This document shows, piece after piece, positions 1 to 64,000 of a DNA stretch of 64,000 nt. The notes under the pieces are model-generated. The model was not told where the DNA came from, ran no database searches, and saw only the letters and a program-made list of their open reading frames with translations. Source of the DNA: Rhodobacterales bacterium HTCC2255 (lineage in GTDB: Bacteria; Pseudomonadota; Alphaproteobacteria; Rhodobacterales; Rhodobacteraceae). Each line of letters opens with the position of its first letter. Within the stretch, counting starts at the first letter, position 1. The stretch is from contig DS022282.1 in assembly GCA_000153745.1 (NCBI GenBank), positions 416,027 through 480,026 of the forward strand, written 5' to 3'. The translations under genes were made by a program, and so were the position numbers.

Positions 1-1
1 T

Positions 2-427
2 AGACCGAATACCAATAGACATTATCAAAGAAGATTATTAGCTGGAATTAAAGAAGGCGGTCTTCCAATACTAGAAACAGGTAAAAAAGGCACAAGAGCA
101 TTAGTAAAACACCTTCGAGATGGAGGTATAATGTCAATTTTACTCGATGAAAAAGTATCAGAAGGAACTAGGATACCATTTCTAGGTCTAGACGCGCTTA
201 CCTCACTTTCTGCAGCCCAATTAGCACTAAAATACAATATTCCAATGATACCAGCTTATGGTATCCGAATTGATGATAAAAACGAATTTAAGGTAGAGTT
301 TGAAGAACCTATCCCTCACACAGATAGCTTAACAATGACACGTAATTTTAATGATAGCCTTTCAAAAAGAATTATTTCAAATCCAGAACAATGGTATTGG
401 ATGTTAAGACGGTGGGATGGTGCTTAA
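2..427 (+). CDS. Lipid A biosynthesis acyltransferase-like protein, C-terminal part (LpxL/HtrB type)
   Basis: The reading frame is open from the window edge to a stop at 425-427, so the 5' part of the gene lies outside. The visible 141 residues resemble the C-terminal half of Kdo-dependent lipid A acyltransferases: an RPN segment at the start, an LLDEK...G...PFLG stretch around the middle and the family ending NPEQWYWMLRRWDG. These enzymes sit on the inner face of the cytoplasmic membrane and add a secondary acyl chain to lipid A. The catalytic HX4D/E motif would lie upstream of the window. An internal ATG at 131 is not the real start because homology runs upstream of it. Confidence 0.8.
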   Translation, partial: RPNTNRHYQRRLLAGIKEGGLPILETGKKGTRALVKHLRDGGIMSILLDEKVSEGTRIPFLGLDALTSLSAAQLALKYNIPMIPAYGIRIDDKNEFKVEFEEPIPHTDSLTMTRNFNDSLSKRIISNPEQWYWMLRRWDGA

Positions 428-491
428 TAATAAGCATATTATTGTGTAAGCTATATATTACAATAATATTTAAAGCTCATAGGTATCGAGA

Positions 492-1172
492 ATGATTGTA
501 AGAAAACCAAAATTTTTATCAGTTAAGAGTGTACCAAAGCTTTTTTGGAGTTCCCCAAAGGCGCTTACAATATCCCCTCCTCCAATCTCTGTATTATTCT
601 TAGTTATTGGCTTGGTACTTTTTGGATTAGGTGAAGCACTATTGGTTGCTTCAGGCGCTGGCGTCAGCCCTTGGACTGTACTTGCTCAAGGGCTTACTCA
701 AGTCACTAGTTGGAGTATTGGATATTCCACATTCATTATAAGTTTAATTGTACTTTTTTGTTGGATACCTCTTAAACAGGTTCCTGGCATTGGCACCATT
801 CTAAATGCAATAATAATTGCATTAGTATTTGAGTATATATTACCTATTCTTCCAACTTTTGAAAATCCTTTGTTAAAAATTGCAGAAGCAATACTTGGCG
901 TTTTAGTTACAGGCTTTGGTGGCGCATTATATCTTATAGCTAATTTAGGTCCTGGGCCCAGAGATGGATTAATGACCGGATTGCAAAAATTAACAAACTT
1001 TCCAATCGCATGGGTTAGAAGTGGAATTGAAATAACAGTTATTTTTATTGGATGGAACCTTGGTGGTATTGTAGGGATTGGAACCATAATATTTGCTTTT
1101 GGAATTGGTCCAGCAGTTGCCTTAAGCATGCACATGTTAGAAAAAATTGCTAATAAAACAACAGAAAGTTAA
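492..1172 (+). CDS. YczE/YitT-like integral membrane protein
   Basis: A 226-residue hydrophobic protein with about five or six membrane segments. It carries the glycine-rich signatures of the YczE group (COG2364): SGAGVSPWTVLAQG near residues 54-67 and LGPGPRDGLMTGL near 153-165. The molecular function of this family is not established; YczE of Bacillus has been linked to lipopeptide production and the related YitT proteins are uncharacterised. It follows the acyltransferase gene by 64 bp on the same strand and converges with the MFS gene 27 bp downstream. The assignment to the family is fairly secure and the function is unknown. Confidence 0.75.
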   Translation: MIVRKPKFLSVKSVPKLFWSSPKALTISPPPISVLFLVIGLVLFGLGEALLVASGAGVSPWTVLAQGLTQVTSWSIGYSTFIISLIVLFCWIPLKQVPGIGTILNAIIIALVFEYILPILPTFENPLLKIAEAILGVLVTGFGGALYLIANLGPGPRDGLMTGLQKLTNFPIAWVRSGIEITVIFIGWNLGGIVGIGTIIFAFGIGPAVALSMHMLEKIANKTTES

Positions 1173-1199
1173 TCATACAAATTTATTGAAAATTCTCAT

Positions 1200-2330
1200 T
1201 TAATTTGTAGATATTTTACGTGAAAAAATAACTATCAATACTACAAGCGGTATAAGGATGCTAAATCCAATGGATAATGAAGTTATTTCAGCAAAATAAC
1301 CAATAATAACTGGTCCAAGCAATATTCCGGCGTAACCAGTTGTCGTTACAGAAGCAATTGCAATGGCGGGTGGCATAACTGTTTGTCTTCCGGCAGCACT
1401 AAAAAATATTGGAACAAGATTTGCCACACCCAATCCAATAAACATAAATCCACTCAGTGCTATTATAGTTATATTCGATAAAACGATTATTAATATTCCT
1501 AAAATTGTAATAACCACACCAAATATAAGAACCTTAAATTCTCCTATTGCCTTAACAATTTCGTCTCCTAAAAGGCGAGCAACAACCATAGCAATAGAAA
1601 AAAGAATATAACCAATACCTGCACTTTTCGGTGCAGTGAGTTCACGATCAATAATCAATAAAGCACCCCAATCAACAACAGCCCCTTCTACTAAAAAAAT
1701 AATTGCTGCAAATATGGCCAATAATATAACCACTCCTTTTGGGAGCATAAATTTAGTTTTCTTAACTGTACTCACATTTAGGAGGCGCTTCACTGTTAAA
1801 GTCATTGTAATAAAAGTTATACTTGCAGCAATAACTGATGAAGACAAAAGAGAAGTTTCAAAAAATAAAAATACAGTCATTAATCCAGCACCAGCCAACC
1901 CACCAATACTAAATTGTGCATGAAAATTTGACATAAGAGATCGTTTTTCTATTTTTTCGACTTCAACTGCATGAACATTCATTGCTACATCCAAAGTACC
2001 CAATGACGCTCCAAGTAGAAATATTATAATAGCTAAAATAAATTGGGTTTCTACAATTACCAAAACCGGTATCAAGAGGGCCATAACAAATCCACCTAAT
2101 AAAATCATAGGCTTTGATCCTCTTTTCGCAGAAATAATACCCGTTATTGGCATAGCAATAATAGCCCCAATTCCAAGGCATAATAACAAAAGCCCAAACT
2201 CACTTTTATCAGCACTTACATTTTCTTTGATAAATGGAAAAAATGGCGCACAGCATCCCATTGCAAACCCTGCAGCAAAAAATGCTAAGCGAGTTGCCAG
2301 ACGTGCGCTATATGTGTGATGAAAATCCAT
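1200..2330 (-). CDS. MFS transporter, YbjJ-like
   Basis: This 376-residue polytopic protein has about 12 predicted membrane segments and an MFS loop (ISAKRGSKPM, near residues 65-74) between helices 2 and 3. The conserved LGTLDVAMNVHAVEVEK segment near residues 109-125 and the following FHAQFSIGG resemble the YbjJ/fucose-permease-like branch. It lies 40 bp downstream of glpK on the same strand and may be co-transcribed with glpDK. That would suit import or export of a product linked to glycerol or galactoside use, but the substrate cannot be read from the sequence. The ATG at 2328-2330 is the only good early start. Confidence 0.8.
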   Translation of the reverse strand: MDFHHTYSARLATRLAFFAAGFAMGCCAPFFPFIKENVSADKSEFGLLLLCLGIGAIIAMPITGIISAKRGSKPMILLGGFVMALLIPVLVIVETQFILAIIIFLLGASLGTLDVAMNVHAVEVEKIEKRSLMSNFHAQFSIGGLAGAGLMTVFLFFETSLLSSSVIAASITFITMTLTVKRLLNVSTVKKTKFMLPKGVVILLAIFAAIIFLVEGAVVDWGALLIIDRELTAPKSAGIGYILFSIAMVVARLLGDEIVKAIGEFKVLIFGVVITILGILIIVLSNITIIALSGFMFIGLGVANLVPIFFSAAGRQTVMPPAIAIASVTTTGYAGILLGPVIIGYFAEITSLSIGFSILIPLVVLIVIFSRKISTN

Positions 2331-2370
2331 AAATCACTTCCTCAAATGTTTTGATGTCTTTTACATTAAT

Positions 2371-3858
2371 CTATGCCTCAAGTGTTGATTTAACTGCTCT
2401 TTTCCAGGCTAAATACTTTGTATTACGACATTCTTCATCCATACTTGGCTTGAACTCTCTTTCTTTTGTCCACTTAGATGAAAAGTCTTCTAGGTTAGGA
2501 TAAACACCTATATGCATTCCAGCCAACCAAGCTACTCCCAAAGCCGTTGTTTCAATGATTTCTGGTCGGTCTACTGGTGCGTTTATGATGTCAGACAGAA
2601 ACTGCATCGTCCAATCACTTGTACTCATACCCCCATCAACTCTAAGAGTAGGACTAACTCCTGTCATTCTCCAATCAGCTGACATAGCTTCAAGTAAATC
2701 ACGCGTTTGAAATCCAACACTTTCAAGAGCAGCCTTTGCAATTTCTGGTGCACCACTATTTCTTGTCAAACCATACACAGCTCCACGACATTCGGCGTTC
2801 CAATAAGGCGCACCCAAACCTACAAAAGCAGGCACCATAATTACGTTTTGTTCTTCATCAGCTTGCTGGGAAAGTTCTTGCGTTTCACTGGCGTGGCTAA
2901 TTATTTTCAATCCATCTCTCAACCACTGGACAACTGCTCCAGCAACAAAAATTGACCCCTCAAGAGCATATGTAGGCTTTCCATTAAATTGATAAGCAAT
3001 AGTGGTTAATAATTTATTTTTTGAAACTACAGGAGTATCGCCAGTATTTAATAATGCAAAACATCCAGTTCCATAAGTTGATTTCATCATACCTGGTTTA
3101 AAACAAGCCTGTCCAATTGTTGCCGCCTGTTGATCTCCAGCAACACCACAAATTGGTATAGTTTTATTAAATAAATTTGAATGAGTATCACCAAAATCTG
3201 CAGCACAATCTTTAACTTCTGGAAGCATTTTCATTGGGATATCCAGTAAATCACAGATCGTTTTACTCCAATGTCCCTTACGAATATCATAAAGCATAGT
3301 TCTGGCAGCATTAGTAGCGTCAGTAGCATGAACTTTACCGTTTGTAAGTTTCCAAATCAAAAAACAATCTACTGTCCCAAATAGCAATTCTCCCTTCTCA
3401 GCTCGAACACGCGCACCTTTTATGTTGTCTAATATCCATTTAAGTTTAGTGCTTGAGAAATACGGGTCTAATAATAAACCTGTACGATCTGTAATTAATT
3501 GTTCATTTCCGGCTAAGCGCATTTTTTCGCAAATATCGGCAGTTCGCCTGTCTTGCCATACAATTGCATTATAAATAGGTTCGCCAGTCTTTTTATCCCA
3601 AACTATTACTGTTTCTCGCTGGTTAGTTATACCAATTGCTTTAATCTTATGCATGTCTTTGCCAAGATCATTCATTACCTTATGACAAGTCTTTAAAGTG
3701 GTTTCCCACAAATCATTTGGGTCATGTTCTACCCAGCCAGATTTTGGAAAATACTGTTTAAATTCTGTTTGATCAGTTGCAACAACATTCATATTAATAT
3801 CGAATATCATACTTCGTGTTGATGTAGTTCCCTGATCAATTGCTAGTATAAAAGTCAT
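2371..3858 (-). CDS. glpK: Glycerol kinase
   Basis: Phosphorylates glycerol with ATP to sn-glycerol 3-phosphate in the cytoplasm. The 495-residue protein is full length (E. coli GlpK is 502). It has the FGGY-family phosphate loop DQGTTSTRS at residues 8-16, NQRET and WQDRRT in the sugar-binding half, and [11 protein letters not shown] in the ATPase half. The ATG at 3858 is preceded by a GGAG ribosome site. It lies 90 bp downstream of glpD on the same strand, so the two probably form a glpDK operon. No glpF facilitator is present next to it, which is unusual and fits glycerol being released inside the cell rather than imported free. Confidence 0.97.
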
Positions 3859-3948
3859 TTGAAATCTCCATGTATCTATAAAACTAATATTTAACTTACA
3901 TGGTAAGAGTGTTAGCTTTGGTAATTTATAGTATGATAAATTATTAAT

Positions 3949-5538
3949 TTATTTTGTTAAGTTATTATTTATCCACTCTGAAAGTATATGAATTTCTTTA
4001 TCAGAAAGTCTCAACCCTAATTTTGAGCGACGCCATATAATGTCATCAGCAGTCTGTGCATATTCTTTTGTAATCAACCAAAGTACTTCTCTTTCAGTTA
4101 ATGTAGCACCAAAATTTAAGCCTAAATCTTTATCAGTTTTAGCATTACCCAATAGATCAAAAGCATCTGTTCCATAAGCTTTAATTAATCTAATTGCCCA
4201 TTTATGACTGAGAAAATTATATTTTTTCAATAGTTTATTAATTAAATTTTCTAAGTCCTGAATATCGAAATCACCCCCAGGTAAAGGAATACCTGCAGTC
4301 CAACTTAAACCAACACTAGGCAGTATCTTAGAAATTTTATCTAAAGCATTTTCTGATAATTTTCTATAAGTTGTAATTTTGCCGCCAAATACATTAAGAA
4401 TTGGAGCACCAAGAGTTTGATCGATGCTCAAAACATAATCACGTGTAGCAGCTGATGCTGAGGAGGCATTATCATTATACAATGGTCTAACACCTGAATA
4501 AGTTTTTATAATATCATCGTCAGTTATTTTTAATTCAAGATATTCTGACGCAAAATTCATGAGATAGTTTTTTTCTTCAGTTGTACATTCAGGTTTTATA
4601 GATAAATCAGAATGTTCAACATCTGTAGTTCCTATTAGAGTAAAATCTGTTTCATATGGAATTGTGAAAATAATTCGACCATCTTCACCTTGAAAAAAGT
4701 AACATTTATCGTGATCATATAATTTTTTTGTAATTAGGTGACTTCCACGAACCAACCGAACGCCCTCCGAACTATTTAAGCGTACTGTATTTTGAATAAT
4801 ATCCTCAACCCAAGGACCACCCGCATTAACGATCAAGCGAGCTTTCACTATACGAGTAGTATTATCTTTCAACGACTGAAGAGTTAAATGCCAAATACCA
4901 TTACTTTGCTCTGCGGATATAACTTTTGTGCGAACATTAATTTTAGCACCTCTAATTTCAGCATCACGAGCATTCAGGATAACCAATCTGCTATCTTCAA
5001 TCCAACAATCAGAATATTCAAATGCCTTGATGAATTTATTTTTTAAAGGCTCACCTACTCTACTGTTTGGCAAATCAATAGCTTTTGTACCTTCAAGAAA
5101 ATCTCTTCCACCCAAATTATCATATAGAAATAATCCGAGTCTAATTAACCAGGAAGGCCGGCGACCTTTTAACCATGGCATTAATATATTTAATACTTTT
5201 GAAGTCGGCGTATCTACGTCAAAACGCATATTTTTATGGTATGGTAACACAAAACGCATAGGCCAAGAAATATGTGGCATAGCTTTAAGAAGTATCTCAC
5301 GTTCAATTAAAGCTTCTCGAACAAGGCGAACTTTCCAATATTCAAGATACCGAAGACCACCATGGAATAATTTAGTTGATGCTGATGATGTAGCAGATGC
5401 TAAATCATTCATCTCAGCCAACTCAACACTTAATCCTCTCCCAACAGCATCTCTTGCTATTCCACAACCATTAATACCACCACCAATAACAAAGATATCC
5501 ACATCGATATCATTATCTTTATCTTTATAATTATTCAT
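3949..5538 (-). CDS. glpD: Aerobic glycerol-3-phosphate dehydrogenase
   Basis: Membrane-associated flavoenzyme that oxidises glycerol 3-phosphate to dihydroxyacetone phosphate and passes electrons to quinone. The 529-residue protein is slightly longer than E. coli GlpD (501). An N-terminal FAD-binding motif GGGINGCGIARDA spans residues 19-31, followed by the GlpD signature SSASTKLFHGGLRYLE at 51-66. The C-terminal region resembles the usual GlpD cap domain. The gene is divergent from glpR, with a large inverted repeat about 50 bp upstream of its ATG that is probably the GlpR operator. It is the first gene of the minus-strand glpDK unit. Confidence 0.96.
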   Translation of the reverse strand: MNNYKDKDNDIDVDIFVIGGGINGCGIARDAVGRGLSVELAEMNDLASATSSASTKLFHGGLRYLEYWKVRLVREALIEREILLKAMPHISWPMRFVLPYHKNMRFDVDTPTSKVLNILMPWLKGRRPSWLIRLGLFLYDNLGGRDFLEGTKAIDLPNSRVGEPLKNKFIKAFEYSDCWIEDSRLVILNARDAEIRGAKINVRTKVISAEQSNGIWHLTLQSLKDNTTRIVKARLIVNAGGPWVEDIIQNTVRLNSSEGVRLVRGSHLITKKLYDHDKCYFFQGEDGRIIFTIPYETDFTLIGTTDVEHSDLSIKPECTTEEKNYLMNFASEYLELKITDDDIIKTYSGVRPLYNDNASSASAATRDYVLSIDQTLGAPILNVFGGKITTYRKLSENALDKISKILPSVGLSWTAGIPLPGGDFDIQDLENLINKLLKKYNFLSHKWAIRLIKAYGTDAFDLLGNAKTDKDLGLNFGATLTEREVLWLITKEYAQTADDIIWRRSKLGLRLSDKEIHILSEWINNNLTK

Positions 5539-5580
5539 AAAAAAATTCCGTAATATATAGAATCTTGAATATCATTAATA

Positions 5581-5634
5581 ACAAATACCATCAATAACGA
5601 ATGTTCGTTTATTTTCGTTATTGATGGTATTTGT
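5581..5634. promoter_or_regulatory. Putative GlpR operator: 21-bp perfect inverted repeat
   Basis: The arms 5581-5601 and 5614-5634 are perfectly complementary over 21 bases with a 12-base spacer. Nested inside is a shorter palindrome, AACGAATGTTCGTT at 5596-5609, and the hexamer TTCGTT recurs exactly 10 bp apart (5604 and 5614). The half-site ATGTTCG matches the core of the known E. coli GlpR operators. Its position between divergent glpD and glpR suggests control of both. The function is inferred; the repeat itself is directly visible. Confidence 0.75.
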
Positions 5635-5764
5635 TTGAATTTTGCATTATTAAATTTGCTCTATTAATATAGATTAATGGAATAACAGAATTTTAACAGA
5701 CTATACTAAAGATCAACATCCAACTATAAAATAAATATATTCTGACATTAAGCGAGCAAAAATT

Positions 5765-6529
5765 ATGGTCTCAAGTTTTAGACAAAAAGAAATATTAGAT
5801 ATTGCACGTAAAGACGGTAAAGTTACGGTCGACGGTTTAGCAGAGAAATATAATGTTACCGTTCAAACAATCAGAAGAGACCTATCCAGATTAACAGAAA
5901 CAGGGAAACTTGAACGAGTACATGGCGGTGCTGTTGTTCCTTCAGGAGTTGTAAATATTGAATATGAACAACGAAGACTGCTGAATAAAGCCGGAAAAAG
6001 AAATATAGCGGCTGAATGCGCTGCACGAATTCCCAATGGAGCTTCTGTATTTATAAATATTGGCACAACCACAGAAGCCGTTGCAAGAGAGCTTTTAAAT
6101 CATGATAATTTATTGGTAGTTACAAACAATCTTAATATAGCTAATATTTTAGCTACCAACAAAAATTGTGAAATAATTTTAGCTGGAGGTATACTAAGAC
6201 GTCTTGATGGTGGAATAGTTGGTGGCTTAACAGTAGAAATGGTTAAACAATTTAAGTTTGATTACTCAATTCTTGGATGTTCTGCAATTGATACAGATGG
6301 AGACTTGCTCGATTATGACGGTCAAGAAATCATAGTGAGCCAAACAGCAATTAATAGGTCGCGGAAAATTATAGTCGTTGCTGATTATCTCAAATTTGAA
6401 CGGAAAGCGCCGCTGACTAATTGTTCACTCTCAGATGCAAATATCATAATCACAGACAAACCCCTTTCAGAAAAACTTAAAAATAGCTGCAAAGAATGGA
6501 AAACCGAAGTCATTAATACTCAAAATTAA
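5765..6529 (+). CDS. glpR: DeoR-family transcriptional regulator, GlpR-type repressor
   Basis: A 254-residue DeoR-family protein. The N-terminal winged helix contains VDGLAEKYNVTVQTIRRDLSRL and ends in the HGGAV segment typical of the family. The C-terminal DeoRC sensor domain starts with the GTTTEAVA phosphate-binding loop and includes TNNLNIA and LAGGILRRLDGGIVGG. Family members bind phosphorylated sugars or glycerol 3-phosphate, which releases the operator. It is divergent from glpDK across the 21-bp inverted repeat, the standard arrangement for a local repressor. It converges with the beta-galactosidase gene with a 14-bp gap. Confidence 0.88.
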   Translation: MVSSFRQKEILDIARKDGKVTVDGLAEKYNVTVQTIRRDLSRLTETGKLERVHGGAVVPSGVVNIEYEQRRLLNKAGKRNIAAECAARIPNGASVFINIGTTTEAVARELLNHDNLLVVTNNLNIANILATNKNCEIILAGGILRRLDGGIVGGLTVEMVKQFKFDYSILGCSAIDTDGDLLDYDGQEIIVSQTAINRSRKIIVVADYLKFERKAPLTNCSLSDANIIITDKPLSEKLKNSCKEWKTEVINTQN

Positions 6530-6543
6530 TCAAAGTATTTTTA

Positions 6544-8433
6544 TTATCTTTTTTCTATAATTTTTACATCTGCCGGGCACAATGAAATACCATCAATATT
6601 TTGATTTTCATTACTGTAGTTCCAGATAAATCGATGATTTTTTGTTAATCTTTGCCTTACACCATCAGGCATTTCCAAATATTTAATATTTTGATCTTTC
6701 AATAATTTCTTAAATAATCTTTTTTTTGCTTCTTGATCCAAACAACCAGCTAAATAAGTTTTATTATTTTGCTGCAACACTATTGGATCTCCACATTCAG
6801 TTTCTTCAATAACTGATGCATCATGAGAAATGTCTTCTATCCACCTGACAACTGATCCTGGTTTCTTTAAACGTCTCGACATATTCTGTCGTATTGTTTC
6901 CACACGCTCCACAACCACATTCAACCCTGAAACATTTGGCGGTAATGGATTAGGAATTTGGAAATCTTTAGTCTTTGAATTAAATCTTGGCCCTAAGACT
7001 AAATGTGCAGAGCAATTTTCAATTGTATTGTTAGTTAAAAATAAACTTGGTGCAAAAACAATTTTATAATCATTAAGTTTTTTGTCATCACTAGAACAAA
7101 TATCAACATTTATACCAAGCTTTTTCAAGCAACTATACGTGTCAAAAACTTCATGAAAATAATCAAAATTTAAAGCTTGCGGTTGAATTTCCCAAGCCCA
7201 TTGAGATGGATAGTCGAATATTAATGCAACATCTGATGTGACCTGCTCAATCGTAGTTAATGCATTTATTTCATCATTAAGTTCTACAATTTCTTCCCAA
7301 GCTGGAGCTGGCTCATCATCTACACGTAATAAGCCAGCATGCATTTGTTCTTGCGCAAATGGTGCTTGGCGCCACCTAAAATAACATACAGTCTCAGCTC
7401 CATGAGCAATTGCTTCCCACGACCACAAGCGTACCATCCCTTTTAATGGCGCAGGATTGTATGAAGCCCAATTAACTGGACCTGGCTGTTGCTCCATAAC
7501 CCACCAACGATCACGCCCCACAGCCCTATATAAATCATGGTGAAATGATTGAAAGTCAGGGTCTCCTTGATAAGCATATTTTGCTTTAAAACTTTCATCA
7601 GCATCAGACACCATTTCTAAAAAACCAAGCGGATAACTATCCCAACTGGCAATATCTAGATCTGCACCAACATCATAATGGTCAAATGCAGTAATTCTTC
7701 CCATATAATTGTGTATTAATGGTTTCGAAGTAAATTCCCGCAAAATATTTACTTGAATACTATTAAAAGCAACAACTTGATCAGATGAATAACGTCTAAA
7801 ATCCATCACATGAGATGGATTTGCTTCAGTAACAGTTAAATTAGGTAATTCAATGTCTGAAAATTCATTTATTTCCATAGACCAGAATACATTTCCCCAT
7901 GCTTTGTTTAATGCATTAGGTGATTGATATTTTTGCGCCAACCAATCTCTAAAACCAATTAAGGCAGCCATACTATATGATAATGTGGTATCATGGCACC
8001 CATACTCATTATCTGTTTGCCAGGCCTGTACTGTTGAACCATATCTATTTGCTATTTCACGAGTAATCCGAGCAGCCTCTTTCCTGTATCCCAAATGGCT
8101 AAAACAATAATGTCGACGCGATCCAAATTTTCGCTCATTTCCCATTTTATCAACTGCAAGCATATCAGGATATTTATCCAGCACCCATCTTGGAGGTGTA
8201 GCAGTTGGTGTTCCCATTATTATGTCTAAATTATGCCTACGCAAAACCTCTACAACAGCATCCAACCATTCAAAGTCAAATGAACCTTCCTGGGGTTCAA
8301 TTCGACTCCAACAGAACTCACCTATTCGAACCCAAGATAATCCTAATTCAACCATGCGCAAAGCGTCTTTTTCCCACATTTCCCGTGGCCAATGCTCAGG
8401 ATAATAACATGTACCAAGTTTTGGATTAGTCAT
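6544..8433 (-). CDS. Beta-galactosidase, glycoside hydrolase family 42
   Basis: Hydrolyses terminal beta-D-galactosides in the cytoplasm, as no signal peptide is visible. The 629-residue protein begins with the GH42 hallmark YYPEHWP at residues 10-16. The acid/base glutamate is E143 in WQTDNEYG and the likely nucleophile is E314 in WWVMEQQPGPVNWA. The C-terminal part corresponds to the trimerisation domain and a short beta domain. Its ATG overlaps the alpha-galactosidase stop by 4 bp (ATGA), so it is the last gene of a five-gene operon with a sugar ABC importer. Family assignment is secure; the natural substrate is not known. Confidence 0.95.
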   Translation of the reverse strand: MTNPKLGTCYYPEHWPREMWEKDALRMVELGLSWVRIGEFCWSRIEPQEGSFDFEWLDAVVEVLRRHNLDIIMGTPTATPPRWVLDKYPDMLAVDKMGNERKFGSRRHYCFSHLGYRKEAARITREIANRYGSTVQAWQTDNEYGCHDTTLSYSMAALIGFRDWLAQKYQSPNALNKAWGNVFWSMEINEFSDIELPNLTVTEANPSHVMDFRRYSSDQVVAFNSIQVNILREFTSKPLIHNYMGRITAFDHYDVGADLDIASWDSYPLGFLEMVSDADESFKAKYAYQGDPDFQSFHHDLYRAVGRDRWWVMEQQPGPVNWASYNPAPLKGMVRLWSWEAIAHGAETVCYFRWRQAPFAQEQMHAGLLRVDDEPAPAWEEIVELNDEINALTTIEQVTSDVALIFDYPSQWAWEIQPQALNFDYFHEVFDTYSCLKKLGINVDICSSDDKKLNDYKIVFAPSLFLTNNTIENCSAHLVLGPRFNSKTKDFQIPNPLPPNVSGLNVVVERVETIRQNMSRRLKKPGSVVRWIEDISHDASVIEETECGDPIVLQQNNKTYLAGCLDQEAKKRLFKKLLKDQNIKYLEMPDGVRQRLTKNHRFIWNYSNENQNIDGISLCPADVKIIEKR

Positions 8434-10499
8434 ATTTTATGTCCTTCAATTACCCAAATAGATCCGGGGAAAGCACAAGGTAAATTTACTCCCCGCGACA
8501 TCAAGAATTGGCCTGAAAGCAATAACTCTTTGTCTCTTAACGCTATTCTACCTCTTGAAACTTGCGCCGCATTATCAGGTGTAATTAAATTTATTTTATA
8601 AATAGAGTTTGCATCTAAGCCCGTTAACATAACTGGCTTAGGTGAACTGTAAACAGATTGTTCCATTTGCACCACAAATGAGACAAATTTTTCATTATCA
8701 ATTGATACCTGAATTTCACCAATTTGAGATTTATCACTCAAGTCTAATCTATGGAAAATAGCTTTATGCATCCAATGGCGGTTTTCTTTATACCAATCAG
8801 TAACAGCTCTTAGTATTTTCACTTCTTCATCAGTAAGCTCTCGTGGATCCATTTCAAAACCCATATGCCTACTTGCAGCCACCCAAGCTCTAAGCGAAAT
8901 GTCAAAAATACGACCTGAAGTATGACATTTTCTTGGCCCAACATGTGACCCTATAACTTCCGATGGCAACCAGACGCTTGCATTATTTTGCATTTTAAAT
9001 CTTACCATTGCGTCATTACTATCAGATAACCAAACCCTGTGGGTAGTGCTCAAAACACCATAATCTATTCTTCCGCCACCAGATGAACAGCTTTCAAATT
9101 CAACATTTGGAAAAGCTGTGCGTAATTTATCTAAAAGACGATAAAAACCATTTGCTTGATTATGATCAGGAAAAGGTAAAACTCTATTATGATCCCATTT
9201 TATGTAAGATATCTTATTTTCAAATAATATTTTACTTATTTTCTCGAATAAATAACTTTGTACTTCCTTAATATTCAAATCTAAAACTAATTGATTACGC
9301 CCTAATGTTTGATTTTTTTTTCCAAGTATCCAATCAGGATTATTCTTAAACAACTTACTATTTGGACTCACCATTTCTGGTTCAAACCAAATTCCAAATT
9401 CCATTCCAATTTGATTAACATACTGTATTAATGGCGCTAGCCCTTCTGGGTATTTTCTTTTATCTATCTCCCAATCTCCAAGACTTGACGTGTCATCATC
9501 TCGGAGCCCAAACCAACCATCATCCAGAACAAACCTTTCAGCTCCTAAAGTTACAGCCAATTTTGCAATTTCTTTTAAATCTTTTAATGAATGTTTAAAG
9601 TAGATAGCTTCCCAACAATTATAATGAACAGGCCTTGGTAATTTTTCTAAAGTAGATGGAAGAATTTCTTTTCTTACGAAAGACTGAAATGATTGAGCAA
9701 TTCCATTAAGACCTTTTGAAGATTTTGAAACAAACATTGGCGCCGTTGATATTTTTTGCGTAAGCGCATTCTTAAAGGATTGTGAATGCCCAAATTGAAT
9801 CTGCCTTTGGCCAGTAGATAATTCCTCAATCTGCATCCTATGCCCACCAGACCAGCCATAATGAAAACCAACCGCAGATCCATCAGAATTTGTTGTGTTT
9901 TTATTCAACAGAATTAAACCAGGAAAATTTTCATGACTGGTTCTTCCAGAACGACTTTCTTTAACTACAACACCAGGCCTCCAGGTTAATCTGTCAAAAC
10001 AAAACTCATTAGTCCAATTACCTGAAACCTGAACAAACTCCTCACTCGAACAAAAATCTGGAATAATTGGTGCAGATAACCACCCAACATTTATTGGTTT
10101 TTTACTTTGTAAAGTTGTTTGAAACTTAAAAACTTCCCCATGGATACTTATTTTATGAAAAATAGATAATCCATTATATTCATCCCTACTTTCAAATACC
10201 ATTCCACCTTCTTTTTTAGCATCTATAAATTTAAAGTTGGGAAGTATGTCTATTCCATTCTCATCATGTAAAATTATGCCTGGTTGACCTAAAAACCCAT
10301 CCCCAGAAGTTGGACAAAAATTTATATATTCAGCTTTATCCATTACTCCTCCGCTAAAATCCTGAGGAAACGAATCTAATAATTGTGCTAGGTCTTCTTT
10401 GGAAGTTAATTTAACATCCCAATAAGCAATGAATGGGATACCACCATTACTTGATATTATAACTGTTTGTTCTTGAGTATCTAAACGCCAAGCGTTCAT
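8430..10499 (-). CDS. Alpha-galactosidase, glycoside hydrolase family 36
   Basis: Hydrolyses terminal alpha-D-galactosyl groups. From the ATG at 10497-10499 the protein has 689 residues, close to the 700-730 of bacterial GH36 enzymes. Key motifs are FVLDDGWFG near 323-331, the nucleophile in YIKWDHNR (D436), ESCSSGGGRIDYG near 469-481 and the acid/base region WLSDSNDAM near 490-498 (probably D493). No signal peptide is seen, so it acts on imported oligosaccharides. I chose this ATG because it overlaps the permease stop by 4 bp; longer readings run back into the permease gene. Its stop overlaps the GH42 start. Confidence 0.95.
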   Translation of the reverse strand: MNAWRLDTQEQTVIISSNGGIPFIAYWDVKLTSKEDLAQLLDSFPQDFSGGVMDKAEYINFCPTSGDGFLGQPGIILHDENGIDILPNFKFIDAKKEGGMVFESRDEYNGLSIFHKISIHGEVFKFQTTLQSKKPINVGWLSAPIIPDFCSSEEFVQVSGNWTNEFCFDRLTWRPGVVVKESRSGRTSHENFPGLILLNKNTTNSDGSAVGFHYGWSGGHRMQIEELSTGQRQIQFGHSQSFKNALTQKISTAPMFVSKSSKGLNGIAQSFQSFVRKEILPSTLEKLPRPVHYNCWEAIYFKHSLKDLKEIAKLAVTLGAERFVLDDGWFGLRDDDTSSLGDWEIDKRKYPEGLAPLIQYVNQIGMEFGIWFEPEMVSPNSKLFKNNPDWILGKKNQTLGRNQLVLDLNIKEVQSYLFEKISKILFENKISYIKWDHNRVLPFPDHNQANGFYRLLDKLRTAFPNVEFESCSSGGGRIDYGVLSTTHRVWLSDSNDAMVRFKMQNNASVWLPSEVIGSHVGPRKCHTSGRIFDISLRAWVAASRHMGFEMDPRELTDEEVKILRAVTDWYKENRHWMHKAIFHRLDLSDKSQIGEIQVSIDNEKFVSFVVQMEQSVYSSPKPVMLTGLDANSIYKINLITPDNAAQVSRGRIALRDKELLLSGQFLMSRGVNLPCAFPGSIWVIEGHKI

Positions 10500-11344
10500 T
10501 TTACTGCACCTAATGTCAAACCAGCAATAAAATGTTTTTGCATTGTGAAAAACATTAGCACTGGAGGGAGAGCGGCAACAATTGATCCTGCTGACACTAA
10601 ATGCCATTGTGAAATCCATTGGCCATTCAAAGAGTATAATCCAGCTGTTACAGGCTGTGAATCAACTCCCTGAGTAAGAACTGTTGCCCAAAAGTAATCA
10701 TTCCAAATAAATGTAAATATCAATACAGACAGCGCAGCAATAGCAGGTTTCATAAGTGGAATTACTATATACCAGAATATTTGAAATTCATTGACACCTT
10801 CAACACGTGCGGCTTCAATAAGTTCTCGCGGTAATGCTTTTATAAAATTTCGCATAAATAAAGTGCAAAACCCTGCTTGAAAGGCAATGTGAAACAATAT
10901 CAAAGCCCAAACTGAGTTATAGACACCCATTTGAACAGACAAATCACGTACAGGTACCATCAATATCTGAAAGGGTACAAAGTTTCCTGCAATAAATAGA
11001 AAGAATATTAATATATTACCTTTAAAATTATAAACCGCCAAAGCAAAACCAGTCATACATGACAAAGCGACAGCACCAAATACAGTGGGAATAGTCACTC
11101 TGAAACTATTCCACATGTATTGAGCAAGTGGCGTATTTTTAAAAACAGATGTATAATTTTCATAAAGGTCAAATGAAGTTGGCCATCCCCAATAATTTCC
11201 TGATATTAGGTCTCCGCCTGAACGAAAAGAGGTCAATGCTACTGCTATAAGCGGCAACAACCAAAGAATTAAAACTATTGGTAATGCTGTTTTGTAAACA
11301 GATTGAGTAAGGATATTTGTATTTTCAATCGGCTTTGGAAACAT
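10496..11344 (-). CDS. Sugar ABC transporter permease (MalG/UgpE type)
   Basis: This 282-residue inner-membrane protein has about six membrane segments and the binding-protein-dependent permease EAA loop near residues 176-195 (IEAARVEGVNEFQIFWYIVIPL). It is the second of two permeases of a CUT1-type sugar importer. It sits 2 bp downstream of the other permease and overlaps the alpha-galactosidase start by 4 bp, so transport and hydrolysis genes are translationally coupled. The substrate is presumably a galactoside, by context only. Confidence 0.92.
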   Translation of the reverse strand: MFPKPIENTNILTQSVYKTALPIVLILWLLPLIAVALTSFRSGGDLISGNYWGWPTSFDLYENYTSVFKNTPLAQYMWNSFRVTIPTVFGAVALSCMTGFALAVYNFKGNILIFFLFIAGNFVPFQILMVPVRDLSVQMGVYNSVWALILFHIAFQAGFCTLFMRNFIKALPRELIEAARVEGVNEFQIFWYIVIPLMKPAIAALSVLIFTFIWNDYFWATVLTQGVDSQPVTAGLYSLNGQWISQWHLVSAGSIVAALPPVLMFFTMQKHFIAGLTLGAVK

Positions 11345-11346
11345 AG

Positions 11347-12243
11347 TTAATTTGCTTTCTCGTCTCGATACATCTTCAATAAGAAAAATGTTATGTAAAC
11401 CATCATTATAAGAAATAATATTACCGCAATGGCTGCACCATACCCCATTCTAAATCCATATTCTGAAAAACTCTTTTCATACATGTAATAAGCTAATACT
11501 CGGCTTGACCCCCAAGGACCTCCCGCAGTCATTATTGAAACCATATCAAAACTTCTCAAAGCACCAATCACTGTGACAACTATCGCAATAAAAGTTGCTG
11601 GTTTTAGTTGAGGTAAAATAATATACCACAACATTTTCCAACCTTTAGCGTTATCTAATCGACCAGCTTCAATTTGTTCAGAATCTACAGCGTTTAATCC
11701 TGTTAAATATAAAATCATACAATATGCTGTTTGTGGCCATAATCCAGCAGCGATAATGCCATAAGTCACGTATCGCTCATCAGCTAATATAGCAATTCCA
11801 GTACCCCCAAAAAACTCTATGACTATATTTAATAACCCAAAATTTGGGTCATAAAACCAAGAGAACACCAATCCAACTACAACTTGCGAAATAACGAAGG
11901 GAAAGAAGAACATTGATTTGTAAATTCTTATTCCTCTTACAGATTGATTTAAAAATAGTGCCATAAACAATCCAATTGGAACTGCTAACATGTATAATAT
12001 TAACCAAATAAAATTATTCTTAAGTGATTTATAAAAAGCCTCATCATCAAATAGTTCAACATAATTACCCATGCCAATCCATGTTTTCTCACCAAGACCA
12101 TCCCAGTCATAAAAACTTATATTTATGGATCCTGCAATTGGCCAAATGACATAGGTTATGAACATCAAAAGTCCAGGAGCCATAAATAGCCATGGTGCAA
12201 TCTTTAATTTATTTTTTTTGAAATAAGAATTCATATTAATCAT
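11347..12243 (-). CDS. Sugar ABC transporter permease (MalF/UgpA type)
   Basis: A 298-residue inner-membrane protein with six predicted helices and a conserved EAA-type loop (IEAGRLDNAKGWKMLWYIILP, roughly residues 191-211). It is a CUT1-family permease, the usual partner of the MalG-like protein encoded immediately downstream. A stem-loop separates it from the binding-protein gene upstream. Two in-frame ATGs (12243 and 12234) are possible starts; neither has a strong ribosome site, so the first is kept. Confidence 0.92.
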   Translation of the reverse strand: MINMNSYFKKNKLKIAPWLFMAPGLLMFITYVIWPIAGSINISFYDWDGLGEKTWIGMGNYVELFDDEAFYKSLKNNFIWLILYMLAVPIGLFMALFLNQSVRGIRIYKSMFFFPFVISQVVVGLVFSWFYDPNFGLLNIVIEFFGGTGIAILADERYVTYGIIAAGLWPQTAYCMILYLTGLNAVDSEQIEAGRLDNAKGWKMLWYIILPQLKPATFIAIVVTVIGALRSFDMVSIMTAGGPWGSSRVLAYYMYEKSFSEYGFRMGYGAAIAVILFLIMMVYITFFLLKMYRDEKAN

Positions 12244-12253
12244 CTATGCAAAA

Positions 12254-12283
12254 TATCCAGCACGCATTTGTACGTGCTGGATA
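12254..12283 (-). terminator. Intercistronic stem-loop after the galactoside binding-protein gene
   Basis: Arms 12254-12264 and 12273-12283 form an 11-bp perfect stem around an 8-base loop. It lies between the stop of the binding-protein gene and the start of the first permease gene, with no clear U-tract. It most likely protects or partly terminates the upstream message, so that binding protein is made in excess of permease. Confidence 0.7.
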
Positions 12284-12289
12284 CCAGTA

Positions 12290-13528
12290 TTATTTATAAA
12301 CTCGAGTACGAACTTTTTCTAATCTTTTTAGAATAGCGTCTAAACGTTCTGGTTTAACCATAAATTCTTGGAAACCTTCCATTCCAGCTTGCGCCATTTC
12401 TGCAGGTGCATCCCTGTCAAAGAATTGCGCGATGCCGCCAGTTGTGCTTGAGAGCATTGACATTCCAGCCTGCAAGAATTTGTCATCACTTACAGAACTA
12501 TTCTTGTTAATTGGAAGTTGTCCTAATGTTGCATTTATTTTAGTTTGAACATCAGCACGCCCTAAAAATGCCAAGAACTTCTTTGCATCCACTTTGTTTT
12601 TTGCATTTGCTGGGATGTGAATAGTGTCTGTTGGAGCTTCTTCTGCCATATCAATATTAGGATTGATTTGTGGAAATTGGAAAAATCCTAACTGATCATC
12701 ACTTAATCCCGCTTCGCGAAGTGGTGCTACAGCAAAGTTACCCATTACATACATTGCTGCATCACCTTGAACCATAGGTGCTAAAGCTTCCTGCCAAGAT
12801 AAAGCAGCATGGTTATCAATGAAGAAACCTGCGTCAACTAACTCTTTCCAGTTTGCGAAAGTAGCTTTTACGCGGTCATCAGTCCAAGAAACTTCACCTT
12901 TTGTTAAAGCCATATGGAAATCATACCCGTTGGTTCTAAGATTCATATAATCAAACACACCACCAGCTGTCCAAAGGTACTTCGAACCAATCGTTATTGG
13001 TTTTACACCATTGGCATTAAGTGTTGCTCCAGCGGCTTTAAAATCATCCCAAGTTTTAGGAATACCAATTCCTAAATTCTCAAAAATATCTTTGCGATAA
13101 TAAACACCCCAATTGTAATAAGTATAAGGTACCCCCCACTTCTTACCATCAATCGTCATTGATGCTGAAGCAGATGCTAATGTGTCATTCAAACCAGCTG
13201 AGGCCCAAACATCATCAACTGGCTCAAAAAGGCCTGCATTAACATATGGTAACATTCTGTTTCCAGCATACCAGTTTGCAAGATCTGGAGCATCGGCTGT
13301 TAAGAAATTTCTGATAGAAGTTTTATAACCTTCGTGATCAAAAAGGTTCCATTTAACTGTTATATCTGAGTTTTCAGCTTCAAAATCTTTTATAAGTTGC
13401 TCAAATGCTGCTTTTGGCGCTGGATCTGATGTATCAGTATTTATAACTAAAGTACCAGCAAAAGCTGTACTTGCCATAAGCGCAAAAGTAACTGCTGATG
13501 CAACAGATGTCTTAAATTTAAAATTCAT
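12290..13528 (-). CDS. Sugar ABC transporter substrate-binding protein (CUT1 family)
   Basis: A periplasmic solute-binding protein of 412 residues. The signal peptide runs through about residue 24 (ASTAFA) and is followed by a mature start GTLVINTDTSD. The remainder fits the COG1653 fold, with YRKDIFENLG and TWDDFKAAG in the usual positions. It is the first gene of the minus-strand operon binding protein, permease, permease, alpha-galactosidase, beta-galactosidase. The ATG at 13526-13528 has a GGGAG ribosome site. The ligand is unknown; the attached glycosidases suggest an alpha- and/or beta-galactoside. Confidence 0.92.
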   Translation of the reverse strand: MNFKFKTSVASAVTFALMASTAFAGTLVINTDTSDPAPKAAFEQLIKDFEAENSDITVKWNLFDHEGYKTSIRNFLTADAPDLANWYAGNRMLPYVNAGLFEPVDDVWASAGLNDTLASASASMTIDGKKWGVPYTYYNWGVYYRKDIFENLGIGIPKTWDDFKAAGATLNANGVKPITIGSKYLWTAGGVFDYMNLRTNGYDFHMALTKGEVSWTDDRVKATFANWKELVDAGFFIDNHAALSWQEALAPMVQGDAAMYVMGNFAVAPLREAGLSDDQLGFFQFPQINPNIDMAEEAPTDTIHIPANAKNKVDAKKFLAFLGRADVQTKINATLGQLPINKNSSVSDDKFLQAGMSMLSSTTGGIAQFFDRDAPAEMAQAGMEGFQEFMVKPERLDAILKRLEKVRTRVYK

Positions 13529-13551
13529 AAGTTTCTCCCAAACTTTTTTTT

Positions 13552-13563
13552 GTTAGCGGTAAC
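13552..13563. promoter_or_regulatory. Possible LacI-family operator (GTTAGCGGTAAC)
   Basis: The sequence fits GTTAnCGnTAAC, a palindrome with the central CG typical of LacI/GalR-family operators. It sits 24-35 bp upstream of the galactoside binding-protein ATG, in the divergent promoter region shared with the ATPase gene. No LacI-family regulator is encoded in this window, so the regulator would have to be elsewhere. Confidence 0.4.
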
Positions 13564-13703
13564 GATTATCATGATTATATTTCCACTCTTTACAAGTTAG
13601 ATTTAATGAGCTTTAAAAAATTATCAGCATTTTGAAGCGGTTGAGAGATCAAAAAGTCTCATTTTTTGACAATTAACATTAAATTTTATTCTATGGGATC
13701 CTA

Positions 13704-14747
13704 ATGGCAAATGTAATATTATCTAAAACAATCAAAAAATATGGTAGTATTGAAGTGATTCATGGTATCGATCTCAAAATAGAGGACGGTGAATTTTGTG
13801 TATTTGTTGGACCATCCGGATGTGGAAAATCAACTTTATTACGTATGATTTCAGGTTTGGAAAATACAACATCAGGAAATATTTACATCGGATCAGAAGA
13901 TGTAACTAATGTTGACGCCTCAGATCGAGGGGTCGCCATGGTTTTTCAATCATATGCATTGTACCCACACATGACAGTAAGAGAAAATATGGGTTTTGGT
14001 TTAAAAATGAACAAAACTCCAAAAGATGAAATCAACGAAAAAGTAAATAAAGCAACAGAAATTTTAAAACTTGAACCATATCTAGATCGTAAACCAAAAG
14101 CTTTGTCAGGCGGGCAAAGGCAAAGGGTTGCAATTGGTCGCGCAATTGTTAGAGGTCCAGAAGTTTTCCTTTTTGATGAACCACTTTCAAATCTAGATGC
14201 AGAATTACGCCTTGAAATGCGTGTTGAGTTAGCACGACTTCATAAAGAACTTGGTACAACAATGATTTACGTAACGCATGATCAAGTGGAGGCTATGACT
14301 TTAGCGGATAAGATAGTAGTTTTAAACGATGGCATAGTGGAACAAGTCGGAACGCCAATGGAATTGTATAGCAACCCAAAGAATCGATTTGTAGCTGGTT
14401 TCATTGGTTCACCCGCAATGAATTTTTTTGAATTAACAAATAAAAATGACACATTAGTTTCCAATCAATTCCCAGATATTGCATTAAAAAAAATAAATGG
14501 TTTCAGTAAAGTAACTGCAGGCATACGCCCAAATGATATTAAATTAAAAAAATCTGGAAATATGAATATCGACCTAATTGAAGAATTGGGAGGAGTAACC
14601 TATTTATATTTATCTGGTAAAGATAATCTAAAATTAGTTGTAGAGCATCGTGAAAAAAATATTCCAAAATTGAATGCAAAAGTCGGCTTAAAAATCAAAG
14701 AGGAAGATTTGCTATATTTCGATAAGGAAACTGGAAAGCGCATTTAA
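13704..14747 (+). CDS. Sugar ABC transporter ATP-binding protein (MalK/UgpC/MsmK type)
   Basis: Cytoplasmic ATPase of 347 residues energising a CUT1 importer. It shows Walker A GPSGCGKST near residues 38-46, the Q-loop in MVFQSYALYPHM, the signature [15 protein letters not shown] near 134-148, Walker B VFLFDEPLSNLD and the switch VTHDQVEAM. A TOBE-type C-terminal domain follows from about residue 235. It is divergent from the galactoside binding-protein operon, which lacks its own ATPase, so the two very likely form one transporter. It overlaps the convergent galK stop by 4 bp. Confidence 0.93.
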   Translation: MANVILSKTIKKYGSIEVIHGIDLKIEDGEFCVFVGPSGCGKSTLLRMISGLENTTSGNIYIGSEDVTNVDASDRGVAMVFQSYALYPHMTVRENMGFGLKMNKTPKDEINEKVNKATEILKLEPYLDRKPKALSGGQRQRVAIGRAIVRGPEVFLFDEPLSNLDAELRLEMRVELARLHKELGTTMIYVTHDQVEAMTLADKIVVLNDGIVEQVGTPMELYSNPKNRFVAGFIGSPAMNFFELTNKNDTLVSNQFPDIALKKINGFSKVTAGIRPNDIKLKKSGNMNIDLIEELGGVTYLYLSGKDNLKLVVEHREKNIPKLNAKVGLKIKEEDLLYFDKETGKRI

Positions 14748-15817
14748 AATTGCATATCTGAAACAAGCCAAGTCCCTTTTATTAAATTTGTAAGTTCAGG
14801 CACTAAGTTTTTTGCACATTCTCTATCCGCTAACACAACAATGCATCCGCCAAAGCCTGCTCCAGTCATCCTCGCACCGAGCGCGCCGAAATCTTGGGAG
14901 AAAGTTACCATGGTATCCATTTTTTCTGTTGAAACACAAAAATCTTTTGACAAACTTTTGTGACCTTCATTCATTATTTTGCCAAATAGTTTTGTGTCAT
15001 TATCTCTTAATGCTTTCACACATTCTAATACTCTTAAATTTTCAGAAATTACATGTTGAGATTTAATTCGATCATCATAATTTTTTACTTTGGATAAATC
15101 ACTTAAAGTTGCGCTTCTTAAACTACTAATTCCCATATCTTTGCAGGCTCTATCACAAGAAGCTCTCCTATCATTATATGCATTATCTTTCAGCTTTCTG
15201 CTCACTCCTGAATGAATTGTCAGGACATTAACATTATCAAAAAATTCTAAATTTTCTGTTTTTCCAGATTGTATATCAAATAATAATGCAGAGTTTTGTT
15301 TTCCTACTGAAATAACCATTTGGTCCATAAGACCACACTGCACTCCAACGTATTCATTTTCTGCTTTTTGAGCTAGTTTTGCTATATTTTCATCCGAAAT
15401 AACAAGATTAAAGCCTTCTCGTAAAGCTTTAAGCATTGCAACTTGTATTGCCGCAGATGAGCTTACTGATGCTCCAACAGGCAAATCACTATAGACGGAA
15501 ACACAAAGCCCTATAGTTTTATCCAGACCACTTACTTCTAGTGCACCCAGTAGATAATCTGTCCAATCCCCATTTGGCTTATCTCCAATAAATCTCTTCG
15601 TTTCTTTTTCAAATTGCTCTGAGTTGGCGATTAAGGTACCACTTGGACCTTTGCTGATGAATATATAAACGCCCAAAGGCAGTGGCATTGGCAATACCAA
15701 TCCATCGTTAAAGTCTGTATATTCTCCGATTAGATTTACCCGACCCGGGGCAAATGCACTAGCTATGACATCACCAAACTTGCTCTTGTGGTTTTCTAAT
15801 AAATCAATCATTTTCAT
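14744..15817 (-). CDS. galK: Galactokinase
   Basis: Phosphorylates galactose at C1 with ATP, the first committed Leloir step. From the ATG at 15815-15817 it has 357 residues. GHMP-kinase motifs are all present: GRVNLIGEYTDFNDG near residues 26-40 (galactose binding), PVGASVSSSAAIQVA near 114-128 (ATP loop) and MTGAGFGGCIVVL near the C terminus. A second in-frame ATG at 15811 is an equally possible start. It is divergent from galT with only about 56 bp between them. Confidence 0.95.
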   Translation of the reverse strand: MKMIDLLENHKSKFGDVIASAFAPGRVNLIGEYTDFNDGLVLPMPLPLGVYIFISKGPSGTLIANSEQFEKETKRFIGDKPNGDWTDYLLGALEVSGLDKTIGLCVSVYSDLPVGASVSSSAAIQVAMLKALREGFNLVISDENIAKLAQKAENEYVGVQCGLMDQMVISVGKQNSALLFDIQSGKTENLEFFDNVNVLTIHSGVSRKLKDNAYNDRRASCDRACKDMGISSLRSATLSDLSKVKNYDDRIKSQHVISENLRVLECVKALRDNDTKLFGKIMNEGHKSLSKDFCVSTEKMDTMVTFSQDFGALGARMTGAGFGGCIVVLADRECAKNLVPELTNLIKGTWLVSDMQF

Positions 15818-15873
15818 TCTTGTACGGTTGCAGTTTTTTATTAGTATCGTCAACAAATATTAGGATTATTGAT

Positions 15874-16923
15874 TTGAAATTTCATATACACCATCATGAA
15901 AAATTGGATGGGCGTGCTCTTTGGCTTTATTCTGAAAAAGAGCGGACCTATAATATTACAAATGATTTGGAACCATTAGAAAAAGCAAATCAACCATTTA
16001 AAAAAATACACCCTTTACGAGATGAACCAGTATACTTTAACCCAAGTCGGAATATTCGCACTTTAGCCCCCCCACCAGAATATAATCCGCTAGCAGCAGT
16101 TCAAATTAATGGACACCCTGGAGAAATTCCTGTTGAAGATTTTGAAGTTGCTATTTTTCAAAATCGTTGGCCTGGCTTGTCCAATGTATCATCTGAATTT
16201 AAAAAAGATACTTCTGCATACGGTACATGTGAAGTAGTAGTTTATACACCAAATCCATTAGGTTCATTAGCTGACTTATCGATCTCGAATATTATCCTAC
16301 TGTTGAACGCCTTAAGTGATAGATTTGAAAAAATCATGGATGACAATAATATTTCATACGTATTGCCATTTGAAAATCGTGGTGATTTTGTTGGCACTTC
16401 ATTACCCCACCCACACGGTCAAATATATGCGTTTGGAGATTTGCCTCCAAATATTGAACGCCAAATGGAAAATGCAAAGAAAAATAATGTATTTTCATCT
16501 TTGATCAAAAATATAAAAACTGAATTAATTGTTGCTGAAACTGAACACACTTTGACGTTTTGCCCCGAATTTTCAAGATATCCATATGAAACTTGGATCT
16601 TGCCAAAAGTACACCATTCAAAACCAAGTGAAATGACTGATGATGAAATAAATGACATCTCAAATGCTATTAAGGCTCAAGTGAAATTCTTTGATAATAT
16701 CTTCAATAGTCCCATGCCATATGTTTTATGGCATGCATTCTCAGCAAGAAACTATTCACAATATTGGCCATATCATATTCAGTTTTGGCCATTACAACGC
16801 GGCGATGACAAAATGAAATATTTGGCATCTGTTGAACAAATCACTGGCTTATTTTTAGTCGATGTCATGCCTGCAGATGCTGCAAAACATATCAGAGATT
16901 TTCATCGGAAAAACGTAGTATAG
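15874..16923 (+). CDS. galT: Galactose-1-phosphate uridylyltransferase
   Basis: Transfers UMP from UDP-glucose to galactose 1-phosphate. The active-site motif LPHPHGQIYAF (HPH, with the second His as nucleophile) lies near residues 175-185, after VLPFENRGDFVG. The C-terminal half contains a second HIT-like region, including YHIQFWPL. I chose the TTG at 15874, giving 349 residues, because an AGGA ribosome site lies 8 bases upstream and the sequence upstream of it does not look like the family. The 3' end overlaps galM on the other strand by 32 bp. Confidence 0.92.
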   Translation: MKFHIHHHEKLDGRALWLYSEKERTYNITNDLEPLEKANQPFKKIHPLRDEPVYFNPSRNIRTLAPPPEYNPLAAVQINGHPGEIPVEDFEVAIFQNRWPGLSNVSSEFKKDTSAYGTCEVVVYTPNPLGSLADLSISNIILLLNALSDRFEKIMDDNNISYVLPFENRGDFVGTSLPHPHGQIYAFGDLPPNIERQMENAKKNNVFSSLIKNIKTELIVAETEHTLTFCPEFSRYPYETWILPKVHHSKPSEMTDDEINDISNAIKAQVKFFDNIFNSPMPYVLWHAFSARNYSQYWPYHIQFWPLQRGDDKMKYLASVEQITGLFLVDVMPADAAKHIRDFHRKNVV

Positions 16924-17830
16924 TTTCTTGTAGATATTTCTCATTAGGGCCCAACAATGCAGATGGATAAAACTCATTATTTGGCGCATCAGGCCAAAGT
17001 TGAGGCTCGAGTGCTACGCCAAGCTTATGACCTGTATAAACCTGCAAGCCTGGCTCAGAACTCATTAGATCCATGGAAACTGATTCATATGATAGCTTGG
17101 CAACGTTTTTTATTTTAGTTCGATAATTTGAAATACAAAAATTATGATCTAACGTTTCAAAAGAGGACAGCTTTTTCTTTGCCCTGAAATCAAATTGACT
17201 TTTACTGACACTACATAGGTCTAATGGAATTCCCTCTGAATCAACATCGATATAGCTATCAGCTTCAATCTGCAATTCATGCCCCTCAATGGTCCCTCCT
17301 CCCTTTAAGTTGAAATAACTATGGTGTGCAAAACTACATAATGTTTCTGCATCTGTTGTTGCAGATATTTCTATTTTTAAAGAAGAATTTGACAGCAATT
17401 CATACTTAACTTGTGTCCTTAAATTTCCAGGAAATCCCATCTCACCATCAGGAAGTAGAACTTCCAAAACAACATGCGATTGTGACTGTTCTAAAATTTG
17501 CCAATTTTTGTAACAGCTACCTTTAGATCCTCCATGAATATGATGCCCTGTATCAGTATTGATATCCGCTTGTATAGTTCCATGTGATAGTTTTGCATAT
17601 CCATTTTTCAACCTATTTGCAAAACGCCCAATTACAGCGCCATAATAAAATTTATTTTTAATATATGGTTGTAGCTCATTATATCCTAATACTACTGACC
17701 TTTGCTTAAAATGCATATTTTGTAATATTGCCCCAAAAGTAAGTATGTTTACAGAGAGCTCATTTGAAAATAATTTTATTAAATAAACATTTTCACCATT
17801 ATCCATAATACCAAATATTCTATTTTGCAT
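16892..17830 (-). CDS. galM: Aldose 1-epimerase (mutarotase)
   Basis: Interconverts alpha and beta anomers of galactose, needed because beta-galactosidase yields the beta form while galactokinase uses alpha. The 312-residue protein shows the family pattern: VIGRFANRLKNG near residues 64-75, DTGHHIHGG near 92-100, the catalytic His in FAHHSYFNLKG near 166-176 and the catalytic Glu in GVALEPQLWPDAPN near 279-292. It is full length and has no signal peptide. The gene converges on galT with overlapping 3' ends. Confidence 0.93.
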   Translation of the reverse strand: MQNRIFGIMDNGENVYLIKLFSNELSVNILTFGAILQNMHFKQRSVVLGYNELQPYIKNKFYYGAVIGRFANRLKNGYAKLSHGTIQADINTDTGHHIHGGSKGSCYKNWQILEQSQSHVVLEVLLPDGEMGFPGNLRTQVKYELLSNSSLKIEISATTDAETLCSFAHHSYFNLKGGGTIEGHELQIEADSYIDVDSEGIPLDLCSVSKSQFDFRAKKKLSSFETLDHNFCISNYRTKIKNVAKLSYESVSMDLMSSEPGLQVYTGHKLGVALEPQLWPDAPNNEFYPSALLGPNEKYLQETILRFSDENL

Positions 17831-17952
17831 TTTTATTACCTATAATTACCTTTTAGAGATCATCATTCAAAATATGTTTGTAATATTCATTATTGTGATC
17901 TTTTTTTTTCGACAAACAACCAATAAATCTAAACATTGATGATTATTTGAAA

Positions 17953-17960
17953 CCCTTGAA
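17953..17960 (+). promoter_or_regulatory. Possible heat-shock sigma factor -35 element upstream of htpG
   Basis: CCCTTGAA, the usual RpoH -35 core, occurs 48 bp upstream of the htpG ATG. I could not find a matching -10 element at the expected distance, so only the -35 half is supported. Confidence 0.3.
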
Positions 17961-18008
17961 TTCCAATAAGAAAATGCGTAAAGCAACAAAAAAATTAGGA
18001 GTAGAAAA

Positions 18009-19853
18009 ATGGATAAATTCTCACAAGCTTTTGAAGCTGATACTGGAAAAATATTAAATATAGTGATAAATTCTTTATATTCAGATAGAGATATATTTCT
18101 GAGAGAACTTTTATCAAATGCTTCTGATGCGATTCAAAAACGTAGATTTATGGGGCAAACCATACCTGATCTTCTTAATCCAAACGATGATCAAATAGAA
18201 ATTATTGTAGATAAAAAGAAAAAAACTATCGAAATTATTGATACTGGTATCGGTTTAAATAAAAAAGAGCTTGCAGAAACACTTGGAACAATCGCTCAAT
18301 CTGGTACAGCAAATTTTTTGAAAGAAAATGATAATGAAGAAGATCAGAAAAGTTTGGAACAAACATTAATTGGACAATTTGGAGTTGGCTTTTATTCAGC
18401 TTTTATGGTTTCAGAAACAGTAGAAGTAACTTCTCGCAAAGCAGGCACTAAAGATACCAGTATATGGGAAAGTGATGGACAAAGTGGATATTCTATTTCG
18501 GAGTCTAGTAGCGAATTTCCTGTTGGAACCTCAATCAAACTTTATTTAAAGAAAGATGCAAAAAATTACAGTGATAGTGCAGAAATTCAAACTCTAATAA
18601 AAAAATATTCTGATCACATTCAAGTTCCGGTAAAGATTAAAGAAACTAATGGTGAGAGCAAGCAAGTAAATTCAGCGCAAGCTTTATGGACCAAACAAGC
18701 TCAAGATATTTCATCTGATGAATATAAAGATTTCTACAATTCAAATTTCAGTACATTTGATGATCCCTTTTTAACATTACATAATAGATCAGAAGGAACA
18801 TTAGAATTTACAAATCTTTTGTTTGTTCCAACTCAAGCTCCTTTTGACTTATTTGAGCCTGACAGAAAAACAAACATAAGTTTATATATAAACAGAGTAT
18901 TTATTACAGATGATATTCAAGATATAATTCCTACTTGGTTACGATTTGTAAAAGGAATATTAGATACATCAAGTTTAGATTTGAATGTAAGTCGTGAGAT
19001 GGTTCAAAACAGCCCAGTACTCAAAAAAATATCAAAAGCAATTACCAAACGTGTTATCTCTGGACTAAAAAAGAAATTAACGAAAGATGAAGTAGCATAT
19101 GATGCCTTCTGGGCTAATTTTGGTAAAGTTATTAAAGAAGGTTTATATGAAGATTTTGAAAATAGAAAAAAGATTGCTGAAATAATCAAAGTCCATTCAC
19201 ACAAAGAAGATAAACTTATAACACTCAAAAATTACATTGATAACTTCACAAGTAGCCAAGAACAAATCTATTATTTAACAGCAGATACACTTCCTCAAGC
19301 CAAAAGCAGTCCACATTTGGAAGGCTTTAAAGCTAAAGGTATTGATGTATTGCTCATGACTGATCCCATTGATGCTTTTTGGATCTCACAAATGCAAAAT
19401 TTTGAAGATAAGCAATTTGTGTCAATCTCTAGAGACAAATACGATATTTCATCGACTGGAAGTGATACAACCAAACCTAGTGAAGAAAATACAGAAAAAG
19501 ATGAAATATACACATCACTCATTAAGGATTGTTTAGGCGATTTAATACAAGATGCACAGATTTCATCTAGCCTAGTGGATAGCCCCGTTCGATTAATTGC
19601 TGGAGAAGGTGGTCTTGATTTTAATTTAGAAAGAATACTAAAGGCACAAGGTCAAGATTTTGAGGGTAGCAAGAAAGTTATTGAAATTAATAAAAATCAT
19701 GAACTTATCAAAAAGCTGCCTTCGATTAGTTCAGAATTGCAAAAAGCCACTTGCCGTGTACTTTATGAACAAGCAAGAATTCAAGATGGGGAAATGCCCG
19801 CAAATACACAACAATTTTCTCAGGACTTAATTAAGTTAGCATTAGAAATATAA
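18009..19853 (+). CDS. htpG: Molecular chaperone HtpG (Hsp90)
   Basis: Cytoplasmic ATP-dependent Hsp90 chaperone of 614 residues (E. coli HtpG is 624). The GHKL ATPase domain shows LRELLSNASDAI near residues 31-42, DTGIGLNKKEL near 78-88, GTIAQSGTANF near 93-103 and GQFGVGFYSAFMV near 121-133. The middle domain contains FEPDRKTNISLYINRVFI and SSLDLNVSREMVQ. The acidic, lower-complexity linker is followed by a dimerisation domain that appears intact. A strong AGGAG ribosome site precedes the ATG. It stands alone between unrelated operons. Confidence 0.97.
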   Translation: MDKFSQAFEADTGKILNIVINSLYSDRDIFLRELLSNASDAIQKRRFMGQTIPDLLNPNDDQIEIIVDKKKKTIEIIDTGIGLNKKELAETLGTIAQSGTANFLKENDNEEDQKSLEQTLIGQFGVGFYSAFMVSETVEVTSRKAGTKDTSIWESDGQSGYSISESSSEFPVGTSIKLYLKKDAKNYSDSAEIQTLIKKYSDHIQVPVKIKETNGESKQVNSAQALWTKQAQDISSDEYKDFYNSNFSTFDDPFLTLHNRSEGTLEFTNLLFVPTQAPFDLFEPDRKTNISLYINRVFITDDIQDIIPTWLRFVKGILDTSSLDLNVSREMVQNSPVLKKISKAITKRVISGLKKKLTKDEVAYDAFWANFGKVIKEGLYEDFENRKKIAEIIKVHSHKEDKLITLKNYIDNFTSSQEQIYYLTADTLPQAKSSPHLEGFKAKGIDVLLMTDPIDAFWISQMQNFEDKQFVSISRDKYDISSTGSDTTKPSEENTEKDEIYTSLIKDCLGDLIQDAQISSSLVDSPVRLIAGEGGLDFNLERILKAQGQDFEGSKKVIEINKNHELIKKLPSISSELQKATCRVLYEQARIQDGEMPANTQQFSQDLIKLALEI

Positions 19854-19862
19854 ACCAACTAA

Positions 19863-19901
19863 TTAGATTGCAGGGTGGATAATTTAAACTCTGCAATCTA
19901 A
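19863..19901. terminator. Bidirectional terminator between htpG and the YeeE/YedE operon
   Basis: The arms at 19863-19873 and 19891-19901 are perfectly complementary over 11 bases around a 17-base loop. It sits between two convergent genes, and a T-run follows near 19915 on the plus strand. The long loop makes it a moderate rather than classic terminator. Confidence 0.55.
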
Positions 19902-19910
19902 AATAACTTA

Positions 19911-20312
19911 CTATATTTTTTTTGCAATCAACATGCCCATGATCATTGATATAACAAAAATATAAATACCAAAATCAAAAAAAGTAAGAGATGTAAGTGC
20001 TGGCCCTGGACACAACCCACCAATGCCCCAGCCTATTCCAAATACTCCTGCACCAAAGATTAATCTAAAATCCAAATCTTTTCTTTTTGGTAAATCAAAT
20101 TCTTTACTAAAAAATGGTTTTTTCTGTTTTTGAACCAACCAAAATCCTGGTAAAGCTACAAAAATTGCCCCACCCATAACAAAAGCTAAACTTGGGTCCC
20201 ACAAACCAAACAAATCTAAAAAATTTTGAACTTTTAGAGGATTAGTCATTCCAGATAGAACCAACCCAATGCCAAAGATTATACCAGAAAATAATAGAGT
20301 AATATATTTCAT
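19911..20312 (-). CDS. YeeE/YedE-type sulfur transporter, second half (DUF6691-like)
   Basis: A 133-residue membrane protein with about four helices and the half-family motif GIGWGIGGLCPGPALTSL near residues 97-114, which includes a conserved cysteine. YeeE/YedE proteins carry sulfur compounds such as thiosulfate through the inner membrane using conserved cysteines. Here the usual single polypeptide is split in two, as in many proteobacteria, and this is the downstream half, 3 bp after the first. No rhodanese, persulfide dioxygenase or regulator is beside the pair. Confidence 0.85.
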   Translation of the reverse strand: MKYITLLFSGIIFGIGLVLSGMTNPLKVQNFLDLFGLWDPSLAFVMGGAIFVALPGFWLVQKQKKPFFSKEFDLPKRKDLDFRLIFGAGVFGIGWGIGGLCPGPALTSLTFFDFGIYIFVISMIMGMLIAKKI

Positions 20313-20315
20313 TTC

Positions 20316-20750
20316 TTACAACCCCAATGTGTTTCTTAAAATATAAACTGTCAAAAAACCAGTAAACATAAATGTAACAGTTGCAATTATTGAACGTGTA
20401 GAACCTCTTGAAAGACCACATACTCCATGACCACTTGTACAACCATTTCCGTACGAAGAACCAAATCCAACTAATAAACCGGCAATGCCCAAAATAAAGT
20501 AATTATCTGATACAGCTTGGCGTTCTATTTCTACAAAGAATAAATTCCAAATTGGAACAGCCAATAGCAATCCAAGTATGAATATTATTCCAAAAGGTAT
20601 ACTTTCTTTTTGAATCGCAGGGGGTAAAATCCTAGAAACAATACCACTTATTCCAGCTATTTTACCATGTGAAGCCATCAACATTACTGCGGATAAACCT
20701 ATAAGTGCTCCACCCGCTAAGGAGGTTATTGGTGTAAATTCAGTTTCCAA
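20316..20750 (-). CDS. YeeE/YedE-type sulfur transporter, first half
   Basis: This 144-residue membrane protein begins with FTPITSLAGGALIGLSAVML and contains GNGCTSGHGVCGLSRGS near residues 106-122, with the two cysteines typical of YeeE/YedE proteins. It pairs with the downstream half to make a complete transporter. The start is a TTG at 20748-20750 supported by an AAGG ribosome site; the next ATG (residue 23) would remove the first conserved helix. A role in uptake of thiosulfate or a related sulfur compound is inferred from the family. Confidence 0.85.
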   Translation of the reverse strand: METEFTPITSLAGGALIGLSAVMLMASHGKIAGISGIVSRILPPAIQKESIPFGIIFILGLLLAVPIWNLFFVEIERQAVSDNYFILGIAGLLVGFGSSYGNGCTSGHGVCGLSRGSTRSIIATVTFMFTGFLTVYILRNTLGL

Positions 20751-20853
20751 GATTCTATACCTTTAGATTTATTAGTAATTATTTAAAAACATATTCAATT
20801 AATCATATATATTTAGATATTCATTTATACAAGTCAAAAACATATTTAGAAAA

Positions 20854-21666
20854 CTAGAAGTTTATCTTAGGGGCAGAATTCAAAAGCATTTTTGTATATG
20901 AATTTTTTGGTTTAGAAAATAAAATCTCAGGAGTTTGCTCTTCTACTAATTTTCCTTGATTTAATACACCGATCTTATTTGCCATAGTTGATACTACGGC
21001 AAGATCATGAGTTATAAATAAATAAGTTAGAGCATATTTTTTTTGCAAAGATTTCAAAAGATTCAAAACTTGTGCTTGAACAGAGACATCAAGTGCAGAT
21101 GTAGGTTCATCACAAACAATTATTTCTGGTTCTGATGATAAAGCCCTAGCAATAGATATACGTTGGCGCTGACCGCCCGAAAACTCATGAGGAAATTTAT
21201 TTGCGTCACTTGAAGCAAGGCCAACTTGCTCTAGGAGTTCATGCACTCGATCTATTTGGGCTTTTGGATTTTCGATTAAATTAAATGCTTTTATTGGTTC
21301 AGACAAAATATCTTTAACTCTCCAACGTGGATTTAAACTCGCATACGGAGATTGAAAAACCATCTGAATACGTCTTCTTAAAGCTAATGTTTCCTCTTTT
21401 GCCAATTTAGGGTCATTTAAATTCATTCCATCCACTAGAAGTGAACCATTAGTTGGCCTCAAGAGACCAACTGCCATCTTAGCTATTGTTGATTTTCCTG
21501 AACCACTTTCGCCCACAAGGGCATAAGTGGTGCCCTTTTCAATAGAAAAACTCACTCTATCCACTGCTGTGAGGATACGCTTCGGGCTTCTACTTATTGC
21601 CCGCACAATAAATGGATCTGATAAATCAAATGTTCTGCTTAAATCGATTGCCTGTACAAAGCTCAT
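20854..21666 (-). CDS. Peptide/oligopeptide ABC transporter ATP-binding protein (DppF/OppF type)
   Basis: A 270-residue ATPase with Walker A GESGSGKST, signature FSGGQRQRISIARAL, Walker B EIIVCDEPTSALD and the switch FITHDLAVV. It has the long N-terminal strand and the C-terminal tail of the OppF/DppF group, though shorter than most members (about 320). I placed the start at the ATG at 21664-21666 because it lies one base after the upstream stop and has a GGAG site; longer readings overlap the upstream gene. It is the last gene of the five-gene importer. Confidence 0.9.
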   Translation of the reverse strand: MSFVQAIDLSRTFDLSDPFIVRAISRSPKRILTAVDRVSFSIEKGTTYALVGESGSGKSTIAKMAVGLLRPTNGSLLVDGMNLNDPKLAKEETLALRRRIQMVFQSPYASLNPRWRVKDILSEPIKAFNLIENPKAQIDRVHELLEQVGLASSDANKFPHEFSGGQRQRISIARALSSEPEIIVCDEPTSALDVSVQAQVLNLLKSLQKKYALTYLFITHDLAVVSTMANKIGVLNQGKLVEEQTPEILFSKPKNSYTKMLLNSAPKINF

Positions 21667-21667
21667 A

Positions 21668-22621
21668 TCACAATTCTCCATTTTCCAATAACCAACATGC
21701 TGCACGCTTGTGTAGTATTGGAGGAATTTTTTTTGTGCATATATCACTAGCAAATGCACATCGTGGATGGAAAGCACATCCGCTTGGCATTGCATCTAAC
21801 TTTGGCATTGATCCAGGTATCTGAAAAAGTGATTTTTTAAATGAATTTGAGTCTATGCGTGGCGTAGATTCTACTAAGCCTCTTGTGTAGGGGTGTTTCG
21901 GATCAGTTAACACCTCACGGGTATTTCCAATTTCAGCCAAACGACCAGCATAAAGAACACCTACTCTGTCAGTTGTTTCTGCAATAACCCCCATATCGTG
22001 AGTTACTAGTATAATAGATGTTCCACGCTCTTTACAAAGTTTTTTCAGCAAATCTAATATTTGAGCTTGAACAGATACGTCTAATGCTGTCGTTGGTTCA
22101 TCCGCTATGATTAGTGATGGCTCAGGAGCTAAGGCTAAAGCAATAACGACTCTTTGTCTCATGCCTCCAGAAAAAGTATGAGGATATGAATTAAGACGAC
22201 TTGGATCGATTCCCACTTCCTTTAAACCATTCTTAGCTTTCTTAATCGCTTCTGATTTAGAGATATTCATATGCGTTAAAATTGTTTCAACAAGTTGATC
22301 ACCAATTTTTCTTAATGGATTTAAACTCATAAGTGGGTCTTGAAAGATCATTGAAATTTCATGCCCGCGAACAGCTTCAGGTGCATCACTTATGCATTCA
22401 TCTTTATAAAAAATTTCACCACTAGATAATTGACCTGGTGCATCTATTAACCCCAAAATCGCAGCACCTGTCATAGATTTTCCAGCACCAGATTCACCAA
22501 CTAAACCCAAAATCTCACCTTTTTTTACATTTAAAGATAAATTATCTAGTGCTTTTAATATTCCATAACGAGTTTTAAAAGTTACAGATATATTTCTAAC
22601 TTCAAGTAAATTTTCAGCCAT
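21668..22621 (-). CDS. Peptide/oligopeptide ABC transporter ATP-binding protein (DppD/OppD type)
   Basis: A 317-residue ATPase with Walker A GESGAGKSM, signature FSGGMRQRVVIALAL, Walker B LIIADEPTTALDVS and the switch LVTHDMGVI. The C-terminal oligopeptide-transporter domain carries the cysteine-containing segment MPSGCAFHPRCAFASDIC, which in this family can bind an iron-sulfur cluster. The ATG at 22621 overlaps the permease stop by one base (TGATG), indicating coupled translation. It works as a heterodimer with the DppF-like protein. Confidence 0.92.
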   Translation of the reverse strand: MAENLLEVRNISVTFKTRYGILKALDNLSLNVKKGEILGLVGESGAGKSMTGAAILGLIDAPGQLSSGEIFYKDECISDAPEAVRGHEISMIFQDPLMSLNPLRKIGDQLVETILTHMNISKSEAIKKAKNGLKEVGIDPSRLNSYPHTFSGGMRQRVVIALALAPEPSLIIADEPTTALDVSVQAQILDLLKKLCKERGTSIILVTHDMGVIAETTDRVGVLYAGRLAEIGNTREVLTDPKHPYTRGLVESTPRIDSNSFKKSLFQIPGSMPKLDAMPSGCAFHPRCAFASDICTKKIPPILHKRAACWLLENGEL

Positions 22622-23526
22622 CACTTGAGCCTCGGGTTTAGTGTGTCTCTGAGCCAATCACCAAGCAAATTTACTGCTAGGGCTAAAGCTAGTAACGTAA
22701 GAGCAGGAAATAATAAAATCCACCATTCTCCAGAAAATAAGAAATCTTGCCCAACCCTAATCAATGTCCCCAAACTGGGTTCTGTGCGAGGTGCACCAAC
22801 TCCAAGAAAAGAAAGAGTGGCTTCCGCTATAATTGCTAAAGCAAAAGTTATTGTTGCGATTACAAGAACTGGCCCAAGTACATTTGGCAAAATATGCCTA
22901 ATCATTATTTGCCATTTTTTTAAACCAATTAGTTGTGCTGCAGCAATATATTCTTTTTCCTTTTCAACCATAGTCGAACCACGCACAGTTCTCGCAAATG
23001 GTACCCATTCAGATAATCCTATAGATATGATTAATACTGTAATAGCCATTTCATAACGTAATTCTGGAGGCAAAAGTCCACGGGCTACACCAAATATAAG
23101 CATTGCAATCAGAATAGATGGAAAAGTCATTTGTATATCTGCTAGTCGCATGATCAAATTATCAAGCCACCCACCTACATATCCCGCAATTAAACCTAAT
23201 ATCACTCCCATGGTCATAGCCAATGACACGGCCATTAATCCAACAAAGAGAGAGATGCGAAGTCCGTATAGAATTGCAGAAAATAAATCACGCCCTTGAT
23301 CATCTGTTCCCAGGAGAAAAACCTCCCCAGTATACATATTGGGCTCCAGTGGTGGTGTAAAACCATTCATTAACTCTAGACTTGCCGGATCAAATGGATT
23401 TGTTGGAGCAATAAATTGAGCAAATATTGCACTTAGAACAAGAATAGAAACCACACAAAAAGAGACTATTGCTACTGGAGCTCTCAAAAAATCATACAAA
23501 AAATCAGATTCTAAAAACCTACGCAT
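22621..23526 (-). CDS. Peptide-type ABC transporter permease (DppC/OppC type)
   Basis: This 301-residue inner-membrane protein has an N-terminal helix, a periplasmic loop with the LGTDDQGRDLFS motif near residues 72-83 typical of OppC/DppC, and the conserved loop EYIAAAQLIGLKKWQIMIRHILP near 191-213. About six membrane segments are visible. It lies 8 bp downstream of the DppB-like gene. The substrate class could be peptides, opines or other compounds; this family covers several. Confidence 0.92.
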   Translation of the reverse strand: MRRFLESDFLYDFLRAPVAIVSFCVVSILVLSAIFAQFIAPTNPFDPASLELMNGFTPPLEPNMYTGEVFLLGTDDQGRDLFSAILYGLRISLFVGLMAVSLAMTMGVILGLIAGYVGGWLDNLIMRLADIQMTFPSILIAMLIFGVARGLLPPELRYEMAITVLIISIGLSEWVPFARTVRGSTMVEKEKEYIAAAQLIGLKKWQIMIRHILPNVLGPVLVIATITFALAIIAEATLSFLGVGAPRTEPSLGTLIRVGQDFLFSGEWWILLFPALTLLALALAVNLLGDWLRDTLNPRLK

Positions 23527-23534
23527 ATTGCTCT

Positions 23535-24512
23535 CTATTCACTACTATTACTATCACGCAGACGCGGATCAATTGCTAAATATAATAAATCAACAAACAG
23601 GTTAATAATCACAAACAGAACTCCAACAAGTAGTAAGTATGCACTCATAACAGGTATATCAACAAAATATACTGCGTTAATAAATAACAATCCAACACCA
23701 GGCCACTGAAATACAGTTTCCGTAACAATAGCGAATGCAACAATAGAACCCAATTGTAGGCCTGCTATGGTAACAACAGGCACAAGCGTATTTGGAAGCG
23801 CGTGTTTATAATTTACTTGCTTAGATGATAAACCAAGAGCTTTTGCAAATCTAACATAATCCTGACGCATCACTTCAAGCATCTCAGAACGAGTTAAACG
23901 CATGATTAATGTTAATTGATATAGTCCTAGTGTTATACTTGGTAAAATTAGAGATTTAATACCTGAAAGAGTTAAAAATCCAGTTGACCACCATCCCAGC
24001 TGAACAACATCCCCTCGCCCAAAGGATGGTAACCATTTCAATTCAACGGCAAATAACCATATTAGCAATACACCGATTAGGAATGTAGGAAGAGAAACAC
24101 CAATTAAGGAAGTAGATAAGATAATATTTGCTAAATACCCACCGCGTCTAATTGCTGTATATATTCCAGTAATGACACCAAAAAACAAAGCGAAGATGGC
24201 AGATGTTAATGCTAATTCTATTGTTGCTGGGAGTCTGCTTGCTATTAAATCTGAAACTGGCAATGCACCCCTATAAGAATTACCAAAATCAAAGTTTAAA
24301 GCATTCCAAACAAAGCTAAAATATTGTTTATAAAACGGATCATTAAGACCTAATGCTTCCTCTAAAGCAGCTCGCTGTGCCAATGTAGCTTCTTGCCCCA
24401 TCAAATTATCAACAGGGTTGCCAACATAACGAAAAATTAAAAAAGAAATTAACGCAACCAAGAATAATACTAATACGGATTGTCCTAAGCGTCTGAAAAT
24501 AATTACTAGCAT
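23535..24512 (-). CDS. Peptide-type ABC transporter permease (DppB/OppB type)
   Basis: A 325-residue inner-membrane protein beginning MLVIIFRRLGQSVLVLF, the usual DppB N terminus. It contains GLNDPFYKQYF in the periplasmic loop and the EAA loop DYVRFAKALGLSSKQVNYKHALPN near residues 214-237. It is the first permease of the operon and is separated from the binding-protein gene by 137 bp holding a strong stem-loop. Confidence 0.92.
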   Translation of the reverse strand: MLVIIFRRLGQSVLVLFLVALISFLIFRYVGNPVDNLMGQEATLAQRAALEEALGLNDPFYKQYFSFVWNALNFDFGNSYRGALPVSDLIASRLPATIELALTSAIFALFFGVITGIYTAIRRGGYLANIILSTSLIGVSLPTFLIGVLLIWLFAVELKWLPSFGRGDVVQLGWWSTGFLTLSGIKSLILPSITLGLYQLTLIMRLTRSEMLEVMRQDYVRFAKALGLSSKQVNYKHALPNTLVPVVTIAGLQLGSIVAFAIVTETVFQWPGVGLLFINAVYFVDIPVMSAYLLLVGVLFVIINLFVDLLYLAIDPRLRDSNSSE

Positions 24513-24608
24513 AATATTCTTTCACAAGTTGTAACATATAAAATAATCACAACAAAAAGTTCTCCACTAAATGATAGTAATTGAAAAAAATTAAAAATAT
24601 AATTTAAG

Positions 24609-24642
24609 TTGCACCAGCCATGACATTAGTTGGCTGGTGCAA
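24609..24642 (-). terminator. Intercistronic stem-loop after the peptide-type binding-protein gene
   Basis: The arms 24609-24620 and 24631-24642 give a 12-bp perfect stem with a 10-base loop. It lies 8 bp after the binding-protein stop, ahead of the DppB-like gene. The minus-strand sequence after it is AT-rich but has no long U-run, so partial termination or mRNA protection is likely. Confidence 0.72.
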
Positions 24643-24649
24643 TGATATT

Positions 24650-26194
24650 TTATTTAAATTTTAGGAATTGAAAATGAGGTGTGTCTTCAGGTTGAACATC
24701 AAAATCAATATTATTCTTCATACCCCAGTTTAATACTTGATTATGAATTGGAAGATACATTTGAGCATCTTGTACCGCTGACCAGATTTTCGCAATTGTC
24801 GCATCACGCGCTGCTAAATCAGTTTCAGACTCTAGGCTAACAATCATAGCATCAACATCGGCATTAGAGTATCCAGTTGGATTCCATGAACCACGCTTGT
24901 CCGTTTGTGTATGCACTAAATAGTTAAATATATAGTGAGAGTCGAAAGTTGGAACGCCCCAGCCTAACATATAAAAAGGAGCTTCGCCGCCTTTAGCAAT
25001 TGGAAAATGTTGTGCCTTTGGTTTTGCATCAAGCGTTACATTGATACCAATTCTAGCCATCATTCCAACGGCTGCTTGGCAGATTCCTTCATCATTAATG
25101 TATCGGTCATTTGGACAATTTAATGTAATATCAAATCCATTAGCAAACCCAGCGTCTGCCATCAAACCTTTAGCAGCATCAATATCATAATCAGGGTATT
25201 GATTTAGAGCTTCTGTCCATCCATTAACAAATGGAGGCATAATAACTCCTGTTGGATCTGACTGTTCTCGCATTACAATCTTTTTAATTGCGTCACGGTT
25301 TATAGCAATGTTCATTGCTTGACGTACTTTAAGATTGCTTGTTGGCCCTTCTACTGTATCCAATCCAAAGAAAATTACTCTGTTTTGAGCAGCTGTAGCA
25401 ACATTCAATCCATCAGTCCCTGAAACACGGCCTAAATCTTGAACCGGAACATCTTGAATAATATCAACTTCACCTGACAATAATGCAGCTACACGCGTGG
25501 CTGCCGATTGAATAGGTGTGTAAATGATATCTGTTACTTGATTTGGATATATATCTTTACCCCAATAGTTAGGGTTTGATGTAAGGACAGTCTTTTCGTC
25601 AACTGAACGACTTACAAGCATAAATGCGCCTGTACCGTTTGTGTTCATTGTTGCAAAATTTGTTTCGCCTTTAGCAACATCATGTGGTGTTAAAACATCA
25701 TTAGCAGTCGACCAATCTTTGTCCATCATGAACATATTTGTAAGATTATTTACTAACAATGGATTTGCACCATTTGTTTCAATATCAACGGTATGGGCAT
25801 CAACAGCCCTTATGTCTTTTATTGATGACAATAATTCTTTCATTTCAGAACCATCTGCCATTGCACGGTTTAAAGAGAAAACAACGTCTTCGGAGTCAAA
25901 AGCCGCACCATCATGATATGATACACCTTGGCGTAAATTGAAACGCCAAACATTTGGATTGTCAGCTAAAGCAGCCCAGCTAAGCGCTAATGAAGGTATG
26001 ATATTTCCAGACATATCACGTTGAAGTAGTGAATCATAAATTTGATGATTCATTCCGTGTGTTGGACCTTCATTTTGAGCATGTGGATCCATGGTTATAG
26101 CATCACCTGCTCTTGCCCATCGGATTGTTTCCGCAGAAACAGTCACTGTAGAAGCTGCAATTGCTGCCGTAGTTAATAGTATTTTATGAAACAT
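24650..26194 (-). CDS. Peptide-type ABC transporter substrate-binding protein (DppA/OppA family)
   Basis: A 514-residue periplasmic binding protein of the SBP family 5 (cluster C). The signal peptide ends near residue 21 (VTVSA). Family motifs include AITMDPHAQNEGPTHGM near 30-46, WRFNLRQGVSYHDGAAFDSEDVVFS near 78-102 and VRQAMNIAINRD near 288-299. A GGGAGG ribosome site precedes the ATG. It starts the operon with two permeases and two ATPases downstream. The ligand cannot be assigned; peptides are the default for the family. Confidence 0.92.
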   Translation of the reverse strand: MFHKILLTTAAIAASTVTVSAETIRWARAGDAITMDPHAQNEGPTHGMNHQIYDSLLQRDMSGNIIPSLALSWAALADNPNVWRFNLRQGVSYHDGAAFDSEDVVFSLNRAMADGSEMKELLSSIKDIRAVDAHTVDIETNGANPLLVNNLTNMFMMDKDWSTANDVLTPHDVAKGETNFATMNTNGTGAFMLVSRSVDEKTVLTSNPNYWGKDIYPNQVTDIIYTPIQSAATRVAALLSGEVDIIQDVPVQDLGRVSGTDGLNVATAAQNRVIFFGLDTVEGPTSNLKVRQAMNIAINRDAIKKIVMREQSDPTGVIMPPFVNGWTEALNQYPDYDIDAAKGLMADAGFANGFDITLNCPNDRYINDEGICQAAVGMMARIGINVTLDAKPKAQHFPIAKGGEAPFYMLGWGVPTFDSHYIFNYLVHTQTDKRGSWNPTGYSNADVDAMIVSLESETDLAARDATIAKIWSAVQDAQMYLPIHNQVLNWGMKNNIDFDVQPEDTPHFQFLKFK

Positions 26195-26341
26195 ATAAAA
26201 CCTCCCAATTAAATATTTAATATCATAATGAAAGGTAGATCATTGCAAAGAGTTTAACAAAGATCAAGTTAGTAATATAATTTAAAATATTTCATTTCAA
26301 AGGACTCTTAAATACTTAAAACCAAAAATATTTTATAAATT

Positions 26342-27856
26342 TCAATCTCCGTCTGCGACCCTATTTGCCTTAATTTTTGCCTGTTTTGACCTAATACTAG
26401 GTAATAAAATCAATGAAACTGCTAAAGCTAATAAAATCATTGTCATTGGCCTTGCTGTAATAAAAGCTACACCATCATATAATTGCATTGATCGTGCAAA
26501 ATTATCTTCAAGCATTCCACCTAGAATAAAACCTATCAATAATGGCGCCAGTGGATAATCAGCAAATTTCAGTGCAGTTGCACAAACACCTAACCCTACC
26601 AATATTAATAATTCTGTTGCATTATTTTGCCCAATATATGCTCCCATTAGCGTAAAGAATAAAATATATGGAATAAGATAATTTCGTGGAATAGTTAATA
26701 TTTTGGCAATATACGGAATTAAAGGTAAATTAAGGACTAGTAGCACAATATTACCAATATACATTGAAATTATAACTGCCCAAAATATTTGAGGCTCATC
26801 AATCATTAACCTTGGACCAGGCGTTACATTTAATGCAATTAATGCACCCAAAAGAATAGCAGTTGTTCCAGATCCAGGTATCCCAAGTGTCAAAAGTGGA
26901 ACAAATGATCCAGTACATGCTGCATTATTTGCTGTTTCGGGGGCCGCCAAACCTTTTATAGAACCTTTTCCAAATTCTTTTTGCTCTCCTTTTGGCGCAA
27001 TATTACGTTCAACTGCATATCCGAGAAAACTCGCAATTGTCGCTCCAGCTCCTGGCAAAACACCAATAAAGAACCCTTGAATAGACTGCCTACCAATAAC
27101 TGGCGCAATAGATTTTGCTTCTTGCCGAGTTATGCTTAGCCCTTTAATTTCTTCACTTTTTCCTGAACCTGGTTTAGGGGGATTTAAAACAAGAAAAAGA
27201 GCTTCTGGTAAAGCAAACATTGCCATAGCTAATGTTACAAAGCTTAAACCTGATTGAAGATCCATAATTCCCATTGTAAAACGAGGTAAACTGAACATTG
27301 TTCCCTCACCTACTGTACCCAGCATCAAGCCAACTACAGTCATCAGCAATGCTTTGGCGACTTGCCCAGTACCGGCGAACGCCGCAATTGCCGAGAGGCC
27401 CACAACCATTAAGGCAAAATATTCAGCAGAATGAAATAATAATGCAACAGATGAAAGTGCTGGAGCAAAAACCATAAGTAAAACAGCTCCTATAGTTCCA
27501 CCACAAAAGCTTGCTATTGCTGCAACCGTTAGTGCTTTTCCAGCTTGGCCTTTTTTTGCCATTGGATAGCCATCAAAACTAGTTGCAACTGTACCTGCTA
27601 CACCTGGAGCATTTAATAAAATAGATGATGTTGAACCACCAAAGATTGCACCATAATATACTCCAGCAAGTAAAATAATTGCAGCAGCAGGATCTCCCAT
27701 CGATATCGCAACTGGTATCATTATTGCAATTATAGACATTGGCCCTAAGCCTGGAAGCATGCCAATAAAAGTACCTATCAAACATCCACCGATTACCATC
27801 AATAACATCTGAATAGAAAAAGCCGTTTGTAAACCTAAAAGAATACCATCTAACAT
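26342..27856 (-). CDS. tctA: Tripartite tricarboxylate transporter, large membrane subunit
   Basis: A 504-residue protein with about twelve membrane segments. TctA signatures are present: the PGLGPMSIIAIMIP loop near residues 35-48, LLNAPGVAGTVATSFDGYPMAKKGQAGKAL near 79-108 and GIPGSGTTAILLGAL in the second half. I chose the ATG at 27854-27856, with GGAG six bases upstream, over an earlier TTG. It lies one base after tctB and is the last gene of tctCBA. The family imports citrate, tartrate, terephthalate and other carboxylates by proton or sodium symport; the substrate here is unknown. Confidence 0.94.
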   Translation of the reverse strand: MLDGILLGLQTAFSIQMLLMVIGGCLIGTFIGMLPGLGPMSIIAIMIPVAISMGDPAAAIILLAGVYYGAIFGGSTSSILLNAPGVAGTVATSFDGYPMAKKGQAGKALTVAAIASFCGGTIGAVLLMVFAPALSSVALLFHSAEYFALMVVGLSAIAAFAGTGQVAKALLMTVVGLMLGTVGEGTMFSLPRFTMGIMDLQSGLSFVTLAMAMFALPEALFLVLNPPKPGSGKSEEIKGLSITRQEAKSIAPVIGRQSIQGFFIGVLPGAGATIASFLGYAVERNIAPKGEQKEFGKGSIKGLAAPETANNAACTGSFVPLLTLGIPGSGTTAILLGALIALNVTPGPRLMIDEPQIFWAVIISMYIGNIVLLVLNLPLIPYIAKILTIPRNYLIPYILFFTLMGAYIGQNNATELLILVGLGVCATALKFADYPLAPLLIGFILGGMLEDNFARSMQLYDGVAFITARPMTMILLALAVSLILLPSIRSKQAKIKANRVADGD

Positions 27857-27857
27857 A

Positions 27858-28340
27858 TCATACTCCAAACCAAGCAGGATATGGACGCATGTAAATGCCT
27901 AATACTTCCTGAACTAGATACCACACAAAAAATGTTGATATTAATGCGATTGGTATCATCATATACCACTTTCGCTCACCTAAAATCACACTTCCTAAAA
28001 TTAAGAAAAATCCTGTAGAAATCATAAAACCTGCAGGACGCAATAACAGCGCATAAACAATCATTAATGAGAGTAATAATATCGCTTGTCCTACTTTATA
28101 TTCATGTAAACGGCGATAATCGATATCTAAAACCTTGTCTTCTTTTTTTTCAACACCAAAAAGTATAAAAAAAGACGCTGTTGCACCCAAAACAGATAAG
28201 ATTTTTGGAAAAGTGCTTGGCCAAATAGGATTTCTCTTCATAAAAGGGGCAAGTCCGACATCCATAGTAAACCACGCTGTATATCCGTAGATTAAACAAA
28301 ACCCTAATATAATCAATGCTATCCAACGATCAAGCGCCAT
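27858..28340 (-). CDS. tctB: Tripartite tricarboxylate transporter, small membrane subunit
   Basis: This 160-residue protein has four predicted membrane helices, the size and layout of TctB. A cytoplasmic lysine- and glutamate-rich loop (EKKEDKVLDIDYRR, near residues 65-78) splits the pairs of helices. TctB is poorly conserved in sequence, so the call rests on topology and on its place between tctC and tctA. A stem-loop separates it from tctC upstream. Confidence 0.9.
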   Translation of the reverse strand: MALDRWIALIILGFCLIYGYTAWFTMDVGLAPFMKRNPIWPSTFPKILSVLGATASFFILFGVEKKEDKVLDIDYRRLHEYKVGQAILLLSLMIVYALLLRPAGFMISTGFFLILGSVILGERKWYMMIPIALISTFFVWYLVQEVLGIYMRPYPAWFGV

Positions 28341-28361
28341 GTAACGTCCTAACTAAATAAC

Positions 28362-28387
28362 TGGCAAAGCGGTAACCCGCTTTGCCA
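28362..28387 (-). terminator. Intercistronic stem-loop between tctC and tctB
   Basis: Arms 28362-28372 and 28377-28387 form an 11-bp perfect stem with a TAAC loop. It lies just after the tctC stop, again between a binding-protein gene and its membrane genes. Confidence 0.72.
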
Positions 28388-28395
28388 AGAGTAAA

Positions 28396-29379
28396 TTATA
28401 AGAAACCAAGTTTTCTCATTAAATCACCAATAACCTGTTCCTGAGCTTCAAGGAAAACCCTAAAGTCATCGCCAGAGTTATGAATGTTAACCCAACCATT
28501 TCTAGCCCGTACAGTTTCCCATTCAGGTGTTGCATACATCTTTTCAATCGCGTCTTGGTACATAGCAGTTTTATCAGCTGGTAGCCCCGGAGCACCAAAA
28601 AAACCACGCCAGTTAACAAAAGATGTATCTATTCCTTGCTCTTTCATTGTTTTCGCATCAGGTGCAGCACTCACACGATCGTCTGATGTAACTCCAATAA
28701 TCTTAACTTCTCCAGCATTTGCTAAGTCGACAGCTTCAGAGAACCCAGTTGAAAGAGCGGCTATTTCACCTGACAATAATGCTGCCATAGCTTTACCACC
28801 CGCATCATATGGAATATATTTCACTCCAAGAGCATCTTTACCAGCTGCTTCCATTACCATAGCAGCAACTAAATGATCCATTCCGCCTGGAACTGAACCA
28901 CCGCCGATTGCAGTGCCTGATGTATCCGCTTCATATGCAGAGATCAGATCAGCCATTGAGTTAATTGGGCTATCTTTTCCAACTACCATAGCTGCATAGT
29001 CACCTATTGTTCCAGAAACTAATGTTAAATCACGAAAATTATGTGGAAAAACACCAGTAAGTGAACGGATCACTATTGGTGTTGAATTTACCATTAATGT
29101 TCCATGATTACTGTCAGCATTTTCAATTAAGTAACCAATGGCTTTACCACCACCACCACCAGACATGTTTTCGAAAGATGCTGAACCAACTAAACCGGCA
29201 TTTGTTAATGCTTCGCCAGTACCACGGGCTGTACCATCCCAGCCTCCTCCTGCACCACCAGGAATTAAGAAATGAATACTTTCAAGAACCTTATGGCCAT
29301 CTGCTAAAACAGGTGCACCAAAACTTAGTACTGCAACAGCACCAGCTAAGATAGCTCTTCTACCTAAATTAAATGTCAT
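28396..29379 (-). CDS. tctC: Tripartite tricarboxylate transporter, periplasmic binding subunit
   Basis: A 327-residue periplasmic binding protein (TctC/BUG family). The N terminus NLGRRAILAGAVAVLSFGAPVLA contains a twin-arginine-like pair before a hydrophobic core, so export could be by Sec or Tat. The mature protein shows the IPGGAGGGWDGTARG segment near residues 40-54 that forms the carboxylate-binding loop. The ATG at 29377-29379 has a GGGAGG site eight bases upstream; an earlier in-frame ATG at 29430 lacks one. Divergent from tctD across a tandem repeat. Confidence 0.93.
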   Translation of the reverse strand: MTFNLGRRAILAGAVAVLSFGAPVLADGHKVLESIHFLIPGGAGGGWDGTARGTGEALTNAGLVGSASFENMSGGGGGKAIGYLIENADSNHGTLMVNSTPIVIRSLTGVFPHNFRDLTLVSGTIGDYAAMVVGKDSPINSMADLISAYEADTSGTAIGGGSVPGGMDHLVAAMVMEAAGKDALGVKYIPYDAGGKAMAALLSGEIAALSTGFSEAVDLANAGEVKIIGVTSDDRVSAAPDAKTMKEQGIDTSFVNWRGFFGAPGLPADKTAMYQDAIEKMYATPEWETVRARNGWVNIHNSGDDFRVFLEAQEQVIGDLMRKLGFL

Positions 29380-29444
29380 TATGTTATCCTCCCATTTGAC
29401 AAGCGGCCTAAAACTGGCCAACTTTGACATCTAATCATTTCAAC

Positions 29445-29462
29445 CTGTCACTAACCTGTCAC
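29445..29462 (+). promoter_or_regulatory. Tandem repeat CTGTCAC-N4-CTGTCAC: Pho-box-like or TctD-binding site
   Basis: Two identical heptamers CTGTCAC are separated by four bases (TAAC), giving an 11-bp repeat period. The same layout defines the PhoB box (CTGTCAT-N4-CTGTCAT) and is general for OmpR-family response regulators. It lies between the divergent tctC and tctD genes, 23 bp upstream of the tctD ATG. Whether PhoB or TctD binds it cannot be told from the sequence alone. Confidence 0.6.
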
Positions 29463-29485
29463 AAAAATAAACGTCTGTAAAAAAA

Positions 29486-30151
29486 ATGAAATATCTCTTG
29501 GTTGAGGACAATCATGAACTAGCAAATGCAATCTGCTCTCGCATTAAGTTAGACGGGCATGTAATTGATCATACAGACAAATTAGAAGATGCAATTGCAT
29601 TTTCTGATACAGGTGAATACGATTTAATATTACTTGATATAATGCTCCCAGATGGTGACGGTAGAAGCTTTCTTAAGCATCACCGAGATCTTAAAAAGGA
29701 TACTCCTATAATTGTTTTAACTGCTCGATCGCAGGTATCTGACAGAATCAGCATTTTGGATTTGGGGGCAGATGACTACGTAACAAAACCGTTTGACCAT
29801 GCAGAATTAGATGCAAGATGCAGAGCAGTTTTGAGAAGAAAATCTGGAGCTACACAACCGATAATCAAATTTGGAGATGTAACATTTAGCCCTCTAGCAG
29901 GACAACTCTCCATCAATGGTAAAATTGTTAACTTAAGGAATAGAGAATTAAGGCTTTTCGAATTATTATTAAACGCCCGCGGTCAAATATTTTCCAAACA
30001 AAAACTTGTGGATAGATTATTTGCATTTGACGAAGATGTCTCTGATAACGCAATTGAGGTATATGTGGGAAGACTTCGCAAACACCTTGAAAGTACATCA
30101 TTAAAAATCAGCACACATAGAGGATTAGGATATAGGTTAGATAATGACTAG
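29486..30151 (+). CDS. tctD: OmpR-family response regulator, TctD type
   Basis: A 221-residue response regulator. The receiver domain has the acidic pocket VEDNHE at residues 6-11, the phospho-acceptor D51 in LLLDIMLPDGDG and the lysine of VTKPFDH near residue 101. The C-terminal winged helix ends with the family sequence ISTHRGLGYRLDN. It is the first gene of a plus-strand operon with the sensor kinase, which it overlaps by 8 bp, and is divergent from tctCBA. That arrangement is typical of TctD, which activates the divergent tct transporter genes. Confidence 0.92.
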   Translation: MKYLLVEDNHELANAICSRIKLDGHVIDHTDKLEDAIAFSDTGEYDLILLDIMLPDGDGRSFLKHHRDLKKDTPIIVLTARSQVSDRISILDLGADDYVTKPFDHAELDARCRAVLRRKSGATQPIIKFGDVTFSPLAGQLSINGKIVNLRNRELRLFELLLNARGQIFSKQKLVDRLFAFDEDVSDNAIEVYVGRLRKHLESTSLKISTHRGLGYRLDND

Positions 30152-31511
30152 CGAATTAAAAGTCTCTGGCTCACTTCAAAACAGGCTCATGTTTACATTA
30201 ATCAGTGGAGCAGCGGTTCTTGGTATAATATTATTTTTTATTGTACGTGGCTATGCAGCTCAAATTGCTCAAAATGGTCAAGATGACATACTAGAAGCAT
30301 CACTTTCTTCAATACTTGATGCAGTTGTAATTCAGGATGGGTCCGTTGAAGTAGATTTTCCATATGCCTCTTTATCAATGCTTGACACAGAACTAGATGA
30401 TCGAGTTTTCTATTCAATATATAATGATGGTATCCTTATTTCAGGTTATGAAGATTTACCTTTGCCAGAAAAAATTAATACAGAAATTAGTATATTTAAT
30501 ACAATAAAATACAAAGATACCAATGCACGCATAGCCAGTGCAAAACGTATCTTAATTGGAGAAAAAGAACGGATTACAATATCCGTTTCTATAGCGCAGA
30601 CACAAGATGCACTATCTAGAACATTAAATAGAATTTCAAAAAATGTGGCATTATTTGGATCAGGTTTTTTTATTCTTGTTACCCTTTTGTCTTATTGGGC
30701 TACAGCAACAACAATCAGCCCATTAATGCGACTTGCTTCATCAGTAACAAAACGAGGACCTCAGGATCTCAGCCCATTTGAAAAAAAGGTACCTTCGGAA
30801 ATGTATCCTTTAGTTACTTCTTTAAACAAACTGATGACTAGACTTGATCTATCATTAAAACAATCAGAGGACTTTATTGCAGAAGCAGCACATAGAGTGA
30901 GAACACCACTTGCAACAGTTCGTTCCTATGCTGATGCAACACTTCAACGAGTAACCAAAAAAGAAAATCGTGATGCACTTAGATCAATGGTAAGAGCAAT
31001 CGATGAGGCATCCAGAGCCGCTAGCCAACTGTTAGATCATGCAATGATAACGTTTAGATCTGACAATCTACAAAAAGAGCCTATAAATTTAAATGACTTA
31101 GTTCAAAATTTAATTGATAATCTTGCACCCATTGCAGAGATGAAAGATATTGAATTAAAATTCAAACAAGAAGATAAAATTGAACTATTTGGTGACTTTA
31201 TTTTAATACAAAACGCAATTCGCAATTTAATTGATAATGCATTAAAATATTCACCATATGAAGGCATAATAACTGTTTCTATTGGCACAAGTCCTATTTC
31301 TTTTCTTGAAATTCACGATCAAGGACCTGGATTTCCTCCTAAGGATTTAGACAATCTTACAATGCGCTTTACAAGAGGTCAGAATTCAAATGGCATAGTA
31401 GGCTCAGGATTAGGGTTAACAATTGCAAAAGATGTAGCAAATGCCCATGGTGCCAAATTACAACTTTCTAATCATGAAAAAGGTGGTGCATGCGTAACTT
31501 TATTATTTTAA
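30144..31511 (+). CDS. tctE: Sensor histidine kinase, TctE type
   Basis: A 455-residue membrane histidine kinase. Helices near residues 15-36 and 168-186 flank a periplasmic sensor region of about 130 residues. The H-box is EAAHRVRTPLA with H250 as phosphorylation site. The ATPase domain shows the N-box NAIRNLIDNALKYSP, a DQGPGFP G1 box and GSGLGLTIAKDVANAHG. It overlaps the response regulator upstream and the periplasmic protein gene downstream, so all three are probably one transcript. Confidence 0.92.
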   Translation: MTSELKVSGSLQNRLMFTLISGAAVLGIILFFIVRGYAAQIAQNGQDDILEASLSSILDAVVIQDGSVEVDFPYASLSMLDTELDDRVFYSIYNDGILISGYEDLPLPEKINTEISIFNTIKYKDTNARIASAKRILIGEKERITISVSIAQTQDALSRTLNRISKNVALFGSGFFILVTLLSYWATATTISPLMRLASSVTKRGPQDLSPFEKKVPSEMYPLVTSLNKLMTRLDLSLKQSEDFIAEAAHRVRTPLATVRSYADATLQRVTKKENRDALRSMVRAIDEASRAASQLLDHAMITFRSDNLQKEPINLNDLVQNLIDNLAPIAEMKDIELKFKQEDKIELFGDFILIQNAIRNLIDNALKYSPYEGIITVSIGTSPISFLEIHDQGPGFPPKDLDNLTMRFTRGQNSNGIVGSGLGLTIAKDVANAHGAKLQLSNHEKGGACVTLLF

Positions 31512-32488
31512 TTTTTATATTAATCACATCATCCTTAAGCGCGAACGAATGGGAAGATAAAAAAGTATTCTCAAATGGCAAAAACACTAATAGTTTAAGC
31601 ATTTTATCAAGTACTGACACCTCATTCTTTGCACCAATTATCAAAAGTTTTTTAGATAAATATCCAGACATAAAAATTGAATATTTCGTTACTGGAACAG
31701 CATCATTGGATGAAATTTTTAGAAAGTCTCCAGAAAAATATGACATAATAATTTCAAGTGCCATGGACCTACAGTTAAAACTAGTAAATGATGGCTATGC
31801 AAAAAAAATCAATCAGATAGATCATCCTAACTGGGCTAAATGGAGACAAAGTTTATTTGCATTTACTATTGAACCAGCCGCAATTGTACTCAATAAAAAA
31901 GCTTTTAAAAACATAGCAATACCAAAAACACGCCAAGATTTGATCAAGGAACTTAGATCAAGATCAACTTTTTTTAGAAATAAAATTGGAACATATGATG
32001 TTAGAAAATCTGGCCTTGGATACCTTTTTGCTACACAAGATGCACGTACATCAGAAACTTTCTGGAGACTAATGGAAGTTATGGGTGGGCTTGGAACAAA
32101 ACTATATTGCTGCTCTGGCGATATGATAGATGATTTGGTAAGTGGAAAAATTGCTGTAGCATATAATGTATTAGGTAGTTACGCAGAAGCCCGAAAAAAG
32201 AAATCTGATGAAATCGAAATAATACTACCTGCAGACTTTCCCACTAATATGATGCGTACTGCTCTAGTCTCAAATTCATCATCACGCGTGAAAACTTCAG
32301 AGACATTTATTAGACATCTTTTGAATACCCAGACAGAAAAGAATAATGACAAAACGCACTCACTTCCACCTCTTTTCTTAAAGCCAGGCCAACAAACCAT
32401 AATACTTGAACCAGCATTAATGACCTATTTAGATAAATTAAAACGTAAGACTTTCATAAAAGAATGGGAAAGGGCCATAATCCAATAA
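31490..32488 (+). CDS. Periplasmic substrate-binding protein (FbpA-like) in the tctDE operon
   Basis: A 332-residue protein with a short signal peptide ending near residue 18 (SSLSA) and the fold pattern of iron/thiamine-type solute-binding proteins: LSILSSTDTSFFAPIIKSF near 36-54, EYFVTGTASLDEIF and YDIIISSAMDLQLKLV. Its start lies inside the last 22 bases of the kinase gene, and no permease or ATPase follows. It is therefore more likely a periplasmic partner of the sensor than part of a transporter, which is inference from context. A CC pair at LYCCSGD could form a disulfide. Confidence 0.8.
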   Translation: MRNFIILIFILITSSLSANEWEDKKVFSNGKNTNSLSILSSTDTSFFAPIIKSFLDKYPDIKIEYFVTGTASLDEIFRKSPEKYDIIISSAMDLQLKLVNDGYAKKINQIDHPNWAKWRQSLFAFTIEPAAIVLNKKAFKNIAIPKTRQDLIKELRSRSTFFRNKIGTYDVRKSGLGYLFATQDARTSETFWRLMEVMGGLGTKLYCCSGDMIDDLVSGKIAVAYNVLGSYAEARKKKSDEIEIILPADFPTNMMRTALVSNSSSRVKTSETFIRHLLNTQTEKNNDKTHSLPPLFLKPGQQTIILEPALMTYLDKLKRKTFIKEWERAIIQ

Positions 32489-32496
32489 ATTATTAT

Positions 32497-32826
32497 TTAA
32501 AATGATAATATTTGACTTTTGATTTCATCATCCCATCCAATATAAAAATTATTTTTATTTCTAATTATAGGTCGAGCCATCACCTTTGGTTGTGAAGAAA
32601 TCTGCGCGTCTACTTCAGAATTCTTTAGCCAAACATTTAACGATCTATAATCATTTGATTTACGATCAACCAATCTATCACCAAACTCATTAATTAGCTC
32701 ATTTAGCTCTACATCATTCAGCGGATTGGAACGAATATCACGAAAGGAAATACTTTTTCCGTTATCTTCAAGTGTTTTTTTCGCCCTTTGACAAAGTGGA
32801 CAAGTTTCTAAACCATAAATTATCAT
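32497..32826 (-). CDS. ArsC/Spx-family thioredoxin-fold protein (YffB-like)
   Basis: A 109-residue protein of the ArsC family. The N terminus is YGLETCPLCQRAKKTLEDNG, with a CPLC pair in the place of the CX2C or single catalytic Cys. The second half has FRDIRSNPL and the conserved Arg in PKVMARPII, which resembles YffB/Spx proteins more than true arsenate reductases. The ATG at 32826 has GGGG upstream; a TTG four codons earlier is not preferred. It ends a minus-strand set with rmuC and the GST gene. Its role is probably redox related, not proven arsenate reduction. Confidence 0.75.
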   Translation of the reverse strand: MIIYGLETCPLCQRAKKTLEDNGKSISFRDIRSNPLNDVELNELINEFGDRLVDRKSNDYRSLNVWLKNSEVDAQISSQPKVMARPIIRNKNNFYIGWDDEIKSQILSF

Positions 32827-32852
32827 TTCATTCCCCAATTTCTAATAAAAAT

Positions 32853-33491
32853 CTAAATCTTTGGTATTTCATTCACAAACTTAGGAATTGAATAACCTTT
32901 TTGTACAGCTGGCCTATTAGAAATTCTGATATACCAATCCTTAATATTTGGATATAAATTGAGATCAATTTCTTGCCATTCAAATCTAGAAACCCAGGGC
33001 CAACAAGACATATCGGCAATGGAATAAGTCCCTTTATTTTCTCCAGCTATATAGTCCCGATCTTTTAATTGTTTTTCAAGCACACTGTAAAGTCGTAGAG
33101 CTTCTTCATAATAGCGTTTCTCGCTATATTCTGACTGTCCTTTATTGTACTTAACGAAATGATGAACCTGCCCTAGCATCGGCCCAAAACCAGCCATTTG
33201 CCACATAAGCCATTCTACCATTCGCCAATATTCATTTCCTTCACACTGAAATTTTCCATATTTATTAGATAAGTATAACATGATGGCACCAGTTTCCATC
33301 ATTTCAACTCCTGTTTCCCTATCAACTATTGCAGGTATTTTATTGTTTGGCGAAATTTTAATGAATTCAGGTGCAAACTGTTCATCTTTAGATAAATCAA
33401 TTGAATGCACCTCATATGGAACGCCAAGTTCTTCTAGTAAAATTGAAACTTTTCGCCCATTTGGCGTAGTCCACGTGTATAAATCTATCAT
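32853..33491 (-). CDS. Glutathione S-transferase family protein (nu class, YfcG-like)
   Basis: A 212-residue GST-fold protein. The N terminus IDLYTWTTPNGRKVSILLEELG matches the YfcG/YghU/Ure2p-like group, in which T-P-N-G replaces the catalytic Cys or Tyr. The thioredoxin-like domain includes NNKIPAIVDRETG near residues 48-60 and the ETGAIMLYLSNKYG glutathione-binding segment. The all-helical C-terminal domain appears complete. These proteins act as glutathione-dependent disulfide reductases. It lies between rmuC and the ArsC-like gene. Confidence 0.88.
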   Translation of the reverse strand: MIDLYTWTTPNGRKVSILLEELGVPYEVHSIDLSKDEQFAPEFIKISPNNKIPAIVDRETGVEMMETGAIMLYLSNKYGKFQCEGNEYWRMVEWLMWQMAGFGPMLGQVHHFVKYNKGQSEYSEKRYYEEALRLYSVLEKQLKDRDYIAGENKGTYSIADMSCWPWVSRFEWQEIDLNLYPNIKDWYIRISNRPAVQKGYSIPKFVNEIPKI

Positions 33492-33514
33492 TTTTATTTT
33501 TTCTCTGAGTTATT

Positions 33515-34738
33515 TTAGTTTTTTAAATTGTCATCAAGATTTTCAATTTCTTCAGTATTTTCAAAATCCGTATCTATGGATTTGGAGGTTTTTGCACCAA
33601 GTGTTTTTAAGTTTTCCACTTGTGAAAGTACGTTTCCACGGCCTTTTGAAAATTGATTAAATGCTGTATCATAACTGTCCTGTGCTTGGGTTAATCTCTC
33701 CCCAACCTTTTCCATATTAAGAACAAATCCACTGACTTTATCATAAAGCTTCCCAGCCCTATCAGCTATTAGTTCCGCATTTTTATTTCTACGTTCAACA
33801 TCCCATACATTTGAGATCGTTTTTAATGCCATCATTAAAGTTGTGGGGGTTGCTATCGTTATATTTTTTTCCATAGCATATTCAGTTATCCTACCATCCA
33901 TTCGTAATGCTTCTGAAAGTGCACCCTCAATTGGGATAAAAAGAATTACGTAATCTACAGATGAATTTTCTGCAAATTGGTAACCTTTGGCAGAAAGGCC
34001 GTTGATATGATTTCTGATTGAAACAATATGTCTTTTTTGGGCTTCAATAGTATCAATTTCATTTTCAGAATTTACAGCGTCAGTATATGCAACAAGAGAA
34101 ACTTTGCTGTCGATTACTAAAGTCTTTCCACCTGGTAAGTTAACCACAACATCTGGCCTTAATCGCTCTCCATCTTCATTTTTCCTGTGTGCTTGTATCT
34201 CATACTCTTCTCCAACCCTTAATCCTGATTTTTCAAGAATACTTTCTAGTATCATTTCACCCCAAGCACCCTGCATTTGGCTATCACCTTTAAGGGCTTT
34301 TGAAAGTTCCAATGCATTCTGAGATATTTGATCAGATTTCTTTGAAAGTTGGTTAATCTCTGCCTTCAATCGCTCTCTATCTTTAACGGTTTCCTCATGG
34401 ACTTGACGCAATTCTTTTTCAAAGTGACCCACATGTTCTTTTAAAGGCAATAAGGTAGCTTCTAATTTTTCTATATTAGACTTAGAAAAACTTTCGCCCT
34501 GCAATTGTAGTGCCTCGCTGGCTAACTCTTTGAACTTAGATTCCATATCTTTTCTAAATTGAGTTAAAATTTCGATTTTTTCATCTGAAGACTTACGTTC
34601 CGCAAGACCTTGAGCAATTAACTCTGAGACCTTGTTTGATAAATTTGTTTTTTCTTCATTTTCAAGGTCTAATTTACCTCGTAATTTTGACAAATCTTGA
34701 TTTAGACGATCAACTTCTTTTTTACGTTCATCCGCCAA
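33515..34738 (-). CDS. rmuC: RmuC-family DNA recombination protein, main body
   Basis: A 407-residue reading frame from a TTG at 34736-34738. It has a coiled coil over about residues 1-150 and the RmuC nuclease-like core: LKGDSQMQGAWGEMILESILEKSGL near 150-174, RPDVVVNLPGGKTLVIDSKVSLVAY and FIPIEGALSEAL. RmuC limits inversion at short repeats in E. coli. The open frame runs back to a TAG at 34772-34774, and the expected N-terminal membrane anchor is encoded just upstream in another frame (34761-34919). No ribosome site precedes the TTG, so the true gene is probably one frame with an indel. The body itself is intact. Confidence 0.85.
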   Translation of the reverse strand: MADERKKEVDRLNQDLSKLRGKLDLENEEKTNLSNKVSELIAQGLAERKSSDEKIEILTQFRKDMESKFKELASEALQLQGESFSKSNIEKLEATLLPLKEHVGHFEKELRQVHEETVKDRERLKAEINQLSKKSDQISQNALELSKALKGDSQMQGAWGEMILESILEKSGLRVGEEYEIQAHRKNEDGERLRPDVVVNLPGGKTLVIDSKVSLVAYTDAVNSENEIDTIEAQKRHIVSIRNHINGLSAKGYQFAENSSVDYVILFIPIEGALSEALRMDGRITEYAMEKNITIATPTTLMMALKTISNVWDVERRNKNAELIADRAGKLYDKVSGFVLNMEKVGERLTQAQDSYDTAFNQFSKGRGNVLSQVENLKTLGAKTSKSIDTDFENTEEIENLDDNLKN

Positions 34739-34760
34739 AGCAGTAAACTTTGCAGCATCT

Positions 34761-34919
34761 TTACGGATGCTCTATTTCAGATTCTAATATTTTTATTTTA
34801 TTTTCGGACCCAGATAAGTCATTATCTGAAGGCGATACCTTTCTTCGATTAGAAAATAAAATTAATATTCCTAAGAAAGCAAATCCAATTATATAGAAGT
34901 TTTCTAGCAAAATACTCAT
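34761..34919 (-). pseudogene. rmuC: Displaced 5' end of rmuC (membrane anchor), frameshifted from the body
   Basis: Starting from the ATG at 34917-34919, 52 codons encode a hydrophobic helix (residues 8-22) followed by a charged KIKILESEIE helix start, then stop at 34761-34763. RmuC proteins normally begin with exactly such an anchor leading into the coiled coil. Skipping one base near 34769 joins ESEIE to IRKDAAKF and the rest of rmuC with the heptad pattern continuing. This may be a real frameshift, a sequencing or assembly error, or rarely a recoding site. Confidence 0.65.
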
Positions 34920-35078
34920 TAATAAACTTTCTTGATTAATGCTGAAATTATTATCATCAAAAGTAATTAAACAGCTTTCAATCGATATAGTAAACTAATC
35001 TTATGAAGGTTTCTCAATTAAGCTATTAAATGTTAAGTTTAGTAATTTAAGTTTTTTGAAAATATTATTGAATTGAAG

Positions 35079-35104
35079 TGGAAAGCAGGTTTCCCTGCTT
35101 TCCA
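35079..35104 (-). terminator. Terminator at the end of the pyrimidine importer operon
   Basis: The arms 35079-35089 and 35094-35104 form an 11-bp stem with a TTTC loop, 8 bp after the stop of the last gene of the operon. The plus-strand flank has an AAAATTTT run on the coding-proximal side rather than a clean U-tract downstream. It is well placed as an operon terminator. Confidence 0.65.
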
Positions 35105-35112
35105 AAATTTTA

Positions 35113-36102
35113 TTAATTTAATGCTATGTCTGTAATTTCAGATGTCCAAGCGCCTTCTGGTGCTTTTGTTATTACTGGATCTGAACCGCCATTTAATAAA
35201 GACTCAACAGTTCTTTCATAATCCATTGCTTCTAATGAACCGTTTGATCCTGCAGTCAATTTGCTAACTTCTGACATCATACGTCTTTGATGCTTTTCAG
35301 TTTGAGCGCCTGATGCATCGTTATCAAGAACTATATCAGCAGCTTCATTTACATTATCCTCTGCATATTTCCAGCCCTTCATAGATGCACGGACGAAACG
35401 AACCATTTTATCTTTAAATGCTGCATCTTTTAAGTTTTCACCCAGAACGTACATTCCATCTTCTAATGTAGACACTCCCTCATCTTCATACTTAAATACA
35501 ACTAAGTCATCAGCTGACAAACCAGCATCTATAACCTGCCAATATTCATTGTAAGACATGGTTGAAACGCATGCAGCTTGTCCCTGCAATATGGGGTCTA
35601 CATTAAAGCCTTGTTTCAGCACAGTTACACCGCCTGCAGAACCATCAGTTTTCAATCCTAATTTACTCATCCAGCTTAGGAACGGAAATTCGTTACCATA
35701 GAACCAAACACCTAATGTTTTATCAGCAAAATCAGCAGGTGATGAAATTCCAGCATCTTTTCTACATGTAAGCCACATTCCAGATGATTTAAATGGTTGA
35801 GCTATATTCACTAAATCAAGTCCTTTTTCACGAGATGCTAATGCTGATGGCATCCAATCTAGAACCACATCAGCTCCCCCACCTGCAATGACTTGAGCTG
35901 GTGCAACGTCTGGACCACCTGGCTTAATTGTTACATTTAAGCCTTCATCTTTATAAAAGCCTTTGTCTAGCGCAACATAATATCCGGCAAATTGCGCCTG
36001 AGTAACCCATTTCAATTGAAGGGTTACATCATCATCTGCTTGGGCAACGGGTGCACTAAGCATAAATGCACCTGCAAGTGCTATTTTAAAAATATTTTTC
36101 AT
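35113..36102 (-). CDS. NMT1/THI5-type ABC substrate-binding protein, pyrimidine cluster
   Basis: A 329-residue periplasmic binding protein with a signal peptide ending near residue 22 (PVAQA). The mature start VTLQLKWVTQAQFAGYYVALDKGFYKDEGL is the NMT1/THI5 hallmark, seen in thiamine-precursor (ThiY) and related binders. Its operon encodes dihydropyrimidinase and a ureido hydrolase, so the ligand is more likely a pyrimidine or a breakdown product than the thiamine precursor. The ATG at 36102 has AGGAG seven bases upstream; an ATG at 36123 has none. Confidence 0.88.
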   Translation of the reverse strand: MKNIFKIALAGAFMLSAPVAQADDDVTLQLKWVTQAQFAGYYVALDKGFYKDEGLNVTIKPGGPDVAPAQVIAGGGADVVLDWMPSALASREKGLDLVNIAQPFKSSGMWLTCRKDAGISSPADFADKTLGVWFYGNEFPFLSWMSKLGLKTDGSAGGVTVLKQGFNVDPILQGQAACVSTMSYNEYWQVIDAGLSADDLVVFKYEDEGVSTLEDGMYVLGENLKDAAFKDKMVRFVRASMKGWKYAEDNVNEAADIVLDNDASGAQTEKHQRRMMSEVSKLTAGSNGSLEAMDYERTVESLLNGGSDPVITKAPEGAWTSEITDIALN

Positions 36103-36123
36103 AATTTTCTCCTTGTTAAACAT

Positions 36124-36963
36124 TTATTTTCTTTGTGATGGATGCCAGAAGGTTACACCCTTCTCGATTAGGGCCATCAACCCATAAAATGCCGACCCTG
36201 CAAGCGCCGCCACTGTTATTTCCGCCCAAACCATATCAAGCGATAATCGTCCAACTTCAGTTGAAATTCGAAAGCCCATCCCCCTTGTAGGAGAACCAAA
36301 AAACTCCGAAACAATAGCCCCAATTAAAGCCAAAGTTGTACAAATTTTTAACCCATTAAATATAAACGGCATTGCAGCCGGTAAACTCAATTTTAATAAG
36401 TTCTGCCAATAACTCGCACCATAAGTTTTCATCAAATCATGCTGAATATTATCTTTTGCATTCAAACCTGCAACTGTGTTTACAAGCATTGGAAAAAATA
36501 CCATTACAACTACTACAGCCGCTTTTGAGTGCCAATCAAATCCAAACCACATGACCAATATAGGTGCCATTCCAATTATCGGCAAAGCTGCTACAAAATT
36601 TCCAACTGGTAAAAGCCCTCTTTTCAAGAAATTTGATTTATCTACTGCTACTGCAGTTATAAAAGCAGCTATACATCCTATCACATAGCCTGATAAAGCA
36701 CCTTTTATAAATGTTTGAACAAAATCAATCCATAATATACTCAGACTACCAGAAAAACGTACTGCAATAGCACTAGGTGGAGGCAATAAAATTGGGCTAA
36801 CATTAAACCCACGTACAAATCCCTCCCAAAGAATTAGAATAGAAAATCCAAATAATGCAGGGACTAGCAAATTTATAAATCTATTTGCTTCTATTTTTGC
36901 AAGTTGAATATTAATAAGCCATAAGACTATCCATGTTAAAAGAGCTAAAAATACCCAAGTCAT
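36124..36963 (-). CDS. NitT/TauT-type ABC transporter permease
   Basis: A 279-residue inner-membrane protein with about six to seven helices. The conserved cytoplasmic loop is LMKTYGASYWQNLLKLSLPAAMP near residues 176-198, and the LPPPSAIAVRF segment near 57-67 is typical of SsuC/TauC/ThiX-like permeases. It overlaps the preceding permease gene by 4 bp (ATGA) and is followed by the binding-protein gene. Confidence 0.9.
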   Translation of the reverse strand: MTWVFLALLTWIVLWLINIQLAKIEANRFINLLVPALFGFSILILWEGFVRGFNVSPILLPPPSAIAVRFSGSLSILWIDFVQTFIKGALSGYVIGCIAAFITAVAVDKSNFLKRGLLPVGNFVAALPIIGMAPILVMWFGFDWHSKAAVVVVMVFFPMLVNTVAGLNAKDNIQHDLMKTYGASYWQNLLKLSLPAAMPFIFNGLKICTTLALIGAIVSEFFGSPTRGMGFRISTEVGRLSLDMVWAEITVAALAGSAFYGLMALIEKGVTFWHPSQRK

Positions 36964-37844
36964 ATTTGTATCCCCATTTTGCGCAGAGTAATTCTTTCAA
37001 TTACACCAATTATTGCAACTAAACTTGCCGCAAGTATTGCCGCGCATATCAAAGCACTCCATATTTGAATAGTTTGACCATAATAGCTACCAGCAAGTAA
37101 CCGCGCACCTAAACCAGCAACAGCTCCAGTAGGTAATTCTCCGACTATTGCTCCAACTAATGATGCAGCTACACCAATTTTGAGTGAAGCGAATAAATAA
37201 GGCATTGAACTTGGCAACCTTAGCTTCCAAAACGAAGTTGTTTTTGGGGCACTCCATGTACGCATCTGGTCTAATTGCATTTGGTCAGGTGATCTCAGTC
37301 CCTTGACCATTCCCACAACAACTGGAAAAAATGATAAATACATTGATATTATTGCTTTAGGTAACAATCCAGAAACACCAACTGCGTTTAAAACAACAAT
37401 AATCATCGGCGCGATTGCAAGTATTGGAATAGTTTGGCTTGTAATAACCCATGGCATTACAGACATATCCATTGATTTACTGAATACAATTCCCACAGCC
37501 AATATAATGCCTAAAGCTGTACCAAACGCAAAACCCAATAATGTAGCAGATAGTGTAATCCACCCATGCCAGATTAAAGACCTTTTTGAAGTCACTTTTT
37601 TCAAGACTGTAGTTTTATAGATTTCTTTAATTACCTGATGTGGAGATGGTAATAACGGTTTTTCTTGTATCATAGTATCAGATACCATTTCAGAAAACGA
37701 AATGGAAACATTTGCACGTTTGGCTTTATCATATGCCCAAGCAGAATTTAACCATACCGCTGAAGCATACCAAATTGCTGTAATTATTAAGAGGATAGTA
37801 AATATAGGTCCTACTAAATTCCAAAAATCTCTTATTTTATTCAT
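36960..37844 (-). CDS. NitT/TauT-type ABC transporter permease
   Basis: A 294-residue inner-membrane permease, paralogous to the next gene, with LLPSPHQVIKEIYK near residues 63-76 and the loop QMRTWSAPKTTSFWKLRLPSSMP near 195-217. I chose the ATG at 37844, which overlaps the ATPase stop by 8 bp and has AAGG eight bases upstream; earlier starts run further into the ATPase gene. The two permeases together form the membrane channel. Confidence 0.88.
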   Translation of the reverse strand: MNKIRDFWNLVGPIFTILLIITAIWYASAVWLNSAWAYDKAKRANVSISFSEMVSDTMIQEKPLLPSPHQVIKEIYKTTVLKKVTSKRSLIWHGWITLSATLLGFAFGTALGIILAVGIVFSKSMDMSVMPWVITSQTIPILAIAPMIIVVLNAVGVSGLLPKAIISMYLSFFPVVVGMVKGLRSPDQMQLDQMRTWSAPKTTSFWKLRLPSSMPYLFASLKIGVAASLVGAIVGELPTGAVAGLGARLLAGSYYGQTIQIWSALICAAILAASLVAIIGVIERITLRKMGIQI

Positions 37845-38616
37845 CAGATGAACCTTTTCGTAATTCATCTCGAACTTGTGAAGCAATATCTAAAAACTCT
37901 TTACTATCTCGTATTTCTAATGTGCGATCAGAAGGAAGATTGCTATTTATTATTTTGGAAATTCTTCCAGGCCTCGGTGACATGACCACGATCTTAGAGG
38001 ATAAAAAGACTGCCTCTGGAATGGAATGTGTAACAAATCCAATTGTTTTTTTTGTAGTTGCCCAGAGCTTTAATAACTGTTCATTCAAATGATCTCGAAC
38101 AATTTCATCTAATGCACCAAATGGCTCATCCATGAGTAATATATCCGCATCAAATGCAAGTGCTCGGGCTATACTTGCTCGTTGTTGCATTCCTCCAGAA
38201 AGTTGCCATGGAAACTTTTTATCAAATCCAGATAATTCAACCAATTCCAAAACCTGAGTTACACGTTCTTTTTGTTCAAGCTTGTCATAGCCCATTATTT
38301 CAAGAGGTAATTTAATATTACCGCCGATTGTGCGCCAAGGATAAAGACCTGCTGCTTGGAAAACATAGCCATAAGCCCTCTCCATTCGAGCTTGTGATGC
38401 AGACATATCATTTACTTTAACAACACCTTTAGTTGGTGTTTCTAAGTCAGCAATGACACGTAATAAGGTCGTTTTACCACACCCAGATGGTCCAATAAAT
38501 GAAACAAATTCACCTTTTTCTATATCAAGATTAATATCTTGAAGAGCATGAACTGGACCGTCATTAGTTTCAAATGTCAGCGAAAGGTCATTTGCTGATA
38601 TTACACTTTCATTCAT
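37837..38616 (-). CDS. NitT/TauT-type ABC transporter ATP-binding protein
   Basis: A 259-residue ATPase of the SsuB/TauB/ThiZ group. Motifs: Walker A GPSGCGKTT, Q-loop YVFQAAGLYPWRT, signature LSGGMQQRASIARAL, Walker B ILLMDEPFGALD and switch FVTHSIPEA, the serine-for-aspartate version usual in this group. Its ATG directly follows the dihydropyrimidinase stop, so import and catabolism genes are co-transcribed. Confidence 0.92.
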   Translation of the reverse strand: MNESVISANDLSLTFETNDGPVHALQDINLDIEKGEFVSFIGPSGCGKTTLLRVIADLETPTKGVVKVNDMSASQARMERAYGYVFQAAGLYPWRTIGGNIKLPLEIMGYDKLEQKERVTQVLELVELSGFDKKFPWQLSGGMQQRASIARALAFDADILLMDEPFGALDEIVRDHLNEQLLKLWATTKKTIGFVTHSIPEAVFLSSKIVVMSPRPGRISKIINSNLPSDRTLEIRDSKEFLDIASQVRDELRKGSSDE

Positions 38617-40077
38617 TTAGATACCTGCAGGAATATTAAGGGGATCACGTATAATTTGACGTGGAGAGTTCAATGATTTCCATCTGCTTAAAGCAACTTG
38701 AGCTGATGGGAAGGCAGGTCTTGGAACGAATCTACCACGCCCTGGTTGTGGTTGACTATTTTGCCCCCAAGCCCAGATAACGTCACCACGGCTTAAAGTG
38801 TATCGAGCTTGTGCTTTAACTTCAAAGCCCTCAAAAACATTATAATCTAGTATCGAATGGTGATTACTAGGACTAATTGTTTTAGAAATTTTAGGATCCC
38901 ATACAACGATATCCGCATCTGCACCTTCGACTATTGCACCTTTTTTAGGATATATGTTTAGGATCTTTGCTACATTTGTTGATGTTGCTGCTACAAATTC
39001 TTCAGGCGTCAATCGACCTGTTTCCACGCCTTCAGTCCATAAAACAGCCAAACGCTCCTCTAATCCATTTGACCCGTTTGGTATAATTCTAAAATCATTC
39101 CTACCAGCACGTTTTTGTTCAGTATTGAAAGCTGCATGATCAGTTGCAACGACTTGCAATGATCCAGATTGCAGCCCAGCCCATAAGCTATCTTGATGAT
39201 CTTTTGATCTAAACGGTGGGCTCATTACTCTTCGGGCTGCATGATCCCAATCTTTATTAAAATATTCTGATTCATCTAAAGTTAAAAATTGAATTAAAGG
39301 TTCCCCATAAACCCTCATACCTTTTTGCCTTGCACGTCTAATGGCTTCATGGGTTTGTTCACATGAAACATGGACTATATACAAAGGCACACCAGCTGTA
39401 TCAGCTATTGTAATAGCACGATTTGCAGCCTCACCCTCTAACTCAGGGGGCCTTGAATAAGCATGCCCTTCAGGGCCAGTAATACCTTGATCAAAATATT
39501 TTTGTTGTAATTCAGCTACTAAATCCCCATTTTCGGCATGAACCATTGGCAATGCGCCTAATTCACCACATCTTTTGAAGCTAGCAAACATTTCATCATC
39601 TTCGATCATTAAGGCACCTTTATATGCCATAAAATGTTTGAAGCTATTTACCCCCATCTCAACTGCATTTTTCATTTCATCAAAAACATTTTCATTCCAA
39701 TCCGTAATCGCCATATGATAACCAATATCTGAACAAATCTGAGGAGTAGATTTTCTATGCCATTCATTTATTGCATTTTTAATACTACCATCAGCTCCGG
39801 GTAGACAAAAATCTACAATCATGGTTGTTCCACCACATGCTGCAGCCCAAGTTCCAGTTTCGAATGTTTCAGCAGCAGTAGTTCCCATAAAAGGCATTTC
39901 TAAATGTGTATGAGGATCAATTCCTCCGGGTATTACATATGCTCCCTCCGCATCAATATATTCATCACCTTTTAGATCTTCACCAATCTGCTTGATAATC
40001 TCACCGTCAATTAGAACATCTGCTTTATATGCGCGATCAGCAGTACAAACCGTGCCGCCTTTAATAACCTTTGTCAT
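38617..40077 (-). CDS. hydA: Dihydropyrimidinase
   Basis: Opens the ring of 5,6-dihydrouracil or dihydrothymine to the N-carbamoyl-beta-amino acid. The 486-residue amidohydrolase has the metal motif GGIDPHTHLEMPFMG near residues 52-66, the carbamylated lysine in FKHFMAYKG near 150, HVSCE and VATDHAAFN. Length and motifs suit dihydropyrimidinase rather than dihydroorotase. It is the second gene of the operon, after the ureido hydrolase and before the ATPase. Confidence 0.92.
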   Translation of the reverse strand: MTKVIKGGTVCTADRAYKADVLIDGEIIKQIGEDLKGDEYIDAEGAYVIPGGIDPHTHLEMPFMGTTAAETFETGTWAAACGGTTMIVDFCLPGADGSIKNAINEWHRKSTPQICSDIGYHMAITDWNENVFDEMKNAVEMGVNSFKHFMAYKGALMIEDDEMFASFKRCGELGALPMVHAENGDLVAELQQKYFDQGITGPEGHAYSRPPELEGEAANRAITIADTAGVPLYIVHVSCEQTHEAIRRARQKGMRVYGEPLIQFLTLDESEYFNKDWDHAARRVMSPPFRSKDHQDSLWAGLQSGSLQVVATDHAAFNTEQKRAGRNDFRIIPNGSNGLEERLAVLWTEGVETGRLTPEEFVAATSTNVAKILNIYPKKGAIVEGADADIVVWDPKISKTISPSNHHSILDYNVFEGFEVKAQARYTLSRGDVIWAWGQNSQPQPGRGRFVPRPAFPSAQVALSRWKSLNSPRQIIRDPLNIPAGI

Positions 40078-40118
40078 AATCTATTCCCCTAATAATATTT
40101 GAAAATATTTTTCATTCA

Positions 40119-41369
40119 TCAAGTTAAAATTTCTGCAGTTTCAATCACTGCATGCATCAATACATCTGCACCTGCCACTGCCCATTCTTTTGATATGTCT
40201 TCCGCTTCATTGTGACTTAATCCATCAACACAGGGGCACATTACCATTGCAGATGGCGCTACGCCGTTAATCCAGCATGCATCATGCCCAGCACCTGAGA
40301 TGATATTCATGTGGCTATAACCCATTCTTTCTGCTGCATTTCTTATTGATGATACGCATTTTTCATTAAAAGTCACTGGATCAAAACCCCCAACTTTTTC
40401 AAAAGATACTTCTAGCCCCATATCATCACATATTTTCTTAGCCCCAGACCTTAATCGTTGCTCCATATCATCTATTACTGCTAACTCAGGTGATCTTAAA
40501 TCAACTGTAAAAATAACTTTTCCAGGAATAAAATTCCTCGAATTTGGATAAACATCTATGTGGCCTGCCGCACCAACTGCATGAGGAGCATGCGATAAAG
40601 CTATTTCATCTACATTTTCTAGAATCCTAGCCATAGCAAGGCCAGCATTTTTTCTCATGTGCATTGGTGTTGAACCCGTATGACTGTCTTTACCTATTAT
40701 TGTAATCTCAGTCCAAGACAGACCTTGGCCATGAGTAACAACACCAATGTCTTTATTTTCAGCTTCAAGTATTGGTCCCTGCTCAATATGAAGTTCAAAA
40801 AATGCATGCATTTTTCTTTCTCCAACTTTTTCATCACCACGCCACCCTATTCTAACCAATTCATCTCCAAATCTTTTACCATCTGCATCTACTCTATCAT
40901 ATGCCCATTCTTGGGTATGAACTCCCCCAAACACTCCTGATGCTAACATTGGAGGAGCATACCGAGTACCCTCTTCATTTGTCCAATTTGTAACCACAAT
41001 AGGATGTTTTGTTTTAATGTTCAGATCATTAAGGGTTTTAATAATTTCCAATCCACCCAACACTCCCAAAATGCCATCATATTTTCCACCAGTAGGTTGT
41101 GTATCAAGGTGCGAACCAACATAAACTGGTAAAGCTTCTGGATCCGAACCAGGCCTTGTCGCAAACATATTTCCCATTTGATCTAAACCCATTGTGCAAC
41201 CAGAAGCCTCACACCACTTTTGAAAAAGTGCACGCCCCTCAGCATCTTCATCAGTTAAAGTTTGTCTATTGTTTCCACCAGCAATTCCTGGACCTATTTT
41301 TGCCATCTCCATCAGGCTGTCCCAGAGTCTATCTCCGTTAATACGCAAATTAGAATTTAGTGCAGGCAT
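40119..41369 (-). CDS. Zn-dependent amidohydrolase, beta-ureidopropionase/N-carbamoyl-amino-acid hydrolase type
   Basis: A 416-residue M20-family hydrolase. Metal-binding motifs are GSHLDTQPTGGKYDG near residues 81-95, NEEGTRYAPPMLAS near 131-144, HIEQGP near 193-198 and GAGHDACW near the C terminus. Family members hydrolyse N-carbamoyl amino acids, allantoate or beta-ureidopropionate. Next to dihydropyrimidinase and PreTA it most likely performs the third step of reductive pyrimidine breakdown, the role called PydC elsewhere. It is the first gene of the minus-strand operon, facing two RutR-like sites. Confidence 0.9.
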   Translation of the reverse strand: MPALNSNLRINGDRLWDSLMEMAKIGPGIAGGNNRQTLTDEDAEGRALFQKWCEASGCTMGLDQMGNMFATRPGSDPEALPVYVGSHLDTQPTGGKYDGILGVLGGLEIIKTLNDLNIKTKHPIVVTNWTNEEGTRYAPPMLASGVFGGVHTQEWAYDRVDADGKRFGDELVRIGWRGDEKVGERKMHAFFELHIEQGPILEAENKDIGVVTHGQGLSWTEITIIGKDSHTGSTPMHMRKNAGLAMARILENVDEIALSHAPHAVGAAGHIDVYPNSRNFIPGKVIFTVDLRSPELAVIDDMEQRLRSGAKKICDDMGLEVSFEKVGGFDPVTFNEKCVSSIRNAAERMGYSHMNIISGAGHDACWINGVAPSAMVMCPCVDGLSHNEAEDISKEWAVAGADVLMHAVIETAEILT

Positions 41370-41411
41370 TTTAAGTTCCCCCCTTCGAGCTGACTTGACT
41401 GGCAGCTTTTT

Positions 41412-41427
41412 TTGACTGTATGGTCAA
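41412..41427. promoter_or_regulatory. RutR-like operator, site 1 (TTGACTGTATGGTCAA)
   Basis: The sequence matches 12 of the 14 defined positions of the E. coli RutR palindrome TTGACCAnnTGGTCAA. It lies 43 bp upstream of the hydrolase ATG and 52 bp upstream of the first TetR ATG, in their divergent promoter region. Confidence 0.65.
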
Positions 41428-41440
41428 TTATTGAACATTA

Positions 41441-41456
41441 CTGACCAAACGGTCAA
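41441..41456. promoter_or_regulatory. RutR-like operator, site 2 (CTGACCAAACGGTCAA)
   Basis: This second palindrome also matches 12 of 14 defined RutR positions. Its centre is 29 bp from the first site, and it is closer to the regulator gene, so it may give autoregulation. Confidence 0.65.
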
Positions 41457-41478
41457 GTTTTTTTTTGGGGGGATAAAA

Positions 41479-42117
41479 ATGAAAAATAATACTGTCTCTT
41501 TTCAAAAATTTGCAAAACGATCACAGAACCAAAAGATTATACTTGATGCAGCTGAAAAAGTATTTGCTGAAGCTGGATTTGCAGGCGCAACTACACAACT
41601 TATCGCTGATGTAGCAAACCTTCCAAAAGCAAATGTTCATTATTATTTTAAGACAAAACAAGATATATATAGACAGGTTGTTTACAATATATTTGATATA
41701 TGGATGGAGGCAGCATCAGCCTTTGATACTGAACTTGGCCCTCGCGAAGCTTTAAGTAGGTATATAGACAAAAAAATGGATCTTGCACGAAGTCATCCAT
41801 ATGGCTCAAAAGTTTGGGCTTCTGAAATTATTCAAGGAGCTCCAATTATACAAGACTATTTAGAAGGCCCATTAAAGGAATGGTCCAAAGATAGGAGTAA
41901 GCATATCCAGGAATGGATTGATAATGGTGAAATGGACGCAATAGATCCAGAACATTTATTGTATATGATTTGGTCAACAACCCAGCATTACGCAGATTTT
42001 GCACACCAAATTGAGACCTTAAATTCTGGTGAACCTTTTTCAGAAGCACAGTGGCAGACTGCTAAATTATCAGTTAAAACAATAATACTAAAAGGCGTCG
42101 GCCTTTCACCAACTTAG
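41479..42117 (+). CDS. TetR-family regulator, RutR-like (first copy)
   Basis: A 212-residue TetR-family protein. The N-terminal helix-turn-helix reads FAGATTQLIADVANLPKANVHYYFKTK. The C-terminal ligand domain resembles RutR, with SKVWASEIIQGAP and the WSTTQHYADF segment that corresponds to the uracil-binding region. The ATG at 41479 has a run of G (41467-41472) as ribosome site; a TTG 16 codons earlier lies in the operator region. It is divergent from the pyrimidine operon and followed 22 bp later by a paralogue. Confidence 0.88.
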   Translation: MKNNTVSFQKFAKRSQNQKIILDAAEKVFAEAGFAGATTQLIADVANLPKANVHYYFKTKQDIYRQVVYNIFDIWMEAASAFDTELGPREALSRYIDKKMDLARSHPYGSKVWASEIIQGAPIIQDYLEGPLKEWSKDRSKHIQEWIDNGEMDAIDPEHLLYMIWSTTQHYADFAHQIETLNSGEPFSEAQWQTAKLSVKTIILKGVGLSPT

Positions 42118-42139
42118 TATATGATAGGTAAAGAATTTA

Positions 42140-42763
42140 ATGGCCAGATCAGAAACAACAAAAAAGACAACTCGGATTCAACGACAAAAAACTGAGATAA
42201 TCTTAGAGGCAGCTTTAGATGTTTTTTCAGATTTTGGCTTCAGAGGTTCTACAATAGATATGATTGCAAACCGAGCAAATCTATCAAAACCAAATATACT
42301 TTATTATTTTGATAATAAAGAAGCTATACATATAACTTTACTAGAAAAATTGCTTGAAACTTGGCTAGAACCTTTACATGAAATCAACGAAAACAACCCT
42401 CCTATTGATGAAATCTGCAAATATATTGAACAAAAATTGAATATGGCACGTGACTTTCCAAGGGAAAGTAAACTTTTTGCTAATGAAATTTTACAAGGGG
42501 CACCACATGTTCTTCCAGAATTACAAGGTACGTTAAGGGCTTTAGTAGAAAAAAAAGCTAAAATTATAAAAAATTGGTCTAAACAAGGTAAAATTGCTGA
42601 TATTGATCCAAACCACTTATTCTTTTCAATATGGGCAACGACACAACATTATGCTGATTTTGACATTCAAGTACAATCTGTCTTAAACGATGAAACTGTT
42701 GATCCATTTCAGTCAGCTTCACCATTTTTGAAAAAAATGTTTAGCACAATGCTTGAACCATAA
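42140..42763 (+). CDS. TetR-family regulator, RutR-like (second copy)
   Basis: A 207-residue paralogue of the previous gene. The helix-turn-helix is FRGSTIDMIANRANLSKPNILYYFDNK, and the ligand domain has SKLFANEILQGAP and WATTQHYADF, both close to E. coli RutR. Which of the two regulators binds the palindromes, or whether they sense different ligands, cannot be told. It converges with the EamA transporter gene with a one-base gap. Confidence 0.88.
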   Translation: MARSETTKKTTRIQRQKTEIILEAALDVFSDFGFRGSTIDMIANRANLSKPNILYYFDNKEAIHITLLEKLLETWLEPLHEINENNPPIDEICKYIEQKLNMARDFPRESKLFANEILQGAPHVLPELQGTLRALVEKKAKIIKNWSKQGKIADIDPNHLFFSIWATTQHYADFDIQVQSVLNDETVDPFQSASPFLKKMFSTMLEP

Positions 42764-42764
42764 A

Positions 42765-43652
42765 CTATATCTTTGTTTGTTCTTTTAATAAGAGAAATAA
42801 TGCAATTATAGTAAAAAATATGCCAATATAGTCCGACGCTGACGGCCCCTCTTTTCCCATTAAGATATACCAAACTATGACCCAGCTTGGCGTTAGATAA
42901 GTATGTGCCATTACTTTTACAGAGGGTAATTTAAGAGCTGCATATTGGATTAACAAAAACGTAGCTGCACTTGCAAATATAGCCAAGTATACAATTATAA
43001 AAAAGTCATACGTAGTAATTAATGTAAAATTTGCATCCAGTATTTCACCTATTGAAAAAATAAATGAAATTAACAATGCAGCTACTATAATCCCAAACGT
43101 AAAAATAATAGGTGGTTCATTATAATTAAGTTTACGAACTAGAGGTACATGTAGTGCATAAAAAGACATTCCAATGAAGAATAAAAGTTCTCCACGTCCA
43201 ATTCTAAACTCCAAAAAACGATTTAAATCTCCGCTAAAAATTACCCAAATAGCGCCAATTGCTCCAATTATTAGAGCTATAAATATTCTGAGATTTAACC
43301 TTTGACCTAGGAGAAGGTATCCAAATAGCCCACTTATAAATGGTGCCATTGTAAACTCGACCGATAAAGATATTGCTGATGAAGTTTTTAACGCCTCGAA
43401 CATCATTACGAAATACAAAGTAACACACAAGCCTAAGAGTAAATACCGCCATGAAGATATAAAATATATTCTCTTAAGGTTTTGAGTAAAATAAATTAGT
43501 ATTCCTAGAAACAATGTAGTTATTGCAAAACGAATAACGGTTACGATGAGCGGCGACAAATTGTTTGAAATCATGCTTCCCAATGCAAATGATCCTGCAA
43601 TGAATGCTGAAAAACATAGCATTGCGAGATGGCCTTTAAATTCCGAAGTCAT
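42765..43652 (-). CDS. EamA/DMT-family transporter
   Basis: A 295-residue protein with ten predicted membrane helices in two EamA repeats (drug/metabolite transporter superfamily). The gene starts 9 bp after the preA stop, so it probably belongs to the preTA operon. DMT proteins usually export metabolites. A role in export of a pyrimidine or of a beta-amino acid product is inferred only from the operon. Confidence 0.85.
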   Translation of the reverse strand: MTSEFKGHLAMLCFSAFIAGSFALGSMISNNLSPLIVTVIRFAITTLFLGILIYFTQNLKRIYFISSWRYLLLGLCVTLYFVMMFEALKTSSAISLSVEFTMAPFISGLFGYLLLGQRLNLRIFIALIIGAIGAIWVIFSGDLNRFLEFRIGRGELLFFIGMSFYALHVPLVRKLNYNEPPIIFTFGIIVAALLISFIFSIGEILDANFTLITTYDFFIIVYLAIFASAATFLLIQYAALKLPSVKVMAHTYLTPSWVIVWYILMGKEGPSASDYIGIFFTIIALFLLLKEQTKI

Positions 43653-43661
43653 GGATAGTGT

Positions 43662-44966
43662 TTATTCAGCTGCAAAAACACTTGGATTATTAGGGTGACT
43701 AGTCCAATCCCCATGCTTTTCCTCAACAACTTTATTTGTACGAGGATCGATTACTCCAGGCTCCTGTTGAACCATTGTGATGCAATTTTCAACAGGACAG
43801 ACTTCAACACAAAGATTACAAGCAACACATTCAGCATCAATAACACTAAACTTACGATCGGAAGTCATTGATATTGCTTGATGTGATGTATCCTCACATG
43901 CTGCATAACAACGCCCACAACTTATATAATCGTCTTGGTTAATTGATGCTTTAGATACATAATTCAGATTTAAATATTGCCAATCTGTTACGTTTGGTAC
44001 AGCTTGACGAACAAATTCTTCCGTTGATTCATAGCCTTTTTCGTCCATCCATTGAGATAAGCCACTAATCATTTCTTGAACTATTTTAAAACCATATGTC
44101 ATGGCTGCGGTACAAACTTGTACATTTCCACAACCTAAAACCATATATTCTGCTGCATCCCTCCAGCTTGTTATTCCTCCTATCCCGGAGATAGGCAAAT
44201 TTGCTGTCTCTGGGTTGCGCGCTATTTCGGCAACCATATTCATAGCAATAGGTTTTACAGCAGGCCCACAATATCCTCCATGAGTTCCTTTACCATCAAT
44301 TGTTGGATTTGGAGCCATTACATCTAAATCAACTGAAATGATTGAACTAATTGTATTTATTAATGAAACTGCATCTGCGCCACCAGCTTGTGCTGCGGCT
44401 GCAGGTTTTCTGATGTCCGAAATATTTGGTGTAAGTTTTACAATAACTGGTTTTGAATAATATTTTTTACACCAACCTGTAACCATTTCAACATATTCTG
44501 GCACTTGACCAACTGCAGATCCCATACCTCTTTCAGCCATTCCATGTGGACAACCAAAATTCAGTTCAATTCCATCAGCTCCAGTTTCTTCAACAAGTGG
44601 TAATATAGTTTTCCAAGCGTCTTCTTCACAAGGAACCATTATTGAAACTATAATAGCACGATCTGGATAATCTTTTTTCACTCTTTTAATTTCATCGAGA
44701 TTCTTAAACAAATCTCTATCAGTTATTAATTCAATATTATTTAAACCTAAAACTCTTCGATCAGCACCATGGACCACACCATATCTGGGTCCATTAACGT
44801 TAACTATAGGTGGCCCCTCAGATCCAAGCGTTTTCCAAACTACGCCGCCCCAACCTGCCTCAAATGCACGTCTAACGTTATATTCTTTGTCCGTAGGTGG
44901 AGCCGAAGCTAGCCAAAATGGGTTTGGTGATTTTATGCCAATAAAATTACTAGTAAGATCTGCCAT
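43662..44966 (-). CDS. preA: NAD-dependent dihydropyrimidine dehydrogenase subunit PreA
   Basis: The catalytic subunit that reduces uracil and thymine to their 5,6-dihydro forms. The 434-residue protein has an FMN-binding TIM barrel of the dihydroorotate-dehydrogenase type (NPFWLASAPPTDKEYNVRR near residues 15-33, ELNFGCPHGMAERGMG near 140) and two C-terminal 4Fe-4S motifs, SCGRCYAACED and CVACNLCVEVCPVENC. It follows preT by 22 bp and is slightly longer than E. coli PreA (411). Confidence 0.94.
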   Translation of the reverse strand: MADLTSNFIGIKSPNPFWLASAPPTDKEYNVRRAFEAGWGGVVWKTLGSEGPPIVNVNGPRYGVVHGADRRVLGLNNIELITDRDLFKNLDEIKRVKKDYPDRAIIVSIMVPCEEDAWKTILPLVEETGADGIELNFGCPHGMAERGMGSAVGQVPEYVEMVTGWCKKYYSKPVIVKLTPNISDIRKPAAAAQAGGADAVSLINTISSIISVDLDVMAPNPTIDGKGTHGGYCGPAVKPIAMNMVAEIARNPETANLPISGIGGITSWRDAAEYMVLGCGNVQVCTAAMTYGFKIVQEMISGLSQWMDEKGYESTEEFVRQAVPNVTDWQYLNLNYVSKASINQDDYISCGRCYAACEDTSHQAISMTSDRKFSVIDAECVACNLCVEVCPVENCITMVQQEPGVIDPRTNKVVEEKHGDWTSHPNNPSVFAAE

Positions 44967-44988
44967 ATGATGTACCTTCTTTCCTATT

Positions 44989-46323
44989 CTATTTCATTAG
45001 TTGAGAGTTAATATGAACTGCTGCATCACGTCCTTGAGCTACTGCTGTTACTGTGAGATCATCGCCTCCAATTGCGCAATCACCCCCAGCCCAAATATTT
45101 GAGATATTTGTTTGACCGTGTTCGTTAACGTTTATTTTTCCATCTATTATTTTTAATTCATCTGATTGATTAGATAAATTCTGACCAATTGCCTTAAGGA
45201 CTTGATTAGCAGGTAAACTAAATGTCTCACCAGTTTGTTTTAATTGGCTTTTGATTGATTCAGTGTAGCCAAATTTTACATCTAGTGATGATCCATTTTC
45301 CGTAACTTCTAACGGTGTAGCATTATATATGATCCGAACACCTTTAGATGTAGCAAGCTCTTGCTCATAAACAGAAGCGCTCATATCTTCTTTACCTCGC
45401 CTGTAAACAAGGGATACATTTTGTGCGCCTAAAAGTTTAGACTGAACAGCTGCATCAACTGCAGTCATCCCACCCCCAATTACGACAACATCTCTACCAA
45501 CTTTAACATTCGATAAACTATCTGCCTGTCTCAAGTCTGATATAAAACTCACAGCATCATCAACATTATGCAAATTTTCACCATCACATCGAAGAGAATT
45601 TACTCCCGATAATCCCATACCAATAAAGGTTGCATCATAATCAGATTGTATTTGATCCAAATTAATATCAGATCCAATTCCTTTGCCATATTCAATTTTT
45701 ATTCCACCTATAGACAGGAGCCAATCAAGTTCTTTTTGGGCAAAATTATCAATTGATTTGTACGCAGCAATGCCAAATTCATTTAGTCCCCCACCCTTCT
45801 CTCTAGCTTCATAAATGGTAATTTCGTGTCCTAGTGTTGCTAATTTGTGGGCGCAAGCTAATCCTGCTGGACCAGCACCAATTACAGCAACTTTTTTTCC
45901 AGATTTTGACCCCCTTGAAAAAGGATGTATGTTTTTTGCCATCAAGTTATCAGTAGCAAACCTTTGCAATCGACCAATTTCTACTGGCTTTCCTTCTGAA
46001 ACCTCACGTACACAAGCTTCCTCACATAGTGTCTCAGTAGGACAAACTCGAGCACACATTCCACCTAGAATATTCTGTGAAAGAATGGTTTTTGCAGATG
46101 CATCCGTTGTACCTGTTGCTATTTGTCGAATAAACAATGGAATGTCTATTGATGTTGGACAAGCTGTCATACACGGCGCGTCATGACAAAAATAACACCT
46201 ATCAGAAGCTACCAATGCTTCATGATTGGACAAAGGAGCATGAAGGTCTTCGAAATTCTTATTTAACAAATCATCATTAAGACGACCTGATACTATTCCC
46301 AATGAAGAAGTTGAATGCGCCAT
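44989..46323 (-). CDS. preT: NAD-dependent dihydropyrimidine dehydrogenase subunit PreT
   Basis: The electron-input subunit, partner of PreA. The 444-residue protein has N-terminal Fe-S cysteines (CYFCHDAPCMTACPTSIDIP near residues 42-61), the FAD site AVIGAGPAGLACAHKLA near 149-165 and the NAD(P)H site VIGGGMTAVDAAVQ near 280-293. The GGDC segment near the C terminus completes the FAD domain. A GGGAGG site precedes the ATG. It is the first gene of preT-preA-EamA, with a RutR-like palindrome about 55 bp upstream. Confidence 0.94.
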   Translation of the reverse strand: MAHSTSSLGIVSGRLNDDLLNKNFEDLHAPLSNHEALVASDRCYFCHDAPCMTACPTSIDIPLFIRQIATGTTDASAKTILSQNILGGMCARVCPTETLCEEACVREVSEGKPVEIGRLQRFATDNLMAKNIHPFSRGSKSGKKVAVIGAGPAGLACAHKLATLGHEITIYEAREKGGGLNEFGIAAYKSIDNFAQKELDWLLSIGGIKIEYGKGIGSDINLDQIQSDYDATFIGMGLSGVNSLRCDGENLHNVDDAVSFISDLRQADSLSNVKVGRDVVVIGGGMTAVDAAVQSKLLGAQNVSLVYRRGKEDMSASVYEQELATSKGVRIIYNATPLEVTENGSSLDVKFGYTESIKSQLKQTGETFSLPANQVLKAIGQNLSNQSDELKIIDGKINVNEHGQTNISNIWAGGDCAIGGDDLTVTAVAQGRDAAVHINSQLMK

Positions 46324-46377
46324 TAGTACCTCCCAAAATTAATAATTATTGGAATCAGGTTACATCCATTCAAAAAA

Positions 46378-46393
46378 TTTATCAAATGGTAAA
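46378..46393. promoter_or_regulatory. Weak RutR-like palindrome upstream of preT
   Basis: TTTATCAAATGGTAAA matches 11 of 14 defined RutR operator positions and is itself nearly palindromic. Its place ahead of preT fits joint control with the dihydropyrimidinase operon, but the match is weaker than at 41412-41456. Confidence 0.45.
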
Positions 46394-46474
46394 TTTTATT
46401 AAATGAACAATATATATTTCCAAATTTCTAAATTGAAACATATATGTATAATATAAGTTATAGATGAGACATGA

Positions 46475-47113
46475 ATGAAGCCAAAATCATACATCAACAG
46501 GCGCAAATGTATTACATTTTTTGCAAGCGCATTCACCTTTTCTGCAGTCAAACCTTTGACTGCTCAAACTAAGTACAAAAGAATTCGCACACAATACATA
46601 GCCGCATTGGCTCCTAGTGAAGCAACATCCGGAACAGGTGCTGAAACATGGGGTTTGTGGCGCATTGATCCTGGGCCAATAGGAGTTTGGTTACGTTTCT
46701 ATAAACTTTTACAGAAAGCAGGAAATATCGCACCTGCGGGATGGAGATTTAATATTAATGATTGGTGGCTAGATGAAAATGGTTTAATTATGAAAGCCCC
46801 AGAATTTCCTATGCCATCTGGAAAGTATTATGTAACCAATGGCGAAGAACACATTTCTTTACTTACAGTTGACCCACCAGATTCCAAAGGTAAGCAAACA
46901 TGGTCACTTTCAGATGGTAAAACCATTGCAGATGTAACTCATGGTCCTTGCCGTTCAACCCGCTACACACCAGAAAATGGATTGGGAACTTGTTCTCCAG
47001 TCAATGCTAATCAAAATGTGTTTCCTCTAAAGCCCGGTGAAGATCCTCCCCCAGTCCAAGGATGTAAGCGAAAAAAATACGCAGTTCTAATTGTTTTTGG
47101 GAAGCCAGTTTAA
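46475..47113 (+). CDS. Exported protein of unknown function with twin-arginine-like leader
   Basis: I do not recognise the function of this 212-residue protein. Its N terminus NRRKCITFFASAFTFSAVKPLTA has an RR pair followed by a hydrophobic stretch, so export (Sec or Tat) is likely. The mature part contains ETWGLWRIDPGPIGVWL near residues 57-73, NDWWLDENGLIMKAPEFPMPSG near 95-116 and four well-spaced features: GPCRS, GTCSP, PPPVQGC and KRKKYAVLIV. Three cysteines in the second half could form a disulfide or bind metal. It is divergent from preT and convergent with a HAD gene. Confidence 0.75.
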   Translation: MKPKSYINRRKCITFFASAFTFSAVKPLTAQTKYKRIRTQYIAALAPSEATSGTGAETWGLWRIDPGPIGVWLRFYKLLQKAGNIAPAGWRFNINDWWLDENGLIMKAPEFPMPSGKYYVTNGEEHISLLTVDPPDSKGKQTWSLSDGKTIADVTHGPCRSTRYTPENGLGTCSPVNANQNVFPLKPGEDPPPVQGCKRKKYAVLIVFGKPV

Positions 47114-47115
47114 TT

Positions 47116-47150
47116 CTAAAAATAAGAAAAAGAATGAAACTTATTTTTAG
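47116..47150. terminator. Bidirectional AT-rich terminator
   Basis: Arms 47116-47126 and 47140-47150 form an 11-bp perfect stem with a 13-base loop between two convergent genes. The stem reads CTAAAAATAAG and is A/T-rich, giving A- and T-runs on both strands. Confidence 0.6.
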
Positions 47151-47174
47151 CTAATAAATATTTTGAATTTAACT

Positions 47175-48068
47175 TTAAGGGTTGGCTAAAATAAAATCTG
47201 GTTTAATTCCAGATATCTCAATAGGTTTTTTAATATCTTGACCTGCAAAAAATCCATGCCCAGCAACTAGGGCTGTTTTAAGGCCCGCGATATGGCCACC
47301 TAATATATCTGTATGTAAACTATCTCCAACCATAACTGTTCTTTCGGGGTCAAATTCACCTAGCCTTTCAAATGCGAGATCAAAAATATTTCCAAATGGC
47401 TTTCCATAAAATACTGGAGAAATGCCAGTCGTATCAGCAACCCTGTGTGCAAAGCTTCCCGGTTCGACAGAAAATCCTCCTTCACGGGGTGCAACGATAT
47501 CAGGGTTACCCACATAAACTGGACGAGAATTACGTTTCAAAGAATCTAACAACATTTCTTGACGATCTTCAGTCCAGACTGCGCTACCTAGTAAAAGAAA
47601 TGCATCCGAATTATCATAATCAATGATATTTTCAGAAAGATATGTTATATTAATATCTTCTAAGTCAGCACGTCCCAAACTTTCAGTTGCCATTAAGCCA
47701 TATTTTTGAGTTGGAAGTTCTGACAATCCTCTTAACAGTGCTTTTCTACTCGTTATCACATCTTCGGTGTCAAAATTGTATCCTAAGTCAGCATATTTCT
47801 TCATTAATAATGCATGAGGAAACCCACCAGCATTTGAGACTACTATTACCCTTTTTCCAATACTTTGAAGTTTTGAAACTCTTTCAGGAACTCCTTCGAT
47901 TGCAGTATTACCAATATTTAAAACACCAAAAGCATCAAGTAAGAATACATCAATTTCATCTATTAAATCTTCTAAATTTGACAAATGCAGACATTGGCCG
48001 ATTTCAGACACGGCGGGAAGTCTATGACGTACAGATTCATACTCTAAGAAGGCTTCATTAGTTTGCAA
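47175..48068 (-). CDS. HAD-superfamily class IIA hydrolase (TIGR01459-like), phn operon
   Basis: A 297-residue HAD-IIA protein of the NagD/glycerol-3-phosphatase-like group. Motif I is LLDAFGVLN with nucleophile D45, but F47 stands where most HAD phosphatases have the general acid Asp. Motif II is VSNAGG, motif III is YGKPF (Lys) and motif IV is GDSLHTD. The start is a TTG at 48066-48068 with an AGGA site seven bases upstream. It follows the second phnE by 33 bp and is probably the last gene of the phn operon. A paralogue lies at 52503-53387. Confidence 0.85.
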   Translation of the reverse strand: MQTNEAFLEYESVRHRLPAVSEIGQCLHLSNLEDLIDEIDVFLLDAFGVLNIGNTAIEGVPERVSKLQSIGKRVIVVSNAGGFPHALLMKKYADLGYNFDTEDVITSRKALLRGLSELPTQKYGLMATESLGRADLEDINITYLSENIIDYDNSDAFLLLGSAVWTEDRQEMLLDSLKRNSRPVYVGNPDIVAPREGGFSVEPGSFAHRVADTTGISPVFYGKPFGNIFDLAFERLGEFDPERTVMVGDSLHTDILGGHIAGLKTALVAGHGFFAGQDIKKPIEISGIKPDFILANP

Positions 48069-48101
48069 AATTTTATCCTATTTTATTCAAGTTGGTATTT
48101 T

Positions 48102-48917
48102 CTAAATGATTGCGCCACGAACTTTGGCTGATACCCACTCAGAAATAACAACAGCTAACAATATAACAAGTAAAATAAGAGAAACCTGTGGCCAAGCCAA
48201 CACATTTAGAGACGCCGAAAGTTGCAACCCAATGCCACCAGCACCGACTAAACCCAAAACAGTACTTTCACGAATATTGATATCCCACCTAAAAACAGAA
48301 ATACCAGCAAAAGCAGGCATTATTTGAGGTACGATACCATAAACCATAACCTGCCAACGAGATGCCCCTGTTGCACTGATAGCTTCAACTTGAGTTGCAT
48401 CAATTTCTTCAATTGCTTCGTAAAGCAGTTTAGCACAAAAACCAATCGAGCGTATCGCAATAGCGATAATTCCAGCGAAAACTCCTGGCCCAATAATTGC
48501 AATTAATAAAAGAGCCCAAATGAGTGAATTAATGGAGCGGGTTGAAACAATTATTAGCAAAGCAATTGGTCTAATGATAAATCTTGAGGGAGTCGTATTT
48601 CTCGCAGCAAGAAATGCAACAGGAACAGCTATTATCAATGCAAATAATGTTCCAAGTGTAGCAATATTCAAAGTATCCCAAATAGGCTTACCCAATTGAG
48701 ATATATATTCCCACTTAGGTGGTGTAGCGCGTGTCCACAAATCAGTAGCAATTCGGGGCGCATCCCAAACAAAAAACCAAGTTGTAGATTTTGAGATCTG
48801 TTGCCAACAGTATGTAAAAATCATAATGCCAATTAACCATAACAACCAATGAAAAATACTTTCACGATTGGTTCGTCTTTGCCAAATTTTTATTCCATTT
48901 TTATCATTTGTTGGCAT
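48102..48917 (-). CDS. phnE: Phosphonate/phosphate-type ABC transporter permease PhnE (second)
   Basis: A 271-residue permease with about six helices. The PhnE loop is EEIDATQVEAISATGASRWQVMVYGIVPQ near residues 170-198, and the downstream [22 protein letters not shown] is diagnostic for the family. Its ATG overlaps the other phnE stop by one base. Two adjacent phnE-like permeases are the usual layout in alphaproteobacteria, as in rhizobial PhoCDET. Confidence 0.93.
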   Translation of the reverse strand: MPTNDKNGIKIWQRRTNRESIFHWLLWLIGIMIFTYCWQQISKSTTWFFVWDAPRIATDLWTRATPPKWEYISQLGKPIWDTLNIATLGTLFALIIAVPVAFLAARNTTPSRFIIRPIALLIIVSTRSINSLIWALLLIAIIGPGVFAGIIAIAIRSIGFCAKLLYEAIEEIDATQVEAISATGASRWQVMVYGIVPQIMPAFAGISVFRWDINIRESTVLGLVGAGGIGLQLSASLNVLAWPQVSLILLVILLAVVISEWVSAKVRGAII

Positions 48918-49738
48918 TATTGAACCCTCGCCCTAATTATACCAGAGATGTATTCTAGAGCCATAACAATTCCTATAATTATCAACAATATAGCTGCTGC
49001 AGTGTCATATTCATATCGATCAAAAGCTGTATTAAGTGTAGCACCAATACCACCCGCACCTACCAGTCCTAGAATAGCACTTTCACGAAAGTTTATATCA
49101 ACTCTGTAAATACTTAGACCAATCAATCGAGGCATCACTTGTGGCTGAACACCATAATTAATCCATTGTGTCCATTTAGCTCCTGACGCCTTAATCGCTT
49201 CTGCTTGAACCTTATCCATACTTTCAATATCTTCAGCTAAAAGCTTTGATAAGAAGCCTATTGTTGCAAAACTTAAAGTTAAGAAGCCTGCAAGCGGTCC
49301 GAAACCAAATATAGCAACCAATAAAATTGCAACTATAATTTCTTGCAAAGCCCGACTAATCGCTATTATTCCCCTACAGATTAAATAAATTGGTAATGGT
49401 GCAACATTACGGGCTGCTCCTAGTGCAATTGGAATAGATATACCAATTCCAACAACAGAAGATGTTACTGTCATGATTATACTTTCAATCATTCCACTCC
49501 AAATATCTGAAGAACGCGATGTAAAATCTGGATTAGTAAAAGCTAGAACAAACTTTTTACCACGTTCCAAACCTTCATATACGCGGGACCAATTCACATC
49601 TACTGACAAATATGCCGCTATTAAATATGCTATTATACCAAAAATAATAGTCCATCTAAGTAGTTTTTTTTGAATAAACGGAGGCCTTTTCCACGGTTGC
49701 CCAAGTTTCGTTTGAACATTAAAATTATCTAAGCTCAT
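48917..49738 (-). CDS. phnE: Phosphonate/phosphate-type ABC transporter permease PhnE (first)
   Basis: A 273-residue permease paralogous to the next gene. It has [29 protein letters not shown] near residues 179-207 followed by [22 protein letters not shown]. It overlaps phnC by 4 bp (ATGA). The two permeases presumably form a heterodimeric channel. Confidence 0.93.
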
Positions 49739-50526
49739 AACAAATCTGCTTCATCTTCGTCTTCAATTTTTTCTATTGTCGCTTCCCAATCTTCCTCACC
49801 ATAAATCATCGTAAGAACTTCAGGTGTTAGGTTTTCAGGTGGACCGTCAAATTGCACTGCGCCAAATCGTAATCCTACTACTCGCTGAACAAACATCTGA
49901 GCAAGTGCAACATCATGAATATTTATTATCGCTGCTAAGTTTCTTTCTTGGCATAACTCACAAATTAAACGCATAATTTGGCGAGAAGTTTTAGGATCAA
50001 GAGAAGCTGTTGGTTCATCAACCAGTAGCAATGCTGGATTTTGAATCAGAGCCCTACATATTCCTACTCTTTGCCTTTGCCCTCCAGAAAGTTCATCAGC
50101 GCGCTTATCTGCCATCTCGGCGAGACCAACTCGATCAAGCAATCTGTATGCCTCATCAACATCACTTTGTGGAAATTTACGTAAAAAACTTCGCCAGAAA
50201 CCAACATATCCTAATCGGCCAGACAAAACATTCTCCATAACCGTCAGGCGCTCTATCAATGCGTATTCTTGGAATATCATCCCCATGCGCCTACGTTCAC
50301 GTCTCAAAGCAGATGTAGATAGGCACGTGAGCTCAACATCATTCAGGTAAACTTGACCCGATGTAGGTTCAACCAGCCTATTAATACATCTAATTAAAGT
50401 AGATTTTCCCGCACCAGATGGTCCTATTAAAGCTAAAACTTGCCCTTTGGGAATTTCGATATCCACAGCTTTTAATGCTTGGTCTCCAGTTTTATAAGTT
50501 TTGACTAGTTTATCAAGCTTTAGCAT
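49735..50526 (-). CDS. phnC: Phosphonate/phosphate-type ABC transporter ATP-binding protein
   Basis: A 263-residue ATPase with Walker [11 protein letters not shown]-loop [12 protein letters not shown], signature [15 protein letters not shown], Walker [13 protein letters not shown] and switch NIHDVALAQ, the NIHxVxLA form that is typical of PhnC. The ATG at 50524-50526 has GGAG upstream; an earlier TTG lies inside the stem-loop that follows phnD. It is the ATPase of the PhnCDE importer. Confidence 0.94.
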
Positions 50527-50546
50527 AAATTTCTCCGATTTATATA

Positions 50547-50574
50547 AAAGGGCGAACAAATAAGTTCGCCCTTT
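50547..50574 (-). terminator. Intercistronic stem-loop between phnD and phnC
   Basis: Arms 50547-50557 and 50564-50574 give an 11-bp perfect stem with a 6-base loop (AAATAA), and a T-run follows on the minus strand. It lies just after the phnD stop, 21 bp upstream of phnC, so it may act as a partial terminator. Confidence 0.75.
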
Positions 50575-50580
50575 GTATTT

Positions 50581-51555
50581 TTATTGACAAGCGTAGCTTA
50601 CGCCGTTTGCAGTATCAATTTTTCTGATAACTTCCCAAAATTCTTGATAAGTCATTTCTAAGAATTGGCCTTCATTTGATTTTTCAAATTCAGCTTCTAA
50701 GGATGTACCAGCCCATTCGAAATTAAAAAATGCATTTCGAATATTTGATTTCAACTCAGGCGTGAGGTTGTGCGCCGTACCAAAACCCGTTGTTGGGAAT
50801 GTTTGCGACTTATAAATAACCTTAACATCTTCAGCCTTAATAACTTCACGACTAATCATGCGAGATTTAACTGAATTTGCGATTGACGCTGCCATGTAGT
50901 CTTTATTTGCAACGCCAAGAATTGAATTATCATGCTTTCCTGAGTAAACAGGCTCAAAATCACGCTCTGGCAACATATCAAAATCACCTTTCAATATAGC
51001 AGATGGTGCTTTGAAACCAGAATTAGACGTTGGAGATGTAAAAGCTAATTGTTTACCTCTAATATCTTCTACTTTTTCAATTCCAGATCCGGGATATGTA
51101 ATTATTTCCATTTCATAACCAAAATTTCCATCTTTTGAGGCCATTATAGTGAACGGATTAAATCCTGCACAGTTAACTGCCAATGGATTTGAGCCAGTAT
51201 TAAATCCTGCAATGTGTAAACGTCCCGAACGCATAGCTTCAATCTGAGCCGCATTACTTTGAACCGGGAAAAACACGACTGATTTACCAGTTTCTTTTTC
51301 TAAATGTGTCAAAAAATCTGCCCAAGCAGTTTTATAAACAGCTGGATCTTCAACAGGTGTATAAGCAAAAATTAAAGTATCTGGATCAACAAGATCTCCT
51401 GCATCTGTCGGTGTATCAGCGATGAGATCGCCATTTACATCACAATAGCGTTTATCCAAATCGCCACGCGGACAATCGTTCGCCATAACAGGCGCTGCCA
51501 AGCTCATCGTTAAAGTTAACGCTGCACCAGACAAAAGTGTGTTAATTAAATTCAT
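50581..51555 (-). CDS. phnD: Phosphonate/phosphate ABC transporter substrate-binding protein
   Basis: A 324-residue periplasmic binding protein. A signal peptide ends near residue 26 (APVMA). The mature start CPRGDLDKRYCDVNGDLIAD contains two cysteines and a DxNxD pattern resembling a calcium loop. DTLIFAYTPVEDPAVY, SNAAQIEAMRSGRLHIAGFNTG and FTSPTSNSGFKAPSAIL mark the PhnD family; they bind the phosphonate or phosphate group. The ATG at 51555 has a GGGAGGG site. The ligand may be phosphate, phosphite or phosphonate; no C-P lyase or phosphonatase gene is present nearby. Confidence 0.94.
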   Translation of the reverse strand: MNLINTLLSGAALTLTMSLAAPVMANDCPRGDLDKRYCDVNGDLIADTPTDAGDLVDPDTLIFAYTPVEDPAVYKTAWADFLTHLEKETGKSVVFFPVQSNAAQIEAMRSGRLHIAGFNTGSNPLAVNCAGFNPFTIMASKDGNFGYEMEIITYPGSGIEKVEDIRGKQLAFTSPTSNSGFKAPSAILKGDFDMLPERDFEPVYSGKHDNSILGVANKDYMAASIANSVKSRMISREVIKAEDVKVIYKSQTFPTTGFGTAHNLTPELKSNIRNAFFNFEWAGTSLEAEFEKSNEGQFLEMTYQEFWEVIRKIDTANGVSYACQ

Positions 51556-51624
51556 AGTAAACCCTCCCTGAGTAAAATAAGAATATATTCTAGAAATATC
51601 ATGGAACACTAATTCATACCAAAC

Positions 51625-51654
51625 ATCAACAATGAATGTTCGTTTTGCTTCGCT
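51625..51654. promoter_or_regulatory. GlpR-like operator upstream of phnD
   Basis: This 30-base element matches 24 of 30 positions with 5590-5619, the core of the operator upstream of glpD. Both share TGAATGTTCGTT-like cores with the TTCGTT/TTCGCT hexamers starting 10 bp apart (51639 and 51649). It starts about 70 bp upstream of the phnD ATG. A DeoR-family regulator is the likely binder. Confidence 0.55.
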
Positions 51655-51726
51655 TTGCAACCATGTGTAAAAGATAAAATATAATATTTTTTAAAAAAAA
51701 TATTTAAATACATGTGCCTAGGGTAT

Positions 51727-52377
51727 TTAACTAATGTAAATATTTCTCCAATTTTCAAATTGACTACACTTACTTAAGTCTGGGTAAGGCTTATTAAGAT
51801 AACCACCTGAAAATAAATAAAATTTGATTGAGGCATTCATTGCTGTATCAAAATCAATTGTACTATCACCAACATACCTAACCTCATCAGGTTTACATTT
51901 CAGAGCGTTCACACAAGTTTCTAGTAAATACGTGTCAGGCTTTTTAGGCTTACATGCCCTTGCCCCAACTATAACATCAAAATATTTTGCAATATCTAAA
52001 TCTTCACAAATTTCTTTTGCAAGACCATTTGGCTTATTTGTACAAATTCCTAACTTTAATCCTCGAGCTCTAAATCCATTTAAAGCATCAACAACACCAG
52101 GATAAGGCTCTGTGAGTGTTGAAATATTTTTCTCATAAATACTCATAAAAGTAGTAAAGACTTCACTTTTCAATGCCTCACTGCCACCTCCAGTAAAATC
52201 TACAAAACGGTCCACTAACACTTCTGAGCCACTTCCAATAAATGAGATGATGGTTTCGATATCAAGTGGGTCACGATTAATTGATTTCAACGCTTCATTT
52301 GATGCAAATTGTATATCAGGCGCACTGTGAATAAGGGTTCCATCAAGATCAAATATTATAGCTTTTAAAATATTCAT
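51727..52377 (-). CDS. HAD-superfamily phosphatase, phosphoglycolate-phosphatase-like
   Basis: A 216-residue HAD phosphatase. Motif I is IIFDLDGTLIHS near residues 7-18 with the full DxD pair; KLGICTNKPNGLAKE holds motif II, RACKPKKPD motif III and VGDSTIDFDTA motif IV. The helical cap between residues 18 and 80 is of the Gph/PGMB type. It is 125 bp downstream of the HAD-IIA gene on the same strand and upstream of phnD. Its substrate is unknown; a 2-phosphoglycolate or another small phosphomonoester is possible. Confidence 0.85.
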   Translation of the reverse strand: MNILKAIIFDLDGTLIHSAPDIQFASNEALKSINRDPLDIETIISFIGSGSEVLVDRFVDFTGGGSEALKSEVFTTFMSIYEKNISTLTEPYPGVVDALNGFRARGLKLGICTNKPNGLAKEICEDLDIAKYFDVIVGARACKPKKPDTYLLETCVNALKCKPDEVRYVGDSTIDFDTAMNASIKFYLFSGGYLNKPYPDLSKCSQFENWRNIYIS

Positions 52378-52502
52378 ACCAATGCCCTATTTATCTAATA
52401 TCATAAAAAAAAAACTAATAATAATACAACCACAATATTAAAACATAAAATAGTGAAAATGAAATAAACATAGCAATAAAGGACTGTAGGTTAATATATT
52501 GC

Positions 52503-53387
52503 CTAAATTGATGGCAAACGCCAATCTGGATATAAATTTGACCTTTCACAAAAATCACGCGTATCAAATCCAGCAAATAGTCCATCACGTGTTACTAAAA
52601 CTGTTTTCCAACCACGTGCTGCAGCTCCAATAACATCAGTATGCAGTGAATCACCACACATGATAATCTTATCCTGATCAACTTCACCTAGAGTCTGCTC
52701 CAACAAATCATAGACTTTAGGAAACGGCTTACCAAAGAAGCTTACATCTTTAACGCCCTGATCCAACAATAAATGCCCAAAATTTCCTGGCTCTAGTGAA
52801 AATCCATTATCTCTAGGTGCAACTAAATCAGCATTCGCAATTAATACTGGCCGCTGTCGCCTTAAAAGTGATTGGGTTAAGAGTTTTTGCTGGTTATTTG
52901 TCCAACCAAATGATGAAAGAAAAACAAATCCATCAACACAATCAAAATCACTTGGATCATGGCCAATTCGTATAAAATCTTTCGAAATATCACTTAACTG
53001 ATCGTCTGGTGCAGCTATTGCACCCCAAGTCCCCGATGTAAGACAAAGTAATGTTGCATCCCTACTTGTTACAATTTCATCTGCCTTAACAGACAACCCC
53101 AAACGTTTGAACTTATCAATTGCTCCGTTGCGATCGTAACTCGCAGCATTAGTCAATATTCGAATATTACACCCAATTGAACGTAACTGATCTAATCTTT
53201 TGTCAGCACCAGGTATTAAAGTTTCGCCAACATTGAGAACCCCAAATGCATCAAATACGAATGTGTAACCCTTTTCAGCAATATCAAGCAAAGAGTTGAT
53301 ATCTTGAAATTTTTTGGGTGTTGAAGTCTTTGGCATTCGCTTGCGAATTTCTTCATAACGCTCAAATATTGAATGTGTTGTTAACAT
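52503..53387 (-). CDS. HAD-superfamily class IIA hydrolase (TIGR01459-like), second copy
   Basis: A 294-residue paralogue of the protein at 47175-48068. Motif I is FVFDAFGVLN with D46 as nucleophile and F48 in place of the usual acid Asp, motif II is LTNAAS, motif III is FGKPF and motif IV is GDSLHTD. The ATG at 53387 is preferred over a TTG at 53420, though neither has a strong ribosome site. It is divergent from a DeoR regulator across a long inverted repeat. Confidence 0.85.
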   Translation of the reverse strand: MLTTHSIFERYEEIRKRMPKTSTPKKFQDINSLLDIAEKGYTFVFDAFGVLNVGETLIPGADKRLDQLRSIGCNIRILTNAASYDRNGAIDKFKRLGLSVKADEIVTSRDATLLCLTSGTWGAIAAPDDQLSDISKDFIRIGHDPSDFDCVDGFVFLSSFGWTNNQQKLLTQSLLRRQRPVLIANADLVAPRDNGFSLEPGNFGHLLLDQGVKDVSFFGKPFPKVYDLLEQTLGEVDQDKIIMCGDSLHTDVIGAAARGWKTVLVTRDGLFAGFDTRDFCERSNLYPDWRLPSI

Positions 53388-53471
53388 CAAGACGTAATCC
53401 AATTTAAAATAAACAGCCAATTCAGCCGAATTTGTAGATTGTTACAATAAGCAATCTTTAAATACAACGCA

Positions 53472-53590
53472 AAACAACAAAACAACAAAAAATATTCCAA
53501 AAAAACAAAAAAAATATAATATATGACGAAATAATCTATAAATTTTCATATATATCTAATAATAATATTTTTTTTGTTGTTTTGTTGTTT
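53472..53590. repeat. Inverted repeat with 21-bp arms between the HAD-IIA and DeoR genes
   Basis: The arms 53472-53492 and 53570-53590 are perfectly complementary and are separated by 77 bp of AT-rich DNA. Each arm holds two copies of an AAACAAC-type unit (TTGTTGTTT on the other strand). Such repeated half-sites in a divergent promoter suggest cooperative or looped repression by the neighbouring DeoR protein. The repeat is seen directly; the role is inference. Confidence 0.6.
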
Positions 53591-53629
53591 TTTATTCAAT
53601 ACATTCATCACGAATCTGGGGGGATCAAT

Positions 53630-54403
53630 GTGTCGAAGAAAAAGCAAAAAAGGCGCGATGATATAACAGCAATTGTTTTAGAGCATGAAGCAGTGTCTGT
53701 AGGCGATCTTGCTGAAAAGCTTGGCGTATCAATGCAAACTATAAGACGTGATATCGACAAGCTTTGTGAGAATGATAAATTAATACGGCGTCATGGTCGA
53801 ATAGAGCTTGGCGCTGAATACCTCAACACTCCTTTTGATTTACGCACTGGAACAAACAAATTAGGAAAAAGTGACATAGGGGAAGCGACAGTTGAGCTCA
53901 TCCCTGATGGAGCAACAATATTTATTTCAATTGGTTCAACTCCTCTAAGTGTTGCAAAAGCATTAAGGCGACGTAAAAATTTAACAGTCATTACAAATAA
54001 CCTCAGCGCAGCAATGGTTTTGAGCGATGAATTATCTAACAGAATAATTTTACCTGGGGGGGAGATAAGACTTCCCGATCGCGACATATTAGGTGACGAT
54101 GTTCTGGATTTCTTTGGGCGCTATCGTGCAGAATTTGGTATTTTTGGTGTCGCAGGTGTTTCTAATGACGGTAGCCTTCTAGAATTCCACGCTTCTGAAG
54201 TAAGAGTTAGAGAACGCATTAGAGAAAATTCTCAAGTTTCAATTCTTGTTATGGATTGTACGAAATTTGGCCGAATTGCTCCAGCATATGGCGAAAACAT
54301 TAGAGACGTTGATCATGTAATTCTGGACCAACGTCCAAAAAAAGAATTTAACCACCTACTTGACAGTATTGGCGAGAGCTTATTGTTAGCAGAAAGAGAA
54401 TAA
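53630..54403 (+). CDS. DeoR-family transcriptional regulator
   Basis: A 257-residue DeoR-family protein. The winged helix contains VGDLAEKLGVSMQTIRRDIDKL and RRHGR; the sensor domain has SIGSTPLSVAKAL near residues 104-116, TNNLSAA and LPGGEIRLPDRDILG. The start is a GTG at 53630 with GGGGGGA six bases upstream; an overlapping ATG at 53628 is out of frame. It begins a plus-strand operon with a Ugp-like importer, so it probably represses that operon until a phosphorylated ligand binds. Confidence 0.88.
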   Translation: MSKKKQKRRDDITAIVLEHEAVSVGDLAEKLGVSMQTIRRDIDKLCENDKLIRRHGRIELGAEYLNTPFDLRTGTNKLGKSDIGEATVELIPDGATIFISIGSTPLSVAKALRRRKNLTVITNNLSAAMVLSDELSNRIILPGGEIRLPDRDILGDDVLDFFGRYRAEFGIFGVAGVSNDGSLLEFHASEVRVRERIRENSQVSILVMDCTKFGRIAPAYGENIRDVDHVILDQRPKKEFNHLLDSIGESLLLAERE

Positions 54404-54405
54404 TA

Positions 54406-55428
54406 ATGAGTACAAAACCATTTGTTGTATTAAAAGATGTTGCAAAACGCTGGAATGGACAACTAGGTGTTGAAAACATTTCATTAGAGATTGAAGAAGG
54501 TTCATTTGTAGCACTTTTAGGTCCCTCAGGTTGTGGTAAATCAACATCATTGCGCTTACTAGCAGGCCTTGAAATACCTGATGAGGGAAAAGTATTTATT
54601 GATGGTGCTGATGTCACAACAAGTGCAGCATCTGACCGAAATCTTTCAATGGTATTTCAATCTTACGCATTATTCCCCCATCTCTCAGTAGCAGAAAATG
54701 TTATATTTGGGCTTAAAGTTCGCAGAGTACCAAAAGTTGAGCGTAATGAAAAAATGCAACGTGCACTAAAAATTACAGGCTTAGAGGGGCTTGAGGGTCG
54801 TAAGCCTGGAGAACTTTCAGGTGGTCAGCGTCAACGCGTAGCTCTTGCTCGAGCGATTGTTGCTGGGCAAAGGTTATGCTTGATGGATGAACCCCTTTCA
54901 AATTTAGATGCAAAATTACGATCATCTGTTCGAAAAGATATAAAGAAATTACAACGCGATCTTGGAATAACTGTTGTATACGTGACACATGACCAAACTG
55001 AAGCCATGAGTATGGCTGACAAGGTAGTACTTATGAAAGACGGTCGAATACAGCAAATCGGATCGCCGAACGAACTATATAGTAACCCTGAAAATACCTT
55101 TGTTGCCGAATTCATTGGTGCACCAGCAATGGCTTTGATGGATTCTTATCTGATTGATGGAATAAAAAATGGCAATAAAATTGGAATACGCGCAGAAAAT
55201 ATAACTATTGTCCCTGAAGGCAAAGGTAGGCTTTCTTGTAGCGTTACAGAAGCAGAATTCCTAGGATCCGAAACACTTATTGGATTGGAACATGAAGGTA
55301 CTACTGGGTTGAACGTTCTCCAACCCGGATTGTCCATAGTACCTTCTGGTCAAAGAATTGATATCACATTTGATGACCAAGATTTGCACATCTTCAACTC
55401 TGCAGGTGACCGCATAAATGGACAATAA
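54406..55428 (+). CDS. Ugp-like ABC transporter ATP-binding protein
   Basis: A 340-residue ATPase of the MalK/UgpC group with Walker A GPSGCGKST, MVFQSYALFPHLS, signature [15 protein letters not shown], Walker B LCLMDEPLSNLD and VTHDQTEAM. The C-terminal TOBE-like domain follows the usual AEFIGAPAMALM segment near residue 235. It lies 2 bp after the regulator gene and is followed by binding protein and permeases, so it is the dedicated ATPase of that importer. Confidence 0.92.
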   Translation: MSTKPFVVLKDVAKRWNGQLGVENISLEIEEGSFVALLGPSGCGKSTSLRLLAGLEIPDEGKVFIDGADVTTSAASDRNLSMVFQSYALFPHLSVAENVIFGLKVRRVPKVERNEKMQRALKITGLEGLEGRKPGELSGGQRQRVALARAIVAGQRLCLMDEPLSNLDAKLRSSVRKDIKKLQRDLGITVVYVTHDQTEAMSMADKVVLMKDGRIQQIGSPNELYSNPENTFVAEFIGAPAMALMDSYLIDGIKNGNKIGIRAENITIVPEGKGRLSCSVTEAEFLGSETLIGLEHEGTTGLNVLQPGLSIVPSGQRIDITFDDQDLHIFNSAGDRINGQ

Positions 55429-55461
55429 TTTCACTAAATTTCAAATCCATGGGAGGATATA

Positions 55462-56715
55462 ATGAAATATTTAAAATCACTCAGCATAGCAGCAACATTA
55501 GCTGCAAGTATAGCCATTCCGGCTAGCGCTGATACAGAACTAACGATGTACTATCCAATTGCAGTTGGAGGCTCGTTAACACAAGTTGTTGACGGAATTG
55601 TTGCAGACTTTGAAGCAGAAAATCCTGATATCAAAGTAAATGCAGTATATTCTGGAAACTACGATGATACACGTGTTCGTGCATTGTCTGCATTAAATTC
55701 AGGTGAAGGCGCACAATTAGCAGTAATGTTTTCAATTGACGCATACGATTTAATTGAACAAGATCTCATCTTGCCTTTCGATGACTTAGTAAGCGATCCT
55801 GCATGGCTAAATAGTTTTTACCCTGCATTAATGGCAAATGGCACAATTGAAGGTAAAACATGGGGAATACCATTTCAACGTTCAACAATTGTTGCATACT
55901 ACAACAAAGACCAGTTTCGCGCAGCAGGTTTAGACCCAGAAGCACCACCAACAACATGGGATGAGCTAATTTCAGCAGGTAAAGCATTAACAAATGATGA
56001 CACTTATGGATTAATGATACCATCAACAGGATATCCATATTGGATGTTCCAAGCTCTTGCCATTCAAAATGGTAAAGAAGTTATGTCAGGTGATGGATTA
56101 AATACTTATTTTGATGATTCAGCTGTAGTTGATACTTTAGATTTCTGGAAATCTTTATCAACTGATCACGGTATAATGCCAACAGGTACAGTAGAATGGG
56201 GTACTTTGAGACAGGCGTTCTTAGAAGGTCAAACTTCTATGATGTGGCATTCTACAGGAAACTTAACTGCAGTAAAAAAAGGTGCAAGTTTTGATTTTGG
56301 AGTAGCTGAACTTCCAGCAAACGTTCGAAAAGGCTCTCCAACAGGTGGTGGTAATTTCTATATCTTTAAAGACACAACTGCTGAAGAACAGGCAGCTTCT
56401 TTAAAGCTCATTGAATTTATGACATCTCCAGAACAAGCAGCAGCTTGGTCAATTGCTACTGGCTATATGGGTGTATCTCCAGCTGCATACGAAACTGATG
56501 CATTAAAAGCATATACTAAAGAGTTTCCACCAGCACTAGTTGCACGCAACCAGTTGGAAAACGCAGTAGCCGAATTTTCAACTTTTGAAACAGCTCGTGT
56601 TCGAGATGGATTAAATAATGCCATCCAATCTGCTCTGACAGGTGCTAAATCATCTGCAGACGCATTAGGTGAAGCTCAAAGTGCAGCAGAAAGATTACTT
56701 AAAGCATATCGTTAA
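55462..56715 (+). CDS. Ugp-like ABC transporter substrate-binding protein
   Basis: A 417-residue periplasmic binding protein (COG1653). The signal peptide ends near residue 23 (IPASA) and the mature N terminus is DTELTMYYPIAVGGSLTQVVDG. IPFQRSTIVAYYNKDQFRAAGL near 138-159 matches the UgpB/maltodextrin-type SBP pattern. It resembles UgpB, but is a different lineage from the ugpB beginning at 62709. The companion metallophosphoesterase suggests a phosphate-containing ligand, which is inference. Confidence 0.9.
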   Translation: MKYLKSLSIAATLAASIAIPASADTELTMYYPIAVGGSLTQVVDGIVADFEAENPDIKVNAVYSGNYDDTRVRALSALNSGEGAQLAVMFSIDAYDLIEQDLILPFDDLVSDPAWLNSFYPALMANGTIEGKTWGIPFQRSTIVAYYNKDQFRAAGLDPEAPPTTWDELISAGKALTNDDTYGLMIPSTGYPYWMFQALAIQNGKEVMSGDGLNTYFDDSAVVDTLDFWKSLSTDHGIMPTGTVEWGTLRQAFLEGQTSMMWHSTGNLTAVKKGASFDFGVAELPANVRKGSPTGGGNFYIFKDTTAEEQAASLKLIEFMTSPEQAAAWSIATGYMGVSPAAYETDALKAYTKEFPPALVARNQLENAVAEFSTFETARVRDGLNNAIQSALTGAKSSADALGEAQSAAERLLKAYR

Positions 56716-56728
56716 ATAAATTAAAATT

Positions 56729-56749
56729 CCGGCCCCTAAACGGGGCCGG
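56729..56749 (+). terminator. Intercistronic stem-loop after the Ugp-like binding-protein gene
   Basis: CCGGCCCC at 56729-56736 and GGGGCCGG at 56742-56749 form an all-GC 8-bp stem with a 5-base loop. It is 13 bp after the stop and 24 bp before the permease ATG. The GC stem stands out in an AT-rich genome. No U-run follows, so mRNA protection is more likely than full termination. Confidence 0.75.
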
Positions 56750-56773
56750 CACTAATTACAAAAGGTTATAAAT

Positions 56774-57667
56774 ATGAGTAATCACATAAATTTGGAACGG
56801 CGTAGGCAAGCTATTTATGGATGGCTTATGCTTTCACCAGCCGCTCTCATGCTCTCAATATTTGCCTTTTACCCATCAGGCGCAACTTTCTTTTCTAGTT
56901 TATTTTCAAAACATACACGACGTAGGCCATCTGAATTTATTGGGATTGAAAACTATAATGACTTATTCGCTGATCCAACATTTTGGTTGGTTGTGAAAAA
57001 CAACCTCTTTTATGCAGCAATAACAATTCCAGTCTCAATTGTGATCGCCCTTTCGATGGCACTTTGGGCAAATTCTAAAATACCTGCGCGTGGCTTTGTG
57101 AGAACGGCTTACTTTACTCCAACTGTATTACCCATGATTGCTGCGGCCAATTTGTGGTTATTCTTTTACACGCCGGGGCTTGGCGTCCTTGACCAAATTG
57201 GATCATTATTTGGCTTACAGTCTGTAAATTGGTTAGGGCAACCTGAAACTGCATTATGGGCAATAATATTTGTAACAATATGGAAAGAAGCTGGATTCTT
57301 TATGATATTCTACCTTGCCGCCCTACAAACTATTCCCGAAGATTATAAAGAAGCAGCCGATATCGAAGGAACAAGTCGTTGGACATATACACGACGCATA
57401 GTCTTGCCATTACTCATGCCTACAACGTTATTTATTTTAGTAAATGCTATGATAAATTCTGTAAAATTAATTGACCACTTATTCATTTTAACAAAAGGTG
57501 GCCCATCAGATGCTTCAAAACTTATTTTATATTATATATGGGAAATGGCTTTTGCGTTCTTTGATGCACCTCATGCAGCAGCAATGACAATATTAATATT
57601 ACTGGTCCTTTGCATAGTAGCTGCAATCCAATTCATTTACCTTGATCGAAGGACACATTACCAATGA
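56774..57667 (+). CDS. Ugp-like ABC transporter permease (UgpA/MalF type)
   Basis: A 297-residue inner-membrane permease with six helices and the loop EDYKEAADIEGTSRWTYTRRIVLPLLMP near residues 194-221. It overlaps the next permease gene by 4 bp (ATGA) and lies after the binding-protein gene and its stem-loop. Confidence 0.92.
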   Translation: MSNHINLERRRQAIYGWLMLSPAALMLSIFAFYPSGATFFSSLFSKHTRRRPSEFIGIENYNDLFADPTFWLVVKNNLFYAAITIPVSIVIALSMALWANSKIPARGFVRTAYFTPTVLPMIAAANLWLFFYTPGLGVLDQIGSLFGLQSVNWLGQPETALWAIIFVTIWKEAGFFMIFYLAALQTIPEDYKEAADIEGTSRWTYTRRIVLPLLMPTTLFILVNAMINSVKLIDHLFILTKGGPSDASKLILYYIWEMAFAFFDAPHAAAMTILILLVLCIVAAIQFIYLDRRTHYQ

Positions 57668-58473
57668 GTAAGTTATCTCACTATGTTGAGAGTGCAGGTG
57701 CAATTCTCCTGGCTATTATATGGATTTCTCCATTATTATTTGCTTTTTGGGCTGCATTTCATTCCACTTCAGATGCTGTAAACTTTAATATCACTTCTGC
57801 TTGGACACTAGACAACTTTCGAACAGCCTGGGAAGGTGCTCCATGGTTAAAGTATTTTTTAAATACTTTTTTATTGGTAACTATAGTTTTAATAGGTCAG
57901 TTCTTCTTTACCACTCTAGCGGGCTTTGCATTTGCCAAACTTGAATTTCCAGGAAAAAACTTTGTATTTATCCTAGTTTTGATGCAACTATTTATCTTAC
58001 CAGAAGTGCTCATCGTTGAAAACTATGCAATGGTTTCTCGCTTAGGATTATTTGACTCATTATTTGGAGTTGGCATGCCTTATATGGCGAGTGCATTCGG
58101 AATTTTTCTTATGCGACAGTCATTTAAATCTGTACCTATTGAGCTACATGAAGCAGCCCGAATTGAAGGTTGTGGGCTATTAGGTATTTTATGGCGCGTA
58201 TATGTTCCATTGGCAAAACCTACTTATCTAGCTTATGCATTAGTTTCTGTATCAACACATTGGAATAATTTTTTATGGCCACTTATTGTTACAAATTCGC
58301 CTGACACTCGCCCTTTAACTGTTGGCCTATCAATATTTGGGGCCCCAGAAAATGGTGTAGATATTAGCATAATATCAGCAGCAACTATGATGTCAGTAGC
58401 GCCGTTATTAATAGCATTCTTAGTATTTCAACGCCAATTTGTTCAAGCTTTTTTGAGAGCCGGTATAAAATGA
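57664..58473 (+). CDS. Ugp-like ABC transporter permease (UgpE/MalG type)
   Basis: A 269-residue permease with six helices and the loop IELHEAARIEGCGLLGILWRVYVPLAKP near residues 160-187. It overlaps the upstream permease and the downstream phosphoesterase by 4 bp each (ATGA), so import and hydrolysis genes are tightly coupled. Confidence 0.92.
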   Translation: MSKLSHYVESAGAILLAIIWISPLLFAFWAAFHSTSDAVNFNITSAWTLDNFRTAWEGAPWLKYFLNTFLLVTIVLIGQFFFTTLAGFAFAKLEFPGKNFVFILVLMQLFILPEVLIVENYAMVSRLGLFDSLFGVGMPYMASAFGIFLMRQSFKSVPIELHEAARIEGCGLLGILWRVYVPLAKPTYLAYALVSVSTHWNNFLWPLIVTNSPDTRPLTVGLSIFGAPENGVDISIISAATMMSVAPLLIAFLVFQRQFVQAFLRAGIK

Positions 58474-59267
58474 CAACTATACTTCAGATTTCTGATACGC
58501 ATATTTTACCAGAAGGTCCACTTGTATCGAATGTGTTGGATACGGCTTCTTCACTTGAGAAGTTAATCATTCGTATAAACCAATTGCGAGTTAAGCATAA
58601 TGATATTGAATGCATATTAGTATCTGGGGATATAAGTGAGGATGGCAGTTCAGACAGCTATCAGAGGTTTAAATCAATAATGTCTTTGCTAGAACTACCC
58701 GTTTATGTAATTCCTGGCAACCATGATGCACGTGAAAATATGAGAGAAGCATTCATGGCTGAAAATATATTTACAAAAACTGGCCCTTTGAATTGGCATA
58801 AAAAAATTGGACATATTAATCTTATTGGTCTTGATACATTAGTAGAGGGTCAAGGTGGAGGTTATTTAATGCCCGAAAGCTTGGAATATCTAGAAAAGAC
58901 TTTAAATAATATTAAATCAGAACCCACAATGTTGGCGCTTCATCACCCACCATTTGAGACAGGCATCCAATTTATGGATAGTATAGGGTTGGAAAATACA
59001 AATGAGTTTAAAAATATTATTTCAAATTTTACTGGAGAATTAAGAGTTGTATGTGGTCATATCCATTGTATGATGGTTGCTAATTTGAATAACCATATAG
59101 CAATTTCTTCGCCCTCGCCTTGTAGCAGTTTTGAATATGATACTCGTTCATCAGCGCCTGTAGGGTTTATAAATGAGGTTGATGGTTGTTTACTACATAG
59201 ATGGAATAACGGCTTTAAATCAGTACGTATTGGGCCACTAGTTGGCTCTGGCCCGTTTCCATTCTAA
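58470..59267 (+). CDS. Metallophosphoesterase, GpdQ/CpdA-like class III phosphodiesterase
   Basis: A 265-residue calcineurin-fold enzyme with no signal peptide, so cytoplasmic. The di-metal site is complete: D9 and H11 (ISDTH), D54 (VSGDIS), N84 (PGNHD), H158 or H159 (LHHPP), and H197 and H199 (GHIH). Members hydrolyse cyclic nucleotides or glycerophosphodiesters. Overlap with the permease gene suggests that the importer brings in its phosphodiester substrate, for example a glycerophosphodiester. The exact substrate is not shown by the sequence. Confidence 0.88.
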   Translation: MTTILQISDTHILPEGPLVSNVLDTASSLEKLIIRINQLRVKHNDIECILVSGDISEDGSSDSYQRFKSIMSLLELPVYVIPGNHDARENMREAFMAENIFTKTGPLNWHKKIGHINLIGLDTLVEGQGGGYLMPESLEYLEKTLNNIKSEPTMLALHHPPFETGIQFMDSIGLENTNEFKNIISNFTGELRVVCGHIHCMMVANLNNHIAISSPSPCSSFEYDTRSSAPVGFINEVDGCLLHRWNNGFKSVRIGPLVGSGPFPF

Positions 59268-59286
59268 TATCTTATTTGAGAAAAAA

Positions 59287-60924
59287 ATGAATGAACCAAA
59301 TTTAATACAATTTTTACTGAATATTGCAGGAGCAGCAGCACTATTAATCTGGGCAGTAAGATTAGTCCGTACAGGTGTAGAACGCGGTTTCTCTAACCAG
59401 TTACGTAATTGGTTGAAACAATCAACTGACAATAGAATATTATCTGCATTCTCTGGAATGAGCGCAGCCATATTTTTACAAAGTTCTACTGCAGTTGCAG
59501 TTTTAATATCAAACTTTTTCTCAAAAAATAAATTAGCAACAGCAAGCGGCATTGCCATGCTACTAGGTGCTGATTTAGGTTCAGCAATAGTTACTCAAAT
59601 CTTAATGATAAAGATGTCATTTCTGACACCTTTCTTGCTTCTTGTAGGCGTATCAATGTTTTTGAGATCAAAACAAACTACCTATAAACAAATTGGTAGA
59701 ATAATAATTGGTATATCATTAATTTTTGTCTCTTTAGATATGTTAAGAATGGCGACTGGGCCAGTGGTGGCAAATCCAGGCACACAATTAGTAATAGAGT
59801 ACTTAAGTCGGGATTTACTTGTAGCGTTCATTATAGGCGCTGGCTTTGCTTGGATCATTCATTCAAGCGTTGCTGCTGTATTATTATTTGTTACCTTAAC
59901 CGCACAATCAATACTTCCCGTTCTTGCAGCATCAATCATGATTTTGGGAGCAAACTTTGGAGGGGCTTTAATTGCTTATGTGCTTACACTAGAGGCACCT
60001 ATAAATTCTCGTAGAATTATTTTTGCAAACCTCATTCTTAGAGGTGGTGGTGCAATGATTGCATCAATTATACTTATAAATGCTTCTTTCTTAATCGGGA
60101 GTCTTGGAGCAAACCCTGCCCAACAAACTTTAAATATTCATTTAATATTTAACTTATTGCTTCTTATTTTGACATTACCTCTTGCTGGCCTGGCAGATAA
60201 AGTATTGTCCAAATTTATGCTTCAAAAAATAAACCCAGCTGATAATTTGAATAATATTACCACACTAGATCCATCCGCACTTGAACGACCACAAAGAGGC
60301 CTGGATTGTGCATCACGTGAATTATTAGGTATTGGTCAAAAAATTGAACAAATGCTCACAAACGTAAAGCCATTATACGATAACTGGGACACAGAAATTG
60401 CCAAAACAATAAAAGCTCAAGAAAAAGCCATTAAACTTATGCATTTAGATGTTAAACTTTATTTAGCACGCTTAGGTAAAAGTGGTTTAGACGAAGAACA
60501 GAGTAGCCGTTCAATGGAACTGGCAGCTATATCTTCAAATTTTGACGCTGCATCTTCTGCTATAGGAAGCAATATGCTTAGCTTGGCAAGGCGCCTAGAA
60601 AATAAGGGCCTGAAATTTTCGAAGAAAGGTAGTCGTGAAATTAATGATTTTTCCGATCGTATTCTCAGCAATGTCCAATTAGCATTAAACGTTATGATGA
60701 ATCAAAACCCTGGAGAAGCCGAAGAATTAGTCAATGCCAAAGATGAAGTCCGCAGTTTAGAACAAAAGCTTCAACGTCAACATATAGCTAGACTTCGAGA
60801 AGGTCTTGCAGAGAGCATTGAGACAAGCAACATTCACCAGGAAACACTGAGAGCTCTTAAACAAATAAATACTTCATTTTCAATTGTAGGATTTTCAATT
60901 TTATCAAAATCTAACAATCTATAA
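59287..60924 (+). CDS. Na+/phosphate cotransporter family protein (NptA/YjbB type) with PhoU-like tail
   Basis: A 545-residue protein. The N-terminal half has two Na/Pi repeats with FLQSSTAVAVLISNF near residues 74-88 and IHSSVAAVLLFVTL near 206-219, the QSST-type motifs that bind phosphate. The C-terminal 200 residues are helical and hydrophilic, as expected of a PhoU-like domain. Such proteins move phosphate with sodium, often outward to prevent overload. It follows the phosphoesterase gene by 19 bp, so it may handle the phosphate that enzyme liberates. Confidence 0.9.
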   Translation: MNEPNLIQFLLNIAGAAALLIWAVRLVRTGVERGFSNQLRNWLKQSTDNRILSAFSGMSAAIFLQSSTAVAVLISNFFSKNKLATASGIAMLLGADLGSAIVTQILMIKMSFLTPFLLLVGVSMFLRSKQTTYKQIGRIIIGISLIFVSLDMLRMATGPVVANPGTQLVIEYLSRDLLVAFIIGAGFAWIIHSSVAAVLLFVTLTAQSILPVLAASIMILGANFGGALIAYVLTLEAPINSRRIIFANLILRGGGAMIASIILINASFLIGSLGANPAQQTLNIHLIFNLLLLILTLPLAGLADKVLSKFMLQKINPADNLNNITTLDPSALERPQRGLDCASRELLGIGQKIEQMLTNVKPLYDNWDTEIAKTIKAQEKAIKLMHLDVKLYLARLGKSGLDEEQSSRSMELAAISSNFDAASSAIGSNMLSLARRLENKGLKFSKKGSREINDFSDRILSNVQLALNVMMNQNPGEAEELVNAKDEVRSLEQKLQRQHIARLREGLAESIETSNIHQETLRALKQINTSFSIVGFSILSKSNNL

Positions 60925-60963
60925 CCTACTTACTATAAGCTATTTAAATAAAATTTAATATTT

Positions 60964-61470
60964 CTATATCAATGGATCATGTGACCATTGTAACAGCGCT
61001 TGTCTTTGACGTGGCCGGCAGAAGATATCACCTGGTTCACAATTAGCCTTGATTTGCCCTGCGTGACGTGTGAATGCTCGCCATCTTTTAATTTGTTTAG
61101 CATCAATCTCCTGCATCCTACGACCTAAATAATATCGACAATACCATTGAAACCATCCTCTTGGATCTGGACCATAGATCCAATCTTTTTCCTTCCAAAC
61201 ACTAAGAGGTTGTCTACTTTTTATATTAAAATAATTTATGTTTATCTGTGGAGTGTCACTAATTTTTGCATTTTCAAACCAACTTGGTGGAAATTCATTT
61301 TGGCAATCATTACAGTATTTACCTTCAAACACCCCCATCTCAAGCATCTTTGCAGGTGTATAAAATGGCTTAAAATCATTTGCGAATGCCTCTCCAGTTT
61401 TTGCAGACAATGCATAGCTATACCCCTTTTGCATTTTATCATTAACTTCTATGATTATTTGAGATTTCAT
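60964..61470 (-). CDS. Conserved-looking protein of unknown function with Cys and Trp-rich motifs
   Basis: I do not recognise a named family. The 168-residue protein has GYSYALSAKTGEAFANDFKP near residues 16-35, a CNDCQNEFPPSWFENA segment near 53-68 with a CX2C pair, then DPRGWFQWYCRYYLGRR near 101-117 and RPRQRQALLQWSHDP at the end. The sequence is basic and tryptophan-rich, and there is no signal peptide or membrane helix. It follows the LysR gene by 56 bp and converges with the Na/Pi gene. The cysteines could bind metal. Confidence 0.7.
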   Translation of the reverse strand: MKSQIIIEVNDKMQKGYSYALSAKTGEAFANDFKPFYTPAKMLEMGVFEGKYCNDCQNEFPPSWFENAKISDTPQININYFNIKSRQPLSVWKEKDWIYGPDPRGWFQWYCRYYLGRRMQEIDAKQIKRWRAFTRHAGQIKANCEPGDIFCRPRQRQALLQWSHDPLI

Positions 61471-61526
61471 ATGCTCTTTACAACGATATATTTTAAAAGT
61501 TTATAGACTACAGATAGCATCAAACA

Positions 61527-62426
61527 TTATGATTTCAAACGAAATGGCTCAAGACTACTCTCAAAAAAATCAAGAAATTCTAATGCAATAGTAGATAATA
61601 CAGTGTGCTTTGGCCTTACAAGCATAAGTGTGTGTGGTATTATAGGTTTAAATGCCTTAATTATCAGACCTCGGCTTTCATACTCCCTTGCATCCATTTC
61701 ACTCACAATTGATACTCCACGTCCTTCTGCAACTAACATACATGCAGAATTGAATTGTCTTGTTTCAATCCAACTATTTATTTTCACGTTGTGCAGTGTA
61801 AATACTTCCTCTAATTTTCTATAAAATGCACTATCACGACGTGAATGTATCATTGGCTCGTTAATTAAATCTTCAGGAGTTATGAACTTCTTTTTCCCAA
61901 GTGTATTTCCTTCAGACATTATACAAACCGTTTTCATAGGAATACGTTGGCATTCAACTGCAGGGTGATCAGAAAAAACGTCCGTTATGCCACAGTCATA
62001 TTGTTCACTAATGATCCATTCAAATATTCGGTTAGCACCGTCCGGCTCAAGGTTAACTGTTACATTAGGTCTATTTATTAAAAATTCAGACAACACCCGC
62101 GGCATATGGCTAGTAGAAAAACCTGGCAAACACGCAATTTTAAGATGCCCTGCATTTCCTGAAGTTAAGCTGTGCGTAATTTCATCAATATGCTCTAAAC
62201 TATCAAGCAGTCGGCCAACTTCACGTAATAAAAATCTTGCATCTTGAGTGGGGACTAGTTTGCCATTTTGCCGATTGAATAATTTAAACTCTATGCTTTC
62301 AGAATAACTTGCTAAAAGACGGCTCACAGCAGGTTGTGATATATTCAATTTTTTAGCCGCAAGCGTCATACTGCCAAGTTGCCCCACAGCATAGAATGCT
62401 TCAAGTTGACGTAACTTCACACTCAT
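61527..62426 (-). CDS. LysR-family transcriptional regulator
   Basis: A 299-residue LysR-type regulator. The N-terminal helix-turn-helix reads LGSMTLAAKKLNISQPAVSRLL near residues 16-37, followed by a periplasmic-binding-like effector domain (GHLKIACLPGFSTSHMPRVLSEF near 92-114). The IVSEMDAREYESRGLIIKAF segment near the end suits the OccR/NocR-like branch. It is divergent from ugpB and may control it, although LysR control of ugp is not usual. Confidence 0.88.
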   Translation of the reverse strand: MSVKLRQLEAFYAVGQLGSMTLAAKKLNISQPAVSRLLASYSESIEFKLFNRQNGKLVPTQDARFLLREVGRLLDSLEHIDEITHSLTSGNAGHLKIACLPGFSTSHMPRVLSEFLINRPNVTVNLEPDGANRIFEWIISEQYDCGITDVFSDHPAVECQRIPMKTVCIMSEGNTLGKKKFITPEDLINEPMIHSRRDSAFYRKLEEVFTLHNVKINSWIETRQFNSACMLVAEGRGVSIVSEMDAREYESRGLIIKAFKPIIPHTLMLVRPKHTVLSTIALEFLDFFESSLEPFRLKS

Positions 62427-62659
62427 TAAATCCCCACTCTCTATTAATTGCTAAATTATTAGTCATTACATTCAATAAATAACTTACATAAGTTAATTTT
62501 ATCATTATAACTAAATGTTATGAATTTTGTCAAAAAATACACTTGAATTATATCTCGCATCGTGTTTTCTTTTATTTTTAATAATGCTGCTTTTATGTTT
62601 TATAAATAAATTCTTAAATCGCAAAAAACCTGAGCAGTAACGAAATAATATTTTATTTA

Positions 62660-62678
62660 CAAACAGATGTTCTGTTTG
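62660..62678. promoter_or_regulatory. Short palindrome upstream of ugpB (CAAACAGA-N3-TCTGTTTG)
   Basis: The eight-base arms are perfectly complementary around TGT, 31 bp upstream of the ugpB ATG. It could be an operator or a small leader hairpin. It partly resembles the phnD upstream site (ATGTTC..TTTGCTT, 13/15 at 62667-62681 against 51636-51650). Confidence 0.4.
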
Positions 62679-62708
62679 CTTGAAATATTTAAACGGAGAG
62701 GAACTATA

Positions 62709-64000
62709 ATGAAAAAAATAATTATGAAAACCATTTTAGCCGCCGGTATTGCTGCTCTAGCAATTCCAGCATCAGCTAAAACTGAGCTACAATGGTGGCA
62801 CGCCATGGGTGGTCGACTTGGAGAAGTAGTCGATGAAATAGCCAAAAACTACAATGCTAGCCAAAGTGAATACGAGATTATTCCAACATATAAAGGTGGT
62901 TATGAAGACACAATGACTGCTGGGATTGCGGCATTCCGAGCAAAACAACAACCACATGTATTACAAATCTTTGACGCTGGCGCTGCAACAATAATCAACG
63001 CTCCCGGAGCTGCAATTCCAGTTGCAGATCTAATGAAAGAGCATGGTAAAGGTTTTGATAGCAATGATTACATTGAAGGTGTTCGTGGCTTTTACGCAGA
63101 TTCTGCTGGAAAAATGATTGGCATGCCATTCAACTCATCAACACCTCTGTTGTATTATAACAAGGATGCTTTTGCAGCAGCTGGGATAGCTAACCCACCT
63201 GCTACTTGGGAAGAATTTGAAGCTATGGCACCTAAATTAAAAGCAGCAGGTTATACGGCACTGGCACAAAGTCACAGCCCATGGATCTTATCTGAAAATT
63301 TCCACAGCCGACATAACATTCAGTTGTCTACTGGTAATAACGGATATGACTCAACTGATGTTAAGATTTTATATAACAATGATCACATGAAAATGCATTG
63401 GGGTAAAATGAAAGAATGGCTAGATGCTGGTCATTATGGCTTCTTTGGAAGAGCATGGGGCGATAATCAGGATGCATTTGTTCAGAAAAAAGTAGCAATG
63501 TGGATGGGTTCATCTGGTTCATTTGGTGGACTGAAAAAATCCACAGATTTTGAATTTGGCACTACTTTCTTACCATACTGGAAAAGCATTATTGATGAAC
63601 CAAAAAGTACATTCATCGGTGGAGCTGCTTTATTTGCAATGAGTGGTAAATCAGATGCTGAATATAAAGGTGTTGCAGACTTTTTTGCTTATATGACCAA
63701 CAATGAAAATCAAGTTTTCTGGCATAAAGAAACTGGATACGTACCAATAACAACAGCAGCTTACAATATGGCAAAAGCTGAAGGTTATTACGACGAGTCA
63801 CCTGATGCGGAAATTGGCATTCTTCAATTAAGTCAACCAGGTGGAGAATGGACAAAAGGCTACCGCCTTGGATACTACGTACAAATTCGCGAAGTTATGT
63901 ATAAAAAATATGATGATATTTTCTCAGGAAAATCTTCAGTTGAAAAAGCATTTTCAGAAATGGAAACTGAATCTAACGCATTGTTAGAGCGTTTTGCAGC
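62709..64000 (+). CDS. ugpB: sn-Glycerol-3-phosphate ABC transporter binding protein, 3' end outside the window
   Basis: The frame is open from the ATG at 62709 to the window edge, giving 430 residues of an expected 435-440, so only the tail is missing. The signal peptide ends near residue 24 (IPASA). It follows E. coli UgpB closely: WWHAMGG near 29-35, the Tyr in IPTYKGGYEDTM, GIAAFRAKQQPHVLQI, MPFNSSTPLLYYNKDAFAAAG and the C-terminal KGYRLGYYVQIREVM. GGAGAGG precedes the ATG. It binds glycerol 3-phosphate and possibly glycerophosphodiesters in the periplasm. ugpAEC would be expected beyond the window. Confidence 0.95.
   Translation, partial: MKKIIMKTILAAGIAALAIPASAKTELQWWHAMGGRLGEVVDEIAKNYNASQSEYEIIPTYKGGYEDTMTAGIAAFRAKQQPHVLQIFDAGAATIINAPGAAIPVADLMKEHGKGFDSNDYIEGVRGFYADSAGKMIGMPFNSSTPLLYYNKDAFAAAGIANPPATWEEFEAMAPKLKAAGYTALAQSHSPWILSENFHSRHNIQLSTGNNGYDSTDVKILYNNDHMKMHWGKMKEWLDAGHYGFFGRAWGDNQDAFVQKKVAMWMGSSGSFGGLKKSTDFEFGTTFLPYWKSIIDEPKSTFIGGAALFAMSGKSDAEYKGVADFFAYMTNNENQVFWHKETGYVPITTAAYNMAKAEGYYDESPDAEIGILQLSQPGGEWTKGYRLGYYVQIREVMYKKYDDIFSGKSSVEKAFSEMETESNALLERFA

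What the first reader, a model, noticed from the sequence alone, without database searches (positions are those of the whole stretch)
2371..17830. A possible galactosylglycerol utilisation island
Seen in sequence: GlpR, GlpD and GlpK adjoin an ABC importer fused into one operon with a cytoplasmic GH36 alpha-galactosidase and GH42 beta-galactosidase, then galK, galT and galM. Known: digalactosylglycerol, the headgroup of the plastid lipid DGDG, has a terminal alpha-galactose on a beta-galactosyl-glycerol; floridoside is alpha-galactosyl-glycerol. Inference: the enzymes form a complete route from such compounds to galactose 1-phosphate derivatives and DHAP. No glpF is present, so free glycerol import is not the obvious role, and both glycosidases lack signal peptides. 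A lactose or melibiose role would not explain the glycerol genes.
Basis: partly seen in the sequence, partly recalled or inferred. Interest (0 to 1): 0.82.

Follow-up and report, generated by a model that had tools for sequence, protein, structure and literature searches.

The report
Galactoside uptake operon beside glycerol genes
A marine bacterium carries what looks like an acquired version of a sugar-uptake operon common in its relatives, for molecules containing galactose; it sits beside ordinary glycerol genes, and the evidence does not show that the two form one pathway.

Summary
The genes are real: glpK, glpD, glpR, GH42, GH36, a CUT1 importer, galK, galT, galM. The galactosylglycerol pathway is not supported as stated. 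The importer-GH36-GH42 block is a widespread Rhodobacterales galactoside locus: of the best 80 GH36 loci, 65 carry at least two De Ley-Doudoroff genes, 2 carry glpR/glpD. PMC5507952 described the kind and proposed alpha-galactosides. Two congeners have htpG-galM-glpR-glpD-glpK with no galactoside genes there; in the window's lineage the block lies between galM and glpR. Its transporter groups with other genera, apart from seven same-genus loci, suggesting horizontal gain. In five congeners with both, they lie clearly apart. Control looks separate: a GlpR-type operator at glpR/glpD, none before the receptor gene, which has a LacI-type palindrome also found before gap, gap-zwf and pckA. Unusual: the relatives' IclR gene and oxidative route are missing, Leloir genes stand in. 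Galactosylglycerols remain possible, untested substrates. Against my reading: one Octadecabacter genome has GH42-galM-glpR-glpD.

The parts
2371..3858 (-). glpK, glycerol kinase (older neighbour, not part of the cassette)
   Evidence: TIGR01311 697 bits over cut-off
3949..5538 (-). glpD, glycerol-3-phosphate dehydrogenase
   Evidence: NF008899 720 bits over cut-off
5596..5609 (.). GlpR-type operator AACGAACATTCGTT in the glpR/glpD gap
   Evidence: core CGAACATTCGTTATTG in 7 of 9 distinct same-genus glpR/glpD gaps printed, not in L130, L131, nor in L067 of another genus; best of 63,987 scanned positions with a PWM trained on six sites including this one
5765..6529 (+). glpR, DeoR-family regulator
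   Evidence: PF08220 + PF00455; NF008154 234 bits, below cut-off
6544..8433 (-). GH42 beta-galactosidase, cytoplasmic
   Evidence: PF02449 468 bits; nearest solved 6y2k, 1kwg
8430..10499 (-). GH36 alpha-galactosidase, cytoplasmic, start corrected by inference
   Evidence: PF02065 353 bits; nearest solved AgaB/AgaA 4fnq/4fnr; same 4-base overlap with the permease gene
10496..11344 (-). CUT1 permease (MalG/MsmG position)
   Evidence: PF00528
11347..12243 (-). CUT1 permease (MalF/MsmF position)
   Evidence: PF00528
12290..13528 (-). periplasmic binding protein, AcbH-like
   Evidence: phmmer 3oo6 E 5.4e-58; model pLDDT 91.4, Foldseek top five hits all AcbH
13552..13563 (.). LacI-type palindrome GTTANCGNTAAC in the binding-protein promoter
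13704..14747 (+). UgpC/MsmK-like ATPase of the importer, divergent
   Evidence: NF008653 474 bits over cut-off
14744..15856 (-). galK, galactokinase (start uncertain; overlaps galT start)
   Evidence: TIGR00131 235 bits over cut-off
15820..16923 (+). galT (start uncertain)
   Evidence: PF01087 + PF02744; TIGR00209 just under cut-off
16892..17830 (-). galM, aldose 1-epimerase; a galM is adjacent to glpR in cassette-free congeners
   Evidence: PF01263
18009..19853 (+). htpG, flanking gene, same place in cassette-free congeners
   Evidence: PF00183
1200..2330 (-). MFS transporter, flanking gene on the glpK side, same place in congeners
   Evidence: PF07690

Best explanation
The window holds a lineage-specific variant of the Rhodobacterales CUT1 galactoside locus, probably placed by horizontal transfer between galM and glpR of an older galM-glpR-glpD-glpK neighbourhood. 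The AcbH-like receptor captures galactose-bearing small molecules, the ABC importer brings them in, GH36 removes alpha-linked and GH42 beta-linked galactose in the cytoplasm, and galM/galK/galT plus galE elsewhere pass galactose to glucose 1-phosphate. In most of the relatives examined the locus carries De Ley-Doudoroff genes and an IclR regulator; here both are missing. The importer promoter instead carries a LacI-type palindrome also found before gap, between gap-zwf and a lacI-family gene, and before pckA, which suggests control by a global CceR-like sugar regulator. The glp genes form a separate unit with its own GlpR-type operator. Shown: gene content, synteny with and without the cassette, transporter phylogeny, distribution of the motifs. 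Inferred: substrates, direction (gain rather than loss), that the motifs work, and the regulator's identity.
For: Of the best 80 loci fetched by GH36: GH42 65, IclR 63, at least two De Ley-Doudoroff genes 65, glpR/glpD 2, glpK 1. Cassette-free htpG-galM-glpR-glpD-glpK in L125 and L126; cassette next to glpR in the window, in L042/L122/L123 (G141) and in L043/L124 (G143). Transporter tree: window and L042 group with Phaeobacter marinintestinus, Mameliella, a Sulfitobacter S190 plasmid and others (SH-like 0.986), away from the seven same-genus loci L137-L143. In five of those seven a GH4 glycosidase fills the slot of GH36 while GH42 stays, so the slot itself is kept for what is probably an alpha-galactosidase. 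Galactokinase matches in 2 of the genus's 33 genomes, own and G141 (G143's contig ends inside the cassette); KDGal kinase not found in the own genome; galE found. Motifs. Receptor. The kind of locus was proposed for alpha-galactosides in three Rhodobacteraceae (PMC5507952, section 14 read whole).
Against: No substrate was tested. AcbH is named in the titles seen as having an exclusive preference for beta-D-galactopyranose, so the receptor might take galactose itself. Gain rather than loss rests on one FastTree tree and two cassette-free congeners. L067 shows a second adjacency of a galactoside locus to galM-glpR-glpD, and its galM groups with the window genus's galM (0.977), so the neighbourhood may not be wholly accidental. 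The LacI-type motif is no more frequent in the genome than its reversed control (7 against 8 places); only its placement supports it.
Confidence: 0.8

Rival explanations
1. A dedicated galactosylglycerol system: floridoside or mono-/digalactosylglycerol is imported, GH36 and GH42 free galactose and glycerol, and GlpK/GlpD finish the glycerol.
For: All enzymes are adjacent in the window, G141 and G143; GH36 and GH42 usually occur together in this locus (65 of 80); Octadecabacter sp. B2R22 has a GH42-galM-glpR-glpD order; digalactosylglycerol carries both linkages (general knowledge).
Against: 2 of 60 loci with at least 2.5 kb beyond GH42 have glp genes, one of them near kin of the window; glpRDK stand at the same place without galactoside genes in L125/L126; clearly unlinked in five congeners that have both; no GlpR-type operator at the importer.
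Confidence: 0.12
2. A general importer for galactose and simple galactosides (melibiose, raffinose, lactose-type) from algal or other glycans, with no special ligand. This is compatible with the best explanation; it only fixes the ligand.
For: Closest solved receptor is AcbH, a galactose receptor; PMC5507952 proposes alpha-galactosides; the alpha-galactosidase slot can hold GH36 or GH4.
Against: A galactose-only receptor would not explain the cytoplasmic galactosidases kept in the locus.
Confidence: 0.6
3. The linkage is ancestral and the congeners of L125/L126 lost the cassette, keeping galM as a relic.
For: L067 has cassette-galM-glpR-glpD and its GalM groups with the genus's GalM.
Against: The window's transporter is neither of the type in L137-L143 nor of L067's type, and it sits on the other side of galM from L067's cassette.
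Confidence: 0.2

Closest known systems
Rhodobacteraceae CUT1 alpha-galactoside / De Ley-Doudoroff locus (PMC5507952, section 14; also Ruegeria sp. TM1040, L029)
   Same: CUT1 importer with a cytoplasmic alpha-galactosidase; in L029 also GH42 and the same order from receptor to GH36
   Different: IclR gene and De Ley-Doudoroff genes missing; galK/galT/galM instead; LacI-type palindrome at the promoter; glpRDK next door
AcbH, galactose receptor of Actinoplanes (PDB 3oo6-3ooa)
   Same: best sequence match (E 5.4e-58) and best structure match (30-31% identity, TM 0.82-0.83 by query length)
   Different: from an actinobacterium (recalled); the window receptor occurs with cytoplasmic galactosidases; ligand of the window receptor unknown
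SmoF sulfoquinovosylglycerol receptor (PDB 7nbz)
   Same: receptor for a plastid-lipid headgroup, weak sequence match (E 4.8e-6)
   Different: far below the AcbH match; no sign of a shared ligand

Membership tests
Rhodobacteraceae CUT1 alpha-galactoside locus as in PMC5507952 | CUT1-type ABC importer with cytoplasmic alpha-galactosidase | tested here: met
Rhodobacteraceae CUT1 alpha-galactoside locus as in PMC5507952 | De Ley-Doudoroff galactose enzymes in the locus | tested here: not met
   none matched in the window locus; KDGal kinase not found in the genome
Rhodobacteraceae CUT1 alpha-galactoside locus as in PMC5507952 | IclR-family regulator in the locus | tested here: not met
   61 of 63 loci with ATPase and receptor have it; not in L042 and L071 of those, nor in the window
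Leloir pathway | galK, galT, galE (galM) | tested here: met
   galT just under one equivalog cut-off
Galactosylglycerol utilisation system (hypothetical) | conserved linkage of glpRDK with the galactosidase operon | tested here: not met
   2 of 60 loci
Galactosylglycerol utilisation system (hypothetical) | shared GlpR control | tested here: not met
   best GlpR-type score in the receptor/ATPase gap ranks 603 of 63,987; a scan of sequence only
Galactosylglycerol utilisation system (hypothetical) | receptor binds and enzymes cleave galactosylglycerols | not testable with these tools
   needs binding and enzyme assays
AcbH-type galactose receptors | sequence and fold closest to AcbH among solved structures | tested here: met
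AcbH-type galactose receptors | binds beta-D-galactopyranose | not testable with these tools
   no ligand data

The most novel reading that the evidence does not exclude
The whole Rhodobacterales GH36/GH42 importer family serves algal galactosylglycerols (floridoside and the headgroup of DGDG), a galactolipid counterpart of the sulfoquinovosylglycerol importers; the adjacency to galM-glpR-glpD in the window lineage and separately in Octadecabacter B2R22 is selected.
Probability: 0.1. Interest if true: 0.75.

Novelty: new variant of a known kind. Interest (0 to 1): 0.3.

Why it matters
It shows a marine bacterium with a 2.3 Mb genome taking up a galactoside operon whose relatives mostly feed the De Ley-Doudoroff route, running it through the Leloir route instead, and apparently without the local IclR regulator but with a motif shared by central sugar genes. 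It also tempers an attractive inference from gene adjacency. The galactosylglycerol question itself stays open and cheap to test.

Tried and rejected
GlpR control of the importer: no GlpR-type site in the receptor/ATPase gap; G141 has a half-site-like ATTCGTTAT there (score -0.6, rank 109 of its locus) that the window does not keep. Glycerol ABC transport: the receptor gene beside glpK in L127 (not named by NCBIfam; taken as a glycerol receptor only from its place) has no match at E <= 1e-40 in the own genome or in G141-G144; it has one in 14 of 33 genomes of the genus. Origin of galK/galT: the eight best plasmid records listed for each showed 34.7-38.1% (galK: Deinococcus, Vibrio, Pseudoalteromonas) and 37.0% (galT: Thermus) identity; not resolved. 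Literature: searches (1 listed; 15 of 15; 20 of 50 listed; 0; 3 of 3; 12 of 167 listed) on galactosylglycerol, digalactosylglycerol, floridoside or the sulfoquinovosylglycerol parallel showed no title describing a bacterial import operon for galactosylglycerols; I saw listings only there. From PMC8233162, PMC10675870 and PMC13372026 I saw passages. AcbH ligand contacts were not compared, as I had no coordinates or text of that paper.

Limits: the 80 loci are the best of at least 587 and were chosen by GH36 similarity; 15 of 80 lack GH42, at least partly because contigs end. With at least 4 kb beyond GH42 the count is 1 of 45 (L043; L067's stretch is shorter). The PWM was trained on six glpR/glpD sites including the window's own. 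The tree used 46 of 47 loci that I picked from those fetched. The structure alignment used the window's receptor and 33 of the 67 complete receptors listed. Hits covering under 30% or 25% of a query were dropped, as were weaker overlapping hits. G141 is listed as 6% contaminated and has a second, IclR-linked receptor on a short contig (L144).
Full report
What is there. The window (31-40% GC in 2-kb steps) lies in a 2.3 Mb genome of a genus with 33 held genomes. The nearest named records are 'Rhodobacteraceae bacterium Water_Bin34' (L042, GH36 88% identical) and 'uncultured Amylibacter sp.' FRAM18_bin021 (L043, 71%). The GH36 gene probably starts at 10499, with the 4-base overlap seen in annotated relatives, and galK, galT, galM and the ATPase gene lie on alternating strands, so the operon proper is receptor-permease-permease-GH36-GH42. 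galE is elsewhere in the genome (427 bits), so the Leloir pathway is complete. Active-site motifs that I recognised by eye (KWDHNR and SDSND in GH36, DNEYG and MEQQPG in GH42, HPH in GalT) are recalled, not from a call.

The galactoside block is a known kind. A scan of species genomes with GH36 gave the best 80 of at least 587 loci. Matching them against the window genes and Ruegeria TM1040's De Ley-Doudoroff genes: GH42 in 65 of 80, receptor 67, IclR 63, at least two De Ley-Doudoroff genes 65, galK and galT 4 each, glpR and glpD 2 each, glpK 1. IclR is present in 61 of 63 loci that have both ATPase and receptor genes. PMC5507952 (section 14 read whole) describes a CUT1 importer, cytoplasmic alpha-galactosidase, IclR factor and De Ley-Doudoroff genes together in three Rhodobacteraceae and proposes alpha-galactoside uptake. 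In the family, GH42 of this type occurs in 192 of 394 genomes at E <= 1e-120 and GH36 in 33 of 120 at E <= 0.001, own genome counted.

Same-genus versions. Seven congeners have the transporter with an IclR gene and De Ley-Doudoroff genes (L137-L143; L140 is cut by its contig end), GH42 in six of the seven. Two carry GH36; in the other five a GH4 glycosidase fills that slot. A Phaeobacter inhibens plasmid with the same transporter type also has GH4 (L028). So the locus keeps a probable alpha-galactosidase even when the family changes, which fits galactosides in general.

The glp genes look like older neighbours. In congeners G144 and G142 (L125, L126) the order is htpG-galM-glpR-glpD-glpK-MFS-YitT-like, contiguous, without galT, galK, importer, GH36 or GH42, and these genomes have only weak receptor matches elsewhere. 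In the window, G141 (L123 and L122, whose contig ends overlap) and G143 (L124, contig ends inside the cassette) the block sits next to glpR. Of seven congeners that have both the transporter and GlpD apart from these, five are clearly unlinked: G120, G122, G124 and G151 with the receptor gene more than 70 kb from either end of a contig that lacks GlpD, and G139 with 2.15 Mb between them by coordinate on a 3.45 Mb contig; G127 and G146 have contigs too short to judge. In the 30 best GlpR-centred loci from the family, 28 have glpD beside glpR and only the window's own has GH42 there.

It was probably acquired. A FastTree tree of receptor plus both permeases from 46 loci puts the window and L042 with Phaeobacter marinintestinus, Mameliella, a Sulfitobacter plasmid, Oceanomicrobium and others (SH-like support 0.986), apart from the seven same-genus loci. 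Galactokinase matches in 2 of 33 genomes of the genus, own and G141, and the 2-dehydro-3-deoxygalactonokinase was not found in the own genome while 13 of 33 have it.

Regulation looks separate. An operator AACGAACATTCGTT lies in the glpR/glpD gap at 5596, and its core recurs in 7 of 9 other same-genus gaps printed, not in L130 and L131. The gap in front of the receptor gene has no such site (best rank 603 of 63,987). In many relatives' rows that gap carries a GTTTCA...TGGAAC-like element next to the IclR gene (read by eye); gene and element are both missing here. Instead there is GTTAGCGGTAAC at 13552, kept in form in L042. The own genome has 7 places with GTTANCGNTAAC, no more than the reversed control (8), but 5 of the 7 lie between genes: a pair before gap, one between gap-zwf and a lacI-family gene, one between pckA and an HPr-kinase-like gene, and this one; the other two lie inside long reading frames that I did not classify. 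PMC5507952 (passages) says CceR is a LacI-family regulator of glycolysis, gluconeogenesis and related genes in Rhodobacteraceae. That the regulator here is CceR, and that the site works, are inferences; I did not see the published motif.

Ligand. The receptor's best match by sequence and by predicted structure is AcbH, whose title reports an exclusive preference for beta-D-galactopyranose (paper not read). This supports a galactosyl ligand but cannot tell galactose, melibiose, raffinose or galactosylglycerol apart.

Results against my reading. Octadecabacter sp. B2R22 (L067) has GH42-galM-glpR-glpD in a row, and its GalM groups with the window genus's GalM (0.977). Its transporter is of another type and its cassette lies on the other side of galM, so the two adjacencies look independent. 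Two such cases may be chance or weak selection; I leave about one chance in ten for the galactosylglycerol reading.

Noticed in passing
window 53582-60924: Second DeoR/GlpR-type regulator followed by a UgpC/UgpB-like ABC importer, a metallophosphoesterase and a Na/Pi cotransporter gene (family scores below several cut-offs): a possible organophosphate salvage unit that could also feed GlpD.
   Followed up: partly
window 51631-51644: One-mismatch copy of the GlpR-type operator within the first codons, as called, of a PhnD-like receptor gene (50581-51660) of a phosphonate-type ABC operon with HAD hydrolases.
   Followed up: no
L067 16892-22184: Octadecabacter sp. B2R22: GH42-galM-glpR-glpD adjacency, apparently independent of the window's.
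   Followed up: partly
L137-L139, L141, L142: In five same-genus galactoside loci a GH4 glycosidase stands in the slot that holds GH36 in the window: a non-orthologous exchange of the probable alpha-galactosidase.
   Followed up: partly
L028 6797-18406: Phaeobacter inhibens plasmid: a relative of the receptor and permeases (64-73%) sits with a sulfatase, a GH4 enzyme and a cellulase-family hydrolase instead of GH36/GH42.
   Followed up: partly
L182 1546-2683: The one MIP channel gene found in the genome lies beside a low-molecular-weight phosphatase/arsenate-reductase-like gene, suggesting an arsenic rather than glycerol role.
   Followed up: partly
window 4928-5530: A 200-codon open frame antisense to glpD, probably a shadow frame.
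   Followed up: no
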